A DNA stretch of 64,000 nucleotides from Roseibium sp. TrichSKD4 (lineage in GTDB: Bacteria > Pseudomonadota > Alphaproteobacteria > Rhizobiales > Stappiaceae): contig NZ_GL476320.1 of assembly GCF_000148725.1 (NCBI RefSeq), positions 1,044,189-1,108,188 of the forward strand, written 5' to 3'. Positions 1 through 64,000 of the stretch are shown one piece after another. The position numbers were made by a program, and so were the translations under genes. The number at the start of each line of letters is the position of its first letter. The first letter of the stretch is position 1. The notes under the pieces are model-generated. The model did not search any database. It had not been told where the DNA came from and saw only the letters and a list, made by a program, of their open reading frames with translations.

Positions 1-960
1 GCGAGAACACCTCGCTTACCGGCGGCGTCATTGCGTCACGCTCCGGTGACCTGACCCTTGAAACAGAAACCCTTGAGACGAAGGATCTTGAACTTCACGA
101 CAAGAACCGTCAGGTCTCAGGCGGTGTAAATGTGTCTGTTGGCCCCTCGGCTAACGGCAACTTCACACCCGGCGGCTCCATCGAAGGGTCCTATTCCAAT
201 TACGAGAAGGAAGGCATCGCCCGCGCCACCATTGGCGAAGGGGAAATCGTCGTACGTGATGGCGATGCCGACGGCGTGTCGGCAACAAAGCTCCGCGCCG
301 AGGCAGATAGCGCAGAGGCTGCAGGCGATGCAGACACCGCCGCAACCCTTCGCGCCATGGCAGACGCCGAAGAGGCCGAAGATACAGCCGCCACCGAAAC
401 TCAACTCGCCAACCTCAACCTCAACCGCGACCCGGACAACGTCGTCGAAGTCACCAAGGTCGTTGACGAAGGCTTTGATCTTTATGTCAGTGATACGAGT
501 GTGCGGACCGCGGTAGAAGCAGTCGATATTGTCGGACAGGCATTGGGCAAAGCTTTTGCTCAAGTCAGTGAAGCTCTTGCCCAATCGGGGGAGTTGACAG
601 CTGAAGAACTTGCAACTGCCCAAGCGGTCGGTGAGGCCATTGACGAAGGCCGGTTTGATCTGCAGGCGCTGGTCAACTGTTCAGGGAAACAGGGTTTCAA
701 CCTTTGGCATCTTTTTGTGTCCCCGGCATACGCTTCTACCGGTTGTGCAGTATTCGACAAGGATGGAGTGAAAATCGCCGACCTGACACCCAAGGAACGG
801 GAAGCTTGCGTAAAAATCCTTGCCAATCTTCTTGAGCGATATGCGTCCAAAGTCCTTGGGGATCCGGAAACTGCCGGTGAAATGCCAGAGAGCATCCGGA
901 CCATTGCAAACTCACTTCGAGCAATCGCACCTGACGGCCAAGCAGTTCAATTAATGAATG
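1..960 (+). repeat. Direct repeat copy A: shared exoprotein/pre-toxin segment
   Basis: Bases 1 to about 960 match 1999 to about 2950 closely, with a constant offset of 1998 that drops to 1992 after a 6-base difference. Copy A has an extra Leu-Asn pair, reading NLNLNRDPDN, where copy B reads NLNRDPDN. Similarity weakens after that and ends at the GGRYV(I/V)K motif, just before the two different toxins. The repeat gives recombination homology for swapping toxins. Confidence 0.9.
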
Positions 961-1577
961 CTTTGGGAATGTCGGCGGGGACAATCAAAGACTTCGCGCT
1001 TCGTTCGATTATGGAGGAGGTCGATCCCGAAGCATATGACGAATTGCAGAATATCTTCGAAATCGGAGCCGGTTTAGGTGGGGATGTCGTCGATGCAGCT
1101 CTGGACCAAATCGCGGACAAGTACGGTATGTCCGATTCAGATCGAAAAGATATGAAACTGGTAGCAGGAGCTACCTCAGGCGTTGTTATTGGCTTTTTTG
1201 GAGGGCGTTATGTTATCAAAAGTGCTTCAAATGATAGTGGAAACAATGTCAATGCGGGTGTCCTACTGAACCGTCAGCTCGCTGCGGAAGAAATAGCTGG
1301 TGGCCATGGCTTTGAAAAACACGTGATCAATCAAGGGGAGTTTGCAGGCTTGGGCATCAAAACAAGAATGCAATACCAAAAGCATATCGAAAATGTTCTG
1401 AATAACCCAAGTAGCGTTCGATACACCACGGATGGAAGAAGCTTCTATCTTCAGGAAAATACTGGAACGGTGGTAGTTCGGAATCCTAGTGCGCCGGACG
1501 GGGGAACAGCTTTCCAACCAAAAAATTGGAACGAATATATATCTGAACTGCCAGCAAGAGCGGAGCCGTATCAATGA
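1..1577 (+). CDS. CdiA/filamentous haemagglutinin-like exoprotein, C-terminal part with toxin domain (5' end outside window)
   Basis: The reading frame is open from the first bases (codons start at position 3), so this is only the 3' part of a longer gene. The first residues look like a haemagglutinin-type repeat region. A helical, Ala/Glu-rich stretch and a conserved pre-toxin segment with two Cys (NCSGKQGFNLWHLF) follow. The region shared with the downstream copy ends at the GGRYVIK motif near nt 1220; what follows is unique. The unique ~115 residues contain GGHGFEKHV, a TR.QYQKHIENVL stretch and DGGTAFQP. This layout resembles small RNase-type toxins at the ends of contact-dependent inhibition proteins, but I cannot assign the family. 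The 4-nt overlap with a small downstream gene fits a toxin/immunity pair. The protein is expected to be exported by a two-partner secretion system; no CdiB is visible here. Confidence 0.8.
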   Translation, partial: ENTSLTGGVIASRSGDLTLETETLETKDLELHDKNRQVSGGVNVSVGPSANGNFTPGGSIEGSYSNYEKEGIARATIGEGEIVVRDGDADGVSATKLRAEADSAEAAGDADTAATLRAMADAEEAEDTAATETQLANLNLNRDPDNVVEVTKVVDEGFDLYVSDTSVRTAVEAVDIVGQALGKAFAQVSEALAQSGELTAEELATAQAVGEAIDEGRFDLQALVNCSGKQGFNLWHLFVSPAYASTGCAVFDKDGVKIADLTPKEREACVKILANLLERYASKVLGDPETAGEMPESIRTIANSLRAIAPDGQAVQLMNALGMSAGTIKDFALRSIMEEVDPEAYDELQNIFEIGAGLGGDVVDAALDQIADKYGMSDSDRKDMKLVAGATSGVVIGFFGGRYVIKSASNDSGNNVNAGVLLNRQLAAEEIAGGHGFEKHVINQGEFAGLGIKTRMQYQKHIENVLNNPSSVRYTTDGRSFYLQENTGTVVVRNPSAPDGGTAFQPKNWNEYISELPARAEPYQ

Positions 1578-1867
1578 CAGAAAATTACCTTATGCATTCA
1601 ATAAAAATGGCCTTACACGATCTTGAAAAGCGCGGGGATATTGTTGTTTGCTCGAGCGAAACTGAGGTCTCCGCTAAATATCTTTATGAGGCAGTATGCG
1701 AGTTAGTTCCCAATGAAAGGCTAACCATCACAGAACTTGCTGGAGTGAGGTCGTTGATTCTTCAAGCATTGTCTGACAAGCGTTTCTTTGATTGGGAAAT
1801 GCCAACTTTGACAGGTTTGACTTCAGAGGAGTTTAAGGCTGTAGCCAATAAACTTCCCAAAGGGTAA
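1574..1867 (+). CDS. Probable immunity protein for the upstream CdiA-type toxin
   Basis: Encodes 97 residues, acidic and without a signal peptide or membrane segment, as expected for a cytoplasmic immunity protein. Its ATG overlaps the toxin stop (ATGA), so the two are translationally coupled. I recognise no family motif. Function is inferred only from position and size: in contact-dependent inhibition loci the small gene directly after the toxin end encodes the cognate inhibitor. The region is more AT-rich than the core of the exoprotein gene, which is usual for exchangeable toxin/immunity cassettes. Confidence 0.6.
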   Translation: MTENYLMHSIKMALHDLEKRGDIVVCSSETEVSAKYLYEAVCELVPNERLTITELAGVRSLILQALSDKRFFDWEMPTLTGLTSEEFKAVANKLPKG

Positions 1868-1945
1868 TAGGTTGGAAGCCTATAATTATGTAACCTTTTA
1901 GCGCCTTCGTTTACACCTCGGAGCTGTATTTTTCCTAGGTGCTCA

Positions 1946-3646
1946 TCAGACAATCCCTCCCGCATTCTCACCGATGACGAGCTGAATGTATCTGTCGGCG
2001 AGAACACCTCGCTCACCGGCGGCGTCATAGCTTCGCGCTCCGGTGACCTGACCCTTAAAACCGAAACCCTTGAGACAAAGGATCTGGAGCTTCACGACAA
2101 GAACCGTCAGGTCTCTGCCAGCGCGAATGTGTCTTTAGGCCGCTCGGCAGATGGCAACTTCACGCTCGGCGCAAGTGTTGAAGGCTCCTATTCCAATTAT
2201 GAGAAAGAAGGCATTGCCCGCGCCACCATTGGCGAAGGGGAAATCGTCGTACGCGACGGCGATGCCGATGGCGTATCAGCAACAAAGCTCCGCGCCGAGG
2301 CAGATAGCGCAGAAGCGGCTGGCGATGCAGACACCGCCGCAACCCTGCGCGCCATGGCAGACGCCGAAGAGGCCGAAGACACAGCCGCCACAGACACCCA
2401 ACTCGCCAACCTCAACCGCGACCCCGACAACGTCGTCGAAGTCACCAAGGTCGTTGACGAAGGCTTTGAGCTTTATGTCAGTGATACGAGTGTGAGGACC
2501 GCAGTAGAAGCCGTTGATGTTGTCGGCCAAGCTCTAGGCAAAGCATTTGCTCAAGTCAGTGAAGCTCTCACCAAATCGGGAGAATTGACAGCTGAAGAAC
2601 TTGCAACTGCCCAAGCGGTTGGTGAGGCCATTGACGAAGGCCGGTTTGATCTGCAGGCGCTGGCCAACTGCTCAGGGAAACAGGGTTTCAACCTTTGGCA
2701 TCTTTTTGTGTCGCCAGCATACGCTTCTACCGGTTGTGTCTTGGTAGACAAGAATGGCGCAAAGATTGCTGACCTAACACCCAAAGAGCGAGAGGTTTGC
2801 GTTAAACTGCTGGCAAACCTGCTCGAAAAATATGCCGACGAATACTTGGGCGATCCAGCGACAGCTGGAAAAATGCCAGAATCCGTTAGGGCGATTGCAA
2901 ATTCACTTCGATCAATTGCGCCTGACGAACAAGCAATTCAGCTGCTTAATAGCTTCGGCATGGCCGGAGGACTTATCCGAGAATACGCGCTTAGCGCGCT
3001 CTTGGAGGAACATGATTCAGAGGCTTACAATGATCTGCTAGAGTTTTTTAAGGAACTTGCGGGCTACGGACAAGTTGGTGGTGATGCAGTTGACACTGCT
3101 ATCGACAGAGTTGCCGACAAGCATGGCCTTTCCGAGGCTGACCGGAAAGATCTGAAACTTGTGAGCGGCGCCGGTCTTGCGGTCGTAATCGGATTATCTG
3201 GTGGACGTTACGTTGTAAAGAACGGGATTGCTACTCAAACAAAGCTGCTTTCAGGAAAAACACTTGATATCGAAGTTTCGGAAGCGCGTATCAATCATGT
3301 ATTGCACGGTGACGTTAGAGCATCGGGTCCAACCGGTGGTCATTCTACAAATTCTGGAAGCGTTAAGACAATTGGGAATGTTGAGGTAGGTCATGGCGGA
3401 GTGCGCCGTGCGCAAGTCGCGATCCATGGCCAAGCGAAATCGAATAATGGAGGGGTATCAACGCTATTTCCTGCTTCATGGAGTGATCAAAGAATCCTAC
3501 GAGAGTTCTCGCAAGGTCTTCGAACAGGTGTTACATCTTCTAACCCGATTACTGGCGTACCACGGGTAGTCTCGCCAAGCGGTGTCACAATTGAATTTAT
3601 TCGCAGAGGCGGTGAAATTAAAACTTTTTACCCTGTGTTCGAGTAG
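1946..3646 (+). CDS. Orphan CdiA C-terminal module with EndoU-type nuclease toxin, no own start codon
   Basis: The frame is open from 1886 but has no convincing start. The first possible one is a GTG at 2129 without a Shine-Dalgarno sequence, so I treat this as a displaced ('orphan') 3' fragment that can be expressed only after recombination. It repeats the exoprotein segment and pre-toxin region of the first gene, then diverges after GGRYVVK (nt 3218). The last ~130 residues carry features of bacterial EndoU nucleases: HVLHGD (3296-3313), GGHS (3335-3346), a Lys-containing stretch, FPASWS, and an I-KTFYPVF ending. EndoU toxins cleave RNA at uridines. A small gene 2 nt downstream is the likely immunity gene. 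The family call rests on motif layout only. Confidence 0.72.
   Translation, partial: SDNPSRILTDDELNVSVGENTSLTGGVIASRSGDLTLKTETLETKDLELHDKNRQVSASANVSLGRSADGNFTLGASVEGSYSNYEKEGIARATIGEGEIVVRDGDADGVSATKLRAEADSAEAAGDADTAATLRAMADAEEAEDTAATDTQLANLNRDPDNVVEVTKVVDEGFELYVSDTSVRTAVEAVDVVGQALGKAFAQVSEALTKSGELTAEELATAQAVGEAIDEGRFDLQALANCSGKQGFNLWHLFVSPAYASTGCVLVDKNGAKIADLTPKEREVCVKLLANLLEKYADEYLGDPATAGKMPESVRAIANSLRSIAPDEQAIQLLNSFGMAGGLIREYALSALLEEHDSEAYNDLLEFFKELAGYGQVGGDAVDTAIDRVADKHGLSEADRKDLKLVSGAGLAVVIGLSGGRYVVKNGIATQTKLLSGKTLDIEVSEARINHVLHGDVRASGPTGGHSTNSGSVKTIGNVEVGHGGVRRAQVAIHGQAKSNNGGVSTLFPASWSDQRILREFSQGLRTGVTSSNPITGVPRVVSPSGVTIEFIRRGGEIKTFYPVFE
1999..2950 (+). repeat. Direct repeat copy B, heading the orphan toxin module
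   Basis: Second copy of the 5' repeat. Related sequence appears to begin a little earlier, near 1946 (SDNPSRILTDDELNVSVG), where copy A is already outside the window. The region between the first immunity gene (ends 1867) and this point has no gene and no recognisable promoter. Confidence 0.88.
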
Positions 3647-3648
3647 GC

Positions 3649-4092
3649 ATGACAATGATGGAAGTAACAGAAGATGATTGGCGAGAAACCCCAATCACCA
3701 AGATATCGTTCCCAATATTGGAAGTTGTTCTTGATGGACAAAGTCCGAATCTGCATTTTGGCTTCATCGCCCAATTATATCGCAAGTATCGCTTAGGTGA
3801 TTGGAAAGGTCGAATACCTGCTCCAAATGCCCTTGCGGATAAGACTTACTTGATGTGGAAAGATGAAGCTTACTGCCTGTTCCATTCGCGGCATGAGAAA
3901 TTTGGTGATCATATCATTGAATGTGCGCACCCTTACTCCAAAAATGCTTTTGTGTTTTTTGACTACAATATTCTAGAAGCTTCGTTCGCAGTTCTGAATA
4001 AGGGTGGTGGGGAACAGCTGCCGCATATCCCGACATATTATGCACATCCGCACGACAGGTATGATTTTAAAACAGGCGTGCATATGTGGTGA
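3649..4092 (+). CDS. Probable immunity protein for the EndoU-type toxin
   Basis: Encodes 147 residues starting 2 nt after the toxin stop; two further in-frame ATGs (3655, 3658) are possible starts. The protein is rich in aromatic residues and His (for example HPHDRYDF near the end), soluble and without signal peptide. No family is recognised. The immunity role is inferred from coupling to the toxin gene. Orphan modules usually keep their immunity gene functional even when the toxin is silent, so the gene may be transcribed from an internal promoter, which I could not locate. Confidence 0.55.
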   Translation: MTMMEVTEDDWRETPITKISFPILEVVLDGQSPNLHFGFIAQLYRKYRLGDWKGRIPAPNALADKTYLMWKDEAYCLFHSRHEKFGDHIIECAHPYSKNAFVFFDYNILEASFAVLNKGGGEQLPHIPTYYAHPHDRYDFKTGVHMW

Positions 4093-4156
4093 CGTAAGCG
4101 TCCAAACAATGAAATGTATATGGTTCCACCTAACCTTCTGGACTTACGAATTAAAT

Positions 4157-5082
4157 GCCGGGGTCAATTAGGTGTCGTCTCATGGTCAATATCCAAAATG
4201 CGAATATTCGTTGTTAAGAGTGGCCAGCTAGCCAGTAAGGTGCGCTTGGAGTGTTTCGATGAACGGGTCGAATTCCTCCCGATCTGCTGGTCTGTAATCG
4301 GCGGAGCAATACTCGGCCACGGTAGCGGCGGCATTGTGTTGTCGCGGGCGGCGTAAAAGTCGTCCACTTTCGCCCTTTCATTTGATGGGAGGGCTTGGGG
4401 ATATTCACCGTGGACTTGTATTTGAAGGTTCGTCACGCTCATTTTGAAGACGGTTTGAGTGGTCGTCAGGTTTCTCGTGATTTTGGGATCAGCCGGGACA
4501 GTGTTGCGAAGATGTTGACGTACTCGGAACCGCCAGGTTACCGGCGCACTGCACCGATCAAGCGGCCAAAGCTTGATCCTTACACAGACCAGATCGATAG
4601 CTGGTTGGCGGAAGACAAGAGCCGCCCGCGCAAACAGCGCCATACAGCCAAGAAGATATTTGAACGATTGCGCGATGAATGCCGGTTTGATGGCGGCTAT
4701 ACGATTGTCAAAGACTATGTGCGTGCGCAAAAGTGCGGCTCGCGGGAGATGTTTGTGCCGCTGAGCCATCCTCCAGGGCATGGCCAAGCTGACTTTGGCG
4801 AAGCGTTGGTTGTCATTGGCGGGATCGAACAGAAGGCGTACTTTTTTGCCTTTGATCTGCCGCACAGTGATGCGTGCTATATTCGCGCTTATCCTGAAGC
4901 TAACACCGAAGCCTGGCTTGATGGACATGTGCATGCCTTTGCCTTCTTCGGGGCAGTGCCACGCTCGATCCTTTACGACAATGACCGCTGTCTTGTGGCC
5001 AAGATCATGCCGGACAGCACCCGCAATCGCACGCAGCGGTTCAGCGCGATGCTGTCTTATTACGTGATCGGGGACCGTTATG
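4157..5082 (+). mobile_element. IS21-family insertion sequence remnant, left end and part of istA
   Basis: The 302 bases after the immunity gene contain no gene. From about 4157 the sequence (GGGGTCAATTAGGTG...TGGTCAA) looks like the multiple-terminal-repeat end of an IS21-type element. It is followed by an istA fragment that stops where the IS30 inverted repeat begins at 5083. Neither the rest of istA nor istB is found on the other side of the IS30 element, so the right part was deleted. The outer boundary is approximate. Confidence 0.7.
4395..5082 (+). pseudogene. istA: Truncated IS21-family transposase (istA fragment)
   Basis: About 229 residues of an IstA-type integrase. The N-terminal helix-turn-helix (SGRQVSRDFGISRDSV) is followed by the linker (KLDPYTD, KQRHTAKKIFERL) and the start of the DDE core (GHGQADFGEA, AFDLPHSDACY, AFFGAVPRSILYDN). 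A full IstA has roughly 400-500 residues. The coding frame runs into the IS30 end at 5083 and then shows unrelated residues, so the protein lacks its last catalytic acid and is inactive. The TTG start at 4395 has GGGAGG about 4 nt upstream. Confidence 0.8.
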
Positions 5083-6172
5083 GGTGGATTCATGAGCGAA
5101 GTGCAACGTTTGCATTAAAGCGGATTTTGATGTCTTTTCCAAGCTCGTTTAGGAAAGCCTCTACGGGTGATTTGAAGCCGAGGCATTTTCTCGGCGTGAG
5201 GTTGATAGACATGGCGATGTCCTGGATTTCGTCGTCGGTCAGCTCGTCGAGATTGGTTTTTCGGGGGAGCCAGCGTCGAATGCGCCCGTTGGCGTTTTCC
5301 ACTCCCCCCTTTTGCCAACTCGCATAGGCATCGCAAAAGAATGTCGCGAGGCCGAGCGCGTCCTTCAGCAATTTATGTTTTGCGAACTCCGTGCCGTTAT
5401 CAAAAGTCATGGACCGGCGCATGGAAGGGTCGAGCCGGGTCAGGATTTCCGTGATTGCGGTCACGGTTTGCGCGGCGGTTTTGCTGGCGAGCCGGGTCAT
5501 GATTGTCAGCCGTGTCTTACGCTCGTGCAGGACCAAAAGCGGGCGGTTATGCTTGCAGATCACAAGGTCACCCTCCCAGTGACCTGCCTCGGCACGCTCA
5601 TTGGCGGCGTCAGAACGCTCGGATATATGGGTCTTTCCGGTGATCCTGTCCTTCGACCGGCGGGCGCGGCGGCCCCGGCTGGCCTTGCGGCGCGTGAGGT
5701 ATCGCCAAAGCTTTCGGGCTTTCTGTGCGGCTCGGAAGATGAAAGCATAGATCGTCTCGGTGCTGATCGCTCTCAGGCCGACCTCAACACCGCGCTTCAA
5801 CCAACCTGCGATTTGTTCTGACGTCCAGCCCTCCGCCAAACGCTCAAGGACGAAACCCCGCAAGCTATCATCGCGCTCAAGAATGGCCTGGCGCTGCCGG
5901 CGATACATGTAGGACCCGTAGGCAAATGTCGGGCGATACGCGCCGTCTTGATGAGAGTTCCGGCGCAACTCCCGGCTGACGGTAGATTTATGACGCCCAA
6001 TCGCCCCTCCAATGGCTGTGGGGCCGTGGCCCTGAGCCTTCAATTCGGCAATCCGGTCTCTTTCAAAACGGGTGAGGTGAGAATATCCTGGCATCGCAAC
6101 ATCGTTTTCTTGTGTGGTAACAAGCGGATACCAAATCCGCCGACGATGTTGCACTTCACTTCTGAATTCACC
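5083..6172 (-). mobile_element. IS30-family insertion sequence with 25-bp terminal inverted repeats
   Basis: Terminal inverted repeats at 5083-5107 and 6148-6172 agree at 21 of 25 positions, with the identical core GAAGTGCAAC. Between them lies one transposase gene on the minus strand, its stop codon lying inside the left repeat. The element interrupts an IS21 istA gene. No short target duplication is obvious, because the right flank is not the matching IS21 sequence; this suggests a deletion after insertion. Confidence 0.82.
5090..6094 (-). CDS. IS30-family transposase
   Basis: I chose the start at 6094 (MPGYSHLTRFERDRI), since IS30 transposases begin with this helix-turn-helix. The open frame extends further upstream to 6229, but that part crosses the inverted repeat and is not homologous. 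The protein has 334 residues: N-terminal winged helix (GHGPTAIGGAIGRHKSTVSREL), then the DDE domain with GHWEGDLV, TFDNGTEFA and an E in the region KGGVENANGRIRRWLP. All three catalytic acids appear to be present, so the transposase may be active. Confidence 0.9.
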   Translation of the reverse strand: MPGYSHLTRFERDRIAELKAQGHGPTAIGGAIGRHKSTVSRELRRNSHQDGAYRPTFAYGSYMYRRQRQAILERDDSLRGFVLERLAEGWTSEQIAGWLKRGVEVGLRAISTETIYAFIFRAAQKARKLWRYLTRRKASRGRRARRSKDRITGKTHISERSDAANERAEAGHWEGDLVICKHNRPLLVLHERKTRLTIMTRLASKTAAQTVTAITEILTRLDPSMRRSMTFDNGTEFAKHKLLKDALGLATFFCDAYASWQKGGVENANGRIRRWLPRKTNLDELTDDEIQDIAMSINLTPRKCLGFKSPVEAFLNELGKDIKIRFNANVALRS

Positions 6173-6517
6173 GGCTATGCTCACACGGGCCCTGAAAGCA
6201 TTTCCCATCAAAATGGACACTGCAACCAAGCTCTTTTAGATTGTGCAATCTGGTATTGTAATCGCATGAAACCTCTAATATTCATCGAAATATCTAGTTT
6301 GGCCTTTCGTTTTCAATACAATTGTCACTCCAATCTTTTGATGACCCCGAATCACAAAGAAATCCGGCGGCGTTTTGAACAGTGCCTAGAATTCATTGGG
6401 CGTGGGCTGTTTTGGAGGCACATGTGGATCGCAGCAATCTGATGAACCAATTCGGGGTCTCGGCCAACCACGCATCCATTTTCCAGAAGCCAACAATTTC
6501 ATTTGAGGAGAGCGAGA
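6173..6517. promoter_or_regulatory. Intergenic leader upstream of the defence operon, with an inverted repeat
   Basis: These 345 bases between the IS30 element and the DUF262 gene contain no supportable gene. They are AT-rich, which fits a promoter, but I see no convincing sigma-70 pair. An inverted repeat AGATTG-TG-CAATCT at 6238-6251 is a candidate operator. The ribosome-binding site AGGAG (6506-6510) lies 7 nt before a TTG codon at 6518 and decides the start of the first operon gene. Confidence 0.4.
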
Positions 6518-8440
6518 TTGGGTAAACAAGCCGCATTTAAGACCAACCCGGTCAGCTTGGAGGACCTTCTCCGTCAATGTGGGAATGGCAAGATTCAGTT
6601 GCCAGATTTCCAGCGCAGCTGGGTTTGGGACGAGGAACGGATCAAGGGGCTGATCGCCTCGATCTCGCAGGCGTTTCCGGTCGGCGCGTTGATGACGCTA
6701 GAGGTGAAGTCTGGCGCGGCTGATACCTTTGCGCGGCGACCAATCCAGGGGGCAGATACCGCCGTGGGCAACGACTCACCGGATCAGCTCTTGCTGGATG
6801 GCCAGCAGCGCATGACCTCACTTTATCAGACATGCCTACGCCGCGAAGTAGTGCAAACGGTAACTCCTCGCCTCAAGCTTGTGAAGCGCTGGTTTTACAT
6901 TGACATTCGAAAAGCAATGAATCAGGCCGAGGACAGGGAGAACGCTATTGTCTCTGTTCCCGAGGACCGGCGGATCAAGTCGGACTTCGACCGGAAAATC
7001 GACCTCGATCTTTCCACGCCAGAACGCGAATACCAAAACCTTATGTTCCCGCTGAACCAGGTTTTTGACTGGGATGAATGGCAAGATGGGTTTAACGAGT
7101 CCTGGCTGGAAAACAACCCGGAGACACGCAAGCTCTTTAAGCCTTTCAAGGATGAGGTCCTTCAGAACTTCAAGGCCTACCAGCTGCCCGTGATCGCATT
7201 GAGCCCCGACACTTCCCACGAAGCCGTTTGTCTGGTCTTTGAGAAGGTGAATACCGGCGGCAAGCCGCTCGACGCATTCGAGCTTGTGACAGCGATGTAT
7301 GCAGCCCGCGGCCATCGCCTGCGGGACGACTGGCTCGGCGCCGACGGCCAGCCGGGGCTCCAGTCGAGACTTCAGCTTTTTGGGCGGGCAGCCGAACAGA
7401 AGTTCGGCGTGCTGGAAAAAGTCGCGGCAACAGATGTGCTCCAGGCCATCGCCCTCCTGCATGGGGTCGAGACCCGTGCGGCCGAAATCGCCGCAGGGCG
7501 CAAAGAGTCGGAGCTGTCCGCAGTCAGGGCCACGCGTCAGTCGCTACTAGACCTGCCGCTGGAGGCTTACCTGAAACACCGTGCTGCGGTCGAAGACGGT
7601 TTCAAGACTGCGGCGAAGTTCCTCCGACAGAACTACATCTACCGGGTCATCGATCTGCCCTATCAGGGCCAGCTTGTCCCCTTTGCCGCGATCCTCGCCA
7701 TCATCGGACCAAGGTTCGACCACGCTGCAGTGAAAGACCAGCTCGCTCGCTGGTTCTGGTGCGGCATTTTCGGTGAACTCTATGGCTCGGCCATCGAGTC
7801 CCGATTTGCCAAGGATGTGCTCGAGGTGCCCGCATGGCTGGACGGTGGTCCCGAACCCAGCACAATCACCGATGGTCGTTTCCGACCGGAACGACTGCGC
7901 ACCCTGCGCACCCGCCTGTCGGCCGCCTACAAAGGCATCCACGCTCTTCTGATGGCCGAAGGCGCGAGAGATCTTCGCTCCGGCCAGCACTTCAAGGACA
8001 CCGTGTTCTTCGACGAATACGTCGATATCCACCACATCTTCCCGCAGGACTGGTGCAAGAAGCAGAAGATCGAGCCGAAGGTCTTTGACACCGTCGTCAA
8101 CAAGACCCCGCTCAGCTACAAGACCAACCGCATTCTTGGCGGCGTAGCACCATCGGTCTACCTGAAACGACTGGAAACAGGCGGAAAGGACAACCCGCCG
8201 ATCGCCCGCGAAGCGCTTGATGATTATCTGGCGTCCCACGGGTTGGATCCCTCCTTGCTGAGGGCGGATGACTTCGAGGGCTTCATGGCGGATCGGGAGA
8301 CGCGGCTCCTTGCAATGATTTCAAAGGCAACCGGGCATGCGATCGTCAGGGCAGATTCCGTGCCGGAGGAAGGCGAGGACGTTCTCCAGGACGACGAAGG
8401 CTTCGATGTTCCAAGCCCGGACGCCGAGGAGGCCGCCTGA
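6518..8440 (+). CDS. DUF262/DUF1524 (GmrSD-like) nuclease, first gene of defence operon
   Basis: Encodes 640 residues from the TTG at 6518, chosen for its well-placed AGGAG; a TTG at 6503 is in frame but lacks one. The N-terminal half is a DUF262 domain with the hallmark DGQQR (about residues 94-98), a ParB/sulfiredoxin-like NTPase motif. The C-terminal part is a DUF1524 His-Me finger nuclease with VDIHHIFPQ (His 505/506) and the downstream N-TPLSYKTNR element. This two-domain plan is that of GmrSD type IV restriction enzymes, BrxU and SspE, which attack modified or foreign DNA. The stop abuts the next ATG with no gap, so it is co-transcribed and probably coupled with the helicase gene. Partnership with the downstream genes is inferred from the operon. 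Confidence 0.88.
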   Translation: MGKQAAFKTNPVSLEDLLRQCGNGKIQLPDFQRSWVWDEERIKGLIASISQAFPVGALMTLEVKSGAADTFARRPIQGADTAVGNDSPDQLLLDGQQRMTSLYQTCLRREVVQTVTPRLKLVKRWFYIDIRKAMNQAEDRENAIVSVPEDRRIKSDFDRKIDLDLSTPEREYQNLMFPLNQVFDWDEWQDGFNESWLENNPETRKLFKPFKDEVLQNFKAYQLPVIALSPDTSHEAVCLVFEKVNTGGKPLDAFELVTAMYAARGHRLRDDWLGADGQPGLQSRLQLFGRAAEQKFGVLEKVAATDVLQAIALLHGVETRAAEIAAGRKESELSAVRATRQSLLDLPLEAYLKHRAAVEDGFKTAAKFLRQNYIYRVIDLPYQGQLVPFAAILAIIGPRFDHAAVKDQLARWFWCGIFGELYGSAIESRFAKDVLEVPAWLDGGPEPSTITDGRFRPERLRTLRTRLSAAYKGIHALLMAEGARDLRSGQHFKDTVFFDEYVDIHHIFPQDWCKKQKIEPKVFDTVVNKTPLSYKTNRILGGVAPSVYLKRLETGGKDNPPIAREALDDYLASHGLDPSLLRADDFEGFMADRETRLLAMISKATGHAIVRADSVPEEGEDVLQDDEGFDVPSPDAEEAA

Positions 8441-11400
8441 ATGAAAGCGTTTGAGTTCGACCATCAATTGATCCGTGCTTACGAGCACTTTTCGCGTTCA
8501 TTCAGCGCAATTCGGGCGCCCGACCTGAAATCCGAGATCGATGCCCAGTACGACGCCGGAAAATTCTGGCCGGATGCCCTATTGTCTCTGAACCCACGCT
8601 TCATGGCGGGGCCGACGGTCGATGAACTTGTCACCACGGGTGATCTCGACGACGGTACGGGCAAGGTTTTCCGGTTTGGCACCACGCCTCTTCGCTTTCA
8701 CCGGCACCAAGCCGAGGCGATCGCGAAGGCGAAGCAAGGAAAGAGTTATGTCGTCACGACCGGTACGGGTTCGGGGAAATCCCTGTGCTTCTTTGTGCCG
8801 GTTGTCGACGCGATCATCCGCGCGCGACGCGCAGGAAAGCAGCGCCGCACGACGGCAATCATCGTTTACCCCATGAACGCACTGGCAAATAGCCAGATGA
8901 AGGAGATCGACAAGTTCATCGCCGGTTCCGGTTTGCCCGATGAGCTCAAGCCGGTGGTCAAACGTTACACCGGTCAGGAAAGCCGTGAAGAACGCGAGCG
9001 CATCGCTGCCAATCCGCCCGATGTTCTCCTGACGAACTACATGATGGCGGAACTGCTTCTGACGCGTCAGGACGACCTGGACTCGAAAGTCGTCTCGAAC
9101 GCGTCCGGTCTCGAATTCATCATTCTCGACGAACTCCACACCTATCGCGGGCGCCAAGGTGCCGATGTCGCGGTCCTCGTTCGACGCCTGCGGGACAGGT
9201 GCTCGCCTGACAAGGAGCCAATCTGCATCGGGACCTCGGCAACGATGGCCTCCGAGGGATCGGACGAGAGCCGCTCGCTTGCTGTCGCGAAGGTAGCGTC
9301 TCGTCTGTTTGGCACCGACATTGGCCCGGACGCGGTCATTGACGAGTCTTTGCAACGCGCGACCGATGACACCCTGAAGACCGAGCACGTCCTTGGCGCT
9401 TTGAAGACAGCCCTGACTCAGCCTTTGCCGGACGTACTCGATGACGAAACCCTGAAGCGCCATCCGCTCTCGGTGTGGGCCGAACTCGAACTTGGATTGG
9501 ACGATGGGCTTGAGATTCGCAGGAAGAAGCCTATCCCTTTCGAAGAAGCCGTTGAAAAGCTTTCTCTGGCCAGCGCGGTCGATGCCGAAACCTGCCGAGA
9601 CTATCTCGAAAGATTCCTGACCCGTGTAAGCCTGCCGGAGCATGAGCGCGGCGGCACAAAGGACGGAGCCTTTCTCGCCTTCAAACTCCACCGTTTCATC
9701 TCCGGTGCGGGTGAAGTCTTTACGACGCTCACAGCCAGGCCGCGTAGGATCCTTCTTGAAGGACAGCTCGAGGACCCCGAAGCCCCTGGAAACCGCCTCT
9801 ACCCCACGCGGTTCTGCCGAAATTGTGGCCAAGAATACCATGTCGTGACCAAGGTCGACGATGATGGGAGCCTGCGCTTTCTGCCTCGAAGCATCGACGA
9901 CACGCCGCTCGACACTGAAGAAGACGAGGTCGCTGGGTATCTCTGTCCGGTGACGCCCGGCGATACGGACTTCCAGTTCACAGGCGAGCTTGAGGGTTAC
10001 CCCGAAAGCTGGCGAGAAGAGAAAAACGGCATTGAACGGCTGAGAGGGTATCGCAAGAAGCGTATGCCGGTGTCCTACGTCGTTGGTGCCGATGGTCGCC
10101 ACGGAGCGGGCGGAAACGATTTCTGGTTCATCCCGGGAAAGTTCGCGTTCTGCCTGTGCTGCCATGACGAACCGACGCAGGGGATGCGTGAGCGCAGCAA
10201 GTTGGCAGGTCTGTCCGGCGAAGGGCGAAGCTCGGCAACAACCTTGCTGGTCGCCAGCGCCCTGGAGTGGATGAACAAACCTGGCAGCGGCGTACCCGAG
10301 ACGAAGCGGAAGCTTTTGGGGTTCACGGATAACCGTCAGGATGCAGCCCTGCAGTCCGGCCATTTCAATGACTTCCTGTTCGTAAGCCTTTTGCGCGGAG
10401 CCATCCTTCGCGCGGTCATTGCTGCCGGCTTAGGTGGGCTCGCAGAAGACGAGTTTGGCCTGCAGGTGGTGAAGGCGCTCGGCTTTACTGCCGCCAACAA
10501 AGAGGCGCGCCAGCATTGGCTGCTGGATTCGAATGCTGGTGCCATCATTCGTGAAGATGCCCAACGGTCGCTCGCAAAGGTACTCGCCCATCGTGTCTGG
10601 ACGGACCTGCGTCGCGGTTGGCGCTTCACCAACCCCAGCTTGTCTGTCCTGAACCTGATCGACGTGATTTTCATCGGCCTCGAGGAGATCTCTGAAGATC
10701 GCGAGCGCTTCATGGCCATCCATCCAGCGCTGGGAGAGCTCGACCTCGAAAAGCGGCAGGCAATTCTGAAGAAAATTTTGTCGGCGATGCTCGAGGGGCT
10801 GGCTGTTCACACTGAGGATCTCGATCTTACCGTTCTCGATGGAGTGGCACAGAAATCCCGGAACTTGCTCCAGGCACCTTGGGCCATTGATCAAAAAGAA
10901 AACCCGCGTACTCGGTCATCGCTCGTCCTGCGTGGTGGCAGTAAGAACGTGGTCACACTGCGTGAAGAACAAACACTTCTTCGAGCTGGCCCCAATTCGC
11001 GGATCGCACGGCTAGTGAACAGGAACTCTGTTCTCGGCACCAAGCTGAACAAGGATGAATACTATGAGTTCATGGAAGGGATACTTGCCTTCCTGAGCGA
11101 CGAGGGGCTGCTGGTGCCAGTCGAACTCGATAGCGATGTGACGGGCTGGCGCCTTTCACCATCCGCCGTTCGGCTTGTGCCTGGACCGGCCCTCGCTGAT
11201 GAAACCAAGCGCGGTAACCAATATTTCCACGACCTTTACACCGCGATTGCCAGTGACCTTGGCGACGGGCGTAGTTCGTACTGGGGGCTGGAAGGACGCG
11301 AGCACACGGCTCAGGTTTCGCAGAAACAACGTGAATGGCGCGAGTGGCGGTTCCGGTTCGAACAGGATGACATGGAGCATCTTGCCACCTCGGAATACCG

Positions 11401-13618
11401 CACGGAAATTCGGGCAACGGGCGAGTCAGACCGGTTCCTGCCCGCGCTGTTCTGCTCTCCGACCATGGAACTCGGCGTTGATATTTCCGCCTTGAACGCT
11501 GTCTACCTGCGCAACGTACCGCCTACGCCAGCGAATTACGCGCAGCGTGCTGGCCGTGCCGGTCGCTCAGGCCAAGCCGCGGTTGTCGTGACATACTGCG
11601 CCTCGGGGTCTCCGCATGACCAGTATTTCTTTGAACGGCGCAACGATATGGTTGCCGGCGTCGTGCGGCCGCCAGCGCTCGACATCACCAATGAAGAGCT
11701 GGTCCGATCGCACCTGCATGCGGTGTGGCTTGCGGAAGCGAAACTGGCGCTTTCTCCTGACATCCCAGAGATTCTGGACCTTCACGGGGATAAATTCCCG
11801 CTGAAGGAAGATGTTCTGGCGGTCATCTCGAAACCCGCTCTGGTCTCGCAGGCACGGGGACCGATGGCGCATGTCTTGAAGCAAATTCTGGCGTCCAACG
11901 GAGGGCAAACCCCGATCTGGATGGACGATCCCGACGAGTTCGTTCTTCACACGGCCATGAACGCGCCAAAGGAATTTGACCGCGCCTTCAACCGTTGGCG
12001 CGATCTATACAACTCTGCCAGAAAGCAGTTGAGCGACGCAAACACTCGCTCGGAGATTACAGGCCTGTCAGGAGTTGACCGGCGCAAGATCAAGGCTGCT
12101 CAGATGCAGGCCCAGGATCAAATTGCCATCCTAGAACAAGGCAAAGCCTCGAATGCCTCCGATTTCTATACCTATCGGTATCTGGCCACAGAGGGCTTCC
12201 TGCCCGGATACAACTTCCCGCGCCTACCCCTCTACGCCTTTATTCCGGGAGAAGGTAAAGCGGGCAATTTCCTGTCCAGAGCCCGCTTCCTGGCCATTTC
12301 CGAATTCGGCCCGCGCAGTCTGATCTATCATGAGGGTCGCGCCTACCGGGTTATGAAGGCCAAGCTTCCTCCGCAGGCACCTCAAGGTGACGGACCTGAG
12401 TTGGCAACCGAAGACATCTACATCTGTTCCAACTGTGGTGCATCGCATGAGGGCGAAGTCGAGCGTTGCCATGGGTGTTACAACCACATGGCGGGTGAGG
12501 TCCCCATCAAGAAGACCTTGCGCATCGACAACGTCGAGGCGGCCCCGACTGAGCGTATCACGGCGAATGATGAAGAGCGCGTTCGGCAGGGCTTCGACAT
12601 CCAGACCGTCTTTTCCTGGCCGAGGAAGGATGGGCAGGTCCAAGTGACTAACGCCAAATTCGTCTGTGGCGAGACTTCCCTCTTGGCCCTGCAATACGCC
12701 AACAGTGCGGAAATCAGCCGACTGAACAAGGGCTTGAAGCGCCGAAAGGACCAGACGGTCTTCGGTTTCCACATCGATCCGAGGTCCGGATACTGGGCGA
12801 AATCCGACGACGAGGATAGCGACACGGACGTCCCGCCGGACGTGGTCAAGCCGGTTCGCATTGTTCCGATTGTCCGCGATAGAAAGAATGCCCTGCTGTT
12901 CCGCTTCGAAAAGCCAGAGCAGTATGAGCCCGAGACAATCGCGACTGTTCAGCATGCGTTGCTGCGCGGAATCGAAGTGGTTTTCCAGTTAGAGGAAGGC
13001 GAAATCCTCGGTGAACCGCTGCCCGCGAGGGACAACCGTCGCGCAATCCTTGCCTACGAGGCAACGGAAGGCGGCGCCGGCGTGCTCACGCGCCTGATTG
13101 ATGACGGAAAGGCAATCAACGAGGTGGCGAAGACCGCACTGGGTTTGATGCACTTCGAGAATGTCGATGCTGCGATTGCGGCGGGTGATGCTGATCTGTT
13201 GCAAGAGAAGAAAGACGGAAGCTGTGTTCGCGGCTGCTACCGTTGCCTGTTGTCCTACTTCAACCAACCGGACCATGAGCTGATCGACCGCTCGAGCCCG
13301 GAAGTGGCGCAATTCCTGATCGATCTTGCACGCGGCACAATTTCCCTTGCTGCGAAGCCGACCGCTGGAACGGTGGTATCACCATGGCTTGAGGCATTCA
13401 GCGCCGCAGGTATTCCCCAAGTCGATACAATGCATGCGAGCTTTGGTGGACGCGAATTCGAGTTCGTTTGGCTCGCTTTCGCGGTTGCCGCAACGACCGC
13501 TGACCTGACAGCAGAAGCTGAGGCAGACGCGATGAACAAGGGCTGGGTTATTTTTGGATTGCCTTCGGCTCCATCGGAAGGACTGCCGGATGGCTTTATG
13601 AAGAATTTTGAAGGTTGA
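8441..13618 (+). CDS. Giant DEAD/DEAH helicase with Zn fingers and DUF1998-like C-terminus (DrmA-DrmB or DruE-like)
   Basis: Encodes 1725 residues. The helicase core shows Walker A TGTGSGKS (about 106-114), DELH (230-233), SAT motif GTSATM (~264) and a helicase C-terminal domain ending in QRAGRAGRSGQ (~1035). Several Cys clusters look like zinc ribbons: FCRNCG (~458), FCLCC (~570) and CSNCG...CHGC (~1329). The C-terminus has EATEGGAGVL (~1540) and CVRGCYRCLLSY (~1595), typical of DUF1998. In DISARM these functions are usually split between DrmA (helicase) and DrmB (DUF1998). A single large helicase with DUF1998 is also the plan of Druantia DruE. It probably translocates on DNA within the defence complex. 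The start directly follows the previous stop. Confidence 0.87.
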   Translation: MKAFEFDHQLIRAYEHFSRSFSAIRAPDLKSEIDAQYDAGKFWPDALLSLNPRFMAGPTVDELVTTGDLDDGTGKVFRFGTTPLRFHRHQAEAIAKAKQGKSYVVTTGTGSGKSLCFFVPVVDAIIRARRAGKQRRTTAIIVYPMNALANSQMKEIDKFIAGSGLPDELKPVVKRYTGQESREERERIAANPPDVLLTNYMMAELLLTRQDDLDSKVVSNASGLEFIILDELHTYRGRQGADVAVLVRRLRDRCSPDKEPICIGTSATMASEGSDESRSLAVAKVASRLFGTDIGPDAVIDESLQRATDDTLKTEHVLGALKTALTQPLPDVLDDETLKRHPLSVWAELELGLDDGLEIRRKKPIPFEEAVEKLSLASAVDAETCRDYLERFLTRVSLPEHERGGTKDGAFLAFKLHRFISGAGEVFTTLTARPRRILLEGQLEDPEAPGNRLYPTRFCRNCGQEYHVVTKVDDDGSLRFLPRSIDDTPLDTEEDEVAGYLCPVTPGDTDFQFTGELEGYPESWREEKNGIERLRGYRKKRMPVSYVVGADGRHGAGGNDFWFIPGKFAFCLCCHDEPTQGMRERSKLAGLSGEGRSSATTLLVASALEWMNKPGSGVPETKRKLLGFTDNRQDAALQSGHFNDFLFVSLLRGAILRAVIAAGLGGLAEDEFGLQVVKALGFTAANKEARQHWLLDSNAGAIIREDAQRSLAKVLAHRVWTDLRRGWRFTNPSLSVLNLIDVIFIGLEEISEDRERFMAIHPALGELDLEKRQAILKKILSAMLEGLAVHTEDLDLTVLDGVAQKSRNLLQAPWAIDQKENPRTRSSLVLRGGSKNVVTLREEQTLLRAGPNSRIARLVNRNSVLGTKLNKDEYYEFMEGILAFLSDEGLLVPVELDSDVTGWRLSPSAVRLVPGPALADETKRGNQYFHDLYTAIASDLGDGRSSYWGLEGREHTAQVSQKQREWREWRFRFEQDDMEHLATSEYRTEIRATGESDRFLPALFCSPTMELGVDISALNAVYLRNVPPTPANYAQRAGRAGRSGQAAVVVTYCASGSPHDQYFFERRNDMVAGVVRPPALDITNEELVRSHLHAVWLAEAKLALSPDIPEILDLHGDKFPLKEDVLAVISKPALVSQARGPMAHVLKQILASNGGQTPIWMDDPDEFVLHTAMNAPKEFDRAFNRWRDLYNSARKQLSDANTRSEITGLSGVDRRKIKAAQMQAQDQIAILEQGKASNASDFYTYRYLATEGFLPGYNFPRLPLYAFIPGEGKAGNFLSRARFLAISEFGPRSLIYHEGRAYRVMKAKLPPQAPQGDGPELATEDIYICSNCGASHEGEVERCHGCYNHMAGEVPIKKTLRIDNVEAAPTERITANDEERVRQGFDIQTVFSWPRKDGQVQVTNAKFVCGETSLLALQYANSAEISRLNKGLKRRKDQTVFGFHIDPRSGYWAKSDDEDSDTDVPPDVVKPVRIVPIVRDRKNALLFRFEKPEQYEPETIATVQHALLRGIEVVFQLEEGEILGEPLPARDNRRAILAYEATEGGAGVLTRLIDDGKAINEVAKTALGLMHFENVDAAIAAGDADLLQEKKDGSCVRGCYRCLLSYFNQPDHELIDRSSPEVAQFLIDLARGTISLAAKPTAGTVVSPWLEAFSAAGIPQVDTMHASFGGREFEFVWLAFAVAATTADLTAEAEADAMNKGWVIFGLPSAPSEGLPDGFMKNFEG

Positions 13619-13619
13619 T

Positions 13620-16391
13620 ATGACCGTGAATTTTACTCTTGGGGACCTTGTCAGAGCGCGCGGCCGTGAATGGGTTGCCTTACCGACACCTGGTGAGGGC
13701 CTGCTTGCCCTGCGTCCTCTCTCGGGCAATGAAAACGACATCGTGGTTCTTGCTCCGGATCTCGAGCTGGCACCCGTAGAAGCCGCTCGCTTCGACCTGC
13801 CTGACGACGCGCGCACGACAGTGCAGTCCAAGGCGGCCCTCCTTGCCGACGCGTTGCGACTGACCCTCCGCAGGGGGGCTGGCCCGTTCCGATCCGCCGC
13901 ACAGCTTGCGTTTGAGCCTCGGACGTACCAGCTTGTCCCGCTGCTCATGGCCCTTCGGCTTCAGGTCCCGCGGCTGTTGATTGCCGATGACGTTGGCATC
14001 GGCAAGACCATCGAAGCGGGTCTGATCCTGCGCGAACTGATGGATCGTGGAGAGGTCGATGCGTTTTCGGTTCTCTGCCCTCCGCACCTCGTGGACCAGT
14101 GGATCACCGAATTGAAGGATCGCTTTGGGATCGATGCCGTTGCCGTCACCTCCGGAACTGCGGCACGTCTGGAGCGCAACCTCCCATCGGCGCAAACCCT
14201 TTTCGATGCCTATCCGTTCACGGTGGTCAGCCTTGACTACATCAAAGCCGAGAAACGTCGGGATGGGTTCGCCAGGGCCTGCCCGGATTTCGTTATCGTC
14301 GATGAAGCACACGCCTGCGTCGGGACGCACAAGGGAAAGCAGCAGCGCTTCGACCTGCTTCAGGGCCTTGCACGCGATCTGGACCGTCGGTTGATCCTGC
14401 TGACAGCCACGCCGCACTCCGGGGATGAGGATGCGTTCGCTCGGCTGCTGTCTCTGATCGACACAGAATTCGGGACCGTCAACTTCGACAACCAGAAATA
14501 CCGCGAGCGCCTTGTCAGGCACTTTGTTCAGCGACGGCGCGTCGATCTGCTCGCGGGCGACTGGGATGAGAACCGCTCGTTCCCCAAGCACGAGACCAAC
14601 GAATACTCTTATCGCCTGAACGACGAGCATCGGGCCTTCCAGGAAGCCGTGCTTGATTACTGCTTCTCGGTCGTGTCTCGGGCCGGAGACGCGCAGAAGG
14701 ATCGCCGCCTTGCCTTCTGGGGCACTCTCGCGCTGATGCGCTGTGTCGGATCGTCACCCGCAGCCGCAATGAGCGCGTTGCGAAACCGGGCTTCCAATGA
14801 AAACGACCGCCTCGAGCCGCAGATATACGACGAAGACGGCGATGACGAAGACGCCGTGGACATTGAGCCAAACACCGTCTTTTCAAATGACCCCGCTCTC
14901 CAAGGGCTGCTCGACAAGGCCAGCGAACTTCTGACGGCCGAAGATCCCAAACTGAACGCCCTCATCAAGGCCCTCAAACCCTTGATCAAAGACGGCGCTA
15001 ACCCCGTCGTCTTCTGCCGCTACCTCGCCACGGCCGAACATGTGAAGGAAGGGCTTCGTAAAGCCTTCCCCAAGCTGAATGTGCAGGCCGTGACGGGTGA
15101 ACTGACGCCGGACGAACGTCGGGATCGCGTAGCGGAAATGGCGGCGGAAGAAAGTGCCGCCACAGATCAGCGCATCCTGGTCGCCACGGACTGCCTGTCG
15201 GAGGGGATCAACCTTCAACAGCTGTTCGACACCGTGATCCACTACGACCTTTCCTGGAACCCGACGCGTCACCAACAACGCGAAGGCCGCGTCAATCGCT
15301 TCGGACAGCCCGCCGAACTCGTTCGCTCAATCATGATGTTTTCGCCCGACAGCGCCATCGACGGTGCTGTCTTGGACGTCATTCTTCGCAAAGCCAAGGA
15401 AATCCACGACGCTACTGGCGTGACTGTGCCTCTGCCCGACGAGCGGGGACCGGTCACCGATGCACTGATGACTGCAATGATGCTCCGCCGTGGCGGTGGC
15501 AGCCACAAGCAGCTGACGCTGGACCTGCAAATCGGCGACGGTATCCAGGTGATGGAGACCCGCTGGCGCGATGCAAGCGAGAACGAAAAGCGATCACGTG
15601 CCCGGTTTGCACAAAACGCCATGAAGCCGAGTGAGGTCGCACCTGAATGGGACAAGGTGAAGTCCCTGCTTGGATCACCAGCAGAAACGCTCGAATTTCT
15701 CGAGCGCGCGATGTCTCGGTTCGGGGTGCCCCTCGAGAAGAAGAAATCGCTGCAATTCGCCCACGTGCATGCCCTTCAAGATAGCCTCAAGGAAAAGCTG
15801 GAGCAGCGTGGGCTGAAGGGCTCTCTGAAGCTGGCCACGCAAGAACCGGTGCCCTCAGGCGCTTCACTTCTGACCAGAACCCATCCGCTGACATCGTCCC
15901 TGGCAGAAAGCCTGCTTGAAGCCTCTCTTGACACCGAAGCGCTGCCGGATCTGGGCATCGGTCGTGTCGGGGCCTGGCCGAGTGCCGCCGTCACTCAGAT
16001 GACGCGTGTCGCGCTCTTGCGTATTCGCTACAAGCTCACGGTTCATGCACGGCGCGAGCGCCTTCTGCTGGCAGAGGAAGCCGCGCTCGTTGCCCTCGAC
16101 AGCAATACGGTGATCGCCTCTGGCAGCGAGGCGCGCGCGCTGCTTGCCTCTCCCGCGACTGCTGATCTTGCGTCTGTCGCCCGCGACCGGATGATCAATA
16201 CGGCGAAGGCGGCCCTTCCTGACCTGCTGGGCGGCCCGATTGCCGATTTCGTGCAAAAGCGTGCCGCGGAGCTGGTTGAAGACCACGCCCGCCTTCGTGC
16301 TGCAGCCGGGTCCGCGTCGCGTGTCAGTGTGGAGCCGATCATTCCCCCAGACGTCATCGGCCTCTTCGTTCTTGTTCCGGGGGAGGTGTAA
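13620..16391 (+). CDS. SNF2-family helicase, DrmD-like
   Basis: Encodes 923 residues from ATG 13620, which has GAAGG 5 nt upstream; an in-frame TTG at 13608 overlaps the previous gene and is less likely. Motifs: Walker A DDVGIGKT (~123), DEAH (~228), LTATPHSGD (~260), and a C-terminal helicase lobe with DCLSEGINLQ, YDLSWNPTRHQQREGRVNRFGQ-type motif VI (~551). The C-terminal ~300 residues are charged and unassigned. DrmD is the SNF2-like translocase that marks class 1 DISARM, where it precedes the adenine methylase gene, as here. ATP-driven DNA remodelling is known for the family; a role in excluding foreign DNA is inferred. The gap to the previous gene is 1 nt. Confidence 0.88.
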   Translation: MTVNFTLGDLVRARGREWVALPTPGEGLLALRPLSGNENDIVVLAPDLELAPVEAARFDLPDDARTTVQSKAALLADALRLTLRRGAGPFRSAAQLAFEPRTYQLVPLLMALRLQVPRLLIADDVGIGKTIEAGLILRELMDRGEVDAFSVLCPPHLVDQWITELKDRFGIDAVAVTSGTAARLERNLPSAQTLFDAYPFTVVSLDYIKAEKRRDGFARACPDFVIVDEAHACVGTHKGKQQRFDLLQGLARDLDRRLILLTATPHSGDEDAFARLLSLIDTEFGTVNFDNQKYRERLVRHFVQRRRVDLLAGDWDENRSFPKHETNEYSYRLNDEHRAFQEAVLDYCFSVVSRAGDAQKDRRLAFWGTLALMRCVGSSPAAAMSALRNRASNENDRLEPQIYDEDGDDEDAVDIEPNTVFSNDPALQGLLDKASELLTAEDPKLNALIKALKPLIKDGANPVVFCRYLATAEHVKEGLRKAFPKLNVQAVTGELTPDERRDRVAEMAAEESAATDQRILVATDCLSEGINLQQLFDTVIHYDLSWNPTRHQQREGRVNRFGQPAELVRSIMMFSPDSAIDGAVLDVILRKAKEIHDATGVTVPLPDERGPVTDALMTAMMLRRGGGSHKQLTLDLQIGDGIQVMETRWRDASENEKRSRARFAQNAMKPSEVAPEWDKVKSLLGSPAETLEFLERAMSRFGVPLEKKKSLQFAHVHALQDSLKEKLEQRGLKGSLKLATQEPVPSGASLLTRTHPLTSSLAESLLEASLDTEALPDLGIGRVGAWPSAAVTQMTRVALLRIRYKLTVHARRERLLLAEEAALVALDSNTVIASGSEARALLASPATADLASVARDRMINTAKAALPDLLGGPIADFVQKRAAELVEDHARLRAAAGSASRVSVEPIIPPDVIGLFVLVPGEV

Positions 16392-16393
16392 TC

Positions 16394-19300
16394 ATGGCCC
16401 GCAAACCAATTACCGATATGTCGGCGTGGCCGTCGCTGAGCCTCGAAGGCAACCTGATCGCGCCTGCGATGATCGCCAAGATCGATCAGCGCCAGGCACC
16501 CGAGCAATCCCCCGACGAATACGGGGTTCGCAAAGGTCTCCAGATCCGCGAGGAAATCGCGACCGCCTTCCGCGTAGGCCAATCGCATTTCGACGCCTTT
16601 GCAAAAATCGAGCAACCCTCGGCCGCCGCCACCTCGCGTTTCATCGCCGATTTCTTCAAGGAAACCTTCGGGTACACCGATCTCGCGGTGGCAGTAGCAC
16701 CGATCGCCCTGATCGCGTCCGACCGTGTGCCCGTCGTTGTGGTCCCGCCATCCGAACTGCTTGATCGTCGCAGCCCGACGCTCTCGACGGACAGGTCGCG
16801 GTCTCCGGCCTTTGCTCTTCAGGACCACCTGAATGATCGGGACGAGGCCCTTTGGGGCATCGTGACCAACGGGATGCAGTTGCGCCTCATGCGCGACAAT
16901 GCCTCCCTGACCCGCCCGGCCTATATCGAGGCTGATCTGGCGCAGATGTTCACCAACGAGGACATCGCGTCCTTTGCGGTGCTCTGGCTGCTGATCCACC
17001 GCACCCGCTTCGGCGCGGCAGACACCCCCGCCACCGATTGCCCGCTCGAACGCTGGCGCGATGCCGGCTCCAAGGAGGGCGAAGCCGCGCGTGATCGCCT
17101 GGCCGGTCAGGTCCAGCTGGCACTCAAACTGCTCGGCTCGGGCTTCCTCGAGGCCAACCCCGACCTCGCCGCGAAACTGCATTCCGGCGAAGTGAACCTG
17201 ACCGATTGGTTCAACGAGCTCCTGCGCCTCGTCTACCGCCTGATCTTCCTGATGGTGGCCGAGGACCGGAACCTCCTCCACCCGGAAAAGGCCAAACCCG
17301 AGGCCCGCGCCCTCTACGCCCAGGGCTATTCGCTCCAGTCGCTGCGCAAGCAATGTTACCGCGCCGCCACCTGGGACAAGCACCATGACCGCTACGAGGG
17401 GGTGAAGATCGTCTTCCGCGCGCTCACGCAGGGCCAGCCCGCCCTTGCGCTGCCCGCCCTCGGCGGCCTCTTTGCCGAGGACCGGCTGCCCCACCTCGAA
17501 ACCGCCCGCCTGCGCAACCGCGCCTTCATGGAGGCGCTCTACCGCCTCTCCTGGCTTGCCGACAAAGCCGGCATGGTCCCCGTCAACTGGCGCGCGATGG
17601 AGACCGAGGAGCTTGGTTCGGTCTACGAATCCCTCCTCGAACTCCAGCCCCAGCTGGGTGACGACGGGAAGACGCTGGTCTTCGCCTCCGAGGCGGCCGA
17701 GCAGAAGGGCAACCAGCGCAAGACCACCGGCTCCTACTACACGCCCGACAGCCTCGTTCAGGCGCTGCTCGACACCGCGCTCGACCCCGTGCTCGACAAG
17801 ACGGAAGGAGAGGCGGACGATCCCGCCAAGGCGCTGCTGAAGCTCTCGGTCATCGACCCCGCCTGCGGCTCGGGGCACTTCCTGCTGGCCGCAGCCCGCC
17901 GCATCGCCACGCGGCTGGCGCGCATCCGGGCCGAGGGCACGCCCTCGCTCGCCGACTTCCGCCATGCCCTGCGCGATGTCGCGCGATGCTGCATCCACGG
18001 GGTGGACCGCAACCCGATGGCGGTGGAGCTGACCAAGGTCGCGCTGTGGATCGAGACAGTGGATCCCGGCCTTCCACTCGGCTTCTTCGACGCGCAGATC
18101 CGCTGCGGCGATGCGCTGCTGGGGGTGTTCGACCTGCAGGTGCTGCAGGACGGTATTCCCGATGCCGCCTACAAGCCGCTGACCGGCGACGACAAGGAAA
18201 CCGCGAAATACTACCTCAAGGCCAATCGCGATGCGACGGCGGGGGCGAGCGGCTTCGATTTCGGGACCGGCACGTTCACCATGCCTGAAGTCAAACCGCT
18301 GGCGCTGGATTTCTCGGGCTTCCGCGACCTGCCCGAGGATACGGTCGAGCAGATCGGCGCCAAGGCCAAGCGGTTCAGGGAGCTGCGCAAGGGGCAGACC
18401 TTTGTCCGCGCCAAGGCGGCGGCGGACCTTTATGTGGCAGCCTTCCTGCTGCCCAAGGTCGGCGGCGCACCGGCGGGGGCGTCGGAGCGGACAGTACCGA
18501 CGACCGAGGAGCTGTGGATGGCTCTCAATCAGGGGAAGATGCGCCAGGCGATGAATGATGCCCCCAACGCCGCCCGCAATGCCCGCGCCCTGCATTGGCC
18601 GCTGGAGTTCCCCGATGTGATGCAGCGCGGTGGGTTCGATGTGGTACTGGGTAACCCGCCGTGGGAGCGCATCAAGCTGCAGGAGCAGGAGTTCTTTGCC
18701 TCCCGCTCGCCCGAGATCGCAAATGCCCCCAACAAGGCGGCGCGGGACAGGCTGATCAAGGAATTGGAGACGGCCGAGCAGGGCAGCACACATCGTGCGC
18801 TGTTCGATGCGTTTACCGAGACCAAGCGCGAGGCCGAGGCGACCAGCCAATTTGTTCGAATGTCGGGAGAGGATAGCGGGCGCTTTGCCCTCACTGGCCG
18901 TGGCGACGTGAACACCTATTCACTGTTCGCGGAACTATTCTTGATGCTGATCAGGCCGCTTGGCCGAGCAGGAATCATTGTGCCTTCGGGCATAGCCACC
19001 GATGCAACAAATGCACCGTTTTTCTCATACCTTGTTGAGCAGGAAAAACTTGCGCGTCTAATATCATTTGAAAACGAAGAGTTCATTTTCCCTTCGGTTC
19101 ATCACTCATTCAGATTCAGCCTAATTACAATTTCAAATCAACGAACAAAGGCGCCTGATTTTGCCTTCTTTCTGCGCAGAACGGCTCAAATATCCGAACA
19201 AGACAGGAACTTCAATTTAACATCTCAACAGATATACAGAATCAATCCGAACACAATGACTGCGCCGGTGTTCCGCTCGAAGATCGATGCAGAGCTTACA

Positions 19301-20329
19301 GCAAAACTGTACGAAAATGCTACAATCGTACTGCGTGAGGCTGATCACAAAAGTGGAAATCCATGGAATGCAAACTTCCACTCCAGGATTTGGCATATGT
19401 CGGAAGACTCAGAGTATTTCAGAACCGCCGAACAGTTAAGCACCTGTGGCTATGTACGTCGGGGCCAACTATGGGAGAAAAGCGAGAGCACAAGCGAAAG
19501 ATCTGATATCTATGCGCCCCTTTACGAAGCGAAAATGATCCATCAATTTGACCACCGCTGGGCGACTTACGATGCATCGGGCAATGTGATTTCCTCTGAT
19601 GAAACCGGATTTACATACGACTTCTCAAACGAGGCGACGCCTCGATATTGGGTCCCACAGAAAGAACTGCGGAAACGACTAGAAGCGAATGGCTGGGGGC
19701 GTCAATGGCTTCTTGGGTGGCGGGACATTACCAGCGCTCATGTCTATCGCACGCTTATAGCCTCTGTATTCCCACAAGCGGCAAGCGGCGATACGCTGCT
19801 TTTAATCTTCCCCAATCCACCTGACGTTAGGCAGCTCGCGGGGTTAGTAGCAAATTTGTCCGCACTGACCTTGGATTATATCGCAAGGCAAAAGGTAGGC
19901 GGTACTCATTTGAAATTTAACGTGTTTTATCAACTTCCAGTTATCCTTCCCGACTTCTACACCGAATCTCGCCTCGCCTTCCTCACCCCGAAGGTGCTGG
20001 AACTCACCTACACCTCGCACAGCCTCGCCCCCTTCGCCCGCGATCTGGGCCATGACGGCCCGCCCTTCGCCTGGGACGAGGACCGCCGCGCCCACCTGCG
20101 CGCCGATCTCGACGCCTTCTACGCCCGCGCCTACGGCCTGACCCGCGACGAGCTGCGCTACATCCTCGACCCCGCCGACGTGAAGGGCCCCGACTACCCC
20201 TCGGAAACCTTCCGAGTCCTCAAGGAAAAGGAAATCCGCCAACACGGCGAATACCGCACCCGCCGCCTCGTCCTCGCCGCCTGGGACCGGATGGAAGCGA
20301 ACGGCGAATTCACGGCGATGGGGATGTAG
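16394..20329 (+). CDS. Large N6-adenine DNA methyltransferase (Eco57I/PglX/DrmMI-like)
   Basis: Encodes 1311 residues. An N-terminal ~450-residue helical region precedes a gamma-type N6-adenine methyltransferase core: SAM motif I DPACGSGHFL (~488) and catalytic NPPW (~754). Next comes a variable region expected to read the target site, then a conserved C-terminal tail. No PD-(D/E)XK nuclease motif was noticed at the N-terminus, so it may act only as a modification enzyme that marks self DNA. Size and layout fit PglX/BrxX and DISARM DrmMI. Codons for residues ~853-1189 (nt ~18950-19965) are strikingly AT-rich compared with both flanks: one sampled line in the middle counts 21/60 G+C against 39/60 earlier in the gene. 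This suggests that the recognition domain was replaced by recombination. Starts 2 nt after the previous stop. Confidence 0.9.
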   Translation: MARKPITDMSAWPSLSLEGNLIAPAMIAKIDQRQAPEQSPDEYGVRKGLQIREEIATAFRVGQSHFDAFAKIEQPSAAATSRFIADFFKETFGYTDLAVAVAPIALIASDRVPVVVVPPSELLDRRSPTLSTDRSRSPAFALQDHLNDRDEALWGIVTNGMQLRLMRDNASLTRPAYIEADLAQMFTNEDIASFAVLWLLIHRTRFGAADTPATDCPLERWRDAGSKEGEAARDRLAGQVQLALKLLGSGFLEANPDLAAKLHSGEVNLTDWFNELLRLVYRLIFLMVAEDRNLLHPEKAKPEARALYAQGYSLQSLRKQCYRAATWDKHHDRYEGVKIVFRALTQGQPALALPALGGLFAEDRLPHLETARLRNRAFMEALYRLSWLADKAGMVPVNWRAMETEELGSVYESLLELQPQLGDDGKTLVFASEAAEQKGNQRKTTGSYYTPDSLVQALLDTALDPVLDKTEGEADDPAKALLKLSVIDPACGSGHFLLAAARRIATRLARIRAEGTPSLADFRHALRDVARCCIHGVDRNPMAVELTKVALWIETVDPGLPLGFFDAQIRCGDALLGVFDLQVLQDGIPDAAYKPLTGDDKETAKYYLKANRDATAGASGFDFGTGTFTMPEVKPLALDFSGFRDLPEDTVEQIGAKAKRFRELRKGQTFVRAKAAADLYVAAFLLPKVGGAPAGASERTVPTTEELWMALNQGKMRQAMNDAPNAARNARALHWPLEFPDVMQRGGFDVVLGNPPWERIKLQEQEFFASRSPEIANAPNKAARDRLIKELETAEQGSTHRALFDAFTETKREAEATSQFVRMSGEDSGRFALTGRGDVNTYSLFAELFLMLIRPLGRAGIIVPSGIATDATNAPFFSYLVEQEKLARLISFENEEFIFPSVHHSFRFSLITISNQRTKAPDFAFFLRRTAQISEQDRNFNLTSQQIYRINPNTMTAPVFRSKIDAELTAKLYENATIVLREADHKSGNPWNANFHSRIWHMSEDSEYFRTAEQLSTCGYVRRGQLWEKSESTSERSDIYAPLYEAKMIHQFDHRWATYDASGNVISSDETGFTYDFSNEATPRYWVPQKELRKRLEANGWGRQWLLGWRDITSAHVYRTLIASVFPQAASGDTLLLIFPNPPDVRQLAGLVANLSALTLDYIARQKVGGTHLKFNVFYQLPVILPDFYTESRLAFLTPKVLELTYTSHSLAPFARDLGHDGPPFAWDEDRRAHLRADLDAFYARAYGLTRDELRYILDPADVKGPDYPSETFRVLKEKEIRQHGEYRTRRLVLAAWDRMEANGEFTAMGM

Positions 20330-20332
20330 GCG

Positions 20333-21487
20333 ATGGCGGTCATCGACCCCGTCGTCAACAGTCGGGTGGCCGACTTCATCCGCGGCGCGGTCCAGTCGAT
20401 TTTCGACTCGCGCTTCGACTGGACGCCGGACGCCGAGTCTATCCTCGCGCTGATGCGCGAGGGTGGCATGACGCCCGAGCAGGAGCGGCGCTTTCGCCCC
20501 TATTTCGATCTGTTCGTCGAGCAGGCCCGAAAGGGCGAGATCAGCGGTTTCAACCCGCAGGTCGACGATGAGACATTCGTCGACTACCCCCCAAAGTTCG
20601 ACCTCGACGCACTGCTGACACCGCCCGCGTCGCCCGACGCGCAGAAGGACCTGTTCGACGGAACCGGCACGCGAACCGAGTCCGAGCGCGCCCTGATCGA
20701 CCAGCTGATCGCGGCGACGAAGCTCTATGACAGCAGCGAGGCGATCCAGGAGCTGTTCGCCTTCACCATCAACCTCCGCGAGTTCGCACCATTCAATGCG
20801 ATGTTACTGCACATCCAGAAGCCCGGCCTGACGCACGCGGCAAGCGCGCATGACTGGTGGCACAGGTTCGGTCGGGTGCCGAAAAAGGGCGCACGACCTC
20901 TCTTGGTGCTGCGCATGAAGGGGCCGGTCGATTTCGTGTTCGACGTGCAGGATACCGAAGGCAAGGACCTGCCGGTCGAAGCGTTCTCTTTTCCGACCTT
21001 CGGCAATCTGAGCGACACCCGCTTCGCCGAATTCATGCGGGCCGTCAGCAAGGAGAAGATCGATCTCGTTCCGCTGGACGCAGGAGACAGTCAGGCAGGC
21101 TGGATCCGGCTGCTCGCCCGCGCGAAGAACGACAAGGGTAAAAATTTCTACCAGCTGGCCTACAACCGGAATCATGCCGCACCGACGCGTTTCGTGACTG
21201 TCGCCCACGAACTGGCGCACCTGTATCTCGGCCATCTTGGTGCGGACATCGGACGACGCGTTCCCGACCGGAGCCACACGCCTCACGCGCTGATGGAAGT
21301 GGAGGCTGAAATGGCGGCCTACCTGGTGGCGAAGCGCAACGGGCTTGAGCCGAGGAGCGAAAGCTACCTGTCGAATTACAAGGGTGCCTTCGAGGACCTG
21401 AACCTCTACGCGGTCACGAGAACCGCGAATGCCGTGGAAACCGCGATGGGCATCTCCGCCCAGAAGCTCTGGAACGAGAAGGCATGA
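20333..21487 (+). CDS. ArdC-like protein: N-terminal DNA-binding-like domain plus ImmA/IrrE-type zinc metallopeptidase
   Basis: Encodes 384 residues. The middle part (LREFAPFNAMLL, then W175-W176 and GRVPKKGARP at 180-189, then FDVQDT) resembles the single-stranded-DNA-binding domain of the plasmid antirestriction protein ArdC. The C-terminal part has the zinc-peptidase signature HELAHLYLGH (His 292 and 296), with a downstream acidic helix MEVEAEMAAYLV as third ligand. ArdC is known to block restriction. Here the protein sits inside a defence operon, 3 nt after the methylase gene, so it may regulate or activate the system by proteolysis, or protect the host. That role is inference. A plain ImmA/IrrE regulator peptidase is the alternative. 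Confidence 0.78.
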   Translation: MAVIDPVVNSRVADFIRGAVQSIFDSRFDWTPDAESILALMREGGMTPEQERRFRPYFDLFVEQARKGEISGFNPQVDDETFVDYPPKFDLDALLTPPASPDAQKDLFDGTGTRTESERALIDQLIAATKLYDSSEAIQELFAFTINLREFAPFNAMLLHIQKPGLTHAASAHDWWHRFGRVPKKGARPLLVLRMKGPVDFVFDVQDTEGKDLPVEAFSFPTFGNLSDTRFAEFMRAVSKEKIDLVPLDAGDSQAGWIRLLARAKNDKGKNFYQLAYNRNHAAPTRFVTVAHELAHLYLGHLGADIGRRVPDRSHTPHALMEVEAEMAAYLVAKRNGLEPRSESYLSNYKGAFEDLNLYAVTRTANAVETAMGISAQKLWNEKA

Positions 21488-21491
21488 GGGA

Positions 21492-22256
21492 ATGATCGAG
21501 ACGCCCCAATCCTTCGTGACCCGCCAGGAATGCGATAAGGTCACCTACCAGAATGGCTTCAGGCGCCCCCATGGCGAAACCAAGGGCTGGCAGCGGTACA
21601 GTTCGACGACCGCGCAGGGGTCAATCTGGCTCGCTCGGCACACTTCCGGTCCGTGGCTCCTCGCCCTGGATCATGCCGGGGTCATCGCAGAGATCGGGAT
21701 TGAGGCGTCCGATGCCGCAGGACCAGGCCTCGCACGGTTCCGGTTTGCCTCGCTGGCACAGCTTTATGACGTGATGCCAAGAGTTTACGAGCTTGCCGCT
21801 AGCCTTCCCGACGCACCACTTCAGGAATTCCTGCACCTTACAGAAACCCTGCCCAGGACGACAGAAGCGGAGCGGCTCGTCGCCCAGCGTGTCGGCCAGA
21901 ACATTTTTCGTGAGCGACTGTTGCAATACTGGCAGGGGCGCTGTCCCTTGACCGGAATTGCCGACAAACCTCTTCTCCGTGCCTCCCACATCAAGCCATG
22001 GCGCGACTGTGAAAACGATGCAGAGCGTCTGGATGTCCACAACGGCCTGCTTCTGTCGGCTCTTTGGGATGCCGTATTCGATGGCGGTCTGGTGACCTTC
22101 GGCGATGACGGGACCCCTGTCTTTTCGGAGAACCTCAGCGAGCAGGCGCGTGCGCGACTCCATTATGATCGGCCAGTCGATCTGACCGAAAAGCATCGGG
22201 TCTTCCTGGAGTGGCATCGGACGAAGATATTCGACGCCAAGGCGCCTGACTGTTGA
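21492..22256 (+). CDS. HNH endonuclease, last gene of the defence operon, stop codon supplied by IS21 end
   Basis: Encodes 254 residues from ATG 21492 (4 nt after the previous stop); an in-frame upstream extension to 21429 overlaps the previous gene and is rejected. The C-terminal half is an HNH domain: CPLTG (Cys 151), ASHIKPW (His 166), NGLLLSALWDAVFD (Asn 184), as in the HNH_2 group often found with restriction genes. The N-terminal half is unassigned. The last residues, Asp-Cys-stop, fall where the IS21 inverted repeat begins (22251), so the natural C-terminus may have been lost; the catalytic motifs are upstream and intact. It is probably an effector nuclease; no DISARM-type phospholipase-D gene is present. 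Confidence 0.82.
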   Translation: MIETPQSFVTRQECDKVTYQNGFRRPHGETKGWQRYSSTTAQGSIWLARHTSGPWLLALDHAGVIAEIGIEASDAAGPGLARFRFASLAQLYDVMPRVYELAASLPDAPLQEFLHLTETLPRTTEAERLVAQRVGQNIFRERLLQYWQGRCPLTGIADKPLLRASHIKPWRDCENDAERLDVHNGLLLSALWDAVFDGGLVTFGDDGTPVFSENLSEQARARLHYDRPVDLTEKHRVFLEWHRTKIFDAKAPDC

Positions 22257-22329
22257 TTGCCACTGAGAATTGACCCATGTGCAACCTTGCCCTGGCGCGA
22301 AGCAGCTGGGGGCTACAGGAGTGTTAGAC

Positions 22330-23859
22330 ATGGGATTTTTGAGAGTTATCCGGAAATGGGCGCTGCGCGACAAGATGCCCATTCGCGAGATCGCGCGGCG
22401 GACCGGCGTGTCGCGCAACACGATCAAGAAGTATCTTCGGGAGGGGTTTGTTGAACCCGCGTTTCAGACGCCGGATCGTCCCAGCAAGCTCGACCCATAT
22501 GCCAAGCAGCTCACAGCCTGGCTTGTATCGGATCAGCGCAAATCACGCAAAGAACGCCGGACGGCGAAGCTGATGCATGCCGATCTGGTGATGCTGGGAT
22601 ATGACGGTTCCTACAAGCGCGTTGCGGCCTTTGTTCGGGAATGGAAAGGCGAACGGCAGCGGGCGCATCACACGACGGATCGTGGAACTTTCGTGCCGCT
22701 GGTGTTCGCACCAGGCGAAGCGTTCCAGTTCGACTGGAGCGAGGACTGGGCCTATGTCGGTGGCGAGCGGATCAAGCTGCAGGTCGCGCATATCAAGCTG
22801 TCGCACAGCCGCGCCTTTCTGGTTCGGGCCTATCTGCTGCAAACGCATGAGATGTTGTTCGATGCCCATTGGCATGCCTTCCGCGTCTTCGAAGGCATCC
22901 CCGGTCGCGGTATCTACGACAATATGAAGACCGCCGTCGACAAGGTCGGAATAGGCAAGGAGCGCGATGTGAATGCGCGGTTCACGGCGATGACCAGCCA
23001 TTATGTCTTCGATCCCGAGTTCTGCAATCCGGCGGCAGGCTGGGAGAAGGGGCAGGTCGAGAAGAATGTGCGCGATGCGCGCCATCGGATGTGGCAGCTG
23101 ATGCCGGCCTTTCCGGATCTGGATGCGCTGAATGCTTGGCTGGAAGAGCGCTGCAAACTGCTGTGGGCTGAGACGGCGCATGGCACGTTGCCTGGCAGCA
23201 TCGCCGATGTGTGGGAGGCTGAGAAGCCTGCGCTGATGTCGCTCCCCACAATGTTCGATGGCTTTGTCGAGGAAAGAAAGCGCGTCTCGCCGACCTGCCT
23301 GATCAGCTTTGATCGCACCCGTTATTCTGTGCCCGCCAGCTTTGCGAACCGCCCCGTCAGCCTGCGCATTTACCCTGAGCGGCTGGTGGTCGTTGCCGAG
23401 GGGCACGTGATTTGCACGCATGAGCGCATCATCGACCGGTTGCACCGCCAACCGGGGCGCGTTGTCTATGACTGGCGCCATTATCTGGCGGCGGTGCAGC
23501 GCAAACCTGGGGCGCTGCGCAATGGCGCCCCCTTCGTGGAAATGCCCTAACCCTTCCGCATGTTACAGGCGAAGATGCTACGCCAGCCTGGCGGGGACCG
23601 CGAAATGGTCGATATCCTGTCCTTGGTGCTGCACCATGATGAGCAAGCCGTACTGTGCGCCGTGGAATTGGCGCTGGAGGCGGGCGTTCCCACCAAGACC
23701 CATGTCCTGAACCTGCTCCACAGACTTCTGGATGGCAAACCGACCAACCAGCCGGATGTGAACCCTCCAGCGGCCCTGTCGCTGAGTAAGGAGCCCGAGG
23801 CCAATGTCGCGCGCTACGACGGGCTTCGCACCCAGAAAGGAACCCGTCATGCGTCATGA
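22330..23859 (+). pseudogene. istA: IS21-family transposase IstA with in-frame stop codon
   Basis: The frame starts at ATG 22330 (MGFLRVIRKWALRDKMP) with the N-terminal helix-turn-helix IREIARRTGVSRNTIKKYL. The integrase core follows (FQFDWSEDW, GIPGRGIYDNMKTAVDK, GWEKGQVEKNV). A TAA at 23548-23550 stops it after 406 residues. The same frame continues without shift with typical IstA C-terminal sequence (GGDREMVDILSLV, LALEAGVP-K-HVLNLLHRL) to 23859, so a single sense-to-stop change, probably GAA to TAA, truncated the protein. The DDE core is upstream of the stop, so partial activity is not excluded. Confidence 0.85.
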
Positions 23860-24639
23860 CCCCGCAGGTGCAGCCCTCATCATCATGTTGCGCAGCCTGA
23901 AGATGTCAGGGATGGTGCAGGCCGTGCAGGACCTGCATGAGCAAGGTTCACCCGCATTCGAGGCTGCCATACCGATCCTGTCGCAGCTGCTCAAGGCCGA
24001 AATGGCCGAGCGTGAGGTGCGCTCGATCGCCTATCACATGAAGGTCGCCCGCTTTCCGGCCTACAAGGATTTGTCCACCTTCGACTTCGCGGCCAGTGAA
24101 ATGCGTGAAGCTTTGGTTCGCCAGCTCTATCGATGCGAATTCCTGGATGGAGCCGAGAATGTGGTGCTGATCGGGGGGCCTGGCACAGGGAAATCGCATG
24201 TTGCGACGGCCCTCGGTATCCAGGCTATCGAACATCATCGCAAGCGCGTGCGTTTCTTCTCAACGGTCGAACTGGTCAACGCTCTGGAGCAGGAAAAGGC
24301 CCAGGGCAAGGCTGGCAAGATCGCAGAGGCGCTGGTGAAAACTGACTTGGTGATCCTGGATGAGCTCGGATACCTGCCGTTCAGCGCCTCTGGTGGGGCC
24401 TTGCTCTTCCATCTTCTGAGCAAACTCTACGAGCGCAGCAGCGTCATCATCACCACGAACTTGAGCTTCAGTGAATGGGCCAGCGTGTTCGGCGAAGCCA
24501 AGATGACCACCGCGCTGCTCGATCGCCTCACCACCGCTGCCACATTCTGGAAACCGGCAATGACAGCTATCGCTTCAAGGCCAGCTCCGAGACGGCAAAA
24601 AAGAAACGAAAGGAAACAGCAGCATTGACGCCAACATGA
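23849..24639 (+). pseudogene. istB: IS21-family helper ATPase IstB with C-terminal frameshift
   Basis: Starts at ATG 23849 (MRHDPAG), overlapping the extended istA frame. AAA+ features are intact: Walker [10 protein letters not shown] and Walker [13 protein letters not shown]. Near 24530 a one-base deletion (CTCACCACC where CTCACCCACC is expected) shifts the frame. As read, it ends at 24628 with unrelated residues. In the restored frame the usual ending [16 protein letters not shown] appears and stops at 24639. Confidence 0.82.
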
Positions 24640-24818
24640 TGCGCAGAACATAACAACCGGGTGGGTCAGATCTCGGTGACAATGCCGGGTCAATTCTCAG
24701 TGGCAATCAACAGCGCAAGGGCTCAGCACTCACCAAACATCTTCCCAGACGAAAACGACTTTACTTCTCATTGATTGCATAGCTTCGTCTGCCGTGTTGG
24801 TTTGGCGGCGTTTTCATC

Positions 24819-25358
24819 ATGACTTATCTGACGTCGTATATTCGAGGATATCGCCGCGCGTTACGCGATGCTGTGGTTGGGGCGGACATGTTTGGTCACA
24901 TGCTCAGGCGTTCCGGGCGAGGCTCTGGCGGATCTGCGGATCACACGTCTGCAGACGAGATCGGCATGTTTTTAAGGGCTTACCGAGACCATGGCGAACA
25001 GGGTCATTCTGGCAAAGTCCGAACCTGGTCGGATGTATTTGCCACTTCGCAGAGGCTTGATCGTGATGAGCGGTTTCGGGTGAGCGAGCATGGAACTTCA
25101 TCGTCTGCCCGATATCGTCTGGGGTATGGGGCAGGGCTTTCCTATGCGGCCATATTGCTCACGCAGTATGCATGGTCGATGAATGAGGCTGAAAGCCGTT
25201 TCGCTATTTTGACGCTTGTTCTTGAGATTGAGCGCCTTCGAGCGGATTTGGATCGCGAGGAAAGTGAGCATGCTCATTGCAGATGCTTCAGGATGAGGCG
25301 CGCAAGCTGGAGCCTGCGTCTGGAGGCTGCGTTTTCCGGCTCAAGGCCAACTTCGTAA
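24819..25358 (+). CDS. Hypothetical protein of unknown function
   Basis: Encodes 179 residues from ATG 24819; no clear ribosome-binding site. The sequence is hydrophilic with many Arg and Glu and no signal peptide, and the C-terminal third is a probable helix/coiled coil (ESRFAILTLVLEIERLRADLDREESE) followed by a basic tail. I recognise no domain. It lies between the IS21 element and the DUF3489 gene on the same strand, so it may belong to the integrated element's cargo. Base use suggests a real gene but is not decisive. Confidence 0.45.
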   Translation: MTYLTSYIRGYRRALRDAVVGADMFGHMLRRSGRGSGGSADHTSADEIGMFLRAYRDHGEQGHSGKVRTWSDVFATSQRLDRDERFRVSEHGTSSSARYRLGYGAGLSYAAILLTQYAWSMNEAESRFAILTLVLEIERLRADLDREESEHAHCRCFRMRRASWSLRLEAAFSGSRPTS

Positions 25359-25369
25359 GTTTGGCCTTG
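25342..25369 (+). terminator. Hairpin at the end of the hypothetical gene
   Basis: CAAGGCCAA (25342-25350) pairs perfectly with TTGGCCTTG (25361-25369) around a loop that contains the stop codon. No T run follows, so this could be a factor-dependent terminator or simply an RNA structure. The 200 bases from here to the next gene hold nothing else that I can identify. Confidence 0.35.
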
Positions 25370-25566
25370 CCTGCATTGATTTCGCAGAAAGAGCAGCGAC
25401 GAGACTGGACTTGTGCCGTGATGTGAGCATTGCTTGGTTCTGCGAAGAGCGTATAGGCAACATGATTGATGCCGCGCCTTGATAAACCTCCTGTGCCTGC
25501 CGGAAGTGGCAGGCTTCCTCCAGTGCCGGGGCCTGATTTTTCCTGGTCACAGCTATGGAGGCAGGA

Positions 25567-26124
25567 ATGCGTGATATCGATGATGTACTGGACGAGTTGG
25601 CCGGTGATGAGGCCCTGATCGTGCCGAAGTTTTTGCGCCGTGGAGGAAAATGCACTAGCGGCACACTGGGGGATGCCGGGAGCGTAGAAGCCGAAGCTGA
25701 AGGAAACCTCCAAACCACAGCAGGCATTGAATCAGTCATTGTTGAAGAGACGGGTGCTGAGCCCCCGGCGGTATATACGACTGTCGCAGCAAGGCTGCCC
25801 TGTGATTGTACACATGGTGGTGAGAATGTTCGAAAGAGCAGAAACCGAGAACAAGGCCGACAACGAACCCGGCAGGATGAGTTGCTGGGATTGCTTGGCA
25901 GGTGCTCGGGCGTGCGGGCAGTGACACTTTGCAAAAAGTTCGGCTGGCAACCGCATACGCTTAGGGCCGCGCTTTCAAAACTCAGGAGACAGGGTCATGT
26001 GATCGAGCGACGGCGATCCGTGTCCGGCGAGACGCTCTATATCATTGTGACAGGTGAGGGAGTTTATTCGGACGGTGAGCAGCCTGCCTGCGCCGGGTCT
26101 GCGGGCGGAGCAGCTACCCAATGA
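25567..26124 (+). CDS. DUF3489-type protein of a recombinase cassette
   Basis: Encodes 185 residues from ATG 25567, which has GGAGG 5 nt upstream; an ATG at 25555 is in frame. The N-terminal half is low-complexity. The C-terminal half is a compact winged-helix-like domain (ELLGLLGRCSGVRAVTLCKKFGWQPHTLRAALSKLRRQGH, then ETLYIIV), the pattern of DUF3489 proteins that precede DUF2924 and recombinase genes in alphaproteobacterial islands. DNA binding, perhaps as a directionality or regulatory factor, is inferred. Its stop overlaps the next start by 4 nt. Confidence 0.7.
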   Translation: MRDIDDVLDELAGDEALIVPKFLRRGGKCTSGTLGDAGSVEAEAEGNLQTTAGIESVIVEETGAEPPAVYTTVAARLPCDCTHGGENVRKSRNREQGRQRTRQDELLGLLGRCSGVRAVTLCKKFGWQPHTLRAALSKLRRQGHVIERRRSVSGETLYIIVTGEGVYSDGEQPACAGSAGGAATQ

Positions 26125-26663
26125 CCACTTGCTGCGAACATACACCTTCACCAGAAACAACGGGCCTGGTTGACCATATTGCGGAACTGGACCGGGCCGG
26201 GTGTCTGATCTTGTGGCGCAGGACCTTTGGGCATCAGGCTCCAAAGCACATGTCACAGGTTTTGATGAGAAAACTCCTTGCAAGGGAGGTACAGGTGCGC
26301 CGGTTCGGTGGTTTGTCACCAGCTTTGAAGCGGGCGCTTAAATCGGCCTTAAAAGCCCCTTCAAGGGGAGTTCAAATGGGCTTTGACGGCAAAAACGGTG
26401 GCCTGGAGACCGAGATGAGTGGGCCGATCGACGGCAAGGGAGCTTCTCCAAACGGAACCAAACGCCGAGCGGTCACAACCGCTCCGGTTCTTGCGCAAGG
26501 GACCAGTTTGATCCGCGAATGGAACGGGTGCACCTATCAGGTTGTTGTGACACGGGACGGGTTTGAAATGGATGGCAGATCCTACCGTTCCTTGAGCGCC
26601 ATAGCCCGCAAGATCACCGGAGCCCACTGGTCTGGCCCGAGGTTTTTTGGACTGGGTCGATGA
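26121..26663 (+). CDS. DUF2924 family protein
   Basis: Encodes 180 residues. The C-terminal region matches the DUF2924 pattern: LIREWNGCTYQVVV, a GF-MDGRSYRSLSAIARKITG stretch and WSGPRFFGL at the end. The N-terminal half has WRR-FGHQAP. The family almost always sits directly before a serine recombinase gene, as here; its biochemical role is not established, and I infer an accessory role in recombination. Translationally coupled (ATGA) to the DUF3489 gene. Confidence 0.82.
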   Translation: MTTCCEHTPSPETTGLVDHIAELDRAGCLILWRRTFGHQAPKHMSQVLMRKLLAREVQVRRFGGLSPALKRALKSALKAPSRGVQMGFDGKNGGLETEMSGPIDGKGASPNGTKRRAVTTAPVLAQGTSLIREWNGCTYQVVVTRDGFEMDGRSYRSLSAIARKITGAHWSGPRFFGLGR

Positions 26664-26754
26664 AGCAGGCATATCAAGATGACATCTGGGTGACCGCCAG
26701 AGAAATGACCATTGTTGTGACAGGTGGACCGGGTCAATTGGCGGGCGGAAATAT

Positions 26755-28566
26755 ATGAGACGTGTGCGATGTGCCATCTATACCCGCAAGTCTTCTGAAG
26801 AAGGTCTGGAACAGGGGTTTAATTCCCTGGATGCACAAAGGGAGGCTTGCGCCTCCTATATCGCCAGCCAGAAACATGAAGGCTGGGAGCTGATCAAAAA
26901 GCACTATGACGATGGCGGGGTGTCGGGGGGCACGCTGGAGCGACCGGCGCTCCGGCAGCTCCTGCGGGATGTGGAGGAGGGCGAGGTCGATCAGATTGTT
27001 GTCTACAAGATTGACCGTTTGACACGTTCATTGGCTGATTTTGCCAAACTGGTGGAGCGGCTGGACGGGGCTGGGGCATCCTTTGTGTCTGTTACCCAGT
27101 CGTTTAACACATCAACGAGCATGGGACGGCTGACCCTCAATGTCCTGCTTAGCTTTGCCCAGTTTGAGCGGGAGGTGACGGCTGAACGTATCCGGGACAA
27201 GATTGCAGCGTCAAAAAAGAAAGGGCTCTGGATGGGCGGGACTGTTCCGCTGGGATACCGACCGGACGGGCGCTCGCTTCGAATTGTCCCTGCACAAGCA
27301 GAAACCATTCGCTCCCTTTTTGATCTTTATCTCGAGCATGGGTCCATCAATGCTGTTCAGACGAAAGCGGATGAGCTTGGCCTGACAAGACCTGCCGCGA
27401 ACCGCAAAACGGAAACCACGCAATTGCAGAACGGGAAGGAGGGTGTGCTTGAAGAAAAGACCGGGTTTGCCCGTTCCCATCTTCATTACATCCTGTCCAA
27501 TCCGGTTTATGCAGGTTTGATCCGCCATGGCGACAAAACGCATGAGGGGCAGCACGAAGCGATCATTGAGCGTGATACGTGGACCAAGGTGCAAGACATG
27601 CTTCAGGGTGAGGCAAGAAAAAAGAGAGGCCGAAGCCGAAAGCAAAAACGAAGCGGGGCAGCAGGAGAACAGTTGGGCTTTAATGGCAAAGGGTCTTCTG
27701 CAACAACCGGATCTGGCGCCATCATGGGGAAACTCTTTGATGAAACCGGTGATCGATTGACACCGCATCATGTGAACAAAAAGGGGCGAATATATCGGTA
27801 TTATGTCTCCAACCGTCTTTTGGCGGGCAGGAGCAGAAATGCCGAGTTCAACCTCGTCGCAGGTAATAACTCTGAGCTTGAATCTCCAACGCAACCAAAT
27901 ACCCGACATCCTGTTTGTTCCGGTTGGCGCCTGTCTGCCCCAAAGCTTGAAGAAACCATCGCACGGGCAATCAAGGATCATCTGCGTAAGGGCATAGCTG
28001 GATCTTTGCTGACCACACCTCAGGCAGAGCTGATAGCCCATATGCATCAGTTGCTGGAGATGGTGAGTACAGGCCAAAGTTCGAAGGCGTCGAACCTTAT
28101 ATTGCAAATGGTTCGAAGAGGGGATCTCGCTCCCGGAACAATCAGTTTGGCTCTTGATGGGGTTGCAGTGGCCCGCTTTTTTGACTGCAGGGCAGTTCAC
28201 CTAAATCCGGATGTGCTGACGTTTGATGTCTCTTTCCAGATCCGAAAGCGCGGCGTTGAAACCAAACTCGTCGTGGGCGGGGAACAATCCACGGCAGTCG
28301 ACCCGACCCTTGTGCACAATATTGCCTTGGGGCATCGCATTTGTCAGTCCATCACCGCAGGGACGCCACTTGAGGAGATCTGCGAGAAGGAAGGACTGTC
28401 CAGACGCAGGTTGTTGCAACTGGTGGACCATGGACTTCTTGCGCCCGATCTTGTCCGCAAGGTTCTGGAAGGTCATCAGCCTGTCGGCCTGACATCGGAA
28501 TGGCTTCAACGACATGCCCTGCCTCTGGACTGGCAGGAGCAGCGGCGGGTGATCGGCCTCTTGTGA
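26755..28566 (+). CDS. Large serine recombinase
   Basis: Encodes 603 residues. The N-terminal resolvase domain has AIYTRKSSEEG (catalytic Ser 13 or 14), NSLDAQREAC, DRLTRS, and LLSFAQFEREVTAERIRDK. A recombinase domain (WMGGTVPLGYRPDG, HYILSNPVYAGLIRHG) and a long C-terminal DNA-binding region follow. Such enzymes integrate and excise phages and islands by site-specific exchange between att sites. It is the last gene before tRNA-Gln, which fits an integrase at the border of its element. All catalytic motifs appear intact. Confidence 0.9.
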   Translation: MRRVRCAIYTRKSSEEGLEQGFNSLDAQREACASYIASQKHEGWELIKKHYDDGGVSGGTLERPALRQLLRDVEEGEVDQIVVYKIDRLTRSLADFAKLVERLDGAGASFVSVTQSFNTSTSMGRLTLNVLLSFAQFEREVTAERIRDKIAASKKKGLWMGGTVPLGYRPDGRSLRIVPAQAETIRSLFDLYLEHGSINAVQTKADELGLTRPAANRKTETTQLQNGKEGVLEEKTGFARSHLHYILSNPVYAGLIRHGDKTHEGQHEAIIERDTWTKVQDMLQGEARKKRGRSRKQKRSGAAGEQLGFNGKGSSATTGSGAIMGKLFDETGDRLTPHHVNKKGRIYRYYVSNRLLAGRSRNAEFNLVAGNNSELESPTQPNTRHPVCSGWRLSAPKLEETIARAIKDHLRKGIAGSLLTTPQAELIAHMHQLLEMVSTGQSSKASNLILQMVRRGDLAPGTISLALDGVAVARFFDCRAVHLNPDVLTFDVSFQIRKRGVETKLVVGGEQSTAVDPTLVHNIALGHRICQSITAGTPLEEICEKEGLSRRRLLQLVDHGLLAPDLVRKVLEGHQPVGLTSEWLQRHALPLDWQEQRRVIGLL

Positions 28567-28808
28567 ATGGGCCTGCTTGTCGGAGCCATATAAATCCGGA
28601 AAACGCACAGTCTACGAAATCAACAGCTTGGCACGATGCGCGGTTCTGCAAACTGTCAGCGGCAAACCGGGCCTTAGAGACACTCGCCAAACTGGGTGAT
28701 ATTCGCCGACATTTTTGACGTCTCTGCGCGCGAAAGGGGCGGGTATGTCGCTGAAAACTCAACGGGGAAAACCAGAAGAACGAAGGAATATCTATGATAT
28801 AGAACGGT

Positions 28809-28882
28809 TGGCTGGGGAACCTGGATTCGAACCAGGACTAACAGAGTCAGAGTCTGCGGGTCTACCGTTAACCTATTCCCCA
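28809..28882 (-). tRNA. tRNA-Gln (anticodon CTG)
   Basis: The minus strand reads TGGGGAATAGGTTAACGGTA at the 5' end and has a complete cloverleaf. The acceptor stem is TGGGGAA with TTCCCCA. The anticodon stem GCAGA/TCTGT surrounds loop CTCTGAC with anticodon CTG. The T arm has GGTTCGAATCC, and a G discriminator base precedes the encoded CCA. It is 74 nt including CCA and decodes CAG. The 3' end points toward the recombinase gene, the usual orientation for an island border. Confidence 0.95.
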
Positions 28883-28953
28883 ATAGATACAGCGCGTCTC
28901 GGTGTCAAAATGAGCGCTGAGATGCTTCGCCTTTGGTGGTGAGGCGGTGAGCG

Positions 28954-28981
28954 TGTATAGCTGTTTTTGTCGGCATTGCAA
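28954..28981 (-). promoter_or_regulatory. Probable sigma-70-type promoter of tRNA-Gln
   Basis: On the minus strand TTGCAA (28976-28981) and TATACA (28954-28959) are separated by 16 nt, about 70 nt before the tRNA 5' end. The remaining bases up to the ppx start at 29174 hold no gene that I can support. Confidence 0.5.
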
Positions 28982-29173
28982 CTGTCTGCTGCAATAATTT
29001 TCATGCCAGCGAGGTTGCGATCGCAGTGCAGCAGAACTTTTGTCTTGCCCAGCGCATGTTGCGCTTTGCCAAGTTGCTGCAAGCTGTTACAGTTTGCCCA
29101 ACGATGATCGAGCGCGTTGATCAGGGCGGGGATCCTTTTGGGATATGGCCTGACCCGCGCTGAAAGGCAAGAA

Positions 29174-30901
29174 GTGACACAGTCAGGTCAGGAACCGCCC
29201 GAAAAAGGGCGTGGGGCCCCTGGCGAGTCCGCAAATGGTTCTGCGCGACAGCAGAAACACAAGTCAAAGCGGCGGAGACGCCGTAGAAACGGGAAAGGGC
29301 AGGCAAAGCAGCAGGGCACCTCAATAGAGATTGCATTGCAGCTTGCGGGACGCTCTGATTCCGTTTCTCAAGCGGACCAACAGGGAAAAAGCGGCAGGCA
29401 ACCGTCTGCGCGTAAGAAGCGTCGGCACCGCAATGTAGGTGACCGGTCCGAGAGTGGTGCCGAATCGCTGAATGCTGGCACTCACGCAGAGCCAAGAAAA
29501 CCGTCAGTGGTTGGCGGTGGTGATGGCGCAACAGACAGTTCAGCCGACACACAGGCCGACAAGATTTCTCCCAAGGGTTTGAAGGCGGGGCGTCGTCGGA
29601 ATCGACGTCGTCGAAAGAACCTCGCCGGAAAAAATCACTCGGAAAATCCGAACGCGAACACGCCTCAATCCGCACGGAATATAGGCGTATCCGATCAATT
29701 AGTCGGAACTTCGGATGCCGAGCAAATCAGGACCCATGAAGGGCAAGCCGGACCAGCGCCTTCACACAAACCTGTTCATGGTGAAAACGGACAGGTCAGG
29801 CGCTCGGGGGAACGGTATGACGGCAATTGTCATGGACGCAGTCGTGCAAATGAGGGGGAAGACCAGCCACCGCTTTATGCGGCGCTTGACCTTGGAACGA
29901 ACAATTGTCGCTTGTTGATCGCTCGTCCTGAGGAACGCGGGTTTCGGGTTGTAGATGCATATTCGCGCATTGTTCGGCTGGGCGAGGGGATTGGAAAGAA
30001 CCAACGCCTTGGTGAAGAGGCGATGGAGCGTGCCGTCGATGCACTGGCCAATTGCCACCGAAAACTCGCTGAGCGCGGTGTCATGCGATCACGTTTGATT
30101 GCAACAGAAGCTTGCCGGGCTGCAGAAAATGGGATGGAGTTTATCTCCCGAGTTCAAAAGGAAACCGGTCTCGCCTTGGAAGTGGTTGATCGGGAAACAG
30201 AAGCTCGGCTGGCTGTTGCCGGTTGCGTGTCCCTCGTCGACCCTAACGCAAAGGGTGTGATCCTTTTCGATATTGGTGGCGGCTCTTCAGAAATCGTTTG
30301 GCTCGATCTTCGCAACCGTTGCGGTGCACGTGGCTATGCGTTGACCCGCTTCGTGCGGTCGTGGACATCGCTGCCCTTGGGCGTGGTTAATCTGTCCGAG
30401 CGCCATGGCGGTGTACATGTCACGCCTGAAGTGTTCGAGGCGATGGTCGATGATGTGGCAGACCATCTGCAGCATTTTAATCTTTCAGAAGACCTTGCTG
30501 ACGCAATCGCCGAAAGCGAGGTTCATATGTTGGGCACCTCAGGCACAGTCACCACGCTGGCGGGCGTACATTTGGGTTTGCGGCGTTATGACCGCCGCCG
30601 CGTGGACGGAACCTGGCTCACGGACCTGCAGGTTTCGACCATGATTGATCAACTGCGCGATATGTCTTACGAGGAGCGCGTAGAAAACCCTTGTATTGGC
30701 GGTGATCGGGCTGATCTGGTTCTGGCCGGTTGCGCGATATTGGAAGCTATTCGGCGGCGCTGGACCTGTCCGCGACTTCGGGTGGCTGATCGCGGATTGC
30801 GCGAGGGCATCTTGACAGAATTGATGGCTGCAGATGGCGTCTGGTCCCGAAAACCGGGTCGGTTTCGTCGCCGGGGTGGCCCAAATAGAGGCAAATCATG
30901 A
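29174..30901 (+). CDS. ppx: Ppx/GppA exopolyphosphatase/guanosine pentaphosphatase with long basic N-terminal extension
   Basis: The start is GTG 29174, preceded by AAAGG at a 6-nt spacing; a TTG at 29117 is in frame but lacks such a site. The first ~230 residues are low-complexity and very basic ([20 protein letters not shown] clusters), probably disordered and nucleic-acid or polyphosphate binding. The rest is a Ppx/GppA domain: [12 protein letters not shown] (phosphate 1), [25 protein letters not shown] (phosphate 2), and [14 protein letters not shown]. The family hydrolyses polyphosphate or pppGpp, in the cytoplasm. The gene overlaps rlmE by 4 nt, a conserved alphaproteobacterial pair. 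Confidence 0.92.
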
Positions 30902-31593
30902 GCCGAGGAAAAAAAGGCAGCGGAGATCGCGGCCTCCATGTGCGCGTGAAAACGTCAGCCGGACGCCGCGAATCCTCAACGCGTTGGCTGGAGCGGCAGC
31001 TCAATGACCCCTATGTCCGACGTGCAAAAGCCGACGGCTATCGGTCGCGTGCGGCCTATAAGTTGCTCGAGATTGACGAAAAGCACCGGCTTTTGAAGCC
31101 GGGCTACCGCGTTGTAGACCTTGGCGCGGCTCCGGGAGGATGGTGTCAGGTCGCAGTCGACAAGGTGAAGTCAACAGAAGACGCACCCAAGGTGGTCGGG
31201 ATTGATTATCTCGACATGGATTACCTGCCCGGTTTGGCGTTTTTGAAGAAAGACTTTCTGGATGATGATGCTCCAGAGGCTTTAATGAATGCTCTGGGCG
31301 GTGGATTGCCGGATCTCGTATTGTCGGATATGGCGGCCCGAACCACTGGGCACCGTCAGACGGATCACTTGCGCACAACGCACCTATTTGAGGTGGCTGT
31401 TGATTTTGCGCGGCAAAATCTGGTGCCGGGTGGATCGTTTCTTGCCAAAGTCTTTCGTGGTGGAACAGAAAACCAGCTATTGACGGAAATGAAGCGGGAC
31501 TTCAAAAGCGTTGCCCATGTGAAACCGCCTGCGAGCCGAAAAGAGAGCCCGGAGCTCTATGTCATAGCCAAGGGGTTTCGCGGGCGGTCTTAG
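30898..31593 (+). CDS. rlmE: 23S rRNA 2'-O-ribose methyltransferase RlmE (FtsJ/RrmJ)
   Basis: Encodes 231 residues. It methylates U2552 of 23S rRNA with SAM, a late step of large-subunit maturation. Visible elements: [11 protein letters not shown] with the catalytic Lys, SAM motif [23 protein letters not shown] with the catalytic Asp, LAKVF with Lys, and the final [10 protein letters not shown] with Glu, completing K-D-K-E. The N-terminus has a short basic tail. The ATG overlaps the ppx stop (ATGA), so the genes are co-translated. Confidence 0.95.
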
Positions 31594-31627
31594 GGCGCCT
31601 TCAGATAACTCATCAGATAATTGGGTG

Positions 31628-31658
31628 CTTGTCCGTGGATTATCGGACAAGGCCTTTT
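31628..31658 (+). terminator. Rho-independent-type terminator after rlmE
   Basis: CTTGTCCG (31628-31635) pairs with CGGACAAG (31644-31651) around an 8-nt loop and is followed by GCCTTTT. It separates ppx-rlmE from guaB. Confidence 0.6.
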
Positions 31659-31769
31659 CATATTGTCACCTGCATGTTATTGACCCGCGCCAACTTCTCC
31701 GGCACAGCCGAACCGACTCAATGAACTGCAAGATCATCCCGTTCTTGCGTTCATACAGCTATTTCATAA

Positions 31770-33284
<1,515 letters not shown>

Positions 33285-33293
33285 AACAAAATT

Positions 33294-33317
33294 GGCGTAA
33301 GCGATAAGGCTTGCGCC
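33294..33317 (+). promoter_or_regulatory. Hairpin between guaB and rsmB
   Basis: GGCGTAAGC (33294-33302) pairs with GCTTGCGCC (33309-33317), nine pairs including one G-U, with loop GATAAG. No T run follows; the rsmB ribosome-binding site (GGGAG) starts at its foot. It may attenuate guaB transcription or modulate rsmB translation. Confidence 0.4.
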
Positions 33318-33328
33318 GGGAGATATAT

Positions 33329-34621
33329 ATGAAAGACGGCGGACGTCTCGCAGCAGCGATTGAAGTTCTTGACGAGATTGAAAACCGTCATCGCCCGGCG
33401 CAGGTTGCCTTAAAGGACTGGGGGAACCAGCATCGTTTTGCCGGTTCCGGGGATCGTACTGCTATTGGCAATCTTGTGTTCGATGTTCTTCGGCACAAGG
33501 CCAGCCTTTCAGCCCGGTTGCGAAGCACGACGAACAGGCATCTGGTGCTTGGAGTTTATGCTCTGGTTTGGGGCAAAGGTATGGAGCAGTTGGATACGGT
33601 TCTGGAAACTGACCGGCATGCGCCAGAGCCACTGTCTGACCAAGAAAAAGGCCTTTTTTCTGGTCAGGCTACGTCAAACATAGCCGCTCATGCTGCCGCC
33701 GATGTGCCGGAATGGCTTTGGCCGAGTTTTGTGACCTGTTTTGGTGACAAGGCTGTTGCAGAAGGCAAGGCGCTGGCAACCCGGGCGCCAGTCGATCTTC
33801 GCGCCAACCTCCTAAAGTCAAATCGTGAGAAGTTGCTCGACAAGCTATCTCATGTTGATGCGGCGGCTTGTGATGTGGCGGAAACAGGTTTGCGAATTGT
33901 GCCGAAGCCGGGTGCTCTCAGAATGCCGCATGTTCAGGCTGAAGAAGGCTACAGGAAGGGCTGGTTTGAACTGCAGGATGAAGCCAGCCAAATCGTGGCT
34001 GCTTTGTCGGGTGCCAAGCCGGGCGCTCAGGTTCTGGATTTTTGCGCTGGTGGCGGGGGCAAAACGCTGGCGATGGCCGGCGCCATGCAGAACAAAGGGC
34101 AGATCTATGCCTTTGATGCGGACCGTCTGCGGTTGGCACCGATCCACGAGCGTTTACAGCGGGCAGGGGTCCGCAATGTTCAGGTTCGCGATCCTGCCGC
34201 AACCAATTTGACGGATCTCGAAGGTTCCATGGACCTTGTCTTCACAGATGCGCCTTGCACGGGAACCGGTGTCTGGCGTCGTCGTCCGGATTCCAAATGG
34301 CGTTTGACTGAAAAGGCTGTCCAGGACCGGATAGAGGATCAACGAAGTGTTCTCGGGCGGGCTGCACAATATGTAAAACCGGGTGGACGTCTGGTTTACG
34401 TGACCTGCTCTGTGTTGCCGGAAGAAAATACGGACCAGATTGACTGGTTTTTGCGACAGCAGCCGGAGTTTCAATCGGTTTCAGCTGCAGAGGCTTGGAC
34501 GGCGGCCTATCCAGGCAAAAAAGCGCCAACATATATAAATGATCGCGGTGATATTCTGCTGACACCGGGCTCAACGGACACAGACGGTTTCTTTTGTGCA
34601 CTGCTGGAAAGACGCGCCTGA
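33329..34621 (+). CDS. rsmB: RsmB/NOL1/NOP2/Sun-family rRNA (cytosine-C5) methyltransferase
   Basis: Encodes 430 residues from ATG 33329, 6-7 nt after GGGAG. The N-terminal part resembles the NusB-like domain of RsmB, and a SAM-dependent domain follows: VLDFCAGGGGKTLAMA, IYAFDADRLRLAP, DLVFTDAPCTGTGVWRRRPD (releasing Cys) and LVYVTCSVLPEEN (nucleophilic Cys). The family makes m5C in 16S rRNA (m5C967 for RsmB in E. coli); the exact target here is inferred. It is the downstream partner of guaB and converges with the TPR gene, with 9 nt between the stops. Confidence 0.88.
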   Translation: MKDGGRLAAAIEVLDEIENRHRPAQVALKDWGNQHRFAGSGDRTAIGNLVFDVLRHKASLSARLRSTTNRHLVLGVYALVWGKGMEQLDTVLETDRHAPEPLSDQEKGLFSGQATSNIAAHAAADVPEWLWPSFVTCFGDKAVAEGKALATRAPVDLRANLLKSNREKLLDKLSHVDAAACDVAETGLRIVPKPGALRMPHVQAEEGYRKGWFELQDEASQIVAALSGAKPGAQVLDFCAGGGGKTLAMAGAMQNKGQIYAFDADRLRLAPIHERLQRAGVRNVQVRDPAATNLTDLEGSMDLVFTDAPCTGTGVWRRRPDSKWRLTEKAVQDRIEDQRSVLGRAAQYVKPGGRLVYVTCSVLPEENTDQIDWFLRQQPEFQSVSAAEAWTAAYPGKKAPTYINDRGDILLTPGSTDTDGFFCALLERRA

Positions 34622-34630
34622 GGGAAGTGC

Positions 34631-35707
34631 CTAAACGTCCTGATTGGTCGGAGACTGCTCTTCGGTTTCGGGGCCGGTATCGGAGTCTTTGCCATCTGAA
34701 AGTGGGGCAACAGTCTCTTCTTTCGGCTGCCTGCTGCGATTTTGCAAAAAGGCGTCAATGCGGTTGAGAGAATCCTCGGCGATGGGTCTTCCTTCAGCTG
34801 CATATTTCAGAACATCGCGCCCCACGGAGCGAAGGCCAAGCGCTGTCAATGCTGTGCCGATTGCGCTTACAACAGCCTTATTGTCCGGTTTTAGGCGGTA
34901 TCCCTCACGCGCCAGAGCCAAGGCTTCATCGACGTTTTTCCGTTTCCGCTGGAGTGCACTCAATCGCAGAATGATGTCGATGTCTTTCGGCGCCCGTGAG
35001 CGGGCCTTTTCAAACGCGTAATATGCCTTGTCGTTTTCACCAGTGAATTGATAAGCGTCGCCGAGGATCCGATAGCCGAGTGGATTGCTGGCGTCCATAT
35101 CGACCGCGCGCTGAGCAAGGATCACCGCTTCCTTGGACCTGTTTGACCGGGTCAGAAGTTCTGAAAGACCAAGCAAGGCTGGTGTGTACCGGTCATCAAT
35201 CGAAAGCGCCTTCCTAAAGGCTGCACCCGCAGAAGAAGATTGCAGGTCTCGTGCGCGGGTTTCGGCATAAAGGGTCAGCGCTTCGACACTTTCTGGCAGC
35301 AGTTGCAACAAGTGCTCCGCTGGTTCGCGCGCCTCCTCGGTCTTGCCTAGCTTCATGCGCACGCAGCCCAATCCGAACAAGGCATTGTTGTTGTCCGGGG
35401 TGGTTTCCAAAACCTGCTGAAAGTTGGCTTCCGCATTCTCATGATCACCAAGCAGAAGTTGGCAATTTCCAAGATTTGTGCGGGCACTTATATGATCTGG
35501 GGCGATAAATACGATGCGGCGAAACTGGGACGCAGCTTCATCGAGATGCCCCGTCCGCAAGAGTGACGTTGCCGCCTTATAGGAAATATCGAGGTCTTCC
35601 GGATCACGTTCAAGAGCGCTCAGGTAAGCAGCCAGCGCAGCATCCGTCTTGCCCTCTTTTTCGAGGGCCTGCGCCTTTTCATAATATGAACGCGCTTCTG
35701 GATCCAT
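34631..35707 (-). CDS. Tetratricopeptide-repeat protein
   Basis: Encodes 358 residues made of about eight to nine TPR motifs (EGKTDAALAAYLSALERDPEDL, TGHLDEAASQFRRIVFIAPDH, GENDKAYYAFEKARSRAPKD) with an acidic, Ser/Thr-rich disordered tail. There is no signal peptide, so it is probably a cytoplasmic scaffold for protein contacts. No catalytic domain is visible. It is divergent from guaA across a 257-bp region that must hold both promoters; I see no clear promoter pair there. Confidence 0.88.
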   Translation of the reverse strand: MDPEARSYYEKAQALEKEGKTDAALAAYLSALERDPEDLDISYKAATSLLRTGHLDEAASQFRRIVFIAPDHISARTNLGNCQLLLGDHENAEANFQQVLETTPDNNNALFGLGCVRMKLGKTEEAREPAEHLLQLLPESVEALTLYAETRARDLQSSSAGAAFRKALSIDDRYTPALLGLSELLTRSNRSKEAVILAQRAVDMDASNPLGYRILGDAYQFTGENDKAYYAFEKARSRAPKDIDIILRLSALQRKRKNVDEALALAREGYRLKPDNKAVVSAIGTALTALGLRSVGRDVLKYAAEGRPIAEDSLNRIDAFLQNRSRQPKEETVAPLSDGKDSDTGPETEEQSPTNQDV

Positions 35708-35964
35708 GACCTGCTCCTACTCGGCACACGTTTCGCCATGGGCGGTGTTCCGGGGTGTCGAATCGAACAAACCCCATCTTTTGAACACCTCTAATTTAGG
35801 AAGCTTTCGTCAAAAGGTACAATCGATTGAAGGGGTAGATCAAAGAGAGCTGTGGGTAGAGGCACATCGATCGCATCAAAAATGGCACACCAGACTTGCT
35901 TTGGGTATGTCAGAAATGAATTTTCCGGCTTCAAATTCCTGTCCGGACAATATAGAAGCTCGCC

Positions 35965-37515
35965 ATGACAGACCGCATTCTCATCATCGACTTCGGCTCA
36001 CAGGTTACTCAGTTGATTGCTCGCCGGCTGCGCGAACTCAATGTGTATTGTGAGATCCACCCTTTCCAAAACGTGACAGACGGCTTTTTGGCGGAATATG
36101 CGCCCAAGGCGATTATTTTGTCTGGCGGACCAGCCTCTGTAACGGATGAGGGCTCGCCGCGCCCACCGTATTCCATCTTCGAAACGGGCATTCCGGTTCT
36201 CGGAATTTGTTATGGCCAGCAGGTGATGATGCACATGTTGGGCGGCCAAGTCGAAAGTGGTCACAAGACAGCCGAGTTCGGGCGTGCCTATGTGAGCCCG
36301 GGGGCTGAAAGCCTTCCGTTGCTCGAAGGTTGGTTCTCTGAGGGACGAGAGCAGGTGTGGATGAGCCACGGTGACCATGTCAGCGCGATTGCTTCCGGTT
36401 TTGAGGTTTATGGCACCTCTCCAAATGCGCCATTTGCGATCACCGGGGATGCTGCTCGGAATTTCTACGCGGTTCAATTCCACCCTGAAGTCCATCACAC
36501 GCCAAATGGTCGCCGGATTTACGAAAATTTCATCGATCTGGCAGGCTGCAAGCGCGACTGGACTATGGGCGCTTATCGCGAAGAAGCGATTGAAAAGATC
36601 CGCGAACAGGTGGGCGACAAGAAGGTCATCTGTGGACTTTCCGGCGGTGTCGACAGCTCTGTTGCAGCTGTCCTTATTCACGAAGCGATTGGCGATCAGC
36701 TGACGTGTGTCTTCGTTGATCATGGTCTTTTGCGGCAGGGTGAAGCCGAAGAAGTTGTGACCATGTTCCGGGATCACTACAATATGCAGCTGATCCACGC
36801 CGATGAACAGGACCTGTTCCTAGGAGCGCTGGAAGGTGTGTCCGATCCGGAGGAAAAACGGAAAACCATCGGGCGTCTCTTCATTGATGTATTCCAGAAG
36901 CATGCCAATGAAATTGACGGTGCAGAGTTCCTTGCGCAGGGCACGCTTTATCCTGATGTGATCGAAAGTGTCAGTTTTTCCGGTGGTCCTTCGGTGACCA
37001 TCAAGTCGCACCACAATGTTGGCGGCCTGCCAGAAAAGATGGGCCTGAAGCTGGTTGAGCCACTTCGTGAGCTGTTCAAGGACGAAGTACGCCGATTGGG
37101 TGTGGAGCTTGGTTTGCCAAAACACTTTATCGGTCGTCACCCGTTCCCTGGGCCCGGTCTTGCGATCAGGTGCCCGGGTGAAATCACGCGCGACAAACTG
37201 GATATTTTGCGGCAGGCAGATGCGGTTTATATCGACCAGATCCGAAGACATGGCCTTTACGACGAGATTTGGCAGGCATTTGTGGCGATCCTGCCTGTTC
37301 GAACGGTCGGTGTCATGGGGGATGGACGGACTTACGACTACGCCTGTGCTCTTCGTGCAGTGACATCCGTTGATGGAATGACGGCGGATTATTATCCCTT
37401 CAGTCACGAGTTCCTCGGTGAAACGGCAACGCGCATCATCAACGAGGTAAAGGGGATCAACCGGGTCACCTATGACATTACGTCCAAGCCCCCGGGAACG
37501 ATCGAGTGGGAGTAA
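35965..37515 (+). CDS. guaA: GMP synthase (glutamine-hydrolysing)
   Basis: Encodes 516 residues. It aminates XMP to GMP using glutamine and ATP. The class I glutamine amidotransferase domain has GICYGQQVM (Cys nucleophile) and FHPEVHHTP (His, Glu). The ATP pyrophosphatase domain has the P-loop [10 protein letters not shown], and the C-terminal dimerisation domain has [13 protein letters not shown] and the ending KPPGTIEWE. Full length for the family. With guaB upstream, this forms a purine-synthesis neighbourhood. Confidence 0.97.
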
Positions 37516-37575
37516 ACGTCCTGCCGTATTGATCTTATCGCCCTAGCCAACACCAATTTTGAATGAGAGTGACCA

Positions 37576-37968
37576 GTGAGACGGATCGTTATATTCGGAA
37601 TGATCTCACTGGTTGGTGCTCTTATCGATTTTCCCATCGTCAGCGGTATGTTGGCGCTCGGCCAGGGGTCGCTCTTGGCCTTTGCTGTAGCGATGTGCGT
37701 AAGTGGAAGCGTTGTCTACGTTTTTCACCAGAAACTGACTTTTTCCGACCAATCGGGACCGCAATTCAGCCGCAAGCGATTGGCTCAATTCTTGGGCAAC
37801 ACTCTGGTCGTGTTTCTGTTTCGGGTCGCCGTATTCGAGGCTGTAAGTTTGACCGGCTTGCAGCAGGAAATCTGCGTGGCACTTGCCATCGTGTCCTCGT
37901 TCTTTTTGAACTATCTGGTGAGCCGATTTTGGATTTTTAAAGCGAATGTGGGTGAGGGCAAAGAATGA
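37576..37968 (+). CDS. GtrA-family membrane protein
   Basis: Encodes 130 residues from GTG 37576 with four probable transmembrane helices (FGMISLVGALIDFPIV, AFAVAMCVSGSVVYVF, FLGNTLVVFLFRVAVF, VALAIVSSFFLNYLVSRFWIF), the standard GtrA size and plan. GtrA-like proteins are thought to help move lipid-linked sugars across the inner membrane for surface glycan decoration. They are usually encoded next to a GtrB glycosyltransferase. Here that next gene, overlapping by 4 nt, is reduced to a fragment, so the pathway is probably broken. Confidence 0.85.
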   Translation: MRRIVIFGMISLVGALIDFPIVSGMLALGQGSLLAFAVAMCVSGSVVYVFHQKLTFSDQSGPQFSRKRLAQFLGNTLVVFLFRVAVFEAVSLTGLQQEICVALAIVSSFFLNYLVSRFWIFKANVGEGKE

Positions 37969-38569
37969 CGTCGAGAGTTGGGATTATCATTCCGCTTTTC
38001 AATGAAAGTGACGTCCTGCCACTCCTTGCAGAGCGTCTTTACAAAGCAATATTTGCTTTCTTGGCCTTGGGCGAGCTAGAACTCGAGCAGCACTTGAGTC
38101 TCAGTGCAATATGTTTGTGGACCTGTTTGGCCTTGAACCGAATTTTATTGATGGTCATGAACATTGCCATGCCTATCCGAGCTTGTCGCAAGAGGTAATG
38201 GCGTTTGCATCTTCCAAAAATATTCCCGTGAGGGCGATCAGGCTTTTTGAGCCACCGAAAGGTTTCAAAGAGTATGTGCGCAATTGGCTTGGATGCCGCC
38301 AATTGGTTGAGGCAAAACGAAGAGTGGTGAAAACCAATGACTATTTTGCCGGCGTTTTGCCCTTGGAGCGACCGCAAGAAGCGGTCCGCCAGTCGGAAGA
38401 TATTCTGACTTCATTGGACAAAATAGTTCCGTCACAAAGTGAATGTTGGATGATGTGCCACCCGGGGGATGCGGAAGACCCTGTGCAGGTACAAGGCCAT
38501 TCGCCAGCCCTCAGAGCCCTGGAGGCAGCGTATCTAGGCAAGCGGGCGAGTGACAAAGTGACAAGATGA
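37965..38569 (+). pseudogene. Fusion scar: glycosyltransferase (GtrB-like) start joined to ChbG/YdjC-type deacetylase remainder
   Basis: The first ~26 codons (VGIIIPLFNESDVLPLLAERL) are the start of a family 2 glycosyltransferase, in the expected position after gtrA. From about 38045 the sequence instead fits a ChbG/YdjC-like carbohydrate deacetylase: ELELEQHLS, then after a one-base shift near 38096 SQCNMFVDLFGLEPNFIDGHEHCHAYP, continuing to 38569 with the usual MCHPG ending. Most of the glycosyltransferase and the N-terminal half of the deacetylase (including the first metal ligands) are missing. One deletion plus one frameshift explain the structure. Neither enzyme can work. Confidence 0.75.
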
Positions 38570-38693
38570 CTTACAAAATACGGTATTCAGTTGAATCGCT
38601 ATTTTTCTTTAGCTATTTAGACCTTAAATCACTTGGCCTGAATTATAACGAACAGCAGGCAAAGAATAAATTTCACATTTGCAAGGCTAGTCA

Positions 38694-39479
38694 GTGAAAG
38701 ACATTTTAAAGAGTGCACTCAATAATTTTGGAATAGGTATTACGCGAGCCTCTAAGCTTGAGTACCTTGAAGCAAACAAAAAAGCGATTACCGATATCCA
38801 TTTTTTAAAATGTGTGGATGAGCAATTTCGGTCGAAATGTATTGACCTGCTCGATGTATCGCAATCAGAATTCCGGCAGGACTTGTTTGTACTTTGTCAG
38901 CTCAATTTTAAGGGGAACGGATATTTTGTAGAATTTGGGGCTACAAACGGTGTAGATTTTTCAAACACACATCTTCTCGAAACAAAATTTGGATGGTCGG
39001 GGATTTTGGCGGAGCCTGCACTTACATGGCACAACGATTTGAAAGCGAACCGCACATCGCATGTTGATACTCGCTGCGTGTGGAAGGAAACTGGGCAGAG
39101 CATACTGTTCAAGGAAGCGGCTGTCGGAGAACTCTCCACATTAGATCAGTTTTCCAGTCAGGGGGACAATTCCCGGTTTAGGCAGTCTGGTGGAACAAGC
39201 TACGAAGTAGAAACGATATCGCTTTTGGATCTGCTGCAGGCGCACAATGCACCAGAACATATCGAATACTTATCCCTGGATACAGAGGGGTCCGAGTTCG
39301 AAATCTTGTCGAACTTTGATTTCGATAGGTATTCATTTGATGTAATCACATGTGAACACAACTTCACAGATGACCGAGAAAAGATTCATGGCCTATTGGT
39401 ACAGCATGGCTATATTCGGATTTTTGAAACTATGGATATAGTGGATGACTGGTATGTTGCGACGCGGATACTGAACTAG
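38694..39479 (+). CDS. FkbM-family methyltransferase
   Basis: Encodes 261 residues from GTG 38694. The Methyltransf_21 pattern is clear: GYFVEFGATNGVDFSNTHLLE (SAM site), GWSGILAEPA, a DTRCV-type strand and IEYLSLDTEGSEFEIL. The family O-methylates sugars or small molecules, often in surface polysaccharide loci. The gene and its 120-bp upstream region are distinctly AT-rich compared with the core genes on both sides, suggesting acquisition by transfer. The substrate cannot be told from sequence. Confidence 0.85.
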   Translation: MKDILKSALNNFGIGITRASKLEYLEANKKAITDIHFLKCVDEQFRSKCIDLLDVSQSEFRQDLFVLCQLNFKGNGYFVEFGATNGVDFSNTHLLETKFGWSGILAEPALTWHNDLKANRTSHVDTRCVWKETGQSILFKEAAVGELSTLDQFSSQGDNSRFRQSGGTSYEVETISLLDLLQAHNAPEHIEYLSLDTEGSEFEILSNFDFDRYSFDVITCEHNFTDDREKIHGLLVQHGYIRIFETMDIVDDWYVATRILN

Positions 39480-39579
39480 GGTTTTGTTGAGCAAGCGCTC
39501 AAAACTAGACTGGTTTGATTTCGTCGGATGGCAATCTATACGTTCTGTTAATCTACATTTCAGGACCTGCAATCGAGTA

Positions 39580-39998
39580 ATGAGAATTCGGACGTTTAGT
39601 TCCCAAGATACGGATGCTGTTGTTCAGCTCTGGGGCGCGTGTGGATTGACGCGACCTTGGAACAACGCGCGTCTTGATATTGAGCGCAAGGTTTCTTTCC
39701 AACCAGAGTTGTTTTTCTCGGTGAAATGGACGGCAAGGTAATGGCGTCCGCCATGTTCGGATATGATGGCCATCGCGGATGGCTTTACTATTTTGCGGTG
39801 TTGCCAGAGTTTCAGGGGCAGGGACACGCAAGGGCAATGCTGGATTACGGTGAAACCGCTCTGATGAAACTTGGATGCCCAAAAATCAATTTTCAGGTTC
39901 GCGCTGATAACAACAAGGCCATCGCCTATTACCAAGCTGCCGGATACACTGAAGACCAAGTTCTAAGTTTCGGAAAGCGTCTCATTCAAGACAACTGA
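39580..39998 (+). pseudogene. GNAT-family acetyltransferase with frameshift
   Basis: The first part (MRIRTFSSQDTDAVVQLWGACGLTRPWN...QPELF) runs in one frame to a T run at 39712-39716. The second part (EMDGKVMASAMFGYDGHRGWLYYFAVLPEFQGQGHARAML...) runs in another frame to 39998. Removing one T joins them into a typical ~139-residue GNAT enzyme with acetyl-CoA motif A (QGQGHARAML), similar to YpeA-type proteins. A sequencing error in the homopolymer is possible; slippage could also restore the frame. Confidence 0.8.
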
Positions 39999-40040
39999 GT
40001 CATTAGGCCGGTGAGGGCAGTATCTGGCGGTGATCGCAGC

Positions 40041-40550
40041 ATGACAGAGTTTCCTGACCTGAAACCGGATTGTTCGTCTTGCGCTGCTCTGTGCTGTGTG
40101 GTGTTTGCGTTTGATCAATCGGAGTCTTTCGCAATCGACAAAGAGGCAGGCGAAGTTTGCCCGAACCTCTCAAAATCCGGGCAATGCAACGTGTTTGATC
40201 AACGCTCGGAGCTTGGTTTCAAGGGCTGTATCACTTACACCTGCCATGGAGCCGGACAACGTGTCACGCAGGAGCTCTTTCAGGGCCGAAGCTGGCGAGA
40301 CGACGAGGCACTCACACACCGTATGGGCGAGGCTCTCTCCGTTTTGCGGCGGGTTCACGAACACCTTGCAATACTGGACGCGGCTAGCTCTTTGCCGTTG
40401 TCAGACGACCATTTGCTAGGGCTATCACACTTGACCTCGGAACTGCTTCCAGCGGATGGCTGGAGCGAAGAAAGTCTTGCAGCTTTTCCGATTGATGAAA
40501 TGGTGTCGCGGGTTAGCACATTTCTGAAAAGTTTGCGGTCCTACGTCTGA
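40041..40550 (+). CDS. Cys-rich protein of unknown function
   Basis: Encodes 169 residues from ATG 40041; a start at 40011 is possible but overlaps little else. The N-terminal half has eight Cys in a pattern suggesting a bound metal or Fe-S centre: DCSSCAALCCVVF, EVCPNL, GQCNVF, FKGCITYTCHGAGQR. The C-terminal half is helical. Proteins with this Cys layout are common in bacteria but I know no assigned reaction. It converges with and overlaps the DksA-like gene by 10 bases. Confidence 0.7.
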   Translation: MTEFPDLKPDCSSCAALCCVVFAFDQSESFAIDKEAGEVCPNLSKSGQCNVFDQRSELGFKGCITYTCHGAGQRVTQELFQGRSWRDDEALTHRMGEALSVLRRVHEHLAILDAASSLPLSDDHLLGLSHLTSELLPADGWSEESLAAFPIDEMVSRVSTFLKSLRSYV

Positions 40551-40891
40551 AGCGGTTGGACCCAGAGACCCGCACAATGAACGCAATGCGTTGCAGCAGG
40601 GTCAATATCCAACCGTTTTTCGGGGATCGGTTCGTCGCACTCCACACAAAACCCATAGTCCCCGGTTTCCAGCCGGTGCAATGCATTCTCGATCCGTTGT
40701 AGGTTCAGTTGTCGTTGTCTCTCGGAAGCTTGAGCCATGGCCTGACCTTGAAGGGCGTCCATACGGGACAGTCGACCGACGGATTGTTGGTCCAGCATGA
40801 CTGGTGCCCTCGCGTCTTCAGAGATCTCTCGCAGGTTCTGAAGGTCCTGTTTCAGTTTCAAGAGTTGTTGTTTTCGCTCTTTCATGGTCAT
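40541..40891 (-). CDS. DksA/TraR-type C4 zinc-finger protein
   Basis: Encodes 116 residues from ATG 40891 (AGGAC upstream); a longer frame to 40909 lacks a good site. The N-terminal coiled-coil helix pair carries RLSRMDALQGQAMA, and the C-terminal zinc finger is GFCVECDEPIPEKRLDIDPAATHCVHC (four Cys). DksA-family proteins insert into the RNA polymerase secondary channel and modulate transcription with ppGpp. This one is shorter than DksA (about 150 residues) and may act independently of ppGpp, as TraR does; that is inference. Confidence 0.87.
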   Translation of the reverse strand: MTMKERKQQLLKLKQDLQNLREISEDARAPVMLDQQSVGRLSRMDALQGQAMAQASERQRQLNLQRIENALHRLETGDYGFCVECDEPIPEKRLDIDPAATHCVHCAGLWVQPLQT

Positions 40892-41041
40892 GCCAGTCCT
40901 CCGGTCCACAAAGTATGGCTCGCGAGAACAGATGATGGCAAATGGTGATATCCACGCTCATGCCATTGGTGACGCTGATGTGATTTTTGTTTCTGCGACG
41001 CTACGTTCAAAGTATTCAGAATAGCTTTTTGGAGTGACACA

Positions 41042-41410
41042 ATGAGATGGTTTGTATTGAATGTGATTGCTGGTGTGTTTTTGATGCTTCTTGGTGCGGT
41101 CAGCCAAGCTGGAAATGTTGAAATAGTTGGAGCAGAAGCTCGTGAAACAGGAGAGACTTGGCGATTTGCCGTCACCCTCAAGCACGCGGATACTGGCTGG
41201 GACCACTATGCGGACCTTTGGCAGGTCGTCGCGCCTGACGGAACTCTTCTCGGCAAACGTGTGCTGGCCCATCCGCACGTGAACGAACAGCCCTTTACCC
41301 GGTCTCTGTCTGGCGTCGTGATCCCGAGTGAAGTGGATCACGTGTTCATTCGTGCCCGTGACAGCAAGCACGGGATGGCTGAAGAGATGTATCGGCTGAA
41401 CTTGAAGTGA
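41042..41410 (+). CDS. Small exported protein of unknown function
   Basis: Encodes 122 residues. A clear signal peptide (WFVLNVIAGVFLMLLGAVSQA) is followed by a ~98-residue beta-rich domain (TWRFAVTLKHADTGWDHYADLWQVV, EVDHVFIRARDSKHG). No Cys after cleavage and no membrane anchor, so it is probably a soluble periplasmic protein. I do not recognise a named family. It converges with the MarC gene, 9 nt apart. Confidence 0.72.
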   Translation: MRWFVLNVIAGVFLMLLGAVSQAGNVEIVGAEARETGETWRFAVTLKHADTGWDHYADLWQVVAPDGTLLGKRVLAHPHVNEQPFTRSLSGVVIPSEVDHVFIRARDSKHGMAEEMYRLNLK

Positions 41411-41419
41411 CCTTCTGAA

Positions 41420-42058
41420 TTAGCCAGCTAACAGCGCCAATACACCATCCGCAACGAACTGAACCGACAGGGCAGCCAGGATAACGCCGAGGAGACGTGT
41501 GATGATCAGCTGTGCCGTATCACCGAGACGGCGTTCGATCTTGTCCGCGAGCAAAAACGAACCAAGGCACGAAATGACGACGGTGAAGATCACCAGTCCC
41601 AGTCCAGCATAGGTGATGGTGTCAGGGGCTTCGCCAGACAAGAGGATGATGGCAGAAATGGCAGCAGGTCCCGCAATCAATGGAATGGCGAGTGGGAATA
41701 CGGCCAGCTCTTGTATCGAGCGGTGCTGTTCTTCGGCAGTCTCGGCCATCTTTTCGGCGGTCTCGGTTTTGCGGGCCTGACGCTTACCGAACACCATTTC
41801 TACGGCAATCAGAAAAAGCAGAATTCCGCCGGCAATTCTGAATGCAGAGACCGAAATTCCCAAGACATCGAGGAATGTTGGACCGGTCAGGTAGAACACA
41901 CCGAGAATAATGCCCCCGGTCAGTGTTGCGCGGATGGCAACCCGCTTGCGGTCAATTTGGGACATGCCGGCAGTCAGTGCCAAAAACATGGGCGCCAGAC
42001 CCACTGGATCAATGGTGACGAACAAGGTCGCAAACGCGTTTATGTAGTAGTCAAACAT
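41420..42058 (-). CDS. MarC-family integral membrane protein
   Basis: Encodes 212 residues with about six transmembrane helices, beginning YYINAFATLFVTIDPVGLAPMFLAL and containing the family's PLAIPLIAGPAAISAIILL. A charged cytoplasmic loop (GKRQARKTETAEKMAETAEEQH) lies in the middle. MarC proteins were once linked to multiple antibiotic resistance, but the role is unproven. Its 5' end faces gyrA across a 224-bp AT-rich region likely to hold both promoters. Confidence 0.88.
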   Translation of the reverse strand: MFDYYINAFATLFVTIDPVGLAPMFLALTAGMSQIDRKRVAIRATLTGGIILGVFYLTGPTFLDVLGISVSAFRIAGGILLFLIAVEMVFGKRQARKTETAEKMAETAEEQHRSIQELAVFPLAIPLIAGPAAISAIILLSGEAPDTITYAGLGLVIFTVVISCLGSFLLADKIERRLGDTAQLIITRLLGVILAALSVQFVADGVLALLAG

Positions 42059-42282
42059 GCTTCGTCAGCCCCCGCTGTTTTTCGCTTCTCGTCGGGTTTT
42101 AAAGGCATTTTGAGGTTTGGCGAAACAATTCCTCTGTGAACTACTCAAGTGCTTGCGTTTTTCTTTTTTAACTCATTGAAATTAGTGAGTAATCTCTCTT
42201 CTTTATTTGGGCTTCAAATTTGGCTGGAAGCTGTAAATCGGCTATAAATGGCGGCAGCTAGAACAAAAAATGAGTCGTCTCC

Positions 42283-45060
42283 TTGACCGATCAGGAAAAC
42301 AGCACCCCGCCGGGCGGTGTTCCGTCCGATATCAAGCCCATTTCAATCGTAGATGAAATGAAGAGCAGTTATCTCGATTATGCCATGAGCGTGATCGTGA
42401 GCCGTGCTCTTCCGGATGTGCGCGATGGGTTGAAACCTGTGCACCGCCGCATTCTCTATTCGATGAATGAAAACGGCTATGAGTGGAACAAGCCTTATCG
42501 TAAGTCGGCCCGTGTGGTCGGTGACGTTATGGGTAAATACCACCCGCATGGTGATAGTGCGATTTACGATGCGCTCGTGCGTATGGCGCAGAACTTTTCG
42601 CTGCGCCTTCCGTTGATCGATGGGCAGGGCAATTTCGGGTCAATTGATGGCGATCGCGCTGCCGCGATGCGTTACACCGAATGTCGTCTAGAGAAGGTTG
42701 CGCACAAGCTTCTTGATGACATCGATAAGGACACGGTCGACTTTCAGGAAAACTACGATAACTCCGAGAGTGAGCCGGTTGTTCTGCCTGCCAAGTTCCC
42801 GAACCTTTTGGTCAATGGGGCCGGTGGTATTGCGGTTGGTATGGCGACGAACATCCCGCCGCACAATCTGGGCGAAGTGATCGACGCTGCGATTGCCGTC
42901 ATGGTAAATCCGGCGATGACGGTTGCTGAGTTGATGGACATCGTTCCTGGTCCTGATTTCCCAACAGGCGGTATCATTCTCGGGCGGTCCGGTATTCGCT
43001 CTGCCTATGAAAGTGGTCGCGGCTCCGTTGTCATGCGCAGCAAGGTGGATGTGGAGGAGATCCGCAAGGACCGCAATGCGCTGATCGTCTCGGAAATTCC
43101 GTATCAGGTGAACAAGTCCTCGATGATCGAAAAGATCGCCGAAGCGGTCCGCGACAAGCGGATTGAAGGCATCTCCGATATTAGGGACGAAAGTGACCGC
43201 TCTGGTATGCGCGTCGTGATCGAGTTGAAACGCGATGCTGTGCCGGATGTGGTGCTAAACCAGCTCTATCGCTACTCGCAATTGCAGACCTCCTTTGGCT
43301 GCAATATGGTGGCGCTGAACGGTGGCAAGCCGGAGCAACTCAATCTCCCAGATATCCTAAAGGCATTTATTAGCTTCCGTGAGGAAGTTGTTCAAAGAAG
43401 AACAAAATTCCTTTTGAAGAAAGCGCGTGATCGTGCGCATATCTTGGTTGGCTTGGGTATCGCAGTGGCCAATATTGATGAGGTCATCCACCTCATTCGT
43501 ACGGCACCAGACCCTGCAACTGCGCGTGCCCAGTTGATGGAGCGCGATTGGCCTGCGCGGGATGTTGAGCCACTTATCCGCCTAATCGATGATCCGCGCC
43601 ATATGGTTCAGGAAGACGGCACTTACAAGCTGTCTGAAGAACAGGCCCGCGCGATCCTTGATCTGCGCCTGCAGCGCCTCACAGCTCTCGGCCGCGATGA
43701 GATCGCAGACGAGTTGAGCAAGATCGGCGCTGAGATCTCTGACTTCCTCGATATCCTCCGATCGCGTGCCCGCATTCAGGACATCGTTCGTGGAGAAATG
43801 CTGGAGATCAAGGAAGAGTTTGCGACACCGCGCAAGACCGAGATCGTTGATGGTGGCGCAGACTTTGATGATGAAGATCTGATCCAGCGAGAAGACATGG
43901 TTGTGACCGTGTCTCACAACGGCTATATCAAGCGTGTTCCCTTGGCGACATACCGCGCGCAACGTCGTGGTGGCAAGGGCCGTTCTGGCATGGCGACCAA
44001 AGACGAGGATTTTGTAACCCGTCTGTTTGTTGCCAACACGCACACGCCGGTGTTGTTCTTCTCGTCCCGCGGCATTTGTTACAAGATGAAAGTCTGGCGT
44101 TTGCCGCTTGGCGGACCGATCTCTCGGGGCAAGGCCTTGATCAATATGTTGCCGCTGGAACAGGGTGAACAGATTTCGTCCATCATGCCGTTGCCCGAGG
44201 ATGAAGAAAGCTGGGCGAACCTCGATGTTATGTTCTCCACGGTGCGTGGTACCGTGCGCCGGAACAAGTTGTCCGACTTCACGCAAATCAACCGGAACGG
44301 CAAGATTGCAATGAAGCTTGAGGATGGCGATGGCATCGTCAACGTCGCGACCTGTTCTGAGCATGACGACGTTATGCTGACCACGGCGGCGGGCCAGTGT
44401 ATCCGCTTCCCAGTCGGCGATGTTCGAGTATTCGCTGGCCGGAATTCTGTTGGTGTACGCGGGATCAGGCTAGCAGATGGCGACAAGGTCATCTCTATGC
44501 AGATCCTGCATCACATGGATGCAGAAGCGGAAGAGCGTACAGCCTTCCTCAAGATGTCCCGGGCACTGCGCGGCGAGGCGGATGAAAATGCTGGTTCTGA
44601 TGAAACCGGTGCTGTTGACGCCGGGCTGTCTCAAGAGCGTTACGCTGAAATGAGCGCAGCGGAGCAGATCATTCTGACGCTTTCAGAAAATGGGTATGGC
44701 AAGCGAACATCTTCGTTTGAATACCGGGTGACTGGTCGTGGCGGTAAAGGCATTACCGCCATGGCAGTGACAGAGAGAAATGGTGGGTTGGTTTCATCTT
44801 TCCCGGTTGAAGAAAGCGACCAGATCATGCTGGTGACCAATGGCGGCCAGTTGATCCGCTGTCCAGTCGATGGCATCCGCATTGCTGGTCGAGCCACGCA
44901 GGGTGTGATCGTCTTCAAGACCGCTGACGGCGAAAATGTTGTTGCCGTCGAGGGCATTAGCGAAGTTGATGACGAAGAAGATGTCGATGCTGTTGAAGAT
45001 GGTGGCGAGGGTGGTGACAGTGCTGCACCCGATGCCGCACCTTCAGATGGCGAAAGCTGA
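42283..45060 (+). CDS. gyrA: DNA gyrase subunit A
   Basis: Encodes 925 residues. The start is TTG 42283; an in-frame TGA lies just upstream at 42271 and an overlapping ATG at 42270 is out of frame. It is the breakage-reunion subunit of the A2B2 gyrase. Catalytic Tyr in AAMRYTECR; quinolone region [10 protein letters not shown] retains Ser and Asp at the usual resistance positions, so a sensitive type is predicted. The C-terminal beta-pinwheel has the GyrA box [10 protein letters not shown]. An acidic insert ([13 protein letters not shown]) and a very acidic tail ([15 protein letters not shown]) are present. Confidence 0.97.
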
Positions 45061-45087
45061 TCAGTATTCAATTCCAGTCTAGGATTT

Positions 45088-45113
45088 CGGCGCGGGTCAT
45101 ACCGCGCCGTTTT
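45088..45113 (+). terminator. Rho-independent terminator of gyrA
   Basis: CGGCGCGG (45088-45095) pairs with CCGCGCCG (45102-45109), loop GTCATA, followed by TTTT. Confidence 0.75.
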
Positions 45114-45171
45114 CGCATTAAGGCGGTGTGGGCGGGTTGCCGCAGGTGGAATGCCGGAGTAATGAAGAACC

Positions 45172-45672
45172 ATGACACGTATTGCGCTTTATCCAGGGTC
45201 ATTTGATCCGATCACAAATGGGCATATCGACATTCTCGGGCAGTCACTTGCGCTTGCAGACCGGGTTGTGGTGGCGATTGGAATCCATCCCGGCAAAACC
45301 CCGCTTTTTACGTTTGAAGAGCGCGTTCAATTGATCCACGAGGCTGCCGGGGTAGAGTTTGGTGTCGATGAAGCTCGGCGGATCGAAGTGATTTCATTTT
45401 CCAATCTTGTGGTTGATGCTGCGCGCGCTCAAACTGCGGCTTATCTCGTTCGCGGTCTCAGAGATGGAACCGACCTGGATTACGAGATGCAAATGGCCGG
45501 AATGAACGGAACGTTGGCGCCGTCCATTAAAACGGTTTTCCTTCCAGCTTCCCCCTCGGTGCGCCACATTACGGCGACGTTGGTGCGTCAAATTGCGAAG
45601 ATGGGTGGTGATATCACCGCCTTTGTTCCTTCGTGCGTCGTGTCCCCCTTGCGAGACCGGTCGTCAGCGTAG
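45172..45672 (+). CDS. coaD: Phosphopantetheine adenylyltransferase
   Basis: Encodes 166 residues. It transfers AMP from ATP to 4'-phosphopantetheine, the penultimate step in CoA synthesis. The nucleotidyltransferase signature [12 protein letters not shown] is at the N-terminus (residues 7-18), with [13 protein letters not shown] and the second ATP motif as [21 protein letters not shown]. coli has ISSSLVK at that site. Full length. It is followed 47 nt later by the cyclophilin genes, probably in one transcript. Confidence 0.96.
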
Positions 45673-45719
45673 TAGGCGATGCGCGGGGCATAAAAAGACC
45701 ACTTATCAATGGAGTGACC

Positions 45720-46259
45720 ATGTCACGCATATTTTCGGTTTTGACGCTTTTGGCTGCGCTGCTTGTTGCGCCAAACATGGCCGGAGCTCAGGATCTTGAT
45801 CCGGAAAACACCATTTACATGGATTTGAAAGATGGGCGGGTCACGCTGCAGCTTCGTCCGGACCTTGCACCGAACCATGTTGAGCGCATCAAAAAGCTGA
45901 CCCGGGACGGGTTTTACGATGGCATCGTATTCCATCGTGTGATCGATGGTTTCATGGCGCAAACCGGTGATCCAACCGGGACCGGTATGGGTGGGTCTCA
46001 GGAGCCGGATCTGAAGGCTGAGTTCACCAGAACACGGTTCAAGCGTGGTGTCTTGGGCATGGCACGTGCTGGCAACCCGAACAGTGCCAACTCCCAGTTT
46101 TTCATCATGTTTGCAGATGGAGACTGGCTCAACGGACAATACACAGTCTGGGGTGAAATCGTTGGTGGCATGGAACATGTCGACGCGATCAAGCGTGGCG
46201 AACCGCCACAAAACCCGGACAAAATCATCAAAATGCAGGTTGCGGCAGACGCGAGCTGA
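45720..46259 (+). CDS. Periplasmic cyclophilin-type peptidyl-prolyl isomerase
   Basis: Encodes 179 residues from ATG 45720, with GGAG 5 nt upstream; longer frames upstream overlap coaD. A signal peptide (IFSVLTLLAALLVAPNMAGA) precedes a cyclophilin domain: FHRVIDGFMAQTGDPTGTGMGG (catalytic Arg, Phe), LGMARAGNPNSANSQFFIM and GEIVGGMEHVDAIKRGEP. It catalyses cis-trans proline isomerisation of exported proteins, comparable to PpiA. Confidence 0.93.
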   Translation: MSRIFSVLTLLAALLVAPNMAGAQDLDPENTIYMDLKDGRVTLQLRPDLAPNHVERIKKLTRDGFYDGIVFHRVIDGFMAQTGDPTGTGMGGSQEPDLKAEFTRTRFKRGVLGMARAGNPNSANSQFFIMFADGDWLNGQYTVWGEIVGGMEHVDAIKRGEPPQNPDKIIKMQVAADAS

Positions 46260-46302
46260 ACATCCACCTGCCGGTTGGCAGTCAACGAGATTGGGAGACC
46301 CC

Positions 46303-46776
46303 ATGGCTGATATCAAGGATCCTGAAAACACTTTGCTGATGGAAACCACGCAAGGTTCTGTTGTGATCGAAATGCGTCCGGACCTTGCTCCGAACCATGT
46401 TGGACGTATCAAAGAACTGGTTCGCGAAGGCTTTTACGATGGCATCGTGTTTCACCGCGTGATTGATGGCTTCATGGCGCAAACCGGTTGTCCGCAAGGC
46501 ACCGGCACTGGTGGCTCTGGCAAAAAGCTGCGCGCTGAATTCAACAAAGAAAGCCATCAGCGCGGTGTGTGCTCCATGGCCCGTGCGATGGACCCGAATT
46601 CTGGCGATAGCCAGTTCTTCATCTGCTTCGGTGATGCGTCCTTCCTTGACGGTCAATACACCGCTTGGGGCAAGGTGCTGGAAGGCATGGAAAACGTTGA
46701 CAAGATCAAGCGCGGCGAGCCGGTTGTTGATCCTGACAAGATCGTTTCCCTGAAAGTGGCTGCTGACGCCGCTTAA
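46303..46776 (+). CDS. Cytoplasmic cyclophilin-type peptidyl-prolyl isomerase
   Basis: Encodes 157 residues from ATG 46303; an upstream extension overlaps the previous gene in another frame. It lacks a signal peptide but otherwise closely matches its neighbour (FYDGIVFHRVIDGFMAQTG in both). This indicates a tandem duplication that produced a periplasmic and a cytoplasmic isoform, as PpiA and PpiB in other bacteria. Active-site residues FHRVIDGF and SQFFICF are present. Confidence 0.93.
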   Translation: MADIKDPENTLLMETTQGSVVIEMRPDLAPNHVGRIKELVREGFYDGIVFHRVIDGFMAQTGCPQGTGTGGSGKKLRAEFNKESHQRGVCSMARAMDPNSGDSQFFICFGDASFLDGQYTAWGKVLEGMENVDKIKRGEPVVDPDKIVSLKVAADAA

Positions 46777-46797
46777 GGCTTTCCTTCGCGGAAAAAG

Positions 46798-46835
46798 AAA
46801 TGGGCGCTGTCCGAAAGGAGAGCGTCCATTTTTCT
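46798..46835 (+). terminator. Rho-independent terminator after the cyclophilin pair
   Basis: AAATGGGCGCT (46798-46808) pairs with AGCGTCCATTT (46821-46831), eleven pairs with one G-U, followed by TT-C-T. It ends the coaD-cyclophilin transcript before queA. Confidence 0.7.
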
Positions 46836-46919
46836 GTTGCAGGTCCTTCGAATTGACCAATGGGTTTGCGGTGGCTAAAAGCCAGCGCACCTCTTCTATA
46901 ACCGGATATATGCCCGCCC

Positions 46920-47993
46920 ATGCGCGTTGAAGACTTCGATTTTGTGCTCCCAAATGAACGCATTGCCTTGAGGCCCGCACGCCCGCGCGATTCCGCACGC
47001 ATGCTAGTTGTGCAGCCGGGAGATACCGCTGAACTCAGCGATTTTGGTGTTCGTGATTTGCCGCTGTTGCTGGAGCCGGGAGACGCGCTGGTTTTCAACG
47101 ACACCAAGGTAATTCCGGCACAGCTTGAGGGCAAAAGGGTTCGCGGTGATATCGAAGCACGCATCAGTGCCACCTTGCATCTGCGCGCAGCTGCGGACCG
47201 CTGGAAAGCCTTTGTCAGACCGGGTAAAAAGGTCCAGTTGGGTGATGTTCTTGTCTTTGAAGAGGGCGGAGTAACGCTGACGGCCCGCGCAGAGGAAAAG
47301 TCTCCTGCTGGTGATGTCCTCTTGGTGTTTGATCGATCTGCGGCGGAGCTGGATGAGGCAATTGCGTCTGTCGGGCATATTCCGCTACCTCCATATATCG
47401 CCCAAAAGCGTGGCGAGGATGAGCAAGATCGATCTGACTATCAGACCATGTTTGCCGAAAAGGATGGCGCAGTTGCAGCGCCAACTGCGGGGCTTCACTT
47501 TACACCGGACTTGCTTGCCGCATTGGATGCACGCGGAATAGAGCAACACCGGGTAACCTTGCATGTGGGGGCAGGAACGTTCCTGCCCGTGAAGGTTGAT
47601 GATACCGACGACCACCAGATGCATGCCGAGTGGGGCGAAGTGAGTGAAGAGACGGCCGCTGCGCTACAAGCCGTGAAGGCTCGTGGTAACAAGGTGGTCA
47701 GCGTCGGCACAACTTCTTTGCGCATTCTGGAAAGCGCTGCTCAGGGGTCAGGCGGACTTCAGGCCTTTGCGGGTGAAACATCGATATTTATTACGCCTGG
47801 CTATGAATTTAGAGCAATAGATGCGCTGATGACCAACTTTCATCTACCGCGCTCAACCCTTTTCATGCTTGTTTCAGCGCTGTCTGGGCTGGACGTCATG
47901 AAACGCGCTTACACACACGCGATTGATCATGAATACCGCTTCTATAGCTACGGTGACGCTTCCTTGTTGTTCCCGCAAAAGCCGACGGTTTGA
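46920..47993 (+). CDS. queA: S-adenosylmethionine:tRNA ribosyltransferase-isomerase
   Basis: Encodes 357 residues. It builds epoxyqueuosine on tRNA by moving the ribosyl group of SAM onto the 7-aminomethyl-deazaguanine placed by Tgt. Family landmarks: [24 protein letters not shown] at the start, [51 protein letters not shown] and [16 protein letters not shown]. Full length. Its stop is 10 nt before tgt, the next gene of the pathway. Confidence 0.96.
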
Positions 47994-48003
47994 AGGAAAT
48001 CTC

Positions 48004-49155
48004 ATGTCTTCTGAAACTCCGAAATTCTCTTTCAAGCTGACAAAAACCGACGGTATGGCTCGGCGCGGGGAGATCACCACGCCACATGGCGTTGTACAGA
48101 CACCTGCCTTCATGCCCGTGGGGACACAAGGCACCGTCAAAGCAATGTATCCGGAACAGGTTCGTGAGCTCGGATCTGATGTGGTTCTGGGGAATACCTA
48201 CCACTTGATGCTGCGTCCGGGGGCGGAGCGTGTGGCGCGGTTGGGCGGCCTGCACAGCTTCATGAATTGGCCGCACACGATCCTGACCGACAGTGGCGGA
48301 TTTCAGGTGATGTCACTGGCCCAACTTCGCAAGTTGGATGAAGACGGCGTGCGCTTTCAAAGCCACATTGATGGCCAGAAATATCACCTGACACCGGAAC
48401 GCTCCATTGAAATACAGGGGCTTCTCGGGTCTGACATCCAGATGCAATTGGATGAATGTATCAAACTCCCATCTCCGCCGAAGGAAGTTCAGCGGGCGAT
48501 GGGACTCTCCCTGCGGTGGGCAGAGCGGTCACGGGTGCAGTTCGAGAACATGGGCGGGCCTGCTAAGGGGCAGGGGCTTTATGGGATTGTTCAGGGCGGT
48601 GATGTGCCGGACCTGCGGATAAAGTCAGCAGAAAGCCTGCGCGATATGCCGTTTGAGGGATATTCGGTTGGCGGGCTTGCCGTTGGTGAACCGCAAGATG
48701 TGATGTTGCGCATGCTGGAAGTCACCACACCAGTCATGCCAACCGGCAAGCCGCGCTATTTGATGGGTGTCGGTACGCCGGATGATCTTTTGGAAAGTGT
48801 CGCGCGTGGGATTGATCAGTTCGACTGCGTGATGCCAACCCGAGCCGGGCGCCATGGTCTCGCCTATACCCGCTTTGGCAAGGTGAACCTGAAAAACGCG
48901 CGCCATGCGGAAGATCTACGTCCGCTGGACGAGGAAAGTGATTGTCCTGCCACAAGCCAATATTCGAGGGCCTATTTACACCATTTGGTGCGCGCGGGAG
49001 AAGGTCTAGCCGGGATGCTGCTGACCTGGAACAATCTCGCCTACTATCAAACGCTCATGCGCGGCATGCGCGAGGCGATTGAGGCCGGAACCTTTGAGGA
49101 ATTCCGGCTCAAGACCAAAGCTGACTGGGCAAAGGGCGATATCGATCCCTTGTAA
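48004..49155 (+). CDS. tgt: tRNA-guanine transglycosylase, with a reduced zinc site
   Basis: Encodes 383 residues from ATG 48004 (AAGGA upstream); a longer frame from 47923 overlaps queA and is rejected. It exchanges guanine-34 for preQ1 in tRNAs for Asp, Asn, His and Tyr. Catalytic Asp lies in [12 protein letters not shown]; substrate loop GLAVGEP and GVGTPDDLL are intact. The usual zinc ligands Cys-X-Cys-X2-Cys...His of the E. coli and Zymomonas enzymes read here as SDCPAT and, later, WNN in place of EHN, so three of four appear replaced. This may be a lineage trait. Co-transcribed with queA. Confidence 0.95.
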
Positions 49156-49169
49156 TTGGAGCAGTGCTG

Positions 49170-49625
49170 TTACGCACTGATGCCCTCATCCTTCTTGAGG
49201 TAACAGCCTGAGATGCGCCAGCTGCCATCAGGTTGTTTCTCGAAACTGTAGACAGCGAGCCAATTCTGGCCCTCCTGGTCCGTTACATACACTTCCTGCA
49301 TTGGGCCATGTGGTGTTTTGCGGGATTGGCCAAAGGTAACGTTCTTGGGCCGATAAACCGGCTTGTAGCCGTTCTTCACCATGTGGATGAAAATTTCCGG
49401 CGTCTGGAAACGTTTTTGCAGGGTCGGTGTTGCGTAAGAGAAAGCTTGCTTTGCATCGCCGCTCTGAAATGCGCTTATCTGTTTTTGGATAATTGATCGG
49501 AAAGCGCTGCCCTCTGCAAAATCTGCATAGGCAAGGGAAGGGGTTAACACCACCGGTGCAGCAACCATCCCTGTTGCCATGAAAAGCCCGATACCGAAAG
49601 CGGATAGTGTCCGTTTGATCTGCAT
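49170..49625 (-). CDS. Exported DUF4864-type protein
   Basis: Encodes 151 residues. A signal peptide (GIGLFMATGMVAAPVVLTPSLAYA) precedes a small alpha-beta domain: IIQKQISAFQSGDAKQAFSYATPTLQKRF, then VYRPKNVTFGQ and WRISGCYL. This is the fold pattern of DUF4864, a cystatin/NTF2-like periplasmic family of unknown function. It converges with tgt. The 110 bases upstream are AT-rich and probably contain its promoter. Confidence 0.8.
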   Translation of the reverse strand: MQIKRTLSAFGIGLFMATGMVAAPVVLTPSLAYADFAEGSAFRSIIQKQISAFQSGDAKQAFSYATPTLQKRFQTPEIFIHMVKNGYKPVYRPKNVTFGQSRKTPHGPMQEVYVTDQEGQNWLAVYSFEKQPDGSWRISGCYLKKDEGISA

Positions 49626-49735
49626 GTCCAGGAACTCCTTGAGGTCGTGGCTACCAGAACAATATACGGCGAAATATTTAGAATGGATTGCTGTCTAAAA
49701 TTGCAAGGATCTTGTTTTGCACTGTTGATCGGTCA

Positions 49736-50068
49736 CTACAGACGCCAGAGGGTGATCTGATCCGGTTTGCTTTCGCGCGGCAATCTCGCAGGGATATCCG
49801 CCAGCAACCCTTCACCATCGTTCATAAGAGACTGGAAGAAGGGCCAAACGTTCCCTTCCGCAAAATACTGATCATGTGGAACCGCAAGCACCACAGCGTC
49901 CGAACCGCGAAGATCATCAAGGCCTGAGAGGGACAGGTCATATTCGGCCCTGACCTCGTCAGGATCGGCTAGCGGATCATGGACGAGAACTTCAGCCCCG
50001 AATTCTCTCAGTTCGGTAATTAGGTCGATGACTTTGGAATTTCGTGTGTCCGGGACGTTGGCTTTGTA
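49736..50068 (-). pseudogene. Nucleotide-sugar dehydrogenase, C-terminal fragment cut off by IS66 element
   Basis: On the minus strand the reading continues from the insertion point as YKANVPDTRNSKVIDLITELREFGAEVLVHDPLADPDEV and ends with WRL-stop at 49736. This is the UDP-binding C-terminal domain of the UDP-glucose/GDP-mannose dehydrogenase family. It has no start of its own. The rest of the gene lies at 54014-54997, beyond the inserted element. Confidence 0.87.
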
Positions 50069-50114
50069 GTGACCGTCCGGCGAAGGCGCTCTGGCGCGAC
50101 ACCGATGCGGCCTG

Positions 50115-51641
50115 TTACGCTGCCTGAGCAGCGTAACGCCAGGGCAGAAGTTCGTCGAGGCGTGTGATTTTGTGGTCGGCGACTTGACCGAGGACCCAGG
50201 TCAGCCAGGCCTGAGGGTCAACACCGTTGAGCTTGGCCGTTTCGATCAGGGTATAAGCGATAGCCATGGCTTTGCCGCCGCCTTGGGAGCCTGAGAACAT
50301 CCAATTTTTGCGTCCGATGGCGACGGGTTTAACGGCGCGCTCGGCGGTGTTGTTATCCAATTCCAGATGGCCGAGCTCAAGGTATGGGCGTGCTTTCGGC
50401 ATTCGGCCCAAGGCATAGCGGATGGCCTGCGCGAGTGGTGACTTTCCCGAGATTTTGGGCAATTGCGTCTGCAACCATTCTTCCAAGGCGTCAAAGATCG
50501 GTTTTGCCCTAGCCTGCCGGATGGTAGCGCGGTCTTCGGGGGGCATGCCCCTGATCTCTTTCTCGATAGCGTAAAGCTCAGCAATCCGGCGGATGACTTC
50601 TTCGGCAATGGCGCTGCCCTGCGAGGAGAAGACATCCACGAACTTGCGTCGTACATGCGCCATGCAGGCCATCTCATCGGCTTTGTCGTCACCGAACACA
50701 CCGTTGAACCCGGAATATCCATCCGCATGGACCCAGCCCTTGTATCCCGACAAATGAGCAACGGGATGCTCTCCTTTGCGATCCACCGTGAACTGATACC
50801 ATGCACAGGGTGGCGATTGGCCAGACCAGGCACGCTCATCCCGCACATAGGTCCAGACCCGCGCCGTTTTGGTCTTCTTGTTGCCGGGGGCCAGCATTTT
50901 GATGGGCGTATCGTCGGCAAAAAGCGCAGGTCCTTGCCGCACCATCCGTCCGATGGCATCGGCAAGAGGTTCCAGCAGGGCCGTCGAGCGACCAACCCAG
51001 TCGGCCATGGTCGAGCGGTCCAGATCGACGCCTTCACGGGCAAAGATCTGGCTCAGGCGATAGAGGGGTAAATGATCGGCATATTTGCTTACCAGAACAT
51101 GGGCCAACAATCCCGGTCCGGGCCGCCCACGCTCAATGGGGCGCGATGGCAGCGGCGCTTGCACAATCGCCTCGCACCATGAACAGGCTTTGCGGGGCCG
51201 GATGATCCGCTTCACCTTGAAGCGTCCCGGCACGTATTCCAACTCTTCGGTGACATCCTCACCCAGGGTGCGCAAGTTGCCACCACAACGACCGCATTCA
51301 TCACCGGGAGAGAGCTCCTCGTCTTCCCGATCCAGATGATCCGGCAAGGGCTTGCGGCTGTGTTTGCGCTTCGGCTTTGGATCAACTCCCTCCTGCGACG
51401 GGGCGGGCTGTTTTGCCTGGTCTTCAGCGGCCTCAACAATCTCGGCGTCCTCGAGCAGATCGAGATTGAGCTGATCCAGACCCTCAGACTTGGAGCCGAA
51501 CCGATGCCGATTGGCCCCGTGCAACTGGTGTTGAAGCTGCTCGACCTTGAGGCTCAGAGCCTTGACCTCGTCGGCCAGAAGGCGGTTCACCGCCCTCAAT
51601 TCGGCGGGGTCCTCCGGGGTGATATCAAGGTCCTTCAGCAT
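50115..51641 (-). CDS. tnpC: IS66-family transposase TnpC
   Basis: Encodes 508 residues. An N-terminal coiled coil ([23 protein letters not shown]) is followed by the typical RFGSKSE motif and a zinc-ribbon region ([13 protein letters not shown]...CSWCEA). The DDE core is [22 protein letters not shown] and [12 protein letters not shown]. It is full length for IS66 and shows no lesion. Confidence 0.93.
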
Positions 51642-51710
51642 CTTCGATCTTATATCAGATCAAGGGCGTAAGTTGAATCCCGAGAGGCGCGCAAACGCCA
51701 ATATATTGGC

Positions 51711-52058
51711 CTATCCGACGCTCAGGGGCCGCCATGTTTTTTGCGGCATCCGCCAGTCTATGCCTTCAAGCAACATCGACAATTGCGCGGGCGTCACGCT
51801 GACCTTACCGTCCTTCGCAGCAGGCCAAACAAACCGGCCCTTCTCAAGGCGCTTGCTGAACAGGCATGCGCCCTGTCGATCCCACCAGATGATCTTCAGC
51901 AGATCACCGCGCCGTCCCCGGAACACAAACAGATGTCCAGAATAGGGTTCAAGCTCCAGAACCTTCTCCGCCTGAGCCGCCAAAGTGTTGAACCCGCGCC
52001 GCATGTCCGTCACCCCGGCAGCCAGCCAAACCCGCGCGTTGGACGGCACGGGGATCAC
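51711..52058 (-). CDS. tnpB: IS66 accessory protein TnpB
   Basis: Encodes 115 residues with the IS66 Orf2 pattern: [54 protein letters not shown]. It is needed with TnpA for transposition in this family. It overlaps tnpA by 4 nt. Confidence 0.93.
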
Positions 52059-52462
52059 GGCATTAGACCTTCAACCAAAGCCAGCACCGTCGGCAGCGCC
52101 GTCGTCCCTTCCACCAATACCCGCCGCCCGTCCGACAGCGTGATATCAACCCGCTGAGCCGACAACGGCATATCCGAGGCAAGCGCCGCGATCTGGTGGC
52201 CTGGTGCGGCCTGCGGGCCCTCTATCTCCACTGGTAGAAACGCCGCTCCATCAAGGACGCAATCGCTGTCTTCTGGCGCAAACCGCTCATCACGCAGCCA
52301 GTTGTGGATCAGGTTCGCATTCATCGCAGAGCGGCGCGCAACCTGCGCAACCGAAACCCCCGGCACTCTGGCCTGCAAACAGATCGACCGCTTCTCGTCA
52401 TCCGACCAAAACCGCTTCTTGCTGCCCTTCTTCGTACCCAAAATGTGCCTCACAATGTCCAT
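52055..52462 (-). CDS. tnpA: IS66 accessory protein TnpA
   Basis: Encodes 135 residues from ATG 52462 (MDIVRHILG); the open frame upstream to 52522 is not part of the family and crosses toward the nested element. It has a helix-turn-helix region ([23 protein letters not shown]). The promoter side of this gene is displaced by the nested IS5-type element about 45 bp upstream, so expression of the IS66 genes may be altered. Confidence 0.9.
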
Positions 52463-52482
52463 TAGTCCGCCCTGAACAACGT

Positions 52483-53832
52483 CTAAGCCATTGATGTTGC
52501 GCGTGGCCGAAGCAATACGCAAATATTCGATTTGACCGGTTTGGGGATGGGGTTTGTGATCCAGAGCAGCAAAATGATCAGTGCATTGAGGATCAGACGC
52601 AGGTTATGACCGGCTGCGGCCAGCAGGGCGTTGATGGCATCGCCATTTTTGCCATTGAGGAAGTTCCGGTCAAGTCGTCCATCTGTTTTCATGTGGCCGA
52701 TGGTGGCCTCGATCGCTGATCGTCGTTTCAGCTCACGCTTCATCTGTGCCGTCAGCCCGCGCTTCTGGCCGGAGATCATGACCTTGGCGTCGCCCTCATA
52801 ATCATGCCCCCGATAGCCACGGTCCACATAGACACGCTCAGCTTTGGTGCCGCAGACTTTCTCAGCCTGACTGATGGTGTCATTCAAGGTGTGCCCATCA
52901 TAGGGATTGCCCTCAAAAGCCCTCGCCGCAAGAACCAATCCTTCCCGATTGGTCGTGGCAATGCCAACCTTGGCCCCGAACTCGTAAGGTGTTCGCGCCT
53001 TGCCCTTGGCAATACAGGCCACTTCCGGCGCATGCATGGAATAAATCTTGTTTTTGTCCTTGGGGGTCTGGGCCAGAAGCCGCTCCACCAGTCCCAGCAG
53101 ACGGGAGAACCGGTGCTCAAGACCTTCGTTGCCTGCGATCTTGCGGGAGATGTCGCGATAGACCCGGCCCAGATAGGTCTTCAGCTTTTTGAGTTCCCGG
53201 CGCATCCGCTTGAACTGTTTGGCATGGGCATAACGGCCCGCCATCAAGGCCGCCTTTTTGGCAACTCTGGTATGGCTGCGACGCAAGATGATGCCGGCCC
53301 TCTTGGCCTGGCGCACCAGAAGCTGCAAGGCCTTGTGATAAAGACGGCTATCGGTGGGATGGGCAATGGCTTTGGGTTGAACGGTCGTATCAACCAAGAC
53401 CCGCTCAAGGCTGCTCTTCTTGATCGTCCCGCTCTCAATCGCAACACCTACCGTAGCAGAAAGAAGCTTTTCCATTCCCTCAGGACCAATCCGTTTGCGC
53501 CAGCGGGTCATGGTTGAGGGATCAATGGGGAATTGGTGCTGGAAAAACTCAAAACCGCAGAAAGACTGCCAGTAGGGGTTTTCAACCCAACGCTCAACCG
53601 TCTCTTCATCGGAAAGATCGTACATGTGCTTGAGAAAGTGCAGCCCGGCCATCAGACGCGTTGGTTTGGCCGGTCGTCCCAAGGGGCGATAATGCCTGCC
53701 GAACTCCGCATCAAATTCATCCCAAGGCATCAGACCAGACAGCCGCACCAACGAATGGTTCATATCGATGATTGCGGCCAGGCGTTCCTTGAACAGATCG
53801 CCACACCGTTTGTTGCGTTTTGAAGGTCTCAT
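52483..53832 (-). CDS. IS5-type transposase
   Basis: Encodes 449 residues. The N-terminal region (SLVRLSGLMPWDEFDAEF, RLMAGLHFLKHMYDLSDEE, YWQSFCGFEFFQHQFPIDPSTMTRWRKRIG) and DDE motifs (VLVDTTVQPKAIAHPTD, VYVDRGYRGHDY, RRSAIEATIGHMKTDGRL) fit the IS5/IS1182-like group. The last ~8 residues and the stop at 52483 lie outside the predicted left end of the element, so the protein end is encoded by the IS66 sequence. Confidence 0.88.
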   Translation of the reverse strand: MRPSKRNKRCGDLFKERLAAIIDMNHSLVRLSGLMPWDEFDAEFGRHYRPLGRPAKPTRLMAGLHFLKHMYDLSDEETVERWVENPYWQSFCGFEFFQHQFPIDPSTMTRWRKRIGPEGMEKLLSATVGVAIESGTIKKSSLERVLVDTTVQPKAIAHPTDSRLYHKALQLLVRQAKRAGIILRRSHTRVAKKAALMAGRYAHAKQFKRMRRELKKLKTYLGRVYRDISRKIAGNEGLEHRFSRLLGLVERLLAQTPKDKNKIYSMHAPEVACIAKGKARTPYEFGAKVGIATTNREGLVLAARAFEGNPYDGHTLNDTISQAEKVCGTKAERVYVDRGYRGHDYEGDAKVMISGQKRGLTAQMKRELKRRSAIEATIGHMKTDGRLDRNFLNGKNGDAINALLAAAGHNLRLILNALIILLLWITNPIPKPVKSNICVLLRPRATSMA

Positions 53833-53861
53833 GAGAATATGCCAGAAAATGCGTGCTTCGG
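52507..53861 (-). mobile_element. IS5-type insertion sequence nested in the IS66 leader
   Basis: CCGAAGCA at 52507-52514 and its complement TGCTTCGG at 53854-53861 mark the likely ends, with further partial matches (ACGC) inward. Between them lies a single transposase gene. The exact ends and the short target duplication cannot be resolved by eye. Confidence 0.7.
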
Positions 53862-54013
53862 ATCAACTAACCGGCATATTCACACATCCAAAACCCAATG
53901 GGTATCCATACTCTTCAATCAGTTAAGGGGTTTTTCAGCGCGAACCCATTAACGAAAATGGACATTATCACCCCACTGCGCTCCCCGTCAGAGCGGGAAT
54001 ACCGAACGCTCAC

Positions 54014-54997
54014 GCTTTGTATGTCAGTCCGAGGATTGCAATTTTCGGCGGCATGGACCGACCAAGTTTGACACAAGACTGGATGATCTTTCCGGCAATG
54101 AACGCTGGCATGGCTTCATTTGTCCCGCGTCCGGCCAGAATGACTTGCGGTGTCAGTCCAATCTCATGGGCCTTGTGTGTGAGATAATAGGGGTCCACAC
54201 CGATGCAATGTCCACCAACAAGGCCTGGCTGAAAGGGAAGGAAGTTCCACTTTGTAGAGGCTCCGGCCAACACGTCTCTGGTATCGATCCCCATGGCGTG
54301 AAACAAAATGGCCAGTTCGTTCATGAGCGCAATATTCAAATCGCGCTGGGTGTTCTCAATCACCTTTGCGGCTTCTGCCGCCTTGATGGACGGGGCGATA
54401 TGGACACCTGCCTTGACGACGCTTGCATATAAATCTGCCAGAGTACGCGTCGCGACCTCTGAGCTCGCCGAGACAACCTTTGTGATTGTTGTAAAATCGT
54501 GAACCTTGTCACCTGGGTTAATCCGCTCCGGCGAATAGCCAACCTCGAAACCTTCACCGAGTTTCAGCCCTGATCCCGCCTCCAGAAATGGCACCGCAAT
54601 ATCCTCGGTTGCTCCGGGAAAAACGGTACTCTCAAATACAACGATCGCGTCCGGTTTCAAGTTCTGGCCAACGGCGGATGCAGCCCCCCTTGAAAGGGGA
54701 AAGATCGGGGCGTTTGGCTTGGTCCACTGGAGTTGGTACAGCAACAATAACGATGTCGCATTGTTTCAAGGCACTAGGATCATGGGTGAGCGAAAGTGTT
54801 TTGCTCTCCAGATCACTATTGTCAACTGATCCCGTCTTGTCTTTGCCTGACTTGAGATCGGCCAGTCGAGCCCTGTTGATATCAAATCCGGTGACCGCGT
54901 ACCCGGCTTTTGCAAAGCTGCATGCGACGGGTAGCCCAACATATCCGAGGCCAACAATACCAAGTGCAGGCTTCGGCTTTTCTGACAGTGACATCAT
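54014..54997 (-). pseudogene. Nucleotide-sugar dehydrogenase (TviB/WbpA-like), N-terminal and central part, frameshifted and interrupted
   Basis: From ATG 54997 or 54994 the protein begins with a Rossmann motif (LGIVGLGYVGLPVACSFAKAGYAVTGFD), then [20 protein letters not shown] run of six C at 54684-54689 (five expected) shifts the frame. The second frame continues [40 protein letters not shown], the Lys/Asn helix and catalytic [19 protein letters not shown] (Cys), ending at ILGLTYKA where the IS66 element sits. The enzyme would oxidise a UDP-sugar such as UDP-GlcNAc to its uronate for a surface polysaccharide. Two independent lesions make it non-functional. Confidence 0.88.
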
Positions 54998-55092
54998 GGA
55001 ATCCAGAGCTGAGACCGGACCTTGGATCAGATCAAATCCTTACAAACAAGCAAGTGCGTGCAAAGCGCACGTCTTGTGGCCTACTGGGTTGC

Positions 55093-55974
55093 TTAGCTTG
55101 GGTCAAGCATGGTCCGCAGCAAGGGGACAAGTTCTTCGGCCAGATCCGGAGTGTCGAGAGCATAGGCAATGTTGGCACTCAGGAAGCCAGCCTTTGAGCC
55201 ACAGTCGTAGCTTTTGCCTTCGTATTTCAGTGAGGAGAACGGCTGGCTTTCCAGAAGTTTTAGCATGCTGTCAGTCAGCTGTATTTCTCCACCTGCACCT
55301 GTGCCCTGCTCGGATAATAGGTCAAAAATCTCGGGCTGGAGAATATAGCGACCGGTGATTTGCAGGTTGGACGGCGCAGTACCGGGGGCCGGTTTTTCCA
55401 CCATATTGGCAATCTGGCTGGCCCGTTTATCAATCTTGTCACCCAGTGCGACAATGCCGTAATTGTGCGTCTGGTCTTCTGGCACTTCTTCAACCGCAAT
55501 CACATTGCCGCCGGTGCGATCATAAAGATCGACCATTTGCTTCAGGCAGCTGGTTTCGGATTTGATGATCACATCCGGTAGAAGAATGGCGAACGGCTCG
55601 CGCCCGATAATATCGCGGGCGCACCAGATGGCGTGACCTAGTCCGAGCGGATCTTGTTGCCGGGTAAAGCTTGTCGAACCGGGCTCAGGGCGGATCGCTT
55701 CCAGAAGGTCAAGGGCGCCCTTTTTGTTACGTTCCTTCAGTGTATCTTCCAGCTCATAAGCCCTGTCGAAATGGTCTTCGATCACGCCTTTGTTTCGTCC
55801 TGTGACAAAGACGATGTGTTCAATCCCGGCAGCGCGGGCTTCATCGACCACATATTGAACAATTGGCCGGTCCACGATTGTGAGCATTTCTTTAGGAACG
55901 GCTTTGGTCGCAGGCAAAAAACGGGTTCCCAGTCCAGCAACGGGAAGAATGGCTTTGCGGATAGGCTTGTTCAT
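55093..55974 (-). CDS. galU: UTP-glucose-1-phosphate uridylyltransferase
   Basis: Encodes 293 residues from ATG 55974 (MNKPIRKAILPVAGLG); in-frame ATGs at 55989 and 56103 are possible but family members start near here. It makes UDP-glucose. Signature AGLGTRFLPATKAVPKEML with the catalytic Lys, VDEARAAGIEHIVFVTGRNK, DPLGLGHAIWCA, LLPDVII and GRYILQPEIFDLL. It is upstream of, and on the same strand as, the broken sugar dehydrogenase gene, which may share its transcript. Confidence 0.95.
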   Translation of the reverse strand: MNKPIRKAILPVAGLGTRFLPATKAVPKEMLTIVDRPIVQYVVDEARAAGIEHIVFVTGRNKGVIEDHFDRAYELEDTLKERNKKGALDLLEAIRPEPGSTSFTRQQDPLGLGHAIWCARDIIGREPFAILLPDVIIKSETSCLKQMVDLYDRTGGNVIAVEEVPEDQTHNYGIVALGDKIDKRASQIANMVEKPAPGTAPSNLQITGRYILQPEIFDLLSEQGTGAGGEIQLTDSMLKLLESQPFSSLKYEGKSYDCGSKAGFLSANIAYALDTPDLAEELVPLLRTMLDPS

Positions 55975-56299
55975 TTTTGCAGCGTCCATGGTGCGAATCT
56001 GTGGTCGCCTTTTGCTTAATCTCCACTGCTTCTTCTGCCAAGTAGAAACACGTGAAATCAGCCATTTTGCTAAGTCTTGGTGGCTGAATTCCGCAATTTT
56101 CAATTCTTGCGTGTTGACCCCTTTGGGGGCGAAGGGGAGGCGATCTGGTGAATTGAATGGCAGTGTTTCCCCGAACTTGCCTTGCCGAGTTGCGATCCCG
56201 GCGAAAGAGGGCTATGCAACGGGCGATATTGAAGGTGGACGCGTCTGAAGAAGATGCTGTCCGGCGCCGTCTGTTTCTATCCAAAGGGCTAGTCCACGA
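55975..56299. other. Intergenic region between divergent galU and kdsA
   Basis: About 325 bases without a gene I can support. Short open frames on both strands lack family features and ribosome-binding sites. The region must contain the divergent galU and kdsA promoters. A small palindrome CCCC-TTT-GGGG (56118-56128) is the only symmetrical element noticed. Confidence 0.4.
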
Positions 56300-57142
56300 A
56301 TGTCCAAACCAAATTCTGTCGTCAACGTCGGAAACGTCTCCTTCTCAAATACGGCTGCGTTCAGCTTGATTGCTGGTCCATGTCAGATGGAAAGTCGCGA
56401 ACATGCTCTGGAGTGTGCTGCGGCAGTGAAGGAAATTGCCGGCAATTTGGGCATACCGGTTGTCTTCAAATCGTCCTTTGACAAGGCAAACAGAACATCA
56501 CTGTCTGGAAAACGCGGTGTGGGGCTGTCTGATGCGCTGCCTGTGTTTGGCGATATCAAGGAAAGATATGGCATGCCGGTGTTGACCGACGTGCATGCGG
56601 CAGAACAATGCGCGCCAGTCTCTGAAGTCGTAGACATTTTGCAAATACCTGCCTTCTTGTGCCGACAGACTGACCTGCTGGTTGCAGCCGCACAAACCGG
56701 AGCGGTGGTAAATGTCAAAAAAGGGCAGTTTCTTGCGCCTTGGGACATGAAAAACGTTATGGAGAAGGTAACGGAATCCAGCAACCCGAATGTTCTCCTG
56801 ACCGAACGCGGGGCTAGTTTTGGTTACAATACGCTCGTGAGTGACATGAGGGCTTTACCCATCATGGCGCAGACCGGCGCTCCGGTCATTTTTGATGCGA
56901 CGCATTCCGTGCAGCAGCCGGGCGGGCAGGGCACATCCAGCGGCGGGGACCGTACGATGGTCCCCGTATTGAGCAGAGCAGCAGTTGCTGTCGGCGTTGC
57001 TGGGCTTTTCATTGAGACGCATCCAGACCCAGATAGCGCCCCTTCAGACGGCCCCAACATGGTGCCGCTTAAAGATCTTGGTGCGTTGCTGTCTCAGTTG
57101 AAGGCACTGGATAGTGTCGTAAAGGCACCAACGACCAACTAA
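56300..57142 (+). CDS. kdsA: 3-deoxy-D-manno-octulosonate 8-phosphate synthase
   Basis: Encodes 280 residues. It condenses phosphoenolpyruvate with arabinose 5-phosphate to KDO-8-phosphate for lipopolysaccharide. Landmarks: [87 protein letters not shown] and [15 protein letters not shown]. Full length. A strong terminator follows and separates it from eno. Confidence 0.96.
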
Positions 57143-57153
57143 GTCACGATTTT

Positions 57154-57176
57154 AGGCCGCTTTAGCGGCCCTTTTT
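57154..57176 (+). terminator. Rho-independent terminator of kdsA
   Basis: GGCCGC (57154-57159), loop TTTA, GCGGCC (57164-57169), then C and six T. Confidence 0.88.
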
Positions 57177-57261
57177 TGTCGTAGGAAATTGAAATTTGTA
57201 CCGGTTCCCGGTACGTCGTCATTGCAAATATTCGGGGCATGGTCCCCAGCCGAAGGAGTGA

Positions 57262-58542
<1,281 letters not shown>

Positions 58543-58550
58543 TCAAACCA

Positions 58551-58586
58551 AAAAGCCCACCGACTTTGATCTGTCGGTGGGCTTTT
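58551..58586. terminator. Bidirectional terminator between eno and the DsbA-like gene
   Basis: A perfect 14-bp inverted repeat, AAAAGCCCACCGAC (58551-58564) and GTCGGTGGGCTTTT (58573-58586), with A and T runs on opposite sides. It can end transcripts of eno (+) and of the converging DsbA-like gene (-). Confidence 0.88.
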
Positions 58587-58607
58587 TATAAATGAAGACC
58601 GGAAAAT

Positions 58608-59270
58608 TCAGGCGGTTTCGCTGGTCTGTGTTTCCGCGGCGTGCATGATCGCAGCTGCGATTGTTTCAGGTTTCTCTGCGCCGGACAGCGCAAAGCGCTG
58701 GTCTACGATGAAGCAGGGGACGCCGGTCACCCCCATCTCGTGGGCTTGTGAGATCTGCTTGTTCATTTTGTCCATATCGGAATCTGTTCCAAACAATTGT
58801 TCGACCAGATCCGATTGCATTCCCGCTTCATCTGAAATCCGCACCAAGGTTTCGGACTTGGTGAGGTCTTCGCCATCGATGAAATAGGCCTTGAACAGGC
58901 GTTCTACGACATCGTCTTGCAGATCGTCGGAACGCGACCACAGGATCAGCCGGTGGCAATCAAGGGTGTTTGGCGACAAGGTAATCTTGTCAAATGCGAA
59001 GGGTATCCCCTCGGCCCGTCCGGCGTTTTCGATTTCCGCATAGACCTCTTTGGCCTTCTCTATGCTGCCGAATTTGTCTGCCAGATATTGGGTGCGGTCC
59101 TTGCCTTCCTTGGGAAGGGTTGCGTCAAGTTGGTATGGGTGCCAGCGTACATCCACCGGAATGTCAGGGATGGACTTCAGGGCTTTTTCCAAACGCCGTT
59201 TGCCGATGTAACACCACGGGCACATGACATCGGAGATGACGTCGAGTGTTATCGCGGTAGTTTCCGTCAT
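58608..59270 (-). CDS. DsbA-family (FrnE-like) thiol oxidoreductase
   Basis: Encodes 220 residues without signal peptide, so cytoplasmic. A thioredoxin-fold motif CPWC (in SDVMCPWCYIGKRRLEKAL) sits near the N-terminus, a helical insert follows, and the cis-Pro loop reads GVTGVPCFIVDQRFALSGAE. This is the FrnE subgroup, first named from frenolicin synthesis. Members may act as disulfide isomerases under oxidative stress or as 2-hydroxychromene-carboxylate-isomerase-like enzymes; the substrate is unknown. Confidence 0.9.
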   Translation of the reverse strand: MTETTAITLDVISDVMCPWCYIGKRRLEKALKSIPDIPVDVRWHPYQLDATLPKEGKDRTQYLADKFGSIEKAKEVYAEIENAGRAEGIPFAFDKITLSPNTLDCHRLILWSRSDDLQDDVVERLFKAYFIDGEDLTKSETLVRISDEAGMQSDLVEQLFGTDSDMDKMNKQISQAHEMGVTGVPCFIVDQRFALSGAEKPETIAAAIMHAAETQTSETA

Positions 59271-59368
59271 GCTGTTACCCTTTTATTCGCCTCGTGCTTT
59301 TATCAACCGTAGGTGAATTGAATAGCCTTTGCAAATCAACGCGCCACGATGTACCCATTGTTTCCAGA

Positions 59369-60550
59369 TTAAAGAATAGTGTGGGTTAAAATCGCATTGA
59401 TCCGGGATTTCAGGATGGTTTTTCCACGGTCATTCTTGAGAACGGCAACCGGCCCAAGTCCTTCCACAACACAGATTAAATCTTCTTCACGACTTGCAGC
59501 GTCGGCGATAGACAACACTGTTGACCAAAGATTATCTGCGTCTTCCTGACCGGGAAGTGGGTTGAGCAGGCTGTGAGGCAGAAGTTGCAATTCGTGGACA
59601 TCGAGCCCACGTAATTTCAGGGCTGACCTGGCTTCATCAAGGTAGCGGTTGTAGAGATCGCGGGACATTCCGCCTGATGGATTTGTCTCAATCAACCAGC
59701 GATGGCTTTCAGCTAAAAATCCATCTGTTTGCCTGCGGCACTCACCGCTTCTGATCGCCGTTTGCATTCGGTATTTCAGGTTTTCTGCGGTCAGTTTGTC
59801 GGTCAGGACATCAGTTGCGCCTAAATCAAAAAGCGGCACGATATCTGCTGGGTGATCTGCAAAAACCAGAGCTGGTAGAGTCGCGAACCGCGCGTCCAAG
59901 CGTAACTGACGCAGATTATCCATGTTCTCTTGCAGGGATGAATCTAGGATCACAGCGTCAAAGCCGCGTTGGGTCAGATAGTCCTCAGCAATGGCCTGAT
60001 TAAACGCGCCGACGACTTCAACGTTGTCCTGACTAAGGTTCTGTATCTCCAGAAAGCGCTGACCAAGCCCGACAATCAGCAAGCTGCTGGGGCCTTCCCG
60101 GTGAGGCACTGTTCCATAGTCGTGGACGCGCCCAAAGACTGACCGACGAAGCGTTGCTTCTTCTGTTCTCAGTATGGTCCGTTGCAAGTCACACATGGTT
60201 TGAAACAAGTGGTTCGGTGAAATAGAGACGTTCACCACAGCATGCGGTTTTGGCGCATCAGGAAGGGTGTCTTGCGCTTCTGACAAGAGGATCAGGGGGA
60301 CTTCACAAGGCAGCGCGTCGATCGTTGAATTTAGTATTGCCCAGAACGCTTGATCATTTTCATGAAGGGCAGCCGGGCTCACTAAAATGGCCGAAGGAAT
60401 ATCGGCAAGATCAGCCGAATTGCCACCACAATCGATCAGGCACCCCAAATCTATTGAGTTTGAGAATATACACCCGGCCACTGCAGCCGGAGGCTCGGTT
60501 CCCAAAACCCAAGCTGGACCGTGCCACATCAACGAGTTTTCAAATTCCAT
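59369..60550 (-). CDS. Degenerate receiver-domain protein, PleD-like layout without a recognisable GGDEF motif
   Basis: Encodes 393 residues. Residues ~155-275 resemble a response-regulator receiver (SLLIVGLGQRFLEIQNL, GFDAVILDSSL with an Asp in the phosphoacceptor region, LPALVFADHPADIVPLFDLGATDVLTD). An earlier segment (~20-130) may be a second, more degenerate receiver. The C-terminal ~110 residues could be a decayed GGDEF-like domain, but no GGDEF/GGEEF signature is present. It may serve as a signalling scaffold. Function is not assigned; the reading frame and base use look normal for the genome. Confidence 0.6.
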   Translation of the reverse strand: MEFENSLMWHGPAWVLGTEPPAAVAGCIFSNSIDLGCLIDCGGNSADLADIPSAILVSPAALHENDQAFWAILNSTIDALPCEVPLILLSEAQDTLPDAPKPHAVVNVSISPNHLFQTMCDLQRTILRTEEATLRRSVFGRVHDYGTVPHREGPSSLLIVGLGQRFLEIQNLSQDNVEVVGAFNQAIAEDYLTQRGFDAVILDSSLQENMDNLRQLRLDARFATLPALVFADHPADIVPLFDLGATDVLTDKLTAENLKYRMQTAIRSGECRRQTDGFLAESHRWLIETNPSGGMSRDLYNRYLDEARSALKLRGLDVHELQLLPHSLLNPLPGQEDADNLWSTVLSIADAASREEDLICVVEGLGPVAVLKNDRGKTILKSRINAILTHTIL

Positions 60551-60567
60551 AAGTCTTGTACGCTGTT

Positions 60568-62193
60568 TTAGGCCACCGCGGCGGGCAGTCTTTGTGTTCT
60601 GAGCGTCAGGCGCTCCCGGTTCAACGTACCATCTTCATTGCGCGGAAGCGATTGGAGGACGAGGACCCTGTGTGGATTTTTTGCCAAATCGACACCTTCG
60701 GCATCCAGATATGCAAAAAACGCCTTCGCATCAGGCACAGTTCCAACATCGGGCACGACTGCAGCGTGAATGCGCGCCCCTAGAAGCGGGTCTTCTACCA
60801 GAAAGGCTGCTGCTTCCTTGATTCCCTTGTAACTGGCGTAAATGTCATCGATCTCGGTAAGTGGTCCGGTACCGTGTGCCATTGTGCCGGGAATGCCAAA
60901 ACCGGATATGCCGTCAGTGGTTTCTTCAACTGAAATTCCAGTTTCCAAGAAGCCGTCTGCATCGAAGCCGAGTTTCGGCAGAGGCATTGTTTTCCAGCCA
61001 ATATCTGGAACCATAGCACCCCGAAGTTTCAGCGTTTTGGCATCCGTTTCAGGATCTTGCCGGATTTCGATTTCCAGAAGGGCTGGCCCGCTTTCACACC
61101 CGTTTGGCCCGTTATGCTTTCCCAAGGCGGTGGCCTGCGCTTTGGCTGACGGACCTCGCGCGTTCGCAACGAGTGAAAATTCATCTGCGATATGAAGGTC
61201 AACAATGTTGTTGTTGGCTGTGAAAGCGCTCGGTGCAGGAGAGGCGATGTTCCAAGCGGCAATGATGGTCACATCGCCGGTGTCAAGTTTTCGATCCATC
61301 ATTTGAGCCAAAGGCCCGGGGGTCAGCACATAATCAGCATTCACATCAGCCGCATGACGCGTGAGTTGATGCAATGAAGTTGGATAGTGCAGGTGCAACG
61401 TTCCGGCAGCCCGCAGCCAGGGGACCAGACCAGCACCGAGGCCCGTCAACCCACTCAAGGAATAGGGCACGACAAACCGGCTTCCCGGTTCGATATTTGC
61501 TTCCGCCTCGATCAGTTTTGCTGCCGCCTGCCAGTGATTATGTGTTCTGACCACAGGAACAATTTCACCGCTGCTGCGGCTCCAGCTGATGGTGGCCGTG
61601 TGATCTGCGGCATCCGCGCGCCGTCCTTCCAAAGGCGGTATATCATCGCCCATTTCTTCAAGCATCGGGCCAAGCTCGATCAAGCCGTCCGGAATGTCTT
61701 TGCCAAGTCCGAACACAAAGCGAAGGCTGAACAGTTCGGCGGCAATGTCTCTTGCTGCATCGGCAATGCTTCTGGTCTCGACCCGGTCTGCAGATATAAG
61801 AGCTTTCGCGCCAATTGAGTTGAGGGATTCAAGGACGTTGGCTTGGCGCCAGTGCAGTGGAAGTGGTGAGACGACCAAGTCAGCCCTCAGGGCGGCTAAA
61901 AGAGCGACAACGGCATCCACCGTGTTGGGGGCCTGAAGGCCCAGAACATGATCTGCTGACAGCCCGAGCGCCCGGTAAAAACCTGCCAGACGCGTTATTT
62001 CCTGATCCAGTTCAGCATAGGTGAGGGAGCGCGGTGCCCCGCCAGTCCAGCCTTCTCGGTTGGGCGCATCGATAAGGGCAACACGGTCAGGCTCTGCAGC
62101 CGCATTGGCTGACACCAAGCCGTCCAGTGTATCAGTTCCCCAAGCTCCGGCTTGATGGTAGTCGGAGATCAGGTCTTCAGGCGTTGTTTTCAT
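60568..62193 (-). CDS. AMP-binding (acyl-CoA synthetase-like) protein with atypical ATP-binding motif
   Basis: Encodes 541 residues from ATG 62193, 20 nt after the preceding gene on this strand; a longer start at 62232 would overlap it. N-terminal features fit the ANL superfamily (LTYAELDQEITRLAGFYRALGLSADHVLGLQAPNTVDAVVALLAALRADLVVSPL). The phosphate loop, normally TSGTTGXPK, reads WSRSSGEIVPVVRTH here, and later motifs (normally YG-TE and GD) are also altered, while the C-terminal LPRNEDGTLNR resembles the catalytic-Lys region without Lys. It may be inactive as an adenylating enzyme or have altered chemistry. Confidence 0.72.
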   Translation of the reverse strand: MKTTPEDLISDYHQAGAWGTDTLDGLVSANAAAEPDRVALIDAPNREGWTGGAPRSLTYAELDQEITRLAGFYRALGLSADHVLGLQAPNTVDAVVALLAALRADLVVSPLPLHWRQANVLESLNSIGAKALISADRVETRSIADAARDIAAELFSLRFVFGLGKDIPDGLIELGPMLEEMGDDIPPLEGRRADAADHTATISWSRSSGEIVPVVRTHNHWQAAAKLIEAEANIEPGSRFVVPYSLSGLTGLGAGLVPWLRAAGTLHLHYPTSLHQLTRHAADVNADYVLTPGPLAQMMDRKLDTGDVTIIAAWNIASPAPSAFTANNNIVDLHIADEFSLVANARGPSAKAQATALGKHNGPNGCESGPALLEIEIRQDPETDAKTLKLRGAMVPDIGWKTMPLPKLGFDADGFLETGISVEETTDGISGFGIPGTMAHGTGPLTEIDDIYASYKGIKEAAAFLVEDPLLGARIHAAVVPDVGTVPDAKAFFAYLDAEGVDLAKNPHRVLVLQSLPRNEDGTLNRERLTLRTQRLPAAVA

Positions 62194-62213
62194 CACATGT
62201 TCCGTTGAACCGG

Positions 62214-64000
62214 TTATTTTTGTGCCGACCACCAGGTGTCAAACTGATGCCCATAAAGGGAATGCTGGGCCGGGGATGCGATACGATCCCAATGGGCGAC
62301 CCAATCGTCAGGCAGGTGATAAAGTGGAACAGCATAAGCGCCGGAAATCAGCACGCGATCCAGGGCTCGAACAGCTGCTTCAAAAACTTCGCGAGACCGG
62401 GCGCCCACCATGGCATCGATCATCGCGTCGATTGCTTCTTGTTTGGCTCCGGTCAGGTTCCAGGACCCTTCTGCATCGGCTGACTTGATGGACCAACGAC
62501 CATATTGCTCTGCACCTGGTGACAGGGACGCGTACCAAGTGTTGAACATCATATCGAATTCACGACTGATGCGGCGGTCCTCAAACTGGGAGGGGTCAAC
62601 TGTGCGCACGGTCACATCGATGCCAAGCAGCTTCAGTGTTCGAACATAGTTGAGGGCAACTTTTTCCTCGTCTTCGTTTTTGGTCATGATTTCAAAGGTA
62701 AGGGGTTGGCCGTTGGCGCTATTGACTAGTTTGCGATCCTTCAGCTCGTATCCGGCTTTCTTGAACTCATTGAGGGCAGCGCGAAGGATTTTTCGGTCGC
62801 GGCCAGATCCATCCGCTTGTGCGGGAAACCATGTTCCATCCATGACCTCATCGCGGACAGCGTCCGGGTAGGATGCGAGAAGGGCCCGCTCTGCATCTGT
62901 GGCAGGTTTGCCGACCGAAGAAAGCGAGGAGTTGTCCCAATATCCTGCAGTGCGCTGATAGAGCCCGAAATACAGGTTTTTGTTGATCCATTCAAAATCG
63001 AAAAGCATGGCCAAAGCATTGCGCACTGTTGGGTCAGCAAACACCTCGCGTCTGGTGTTTAAGGCTATGCCTTGCGTCCGGGCTGGAATGCCCTTTTTGA
63101 TAGCCAGTTGCTTGACCTTGCCTTCGAGTGCAGCAGGAAAATCAAAACCGGTTGACCAGCGTGCAGGGTCGCGGAACTGGAGTGTATCAATCAGGCCTTT
63201 TTTGAAGGCTTCCTGAAGCGTTGTTTCATCGCGGAAATATTCAATCCGGATTTCATCGAAATTGTCGAAACCAGCTTTGATCGGCAGATCCTTGGCCCAA
63301 TAATCCGGGTTCTTTTTGTAAACGACGCGGCGTCCCGGCTCGACCGTGTCAAAAACATAGGGTCCGGAGCCGACTGGTGGTGTCAAAGTCGATTTGTCGA
63401 AGTTTTCCGCATCGGTGTGCTTTTTCGACAGGATGGGTGCCAGCGCGATCAGCAAGGGAAGCTCGCGATTATCGCCGTTTTCAAACGTCAATTTGAGGCG
63501 GTTCTCGCCGGTGACTTCCTTTTTGGTGATTTGGCCATACCAATTGCTGAAAGGGGGGCGGCCTTTGTCGCGAATAACTTCCAGCGAAAAGATGACGTCG
63601 TCCACGGTTACTGGACTTCCGTCAGAAAACTTCGCTTCCGGGTTAAGTTCGAACTCGATCCAGTCCCGTGTCTCCGGCATCCGGACACGTTGCGCTAAGT
63701 GCCCGTAGAGGCTGAATGGCTCAGCATAGGAGCGGGCCAGTAGGCTTTCGAAGATGTTGCTGCCAAAGGCGCGCTCCCGCATTCCGCGGGCGGATGTCCA
63801 GCCACCTTGGACAATGAACTGGTTCAAGCTGTCGAAGGTGCCTTGCACCCCAAGGGTCAATACACCCCCTTTTGGAGCATCCGGGTTGGCGTAGGGCAGG
63901 GAAATGAAATCCTCAGGCAAGGCAGGTTTACCGTGCATAGAGATGCCATGCGCCCATGCAACGGTTTCATCATTTGCGTGAGCAGCGGGCGGGGAAAGTA
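62214..64000 (-). CDS. Oligopeptide ABC transporter substrate-binding protein (YejA-like), 5' end outside window
   Basis: The frame runs past position 64000 on the minus strand. A probable signal-peptide cleavage region (LTQ/AHANDETVAWAHGISMHGKPALPEDF) is visible, so only the first residues are missing. SBP family 5 pattern: PYANPDAPKGGVLTLGVQGTFDSLNQF, WIEFELNPEAKFSDGSPVTVDDV, GSGPYVF, KKNPDYWAKDLP, FRDETTLQEAFKKG. It binds peptides in the periplasm for an ABC importer of the YejABEF type. The permease genes are not in the window. Confidence 0.9.
   Translation of the reverse strand, partial: LSPPAAHANDETVAWAHGISMHGKPALPEDFISLPYANPDAPKGGVLTLGVQGTFDSLNQFIVQGGWTSARGMRERAFGSNIFESLLARSYAEPFSLYGHLAQRVRMPETRDWIEFELNPEAKFSDGSPVTVDDVIFSLEVIRDKGRPPFSNWYGQITKKEVTGENRLKLTFENGDNRELPLLIALAPILSKKHTDAENFDKSTLTPPVGSGPYVFDTVEPGRRVVYKKNPDYWAKDLPIKAGFDNFDEIRIEYFRDETTLQEAFKKGLIDTLQFRDPARWSTGFDFPAALEGKVKQLAIKKGIPARTQGIALNTRREVFADPTVRNALAMLFDFEWINKNLYFGLYQRTAGYWDNSSLSSVGKPATDAERALLASYPDAVRDEVMDGTWFPAQADGSGRDRKILRAALNEFKKAGYELKDRKLVNSANGQPLTFEIMTKNEDEEKVALNYVRTLKLLGIDVTVRTVDPSQFEDRRISREFDMMFNTWYASLSPGAEQYGRWSIKSADAEGSWNLTGAKQEAIDAMIDAMVGARSREVFEAAVRALDRVLISGAYAVPLYHLPDDWVAHWDRIASPAQHSLYGHQFDTWWSAQK

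Follow-up and report, generated by a model that had tools for sequence, protein, structure and literature searches.

The window analysed here, a 64,000-nucleotide stretch of the Roseibium sp. TrichSKD4 genome, contains one operon of six genes, all on the forward strand and with spacings of 0, 1, 2, 3 and 4 nt. The first gene (6518..8440) encodes a 640-aa DUF262/GmrSD_N protein (Pfam GmrSD_N, E 7e-28), the second (8441..13618) a 1725-aa YprA-family (DruE/DrmA-like) SF2 helicase with a DUF1998/MZB region (Pfam DEAD, Helicase_C and MZB; PADLOC DruE, 256 bits, and DrmA, 53 bits), and the third (13620..16391) a RapA/BrxHII/DrmD/DpdE-like SNF2 helicase (Pfam SNF2; PADLOC and NCBIfam matches below). 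These are followed by genes for a 1311-aa PglX/DrmMI-like N6-adenine methyltransferase with an NPPW motif (16394..20329; Pfam Eco57I, E 2e-18, and N6_Mtase; PADLOC DrmMI, 258 bits), which has no match among PDB sequences at E 0.001, an M78-type metallopeptidase with a HELAH motif (20333..21487; Pfam Peptidase_M78), and an HNH endonuclease (21492..22256; Pfam HNH_2).

The DUF262 gene is read from a TTG at 6518 with GAGGAG just 5' of it, and both features are kept in the eight relatives compared at the DNA level (L002, L004, L015, L016, L018, L019, L022 and L025). No gene looks broken, since the open reading frames (645 aa from the first TTG, 1725, 927, 1311 and 384 aa) are in line with those of relatives and the HNH protein, 254 aa from 21492, aligns along its full length with 20 relatives. 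The six genes of the preliminary description are real, unbroken and co-directional and have the gaps that it gave, and its helicase with DUF1998, SNF2 helicase, N6-adenine methylase and HNH nuclease agree with the Pfam matches. Two of its names hold in part. Its DUF262/DUF1524 nuclease does contain GmrSD_N/DUF262, with DGQQR and HHIFP motifs, but DUF1524 was not detected by Pfam in the whole protein (E 0.001) or in the C-terminal 246 aa (E 10, with filters dropping most matches above 0.1), an HHIFP...N...TN motif being all that was found. Its ArdC-like metallopeptidase is a Peptidase_M78 protein, the ArdC part of the name corresponding to weak similarity to two proteins annotated as 'ArdC-like' (E 7e-7 and 3e-6) and to no Pfam match.

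Relation of the core genes to known defence systems

The core of ARMADA Type I consists of a YprA helicase, then a BrxHII/RapA-like helicase, then a PglX-like methylase (Bell et al. 2025, bioRxiv preprint, PMC12458937), and the YprA/DUF1998 helicase, RapA/SNF2 helicase and PglX/DrmMI-like methylase of the window are the same trio in the same order, with the DUF1998 region likewise fused to the helicase. Because this three-gene core already has a name, the locus is not the unnamed DISARM/Druantia hybrid that it had been taken for. A fused C-terminal Vsr nuclease, predicted to be active, is a described feature of Type I (PMC12458937); the window YprA protein lacks the motif of this nuclease, and the locus is therefore a variant rather than a typical member. 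The branch to which it belongs differs from Type I in having lost the C-terminal Vsr motif of YprA and in its fourth gene, a stably kept HNH gene, and the window differs further in its DUF262 and M78 cargo. In a YprA tree from which the authors' Type I reference protein is absent, the window and 64 relatives stand apart from two Type II-like proteins.

The main text of the ARMADA paper (PMC12458937; supplementary tables aside) makes no mention of GmrSD, DUF262, M78, peptidase, SMC or Lamassu, and has HNH and WYL in reference titles only; it reports no experimental test and states no specificity mechanism for Type I, for which no phage or methylome data were found in the literature examined. 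What is new here is the loss of the Vsr motif together with a downstream HNH gene, the exchanged methylase recognition region and the cargo slot, the core trio being already published.

Phage protection by ARMADA Type II is reported to depend on each of its four genes, on the Walker motifs of ArmA and ArmC, on Walker A of ArmD and on NPPW, and mutants in two further motifs kept part of their activity (PMC12458937). Type II has the same three core families as the window, and the M78 family of the window occurs inside one Type II-like operon and just after another. In Type II, however, the SNF2 and methylase genes precede that for YprA, which comes first in the window; YprA is about 2130 aa long in the two Type II-like operons examined, compared with 1725 aa; and there is a UvrD/GajB-like ArmD gene, which the window lacks. 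Membership of Type II is ruled out by the gene order and families of the window.

DISARM class 1, Druantia and Dpd were also considered, and for none of them did likeness extend to membership. The DrmD- and DrmMI-like proteins and fused DrmA/DrmB-type functions that had been proposed are indeed present; DrmD was matched at 257 bits by PADLOC and by NCBIfam at 284, below its cut-off of 610. In DISARM class 1, drmA and drmB are separate genes, whereas in the window the helicase and MZB/DUF1998 region form a single 1725-aa protein. The absence of the phospholipase D gene drmC was likewise borne out, as no PLD domain was found in the six proteins (Pfam, E 0.001), and where PADLOC and NCBIfam gave PLD-helicase matches, these lay only in the helicase part of the SNF2 protein. 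Lacking separate drmA and drmB genes and drmC, the locus was rejected as DISARM class 1. Druantia combines DruE with type-specific partner genes. DruE gives the best PADLOC score of the window YprA protein, but it is the sole Druantia name among the PADLOC matches listed for the six proteins, on which ground Druantia was rejected, and a methylase and an SNF2 gene are present in the window. The profile search against PADLOC returned DruE, DpdE/DrmD and DrmMI matches without placing the locus in DISARM or Druantia. Dpd systems combine 7-deazapurine DNA modification genes with DpdE and DpdJ. A PADLOC DpdE model aligns with the SNF2 protein of the window over its length (643 bits; NCBIfam DpdE, 201 with a cut-off of 500), but Dpd was rejected because the Dpd names among the PADLOC matches listed are of helicase type only (DpdE, DpdF and DpdJ) and no 7-deazapurine synthesis family was found among the six proteins (Pfam).

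Helicase tail, HNH gene and presumed methylase recognition region

At the site of the fused Vsr-type nuclease, the YprA protein of the window has a C-terminal remnant (approximately 13373..13618, forward strand) without the catalytic motif, as judged from a comparison of 61 non-redundant YprA tails. Intact tails match Vsr-type structures weakly, and the profiles of dead and intact tails are co-linear but only weakly similar (probability 4.7). The HNH protein, in contrast, is intact in its motif: hmmsearch matched it to 6yex (E 6e-24) with H, N, D and D aligned, the H-N-D...D active site of VcaM4I, and none of these residues varies among 21 close sequences. VcaM4I, an EVE-HNH restriction enzyme (PMC7897488), has the corresponding catalytic H, D and D and structural N; the alignment covers profile residues 123-247 only, the N-terminal part of the window protein being unmatched by sequence to the EVE domain. 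The predicted structure of the HNH protein reaches a mean pLDDT of 68, being fair towards the N terminus but poor in the HNH portion, and was given no weight.

Among 58 scorable loci, a dead Vsr domain was accompanied by HNH in 43 and an intact one was without HNH in 12; a dead or degraded domain without HNH was found in three (L033, where IS21 directly follows the methylase gene, and L083 and L084, half-degraded and from other phyla), and intact Vsr with HNH in none. HNH states were assigned by hand, including a positive score for L035, whose plasmid record is cut at its origin, and the Vsr pattern was loosened before the tally, which moved L059 from absent to present. The DNA after the methylase gene extends for only about 2-4 kb in L036, L039, L063, L064 and L083 (about 0.5 kb after the SMC gene of L063), and the intact-Vsr set is small because loci were chosen by similarity to the window helicase. 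The YprA tree, 9 of whose 67 rows have no HNH state (L007, L018, L044, L045, L055, L068, L069, L081 and L098), left out duplicates (L071, L072 and L080), a broken tail (L027), partial loci (L020, L025, L028 and L058) and two broken YprA genes (L008 and L082, both with HNH, the tail of L082 lacking the Vsr motif). A comparison of 20 whole genomes placed the HNH family in 11 of 12 with dead Vsr, always at the ARMADA locus (the contig of the twelfth ends in the methylase gene), and in none of seven with intact Vsr, an eighth having only a weak match on another contig. Behind this pattern lie no more than one or two evolutionary transitions. It could be a single inherited event: a sign test across independent pairs gave p 0.5, and in a tree of 28 rows the grouping of all dead-Vsr rows into one clade was not rejected (p-AU 0.166).

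An alternative is that HNH and the cargo genes are small defence systems in their own right, lying next to an ARMADA core that would act by means other than cutting, such as a block to replication, and would have no need of the dead Vsr domain. This is unlikely, though it deserves more weight than the other alternatives considered below: optional genes vary between close relatives, relatives of the HNH and M78 genes occur away from ARMADA (HNH on some plasmids, and once right after an SMC gene with no YprA gene, in L040), and additional inactivated nuclease domains are present in some ARMADA II proteins (PMC12458937). Against it, HNH lies downstream of the methylase gene in 44 of 67 loci, several others being cut by contig ends, is found in 0 of the 12 intact-Vsr loci, and, in the window, is separated by 4 nt from the gene before it. 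Moreover, in 10 of the 11 genomes with HNH at the ARMADA locus, it occurs there only (E 1e-8), and the second copy in the eleventh (G004) lies beside a second YprA fragment.

The methylase contains a hypervariable, low-GC, presumed target-recognition region (18671..19993, forward strand; approximately aa 760-1200). Mean pairwise identity is 92% over residues 1-600 and 37% over residues 820-1180; of 276 pairs, 51 are at least 97% identical over aa 1-600, and these average 38% (21-66%) over 820-1180. Identity in the recognition region is unrelated to that of the backbone (Spearman 0.10 over the 276 pairs), and its GC content is lower in 24 of 24 methylases, which might follow from its amino-acid make-up. 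Given its low identity, independence from the backbone and lower GC content, residues 820-1180 appear, from these comparisons, to be an exchanged target-recognition region that has been swapped many times between species. This exchange and the loss of the Vsr motif were beyond the reach of the preliminary description.

Optional genes, borders and proposed mode of action

The core trio and HNH are the stable part of these loci, and the DUF262 and M78 genes are optional. The slot between the methylase and HNH genes holds an SMC/Lamassu-like ATPase, an M78 peptidase or other genes. A C-terminal extension of the methylase is present in 16 of 16 loci with SMC cargo and in 0 of 29 without it, a count that omits duplicates and methylases that were split, cut or of unmeasured length (L018, L029, L035, L039, L055, L057, L060, L063, L064, L065, L074 and L082-L088). 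L019 has the recognition region of L014 and L024, two loci with SMC cargo, yet itself carries other cargo.

It is very improbable that all six genes form a single obligate complex in which DUF262 and M78 are required. The spacings of 0-4 nt would suit such a complex, as would the presence of the same six genes in L022 and the M78 gene found at this position in L017, in L022 and in L070, a more distant locus. However, only 8 of 64 loci have the close DUF262 family immediately upstream, M78 accompanies HNH in 4 of 67, and one or both genes are missing from relatives whose YprA is 95-97% identical; an obligate system of six was rejected, DUF262 and M78 being optional among relatives. The neighbourhood survey left out L020, L025, L044, L045, L058, L071, L072, L080, L028 (below the score limit) and L098, a later addition, and its DUF262, WYL, M78 and SMC labels rest on one query each at E 1e-5, so that distant members such as the DUF262 genes of L029 and L079 are uncounted. 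The one functional unit of six proposed earlier survives as a single operon with a stable trio and HNH, and the co-occurrence expected of all six was found in one other locus, L022.

Outside the system, the upstream border is a transposase gene (5090..6229, reverse strand; Pfam HTH_38 above the cut-off, rve just below), which we take to be of IS30 type, and the downstream border is formed by IS21 istA/istB-like genes (22270..24628, forward; Pfam IstB_IS21 and Mu-transpos_C_2). A large serine recombinase gene (26755..28566, forward; Pfam Resolvase and Recombinase) followed by tRNA-Gln (28809..28882, reverse; ARAGORN) is possibly the mobility module of an island. A remnant of a WYL-domain regulator gene (6332..6477, forward) was recognized by DNA comparison and by tblastn of the L015 WYL protein, which matches Pfam WYL, against the window; in relatives, the regulator is complete (295/311 aa) upstream of DUF262, and in the window its N-terminal part joins DNA that in relatives sits about 47 bp before the DUF262 start. 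Least probable of all, and rejected, is that the operon is a non-functional relic between two insertion sequences, as might be supposed from its IS30- and IS21-type flanks, the reduced WYL regulator and the abutment of the IS21 side on the HNH stop codon, since all six genes are of orthologue length and the motifs checked are kept.

On balance, the locus probably belongs to a distinct HNH branch of ARMADA Type I-like defence operons and would confer methylase-marked, helicase-driven restriction with HNH cutting in trans. What the sequences show is the gene content, intact motifs in helicases, methylase and HNH, the missing Vsr motif, the retention of HNH within the branch and the hypervariable stretch of the methylase; defence, marking, translocation, cutting by HNH and the part played by the cargo are inferred. 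The earlier logic of methylase, translocases and nuclease appears to be right as far as gene content can tell. The methylase would methylate adenine in a specific sequence, chosen by the exchangeable recognition region, and so mark self DNA; the RapA-like and YprA-like motors would load on incoming unmarked DNA and translocate; and the HNH protein would cut in trans, as this branch has a dead Vsr domain on its YprA helicase. Sensing or effector activity may be added by the gene in the cargo slot (ArdC-like M78 here, SMC/Lamassu-like ATPase elsewhere), with the DUF262/GmrSD-like protein possibly serving as an optional second nuclease. In Type I restriction enzymes, specificity subunits are freely swapped, and the methylase recognition region may be likened to them. 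More tentatively, the HNH branch could be a modular, reprogrammable form of restriction, in which recognition region and cargo are swapped independently, the methylase extension docks the SMC cargo, and cutting has moved from a dead helicase domain to a trans-acting HNH protein.

The HNH branch, which is also present in the genome of Paracoccus denitrificans DSM 413 (L016), gives two points of access, one being the presumed recognition region with its defined limits and the other a nuclease encoded by a gene of its own. Since relatives with near-identical motors and unlike recognition regions exist, as in the 51 pairs above, which protein marks and which cuts is directly testable, and exchange of the recognition region should change the methylated motif.

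Gene content of the operon and its surroundings

Six genes lie on the forward strand of the window with spacings of 0, 1, 2, 3 and 4 nt, and profile searches assigned them to the families GmrSD_N/DUF262 (6518-8440; best PADLOC name PDC-M55C), YprA-type helicase with DEAD, Helicase_C and MZB (DUF1998) domains (8441-13618; DruE), SNF2 with Helicase_C (13620-16391; DpdE, then DrmD), methylase with Eco57I and N6_Mtase domains (16394-20329; DrmMI), Peptidase_M78 (20333-21487; a weak match to RT_III-A) and HNH_2 (21492-22256; HNH), which bears out the tightly spaced arrangement of the preliminary description. None of the six proteins matched an NCBIfam model above its curated cut-off. The open reading frames are consistent in length with those of relatives, and the operon is real and unbroken. 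Its GC content exceeds that of most other parts of the window: 2-kb segments between 6 and 24 kb have 0.56-0.66 and those elsewhere 0.46-0.59, ranges that overlap. Its genes have a third-position GC of 0.67-0.82, compared with 0.57 and 0.53 for a nearby recombinase gene and Ppx-like gene.

The gene set had been thought to lack a named equivalent, which does not hold for its core. In the available text of Bell et al. (PMC12458937), ARMADA Type I begins with a gene for a YprA helicase that includes a fused DUF1998 region; genes for a BrxHII-like helicase and then a PglX-like methylase usually come next. The window has the same trio and the same fusion, and this core is already known as ARMADA Type I, not new. 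Two further papers name ARMADA alongside DISARM and Druantia, one of them being PMC13192584, where ARMADA comes up twice in the available part. No paper among those listed in our literature search described the six-gene set, and the branch-specific architecture set out below is new as far as shown by those searches and the available text of PMC12458937.

A WYL regulator is encoded upstream in seven relatives with a close DUF262 gene; in the window only a remnant of it (6332-6477) is joined to the DNA just before the DUF262 gene. Some other defence operons are under WYL control, and by analogy the loss might alter expression in the window. Downstream of IS21 genes and beside a Ppx/GppA gene, DUF3489, DUF2924, large serine recombinase and tRNA-Gln (minus strand) genes occupy 24819-28882, which suggests a mobile island. 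At L006, a related locus, DNA matching the window recombinase was found within a 565-aa open reading frame just upstream of the YprA gene. The end of the IS21 element may supply the final Cys codon and stop of the HNH gene (22251-22256). Near the start of the window, two tandem paralogues (132-1577 and 2129-3646) resemble each other N-terminally but differ at the C-terminus, where the second has an EndoU nuclease domain; they look like an interbacterial polymorphic-toxin array.

Conservation of the core and variation of the cargo

A genome scan with the window YprA protein gave 28 loci, to which were added plasmid matches (the best 40 of 202 records) and loci from whole-genome searches, where YprA matched at E 1e-100 in 6 of the 289 genomes from the class, in 14 of the 398 from the phylum and in 21 of the 390 from the order. 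A window-family HNH gene follows the methylase gene within 5.5 kb at 44 of the 67 loci scored together, accompanied by an SMC gene at 18 of the 67 and by an M78 gene at 4. Where upstream DNA sufficed (64 loci), a close-family DUF262 gene was directly upstream at 8 and a related WYL regulator at 17; distant DUF262 proteins are encoded about 0.1 kb upstream of YprA at L029 (39%) and L079 (41%). The survey of homologues bears out the proposed linkage for the core and HNH gene, the stable part of the operon, but not for all six genes, found together only in the window and at L022 among scorable loci (partial loci lie outside this count).

The slot between the methylase and HNH genes is empty or holds cargo: an SMC/LmuB-like ATPase (~653 aa), an M78 protein, a 262-aa protein of unassigned family, a weakly uracil-DNA-glycosylase-like protein, a CBS-domain protein or a UvrD-like helicase. 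Methylases are at least 1443 aa long where SMC is next (16/16, although the start at L021 is over-long) and at most 1355 aa where it is not (29/29). In the close set, the added residues form an extension at the C-terminus, which falls into two unlike sequence types and is present in 11 of 11 methylases with SMC versus 0 of 13 without. The window's M78 family also occurs at the ARMADA Type II-like loci L044 (6090-24373) and L045 (1-15942), inside one operon after the methylase gene (Haematobacter) and just after the other operon (Microvirga), as well as away from ARMADA.

The methylase is split into two reading frames (~920-1010 and ~500 aa) with other DNA between them, upstream of SMC cargo, at L063, L064 and L065. 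One UvrD-like helicase family (35%) is cargo of an HNH-branch operon at L034 (24437-27157) and follows SMC in an intact-Vsr operon at L095 (9959-12604). On a Paracoccus plasmid (L040, 16014-18768), an SMC-like gene precedes an HNH gene (63%) with no YprA gene in the 37 kb examined, either a remnant or an independent pair. The genome of L017 has a second, partial YprA gene (57%, one internal stop) with its own HNH copy (52%; G004:C39:220-6000). In one Chloroflexota operon (L083, 18116-22608), an additional 390-aa gene and a four-helix-bundle gene lie between core genes, and an EVE-domain protein is encoded after it.

The Vsr tail and the HNH nuclease

According to the available text of PMC12458937, ARMADA YprA proteins end in a Vsr-type nuclease that is predicted to be active. 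A [PA]DFxY...DGxxH-like signature is kept in the tails of distant YprA relatives and is missing from those of the window and its branch. A profile of eight signature-bearing tails gave weak PDB matches, the top ones being an endonuclease-like protein (3hrl, E 0.028), a mobile-intron protein (3r3p, 0.045) and Vsr (1cw0, 0.32). Tails with and without the signature align co-linearly at low probability (E 0.0085, probability 4.7), so position is the main argument for a common origin. The window HNH protein matches VcaM4I across the HNH domain of the latter (6yex, E 6e-24). In that domain, H224, D250 and D254 are catalytic and N241 is structural according to the available text of PMC7897488; they align with H166, D193, D197 and N184, none of which varies among the 21 close HNH sequences.

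Among 58 loci scored for both traits, 43 combine a dead Vsr with HNH, 12 an intact Vsr with none, none an intact Vsr with HNH, and three (L033, L083, L084) a dead or degraded Vsr without HNH, the HNH-negative calls for L036, L039, L063, L064 and L083 resting on 2-4 kb of downstream DNA. A whole-genome control gave the same picture: of 12 genomes with a dead Vsr, 11 carry HNH at the ARMADA locus (in the twelfth, G293, the contig ends inside the methylase gene), and of eight with an intact Vsr, seven have none and the eighth has a weak match on another contig. The tree shows four changes of Vsr state and three of HNH; two of only four independent pairs run in the expected direction and two are uninformative (sign test p 0.5), and a single clade of all dead-Vsr rows is not rejected in a 28-row tree (p-AU 0.166). 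Thus, the two traits are stably associated throughout the branch after one or two origins, and the pattern does not show repeated replacement.

Methylase variability and proposed mechanism

Identity to the window was compared in 50-residue blocks for 24-25 sequences (window included). SNF2 blocks remain at 87-99%; those of YprA have 78-99% as far as residue 1600 and 73-82% in the tail. The methylase falls from 88-99% (to residue 600) to 63-83% (601-800) and 28-57% (801-1200), returning to 80-83% (1201-1300). Mean pairwise identity is 92% over residues 1-600 versus 37% over 820-1180; 51 of 276 pairs are at least 97% identical over the first stretch, with a mean of 38% (range 21-66%) over the second, and the two stretches have a rank correlation of 0.10 (p 0.10, 276 pairs). 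The L019 methylase is 83-86% identical to those of L014 and L024 across the variable region, while in the YprA tree L019 falls with the window's group, and L014 and L024 with L005. The variable region is lower in GC than residues 1-750 in 24 of 24 sequences (means 0.52 versus 0.65; window 0.48 versus 0.66), which may stem from protein composition. The pattern fits an exchanged target-recognition domain, and the region is predicted to recognise DNA.

The available text of PMC12458937 reports no Type I operon as experimentally tested; a methylase-motor partnership is likely, given published mutational data for ARMADA Type II. In the window, helicase, methylase and HNH motifs are intact and the Vsr signature is absent. 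Adenine methylation would mark self DNA, the two motors would survey DNA, the HNH protein would cut in trans, and the cargo protein would serve as an additional sensor or effector.
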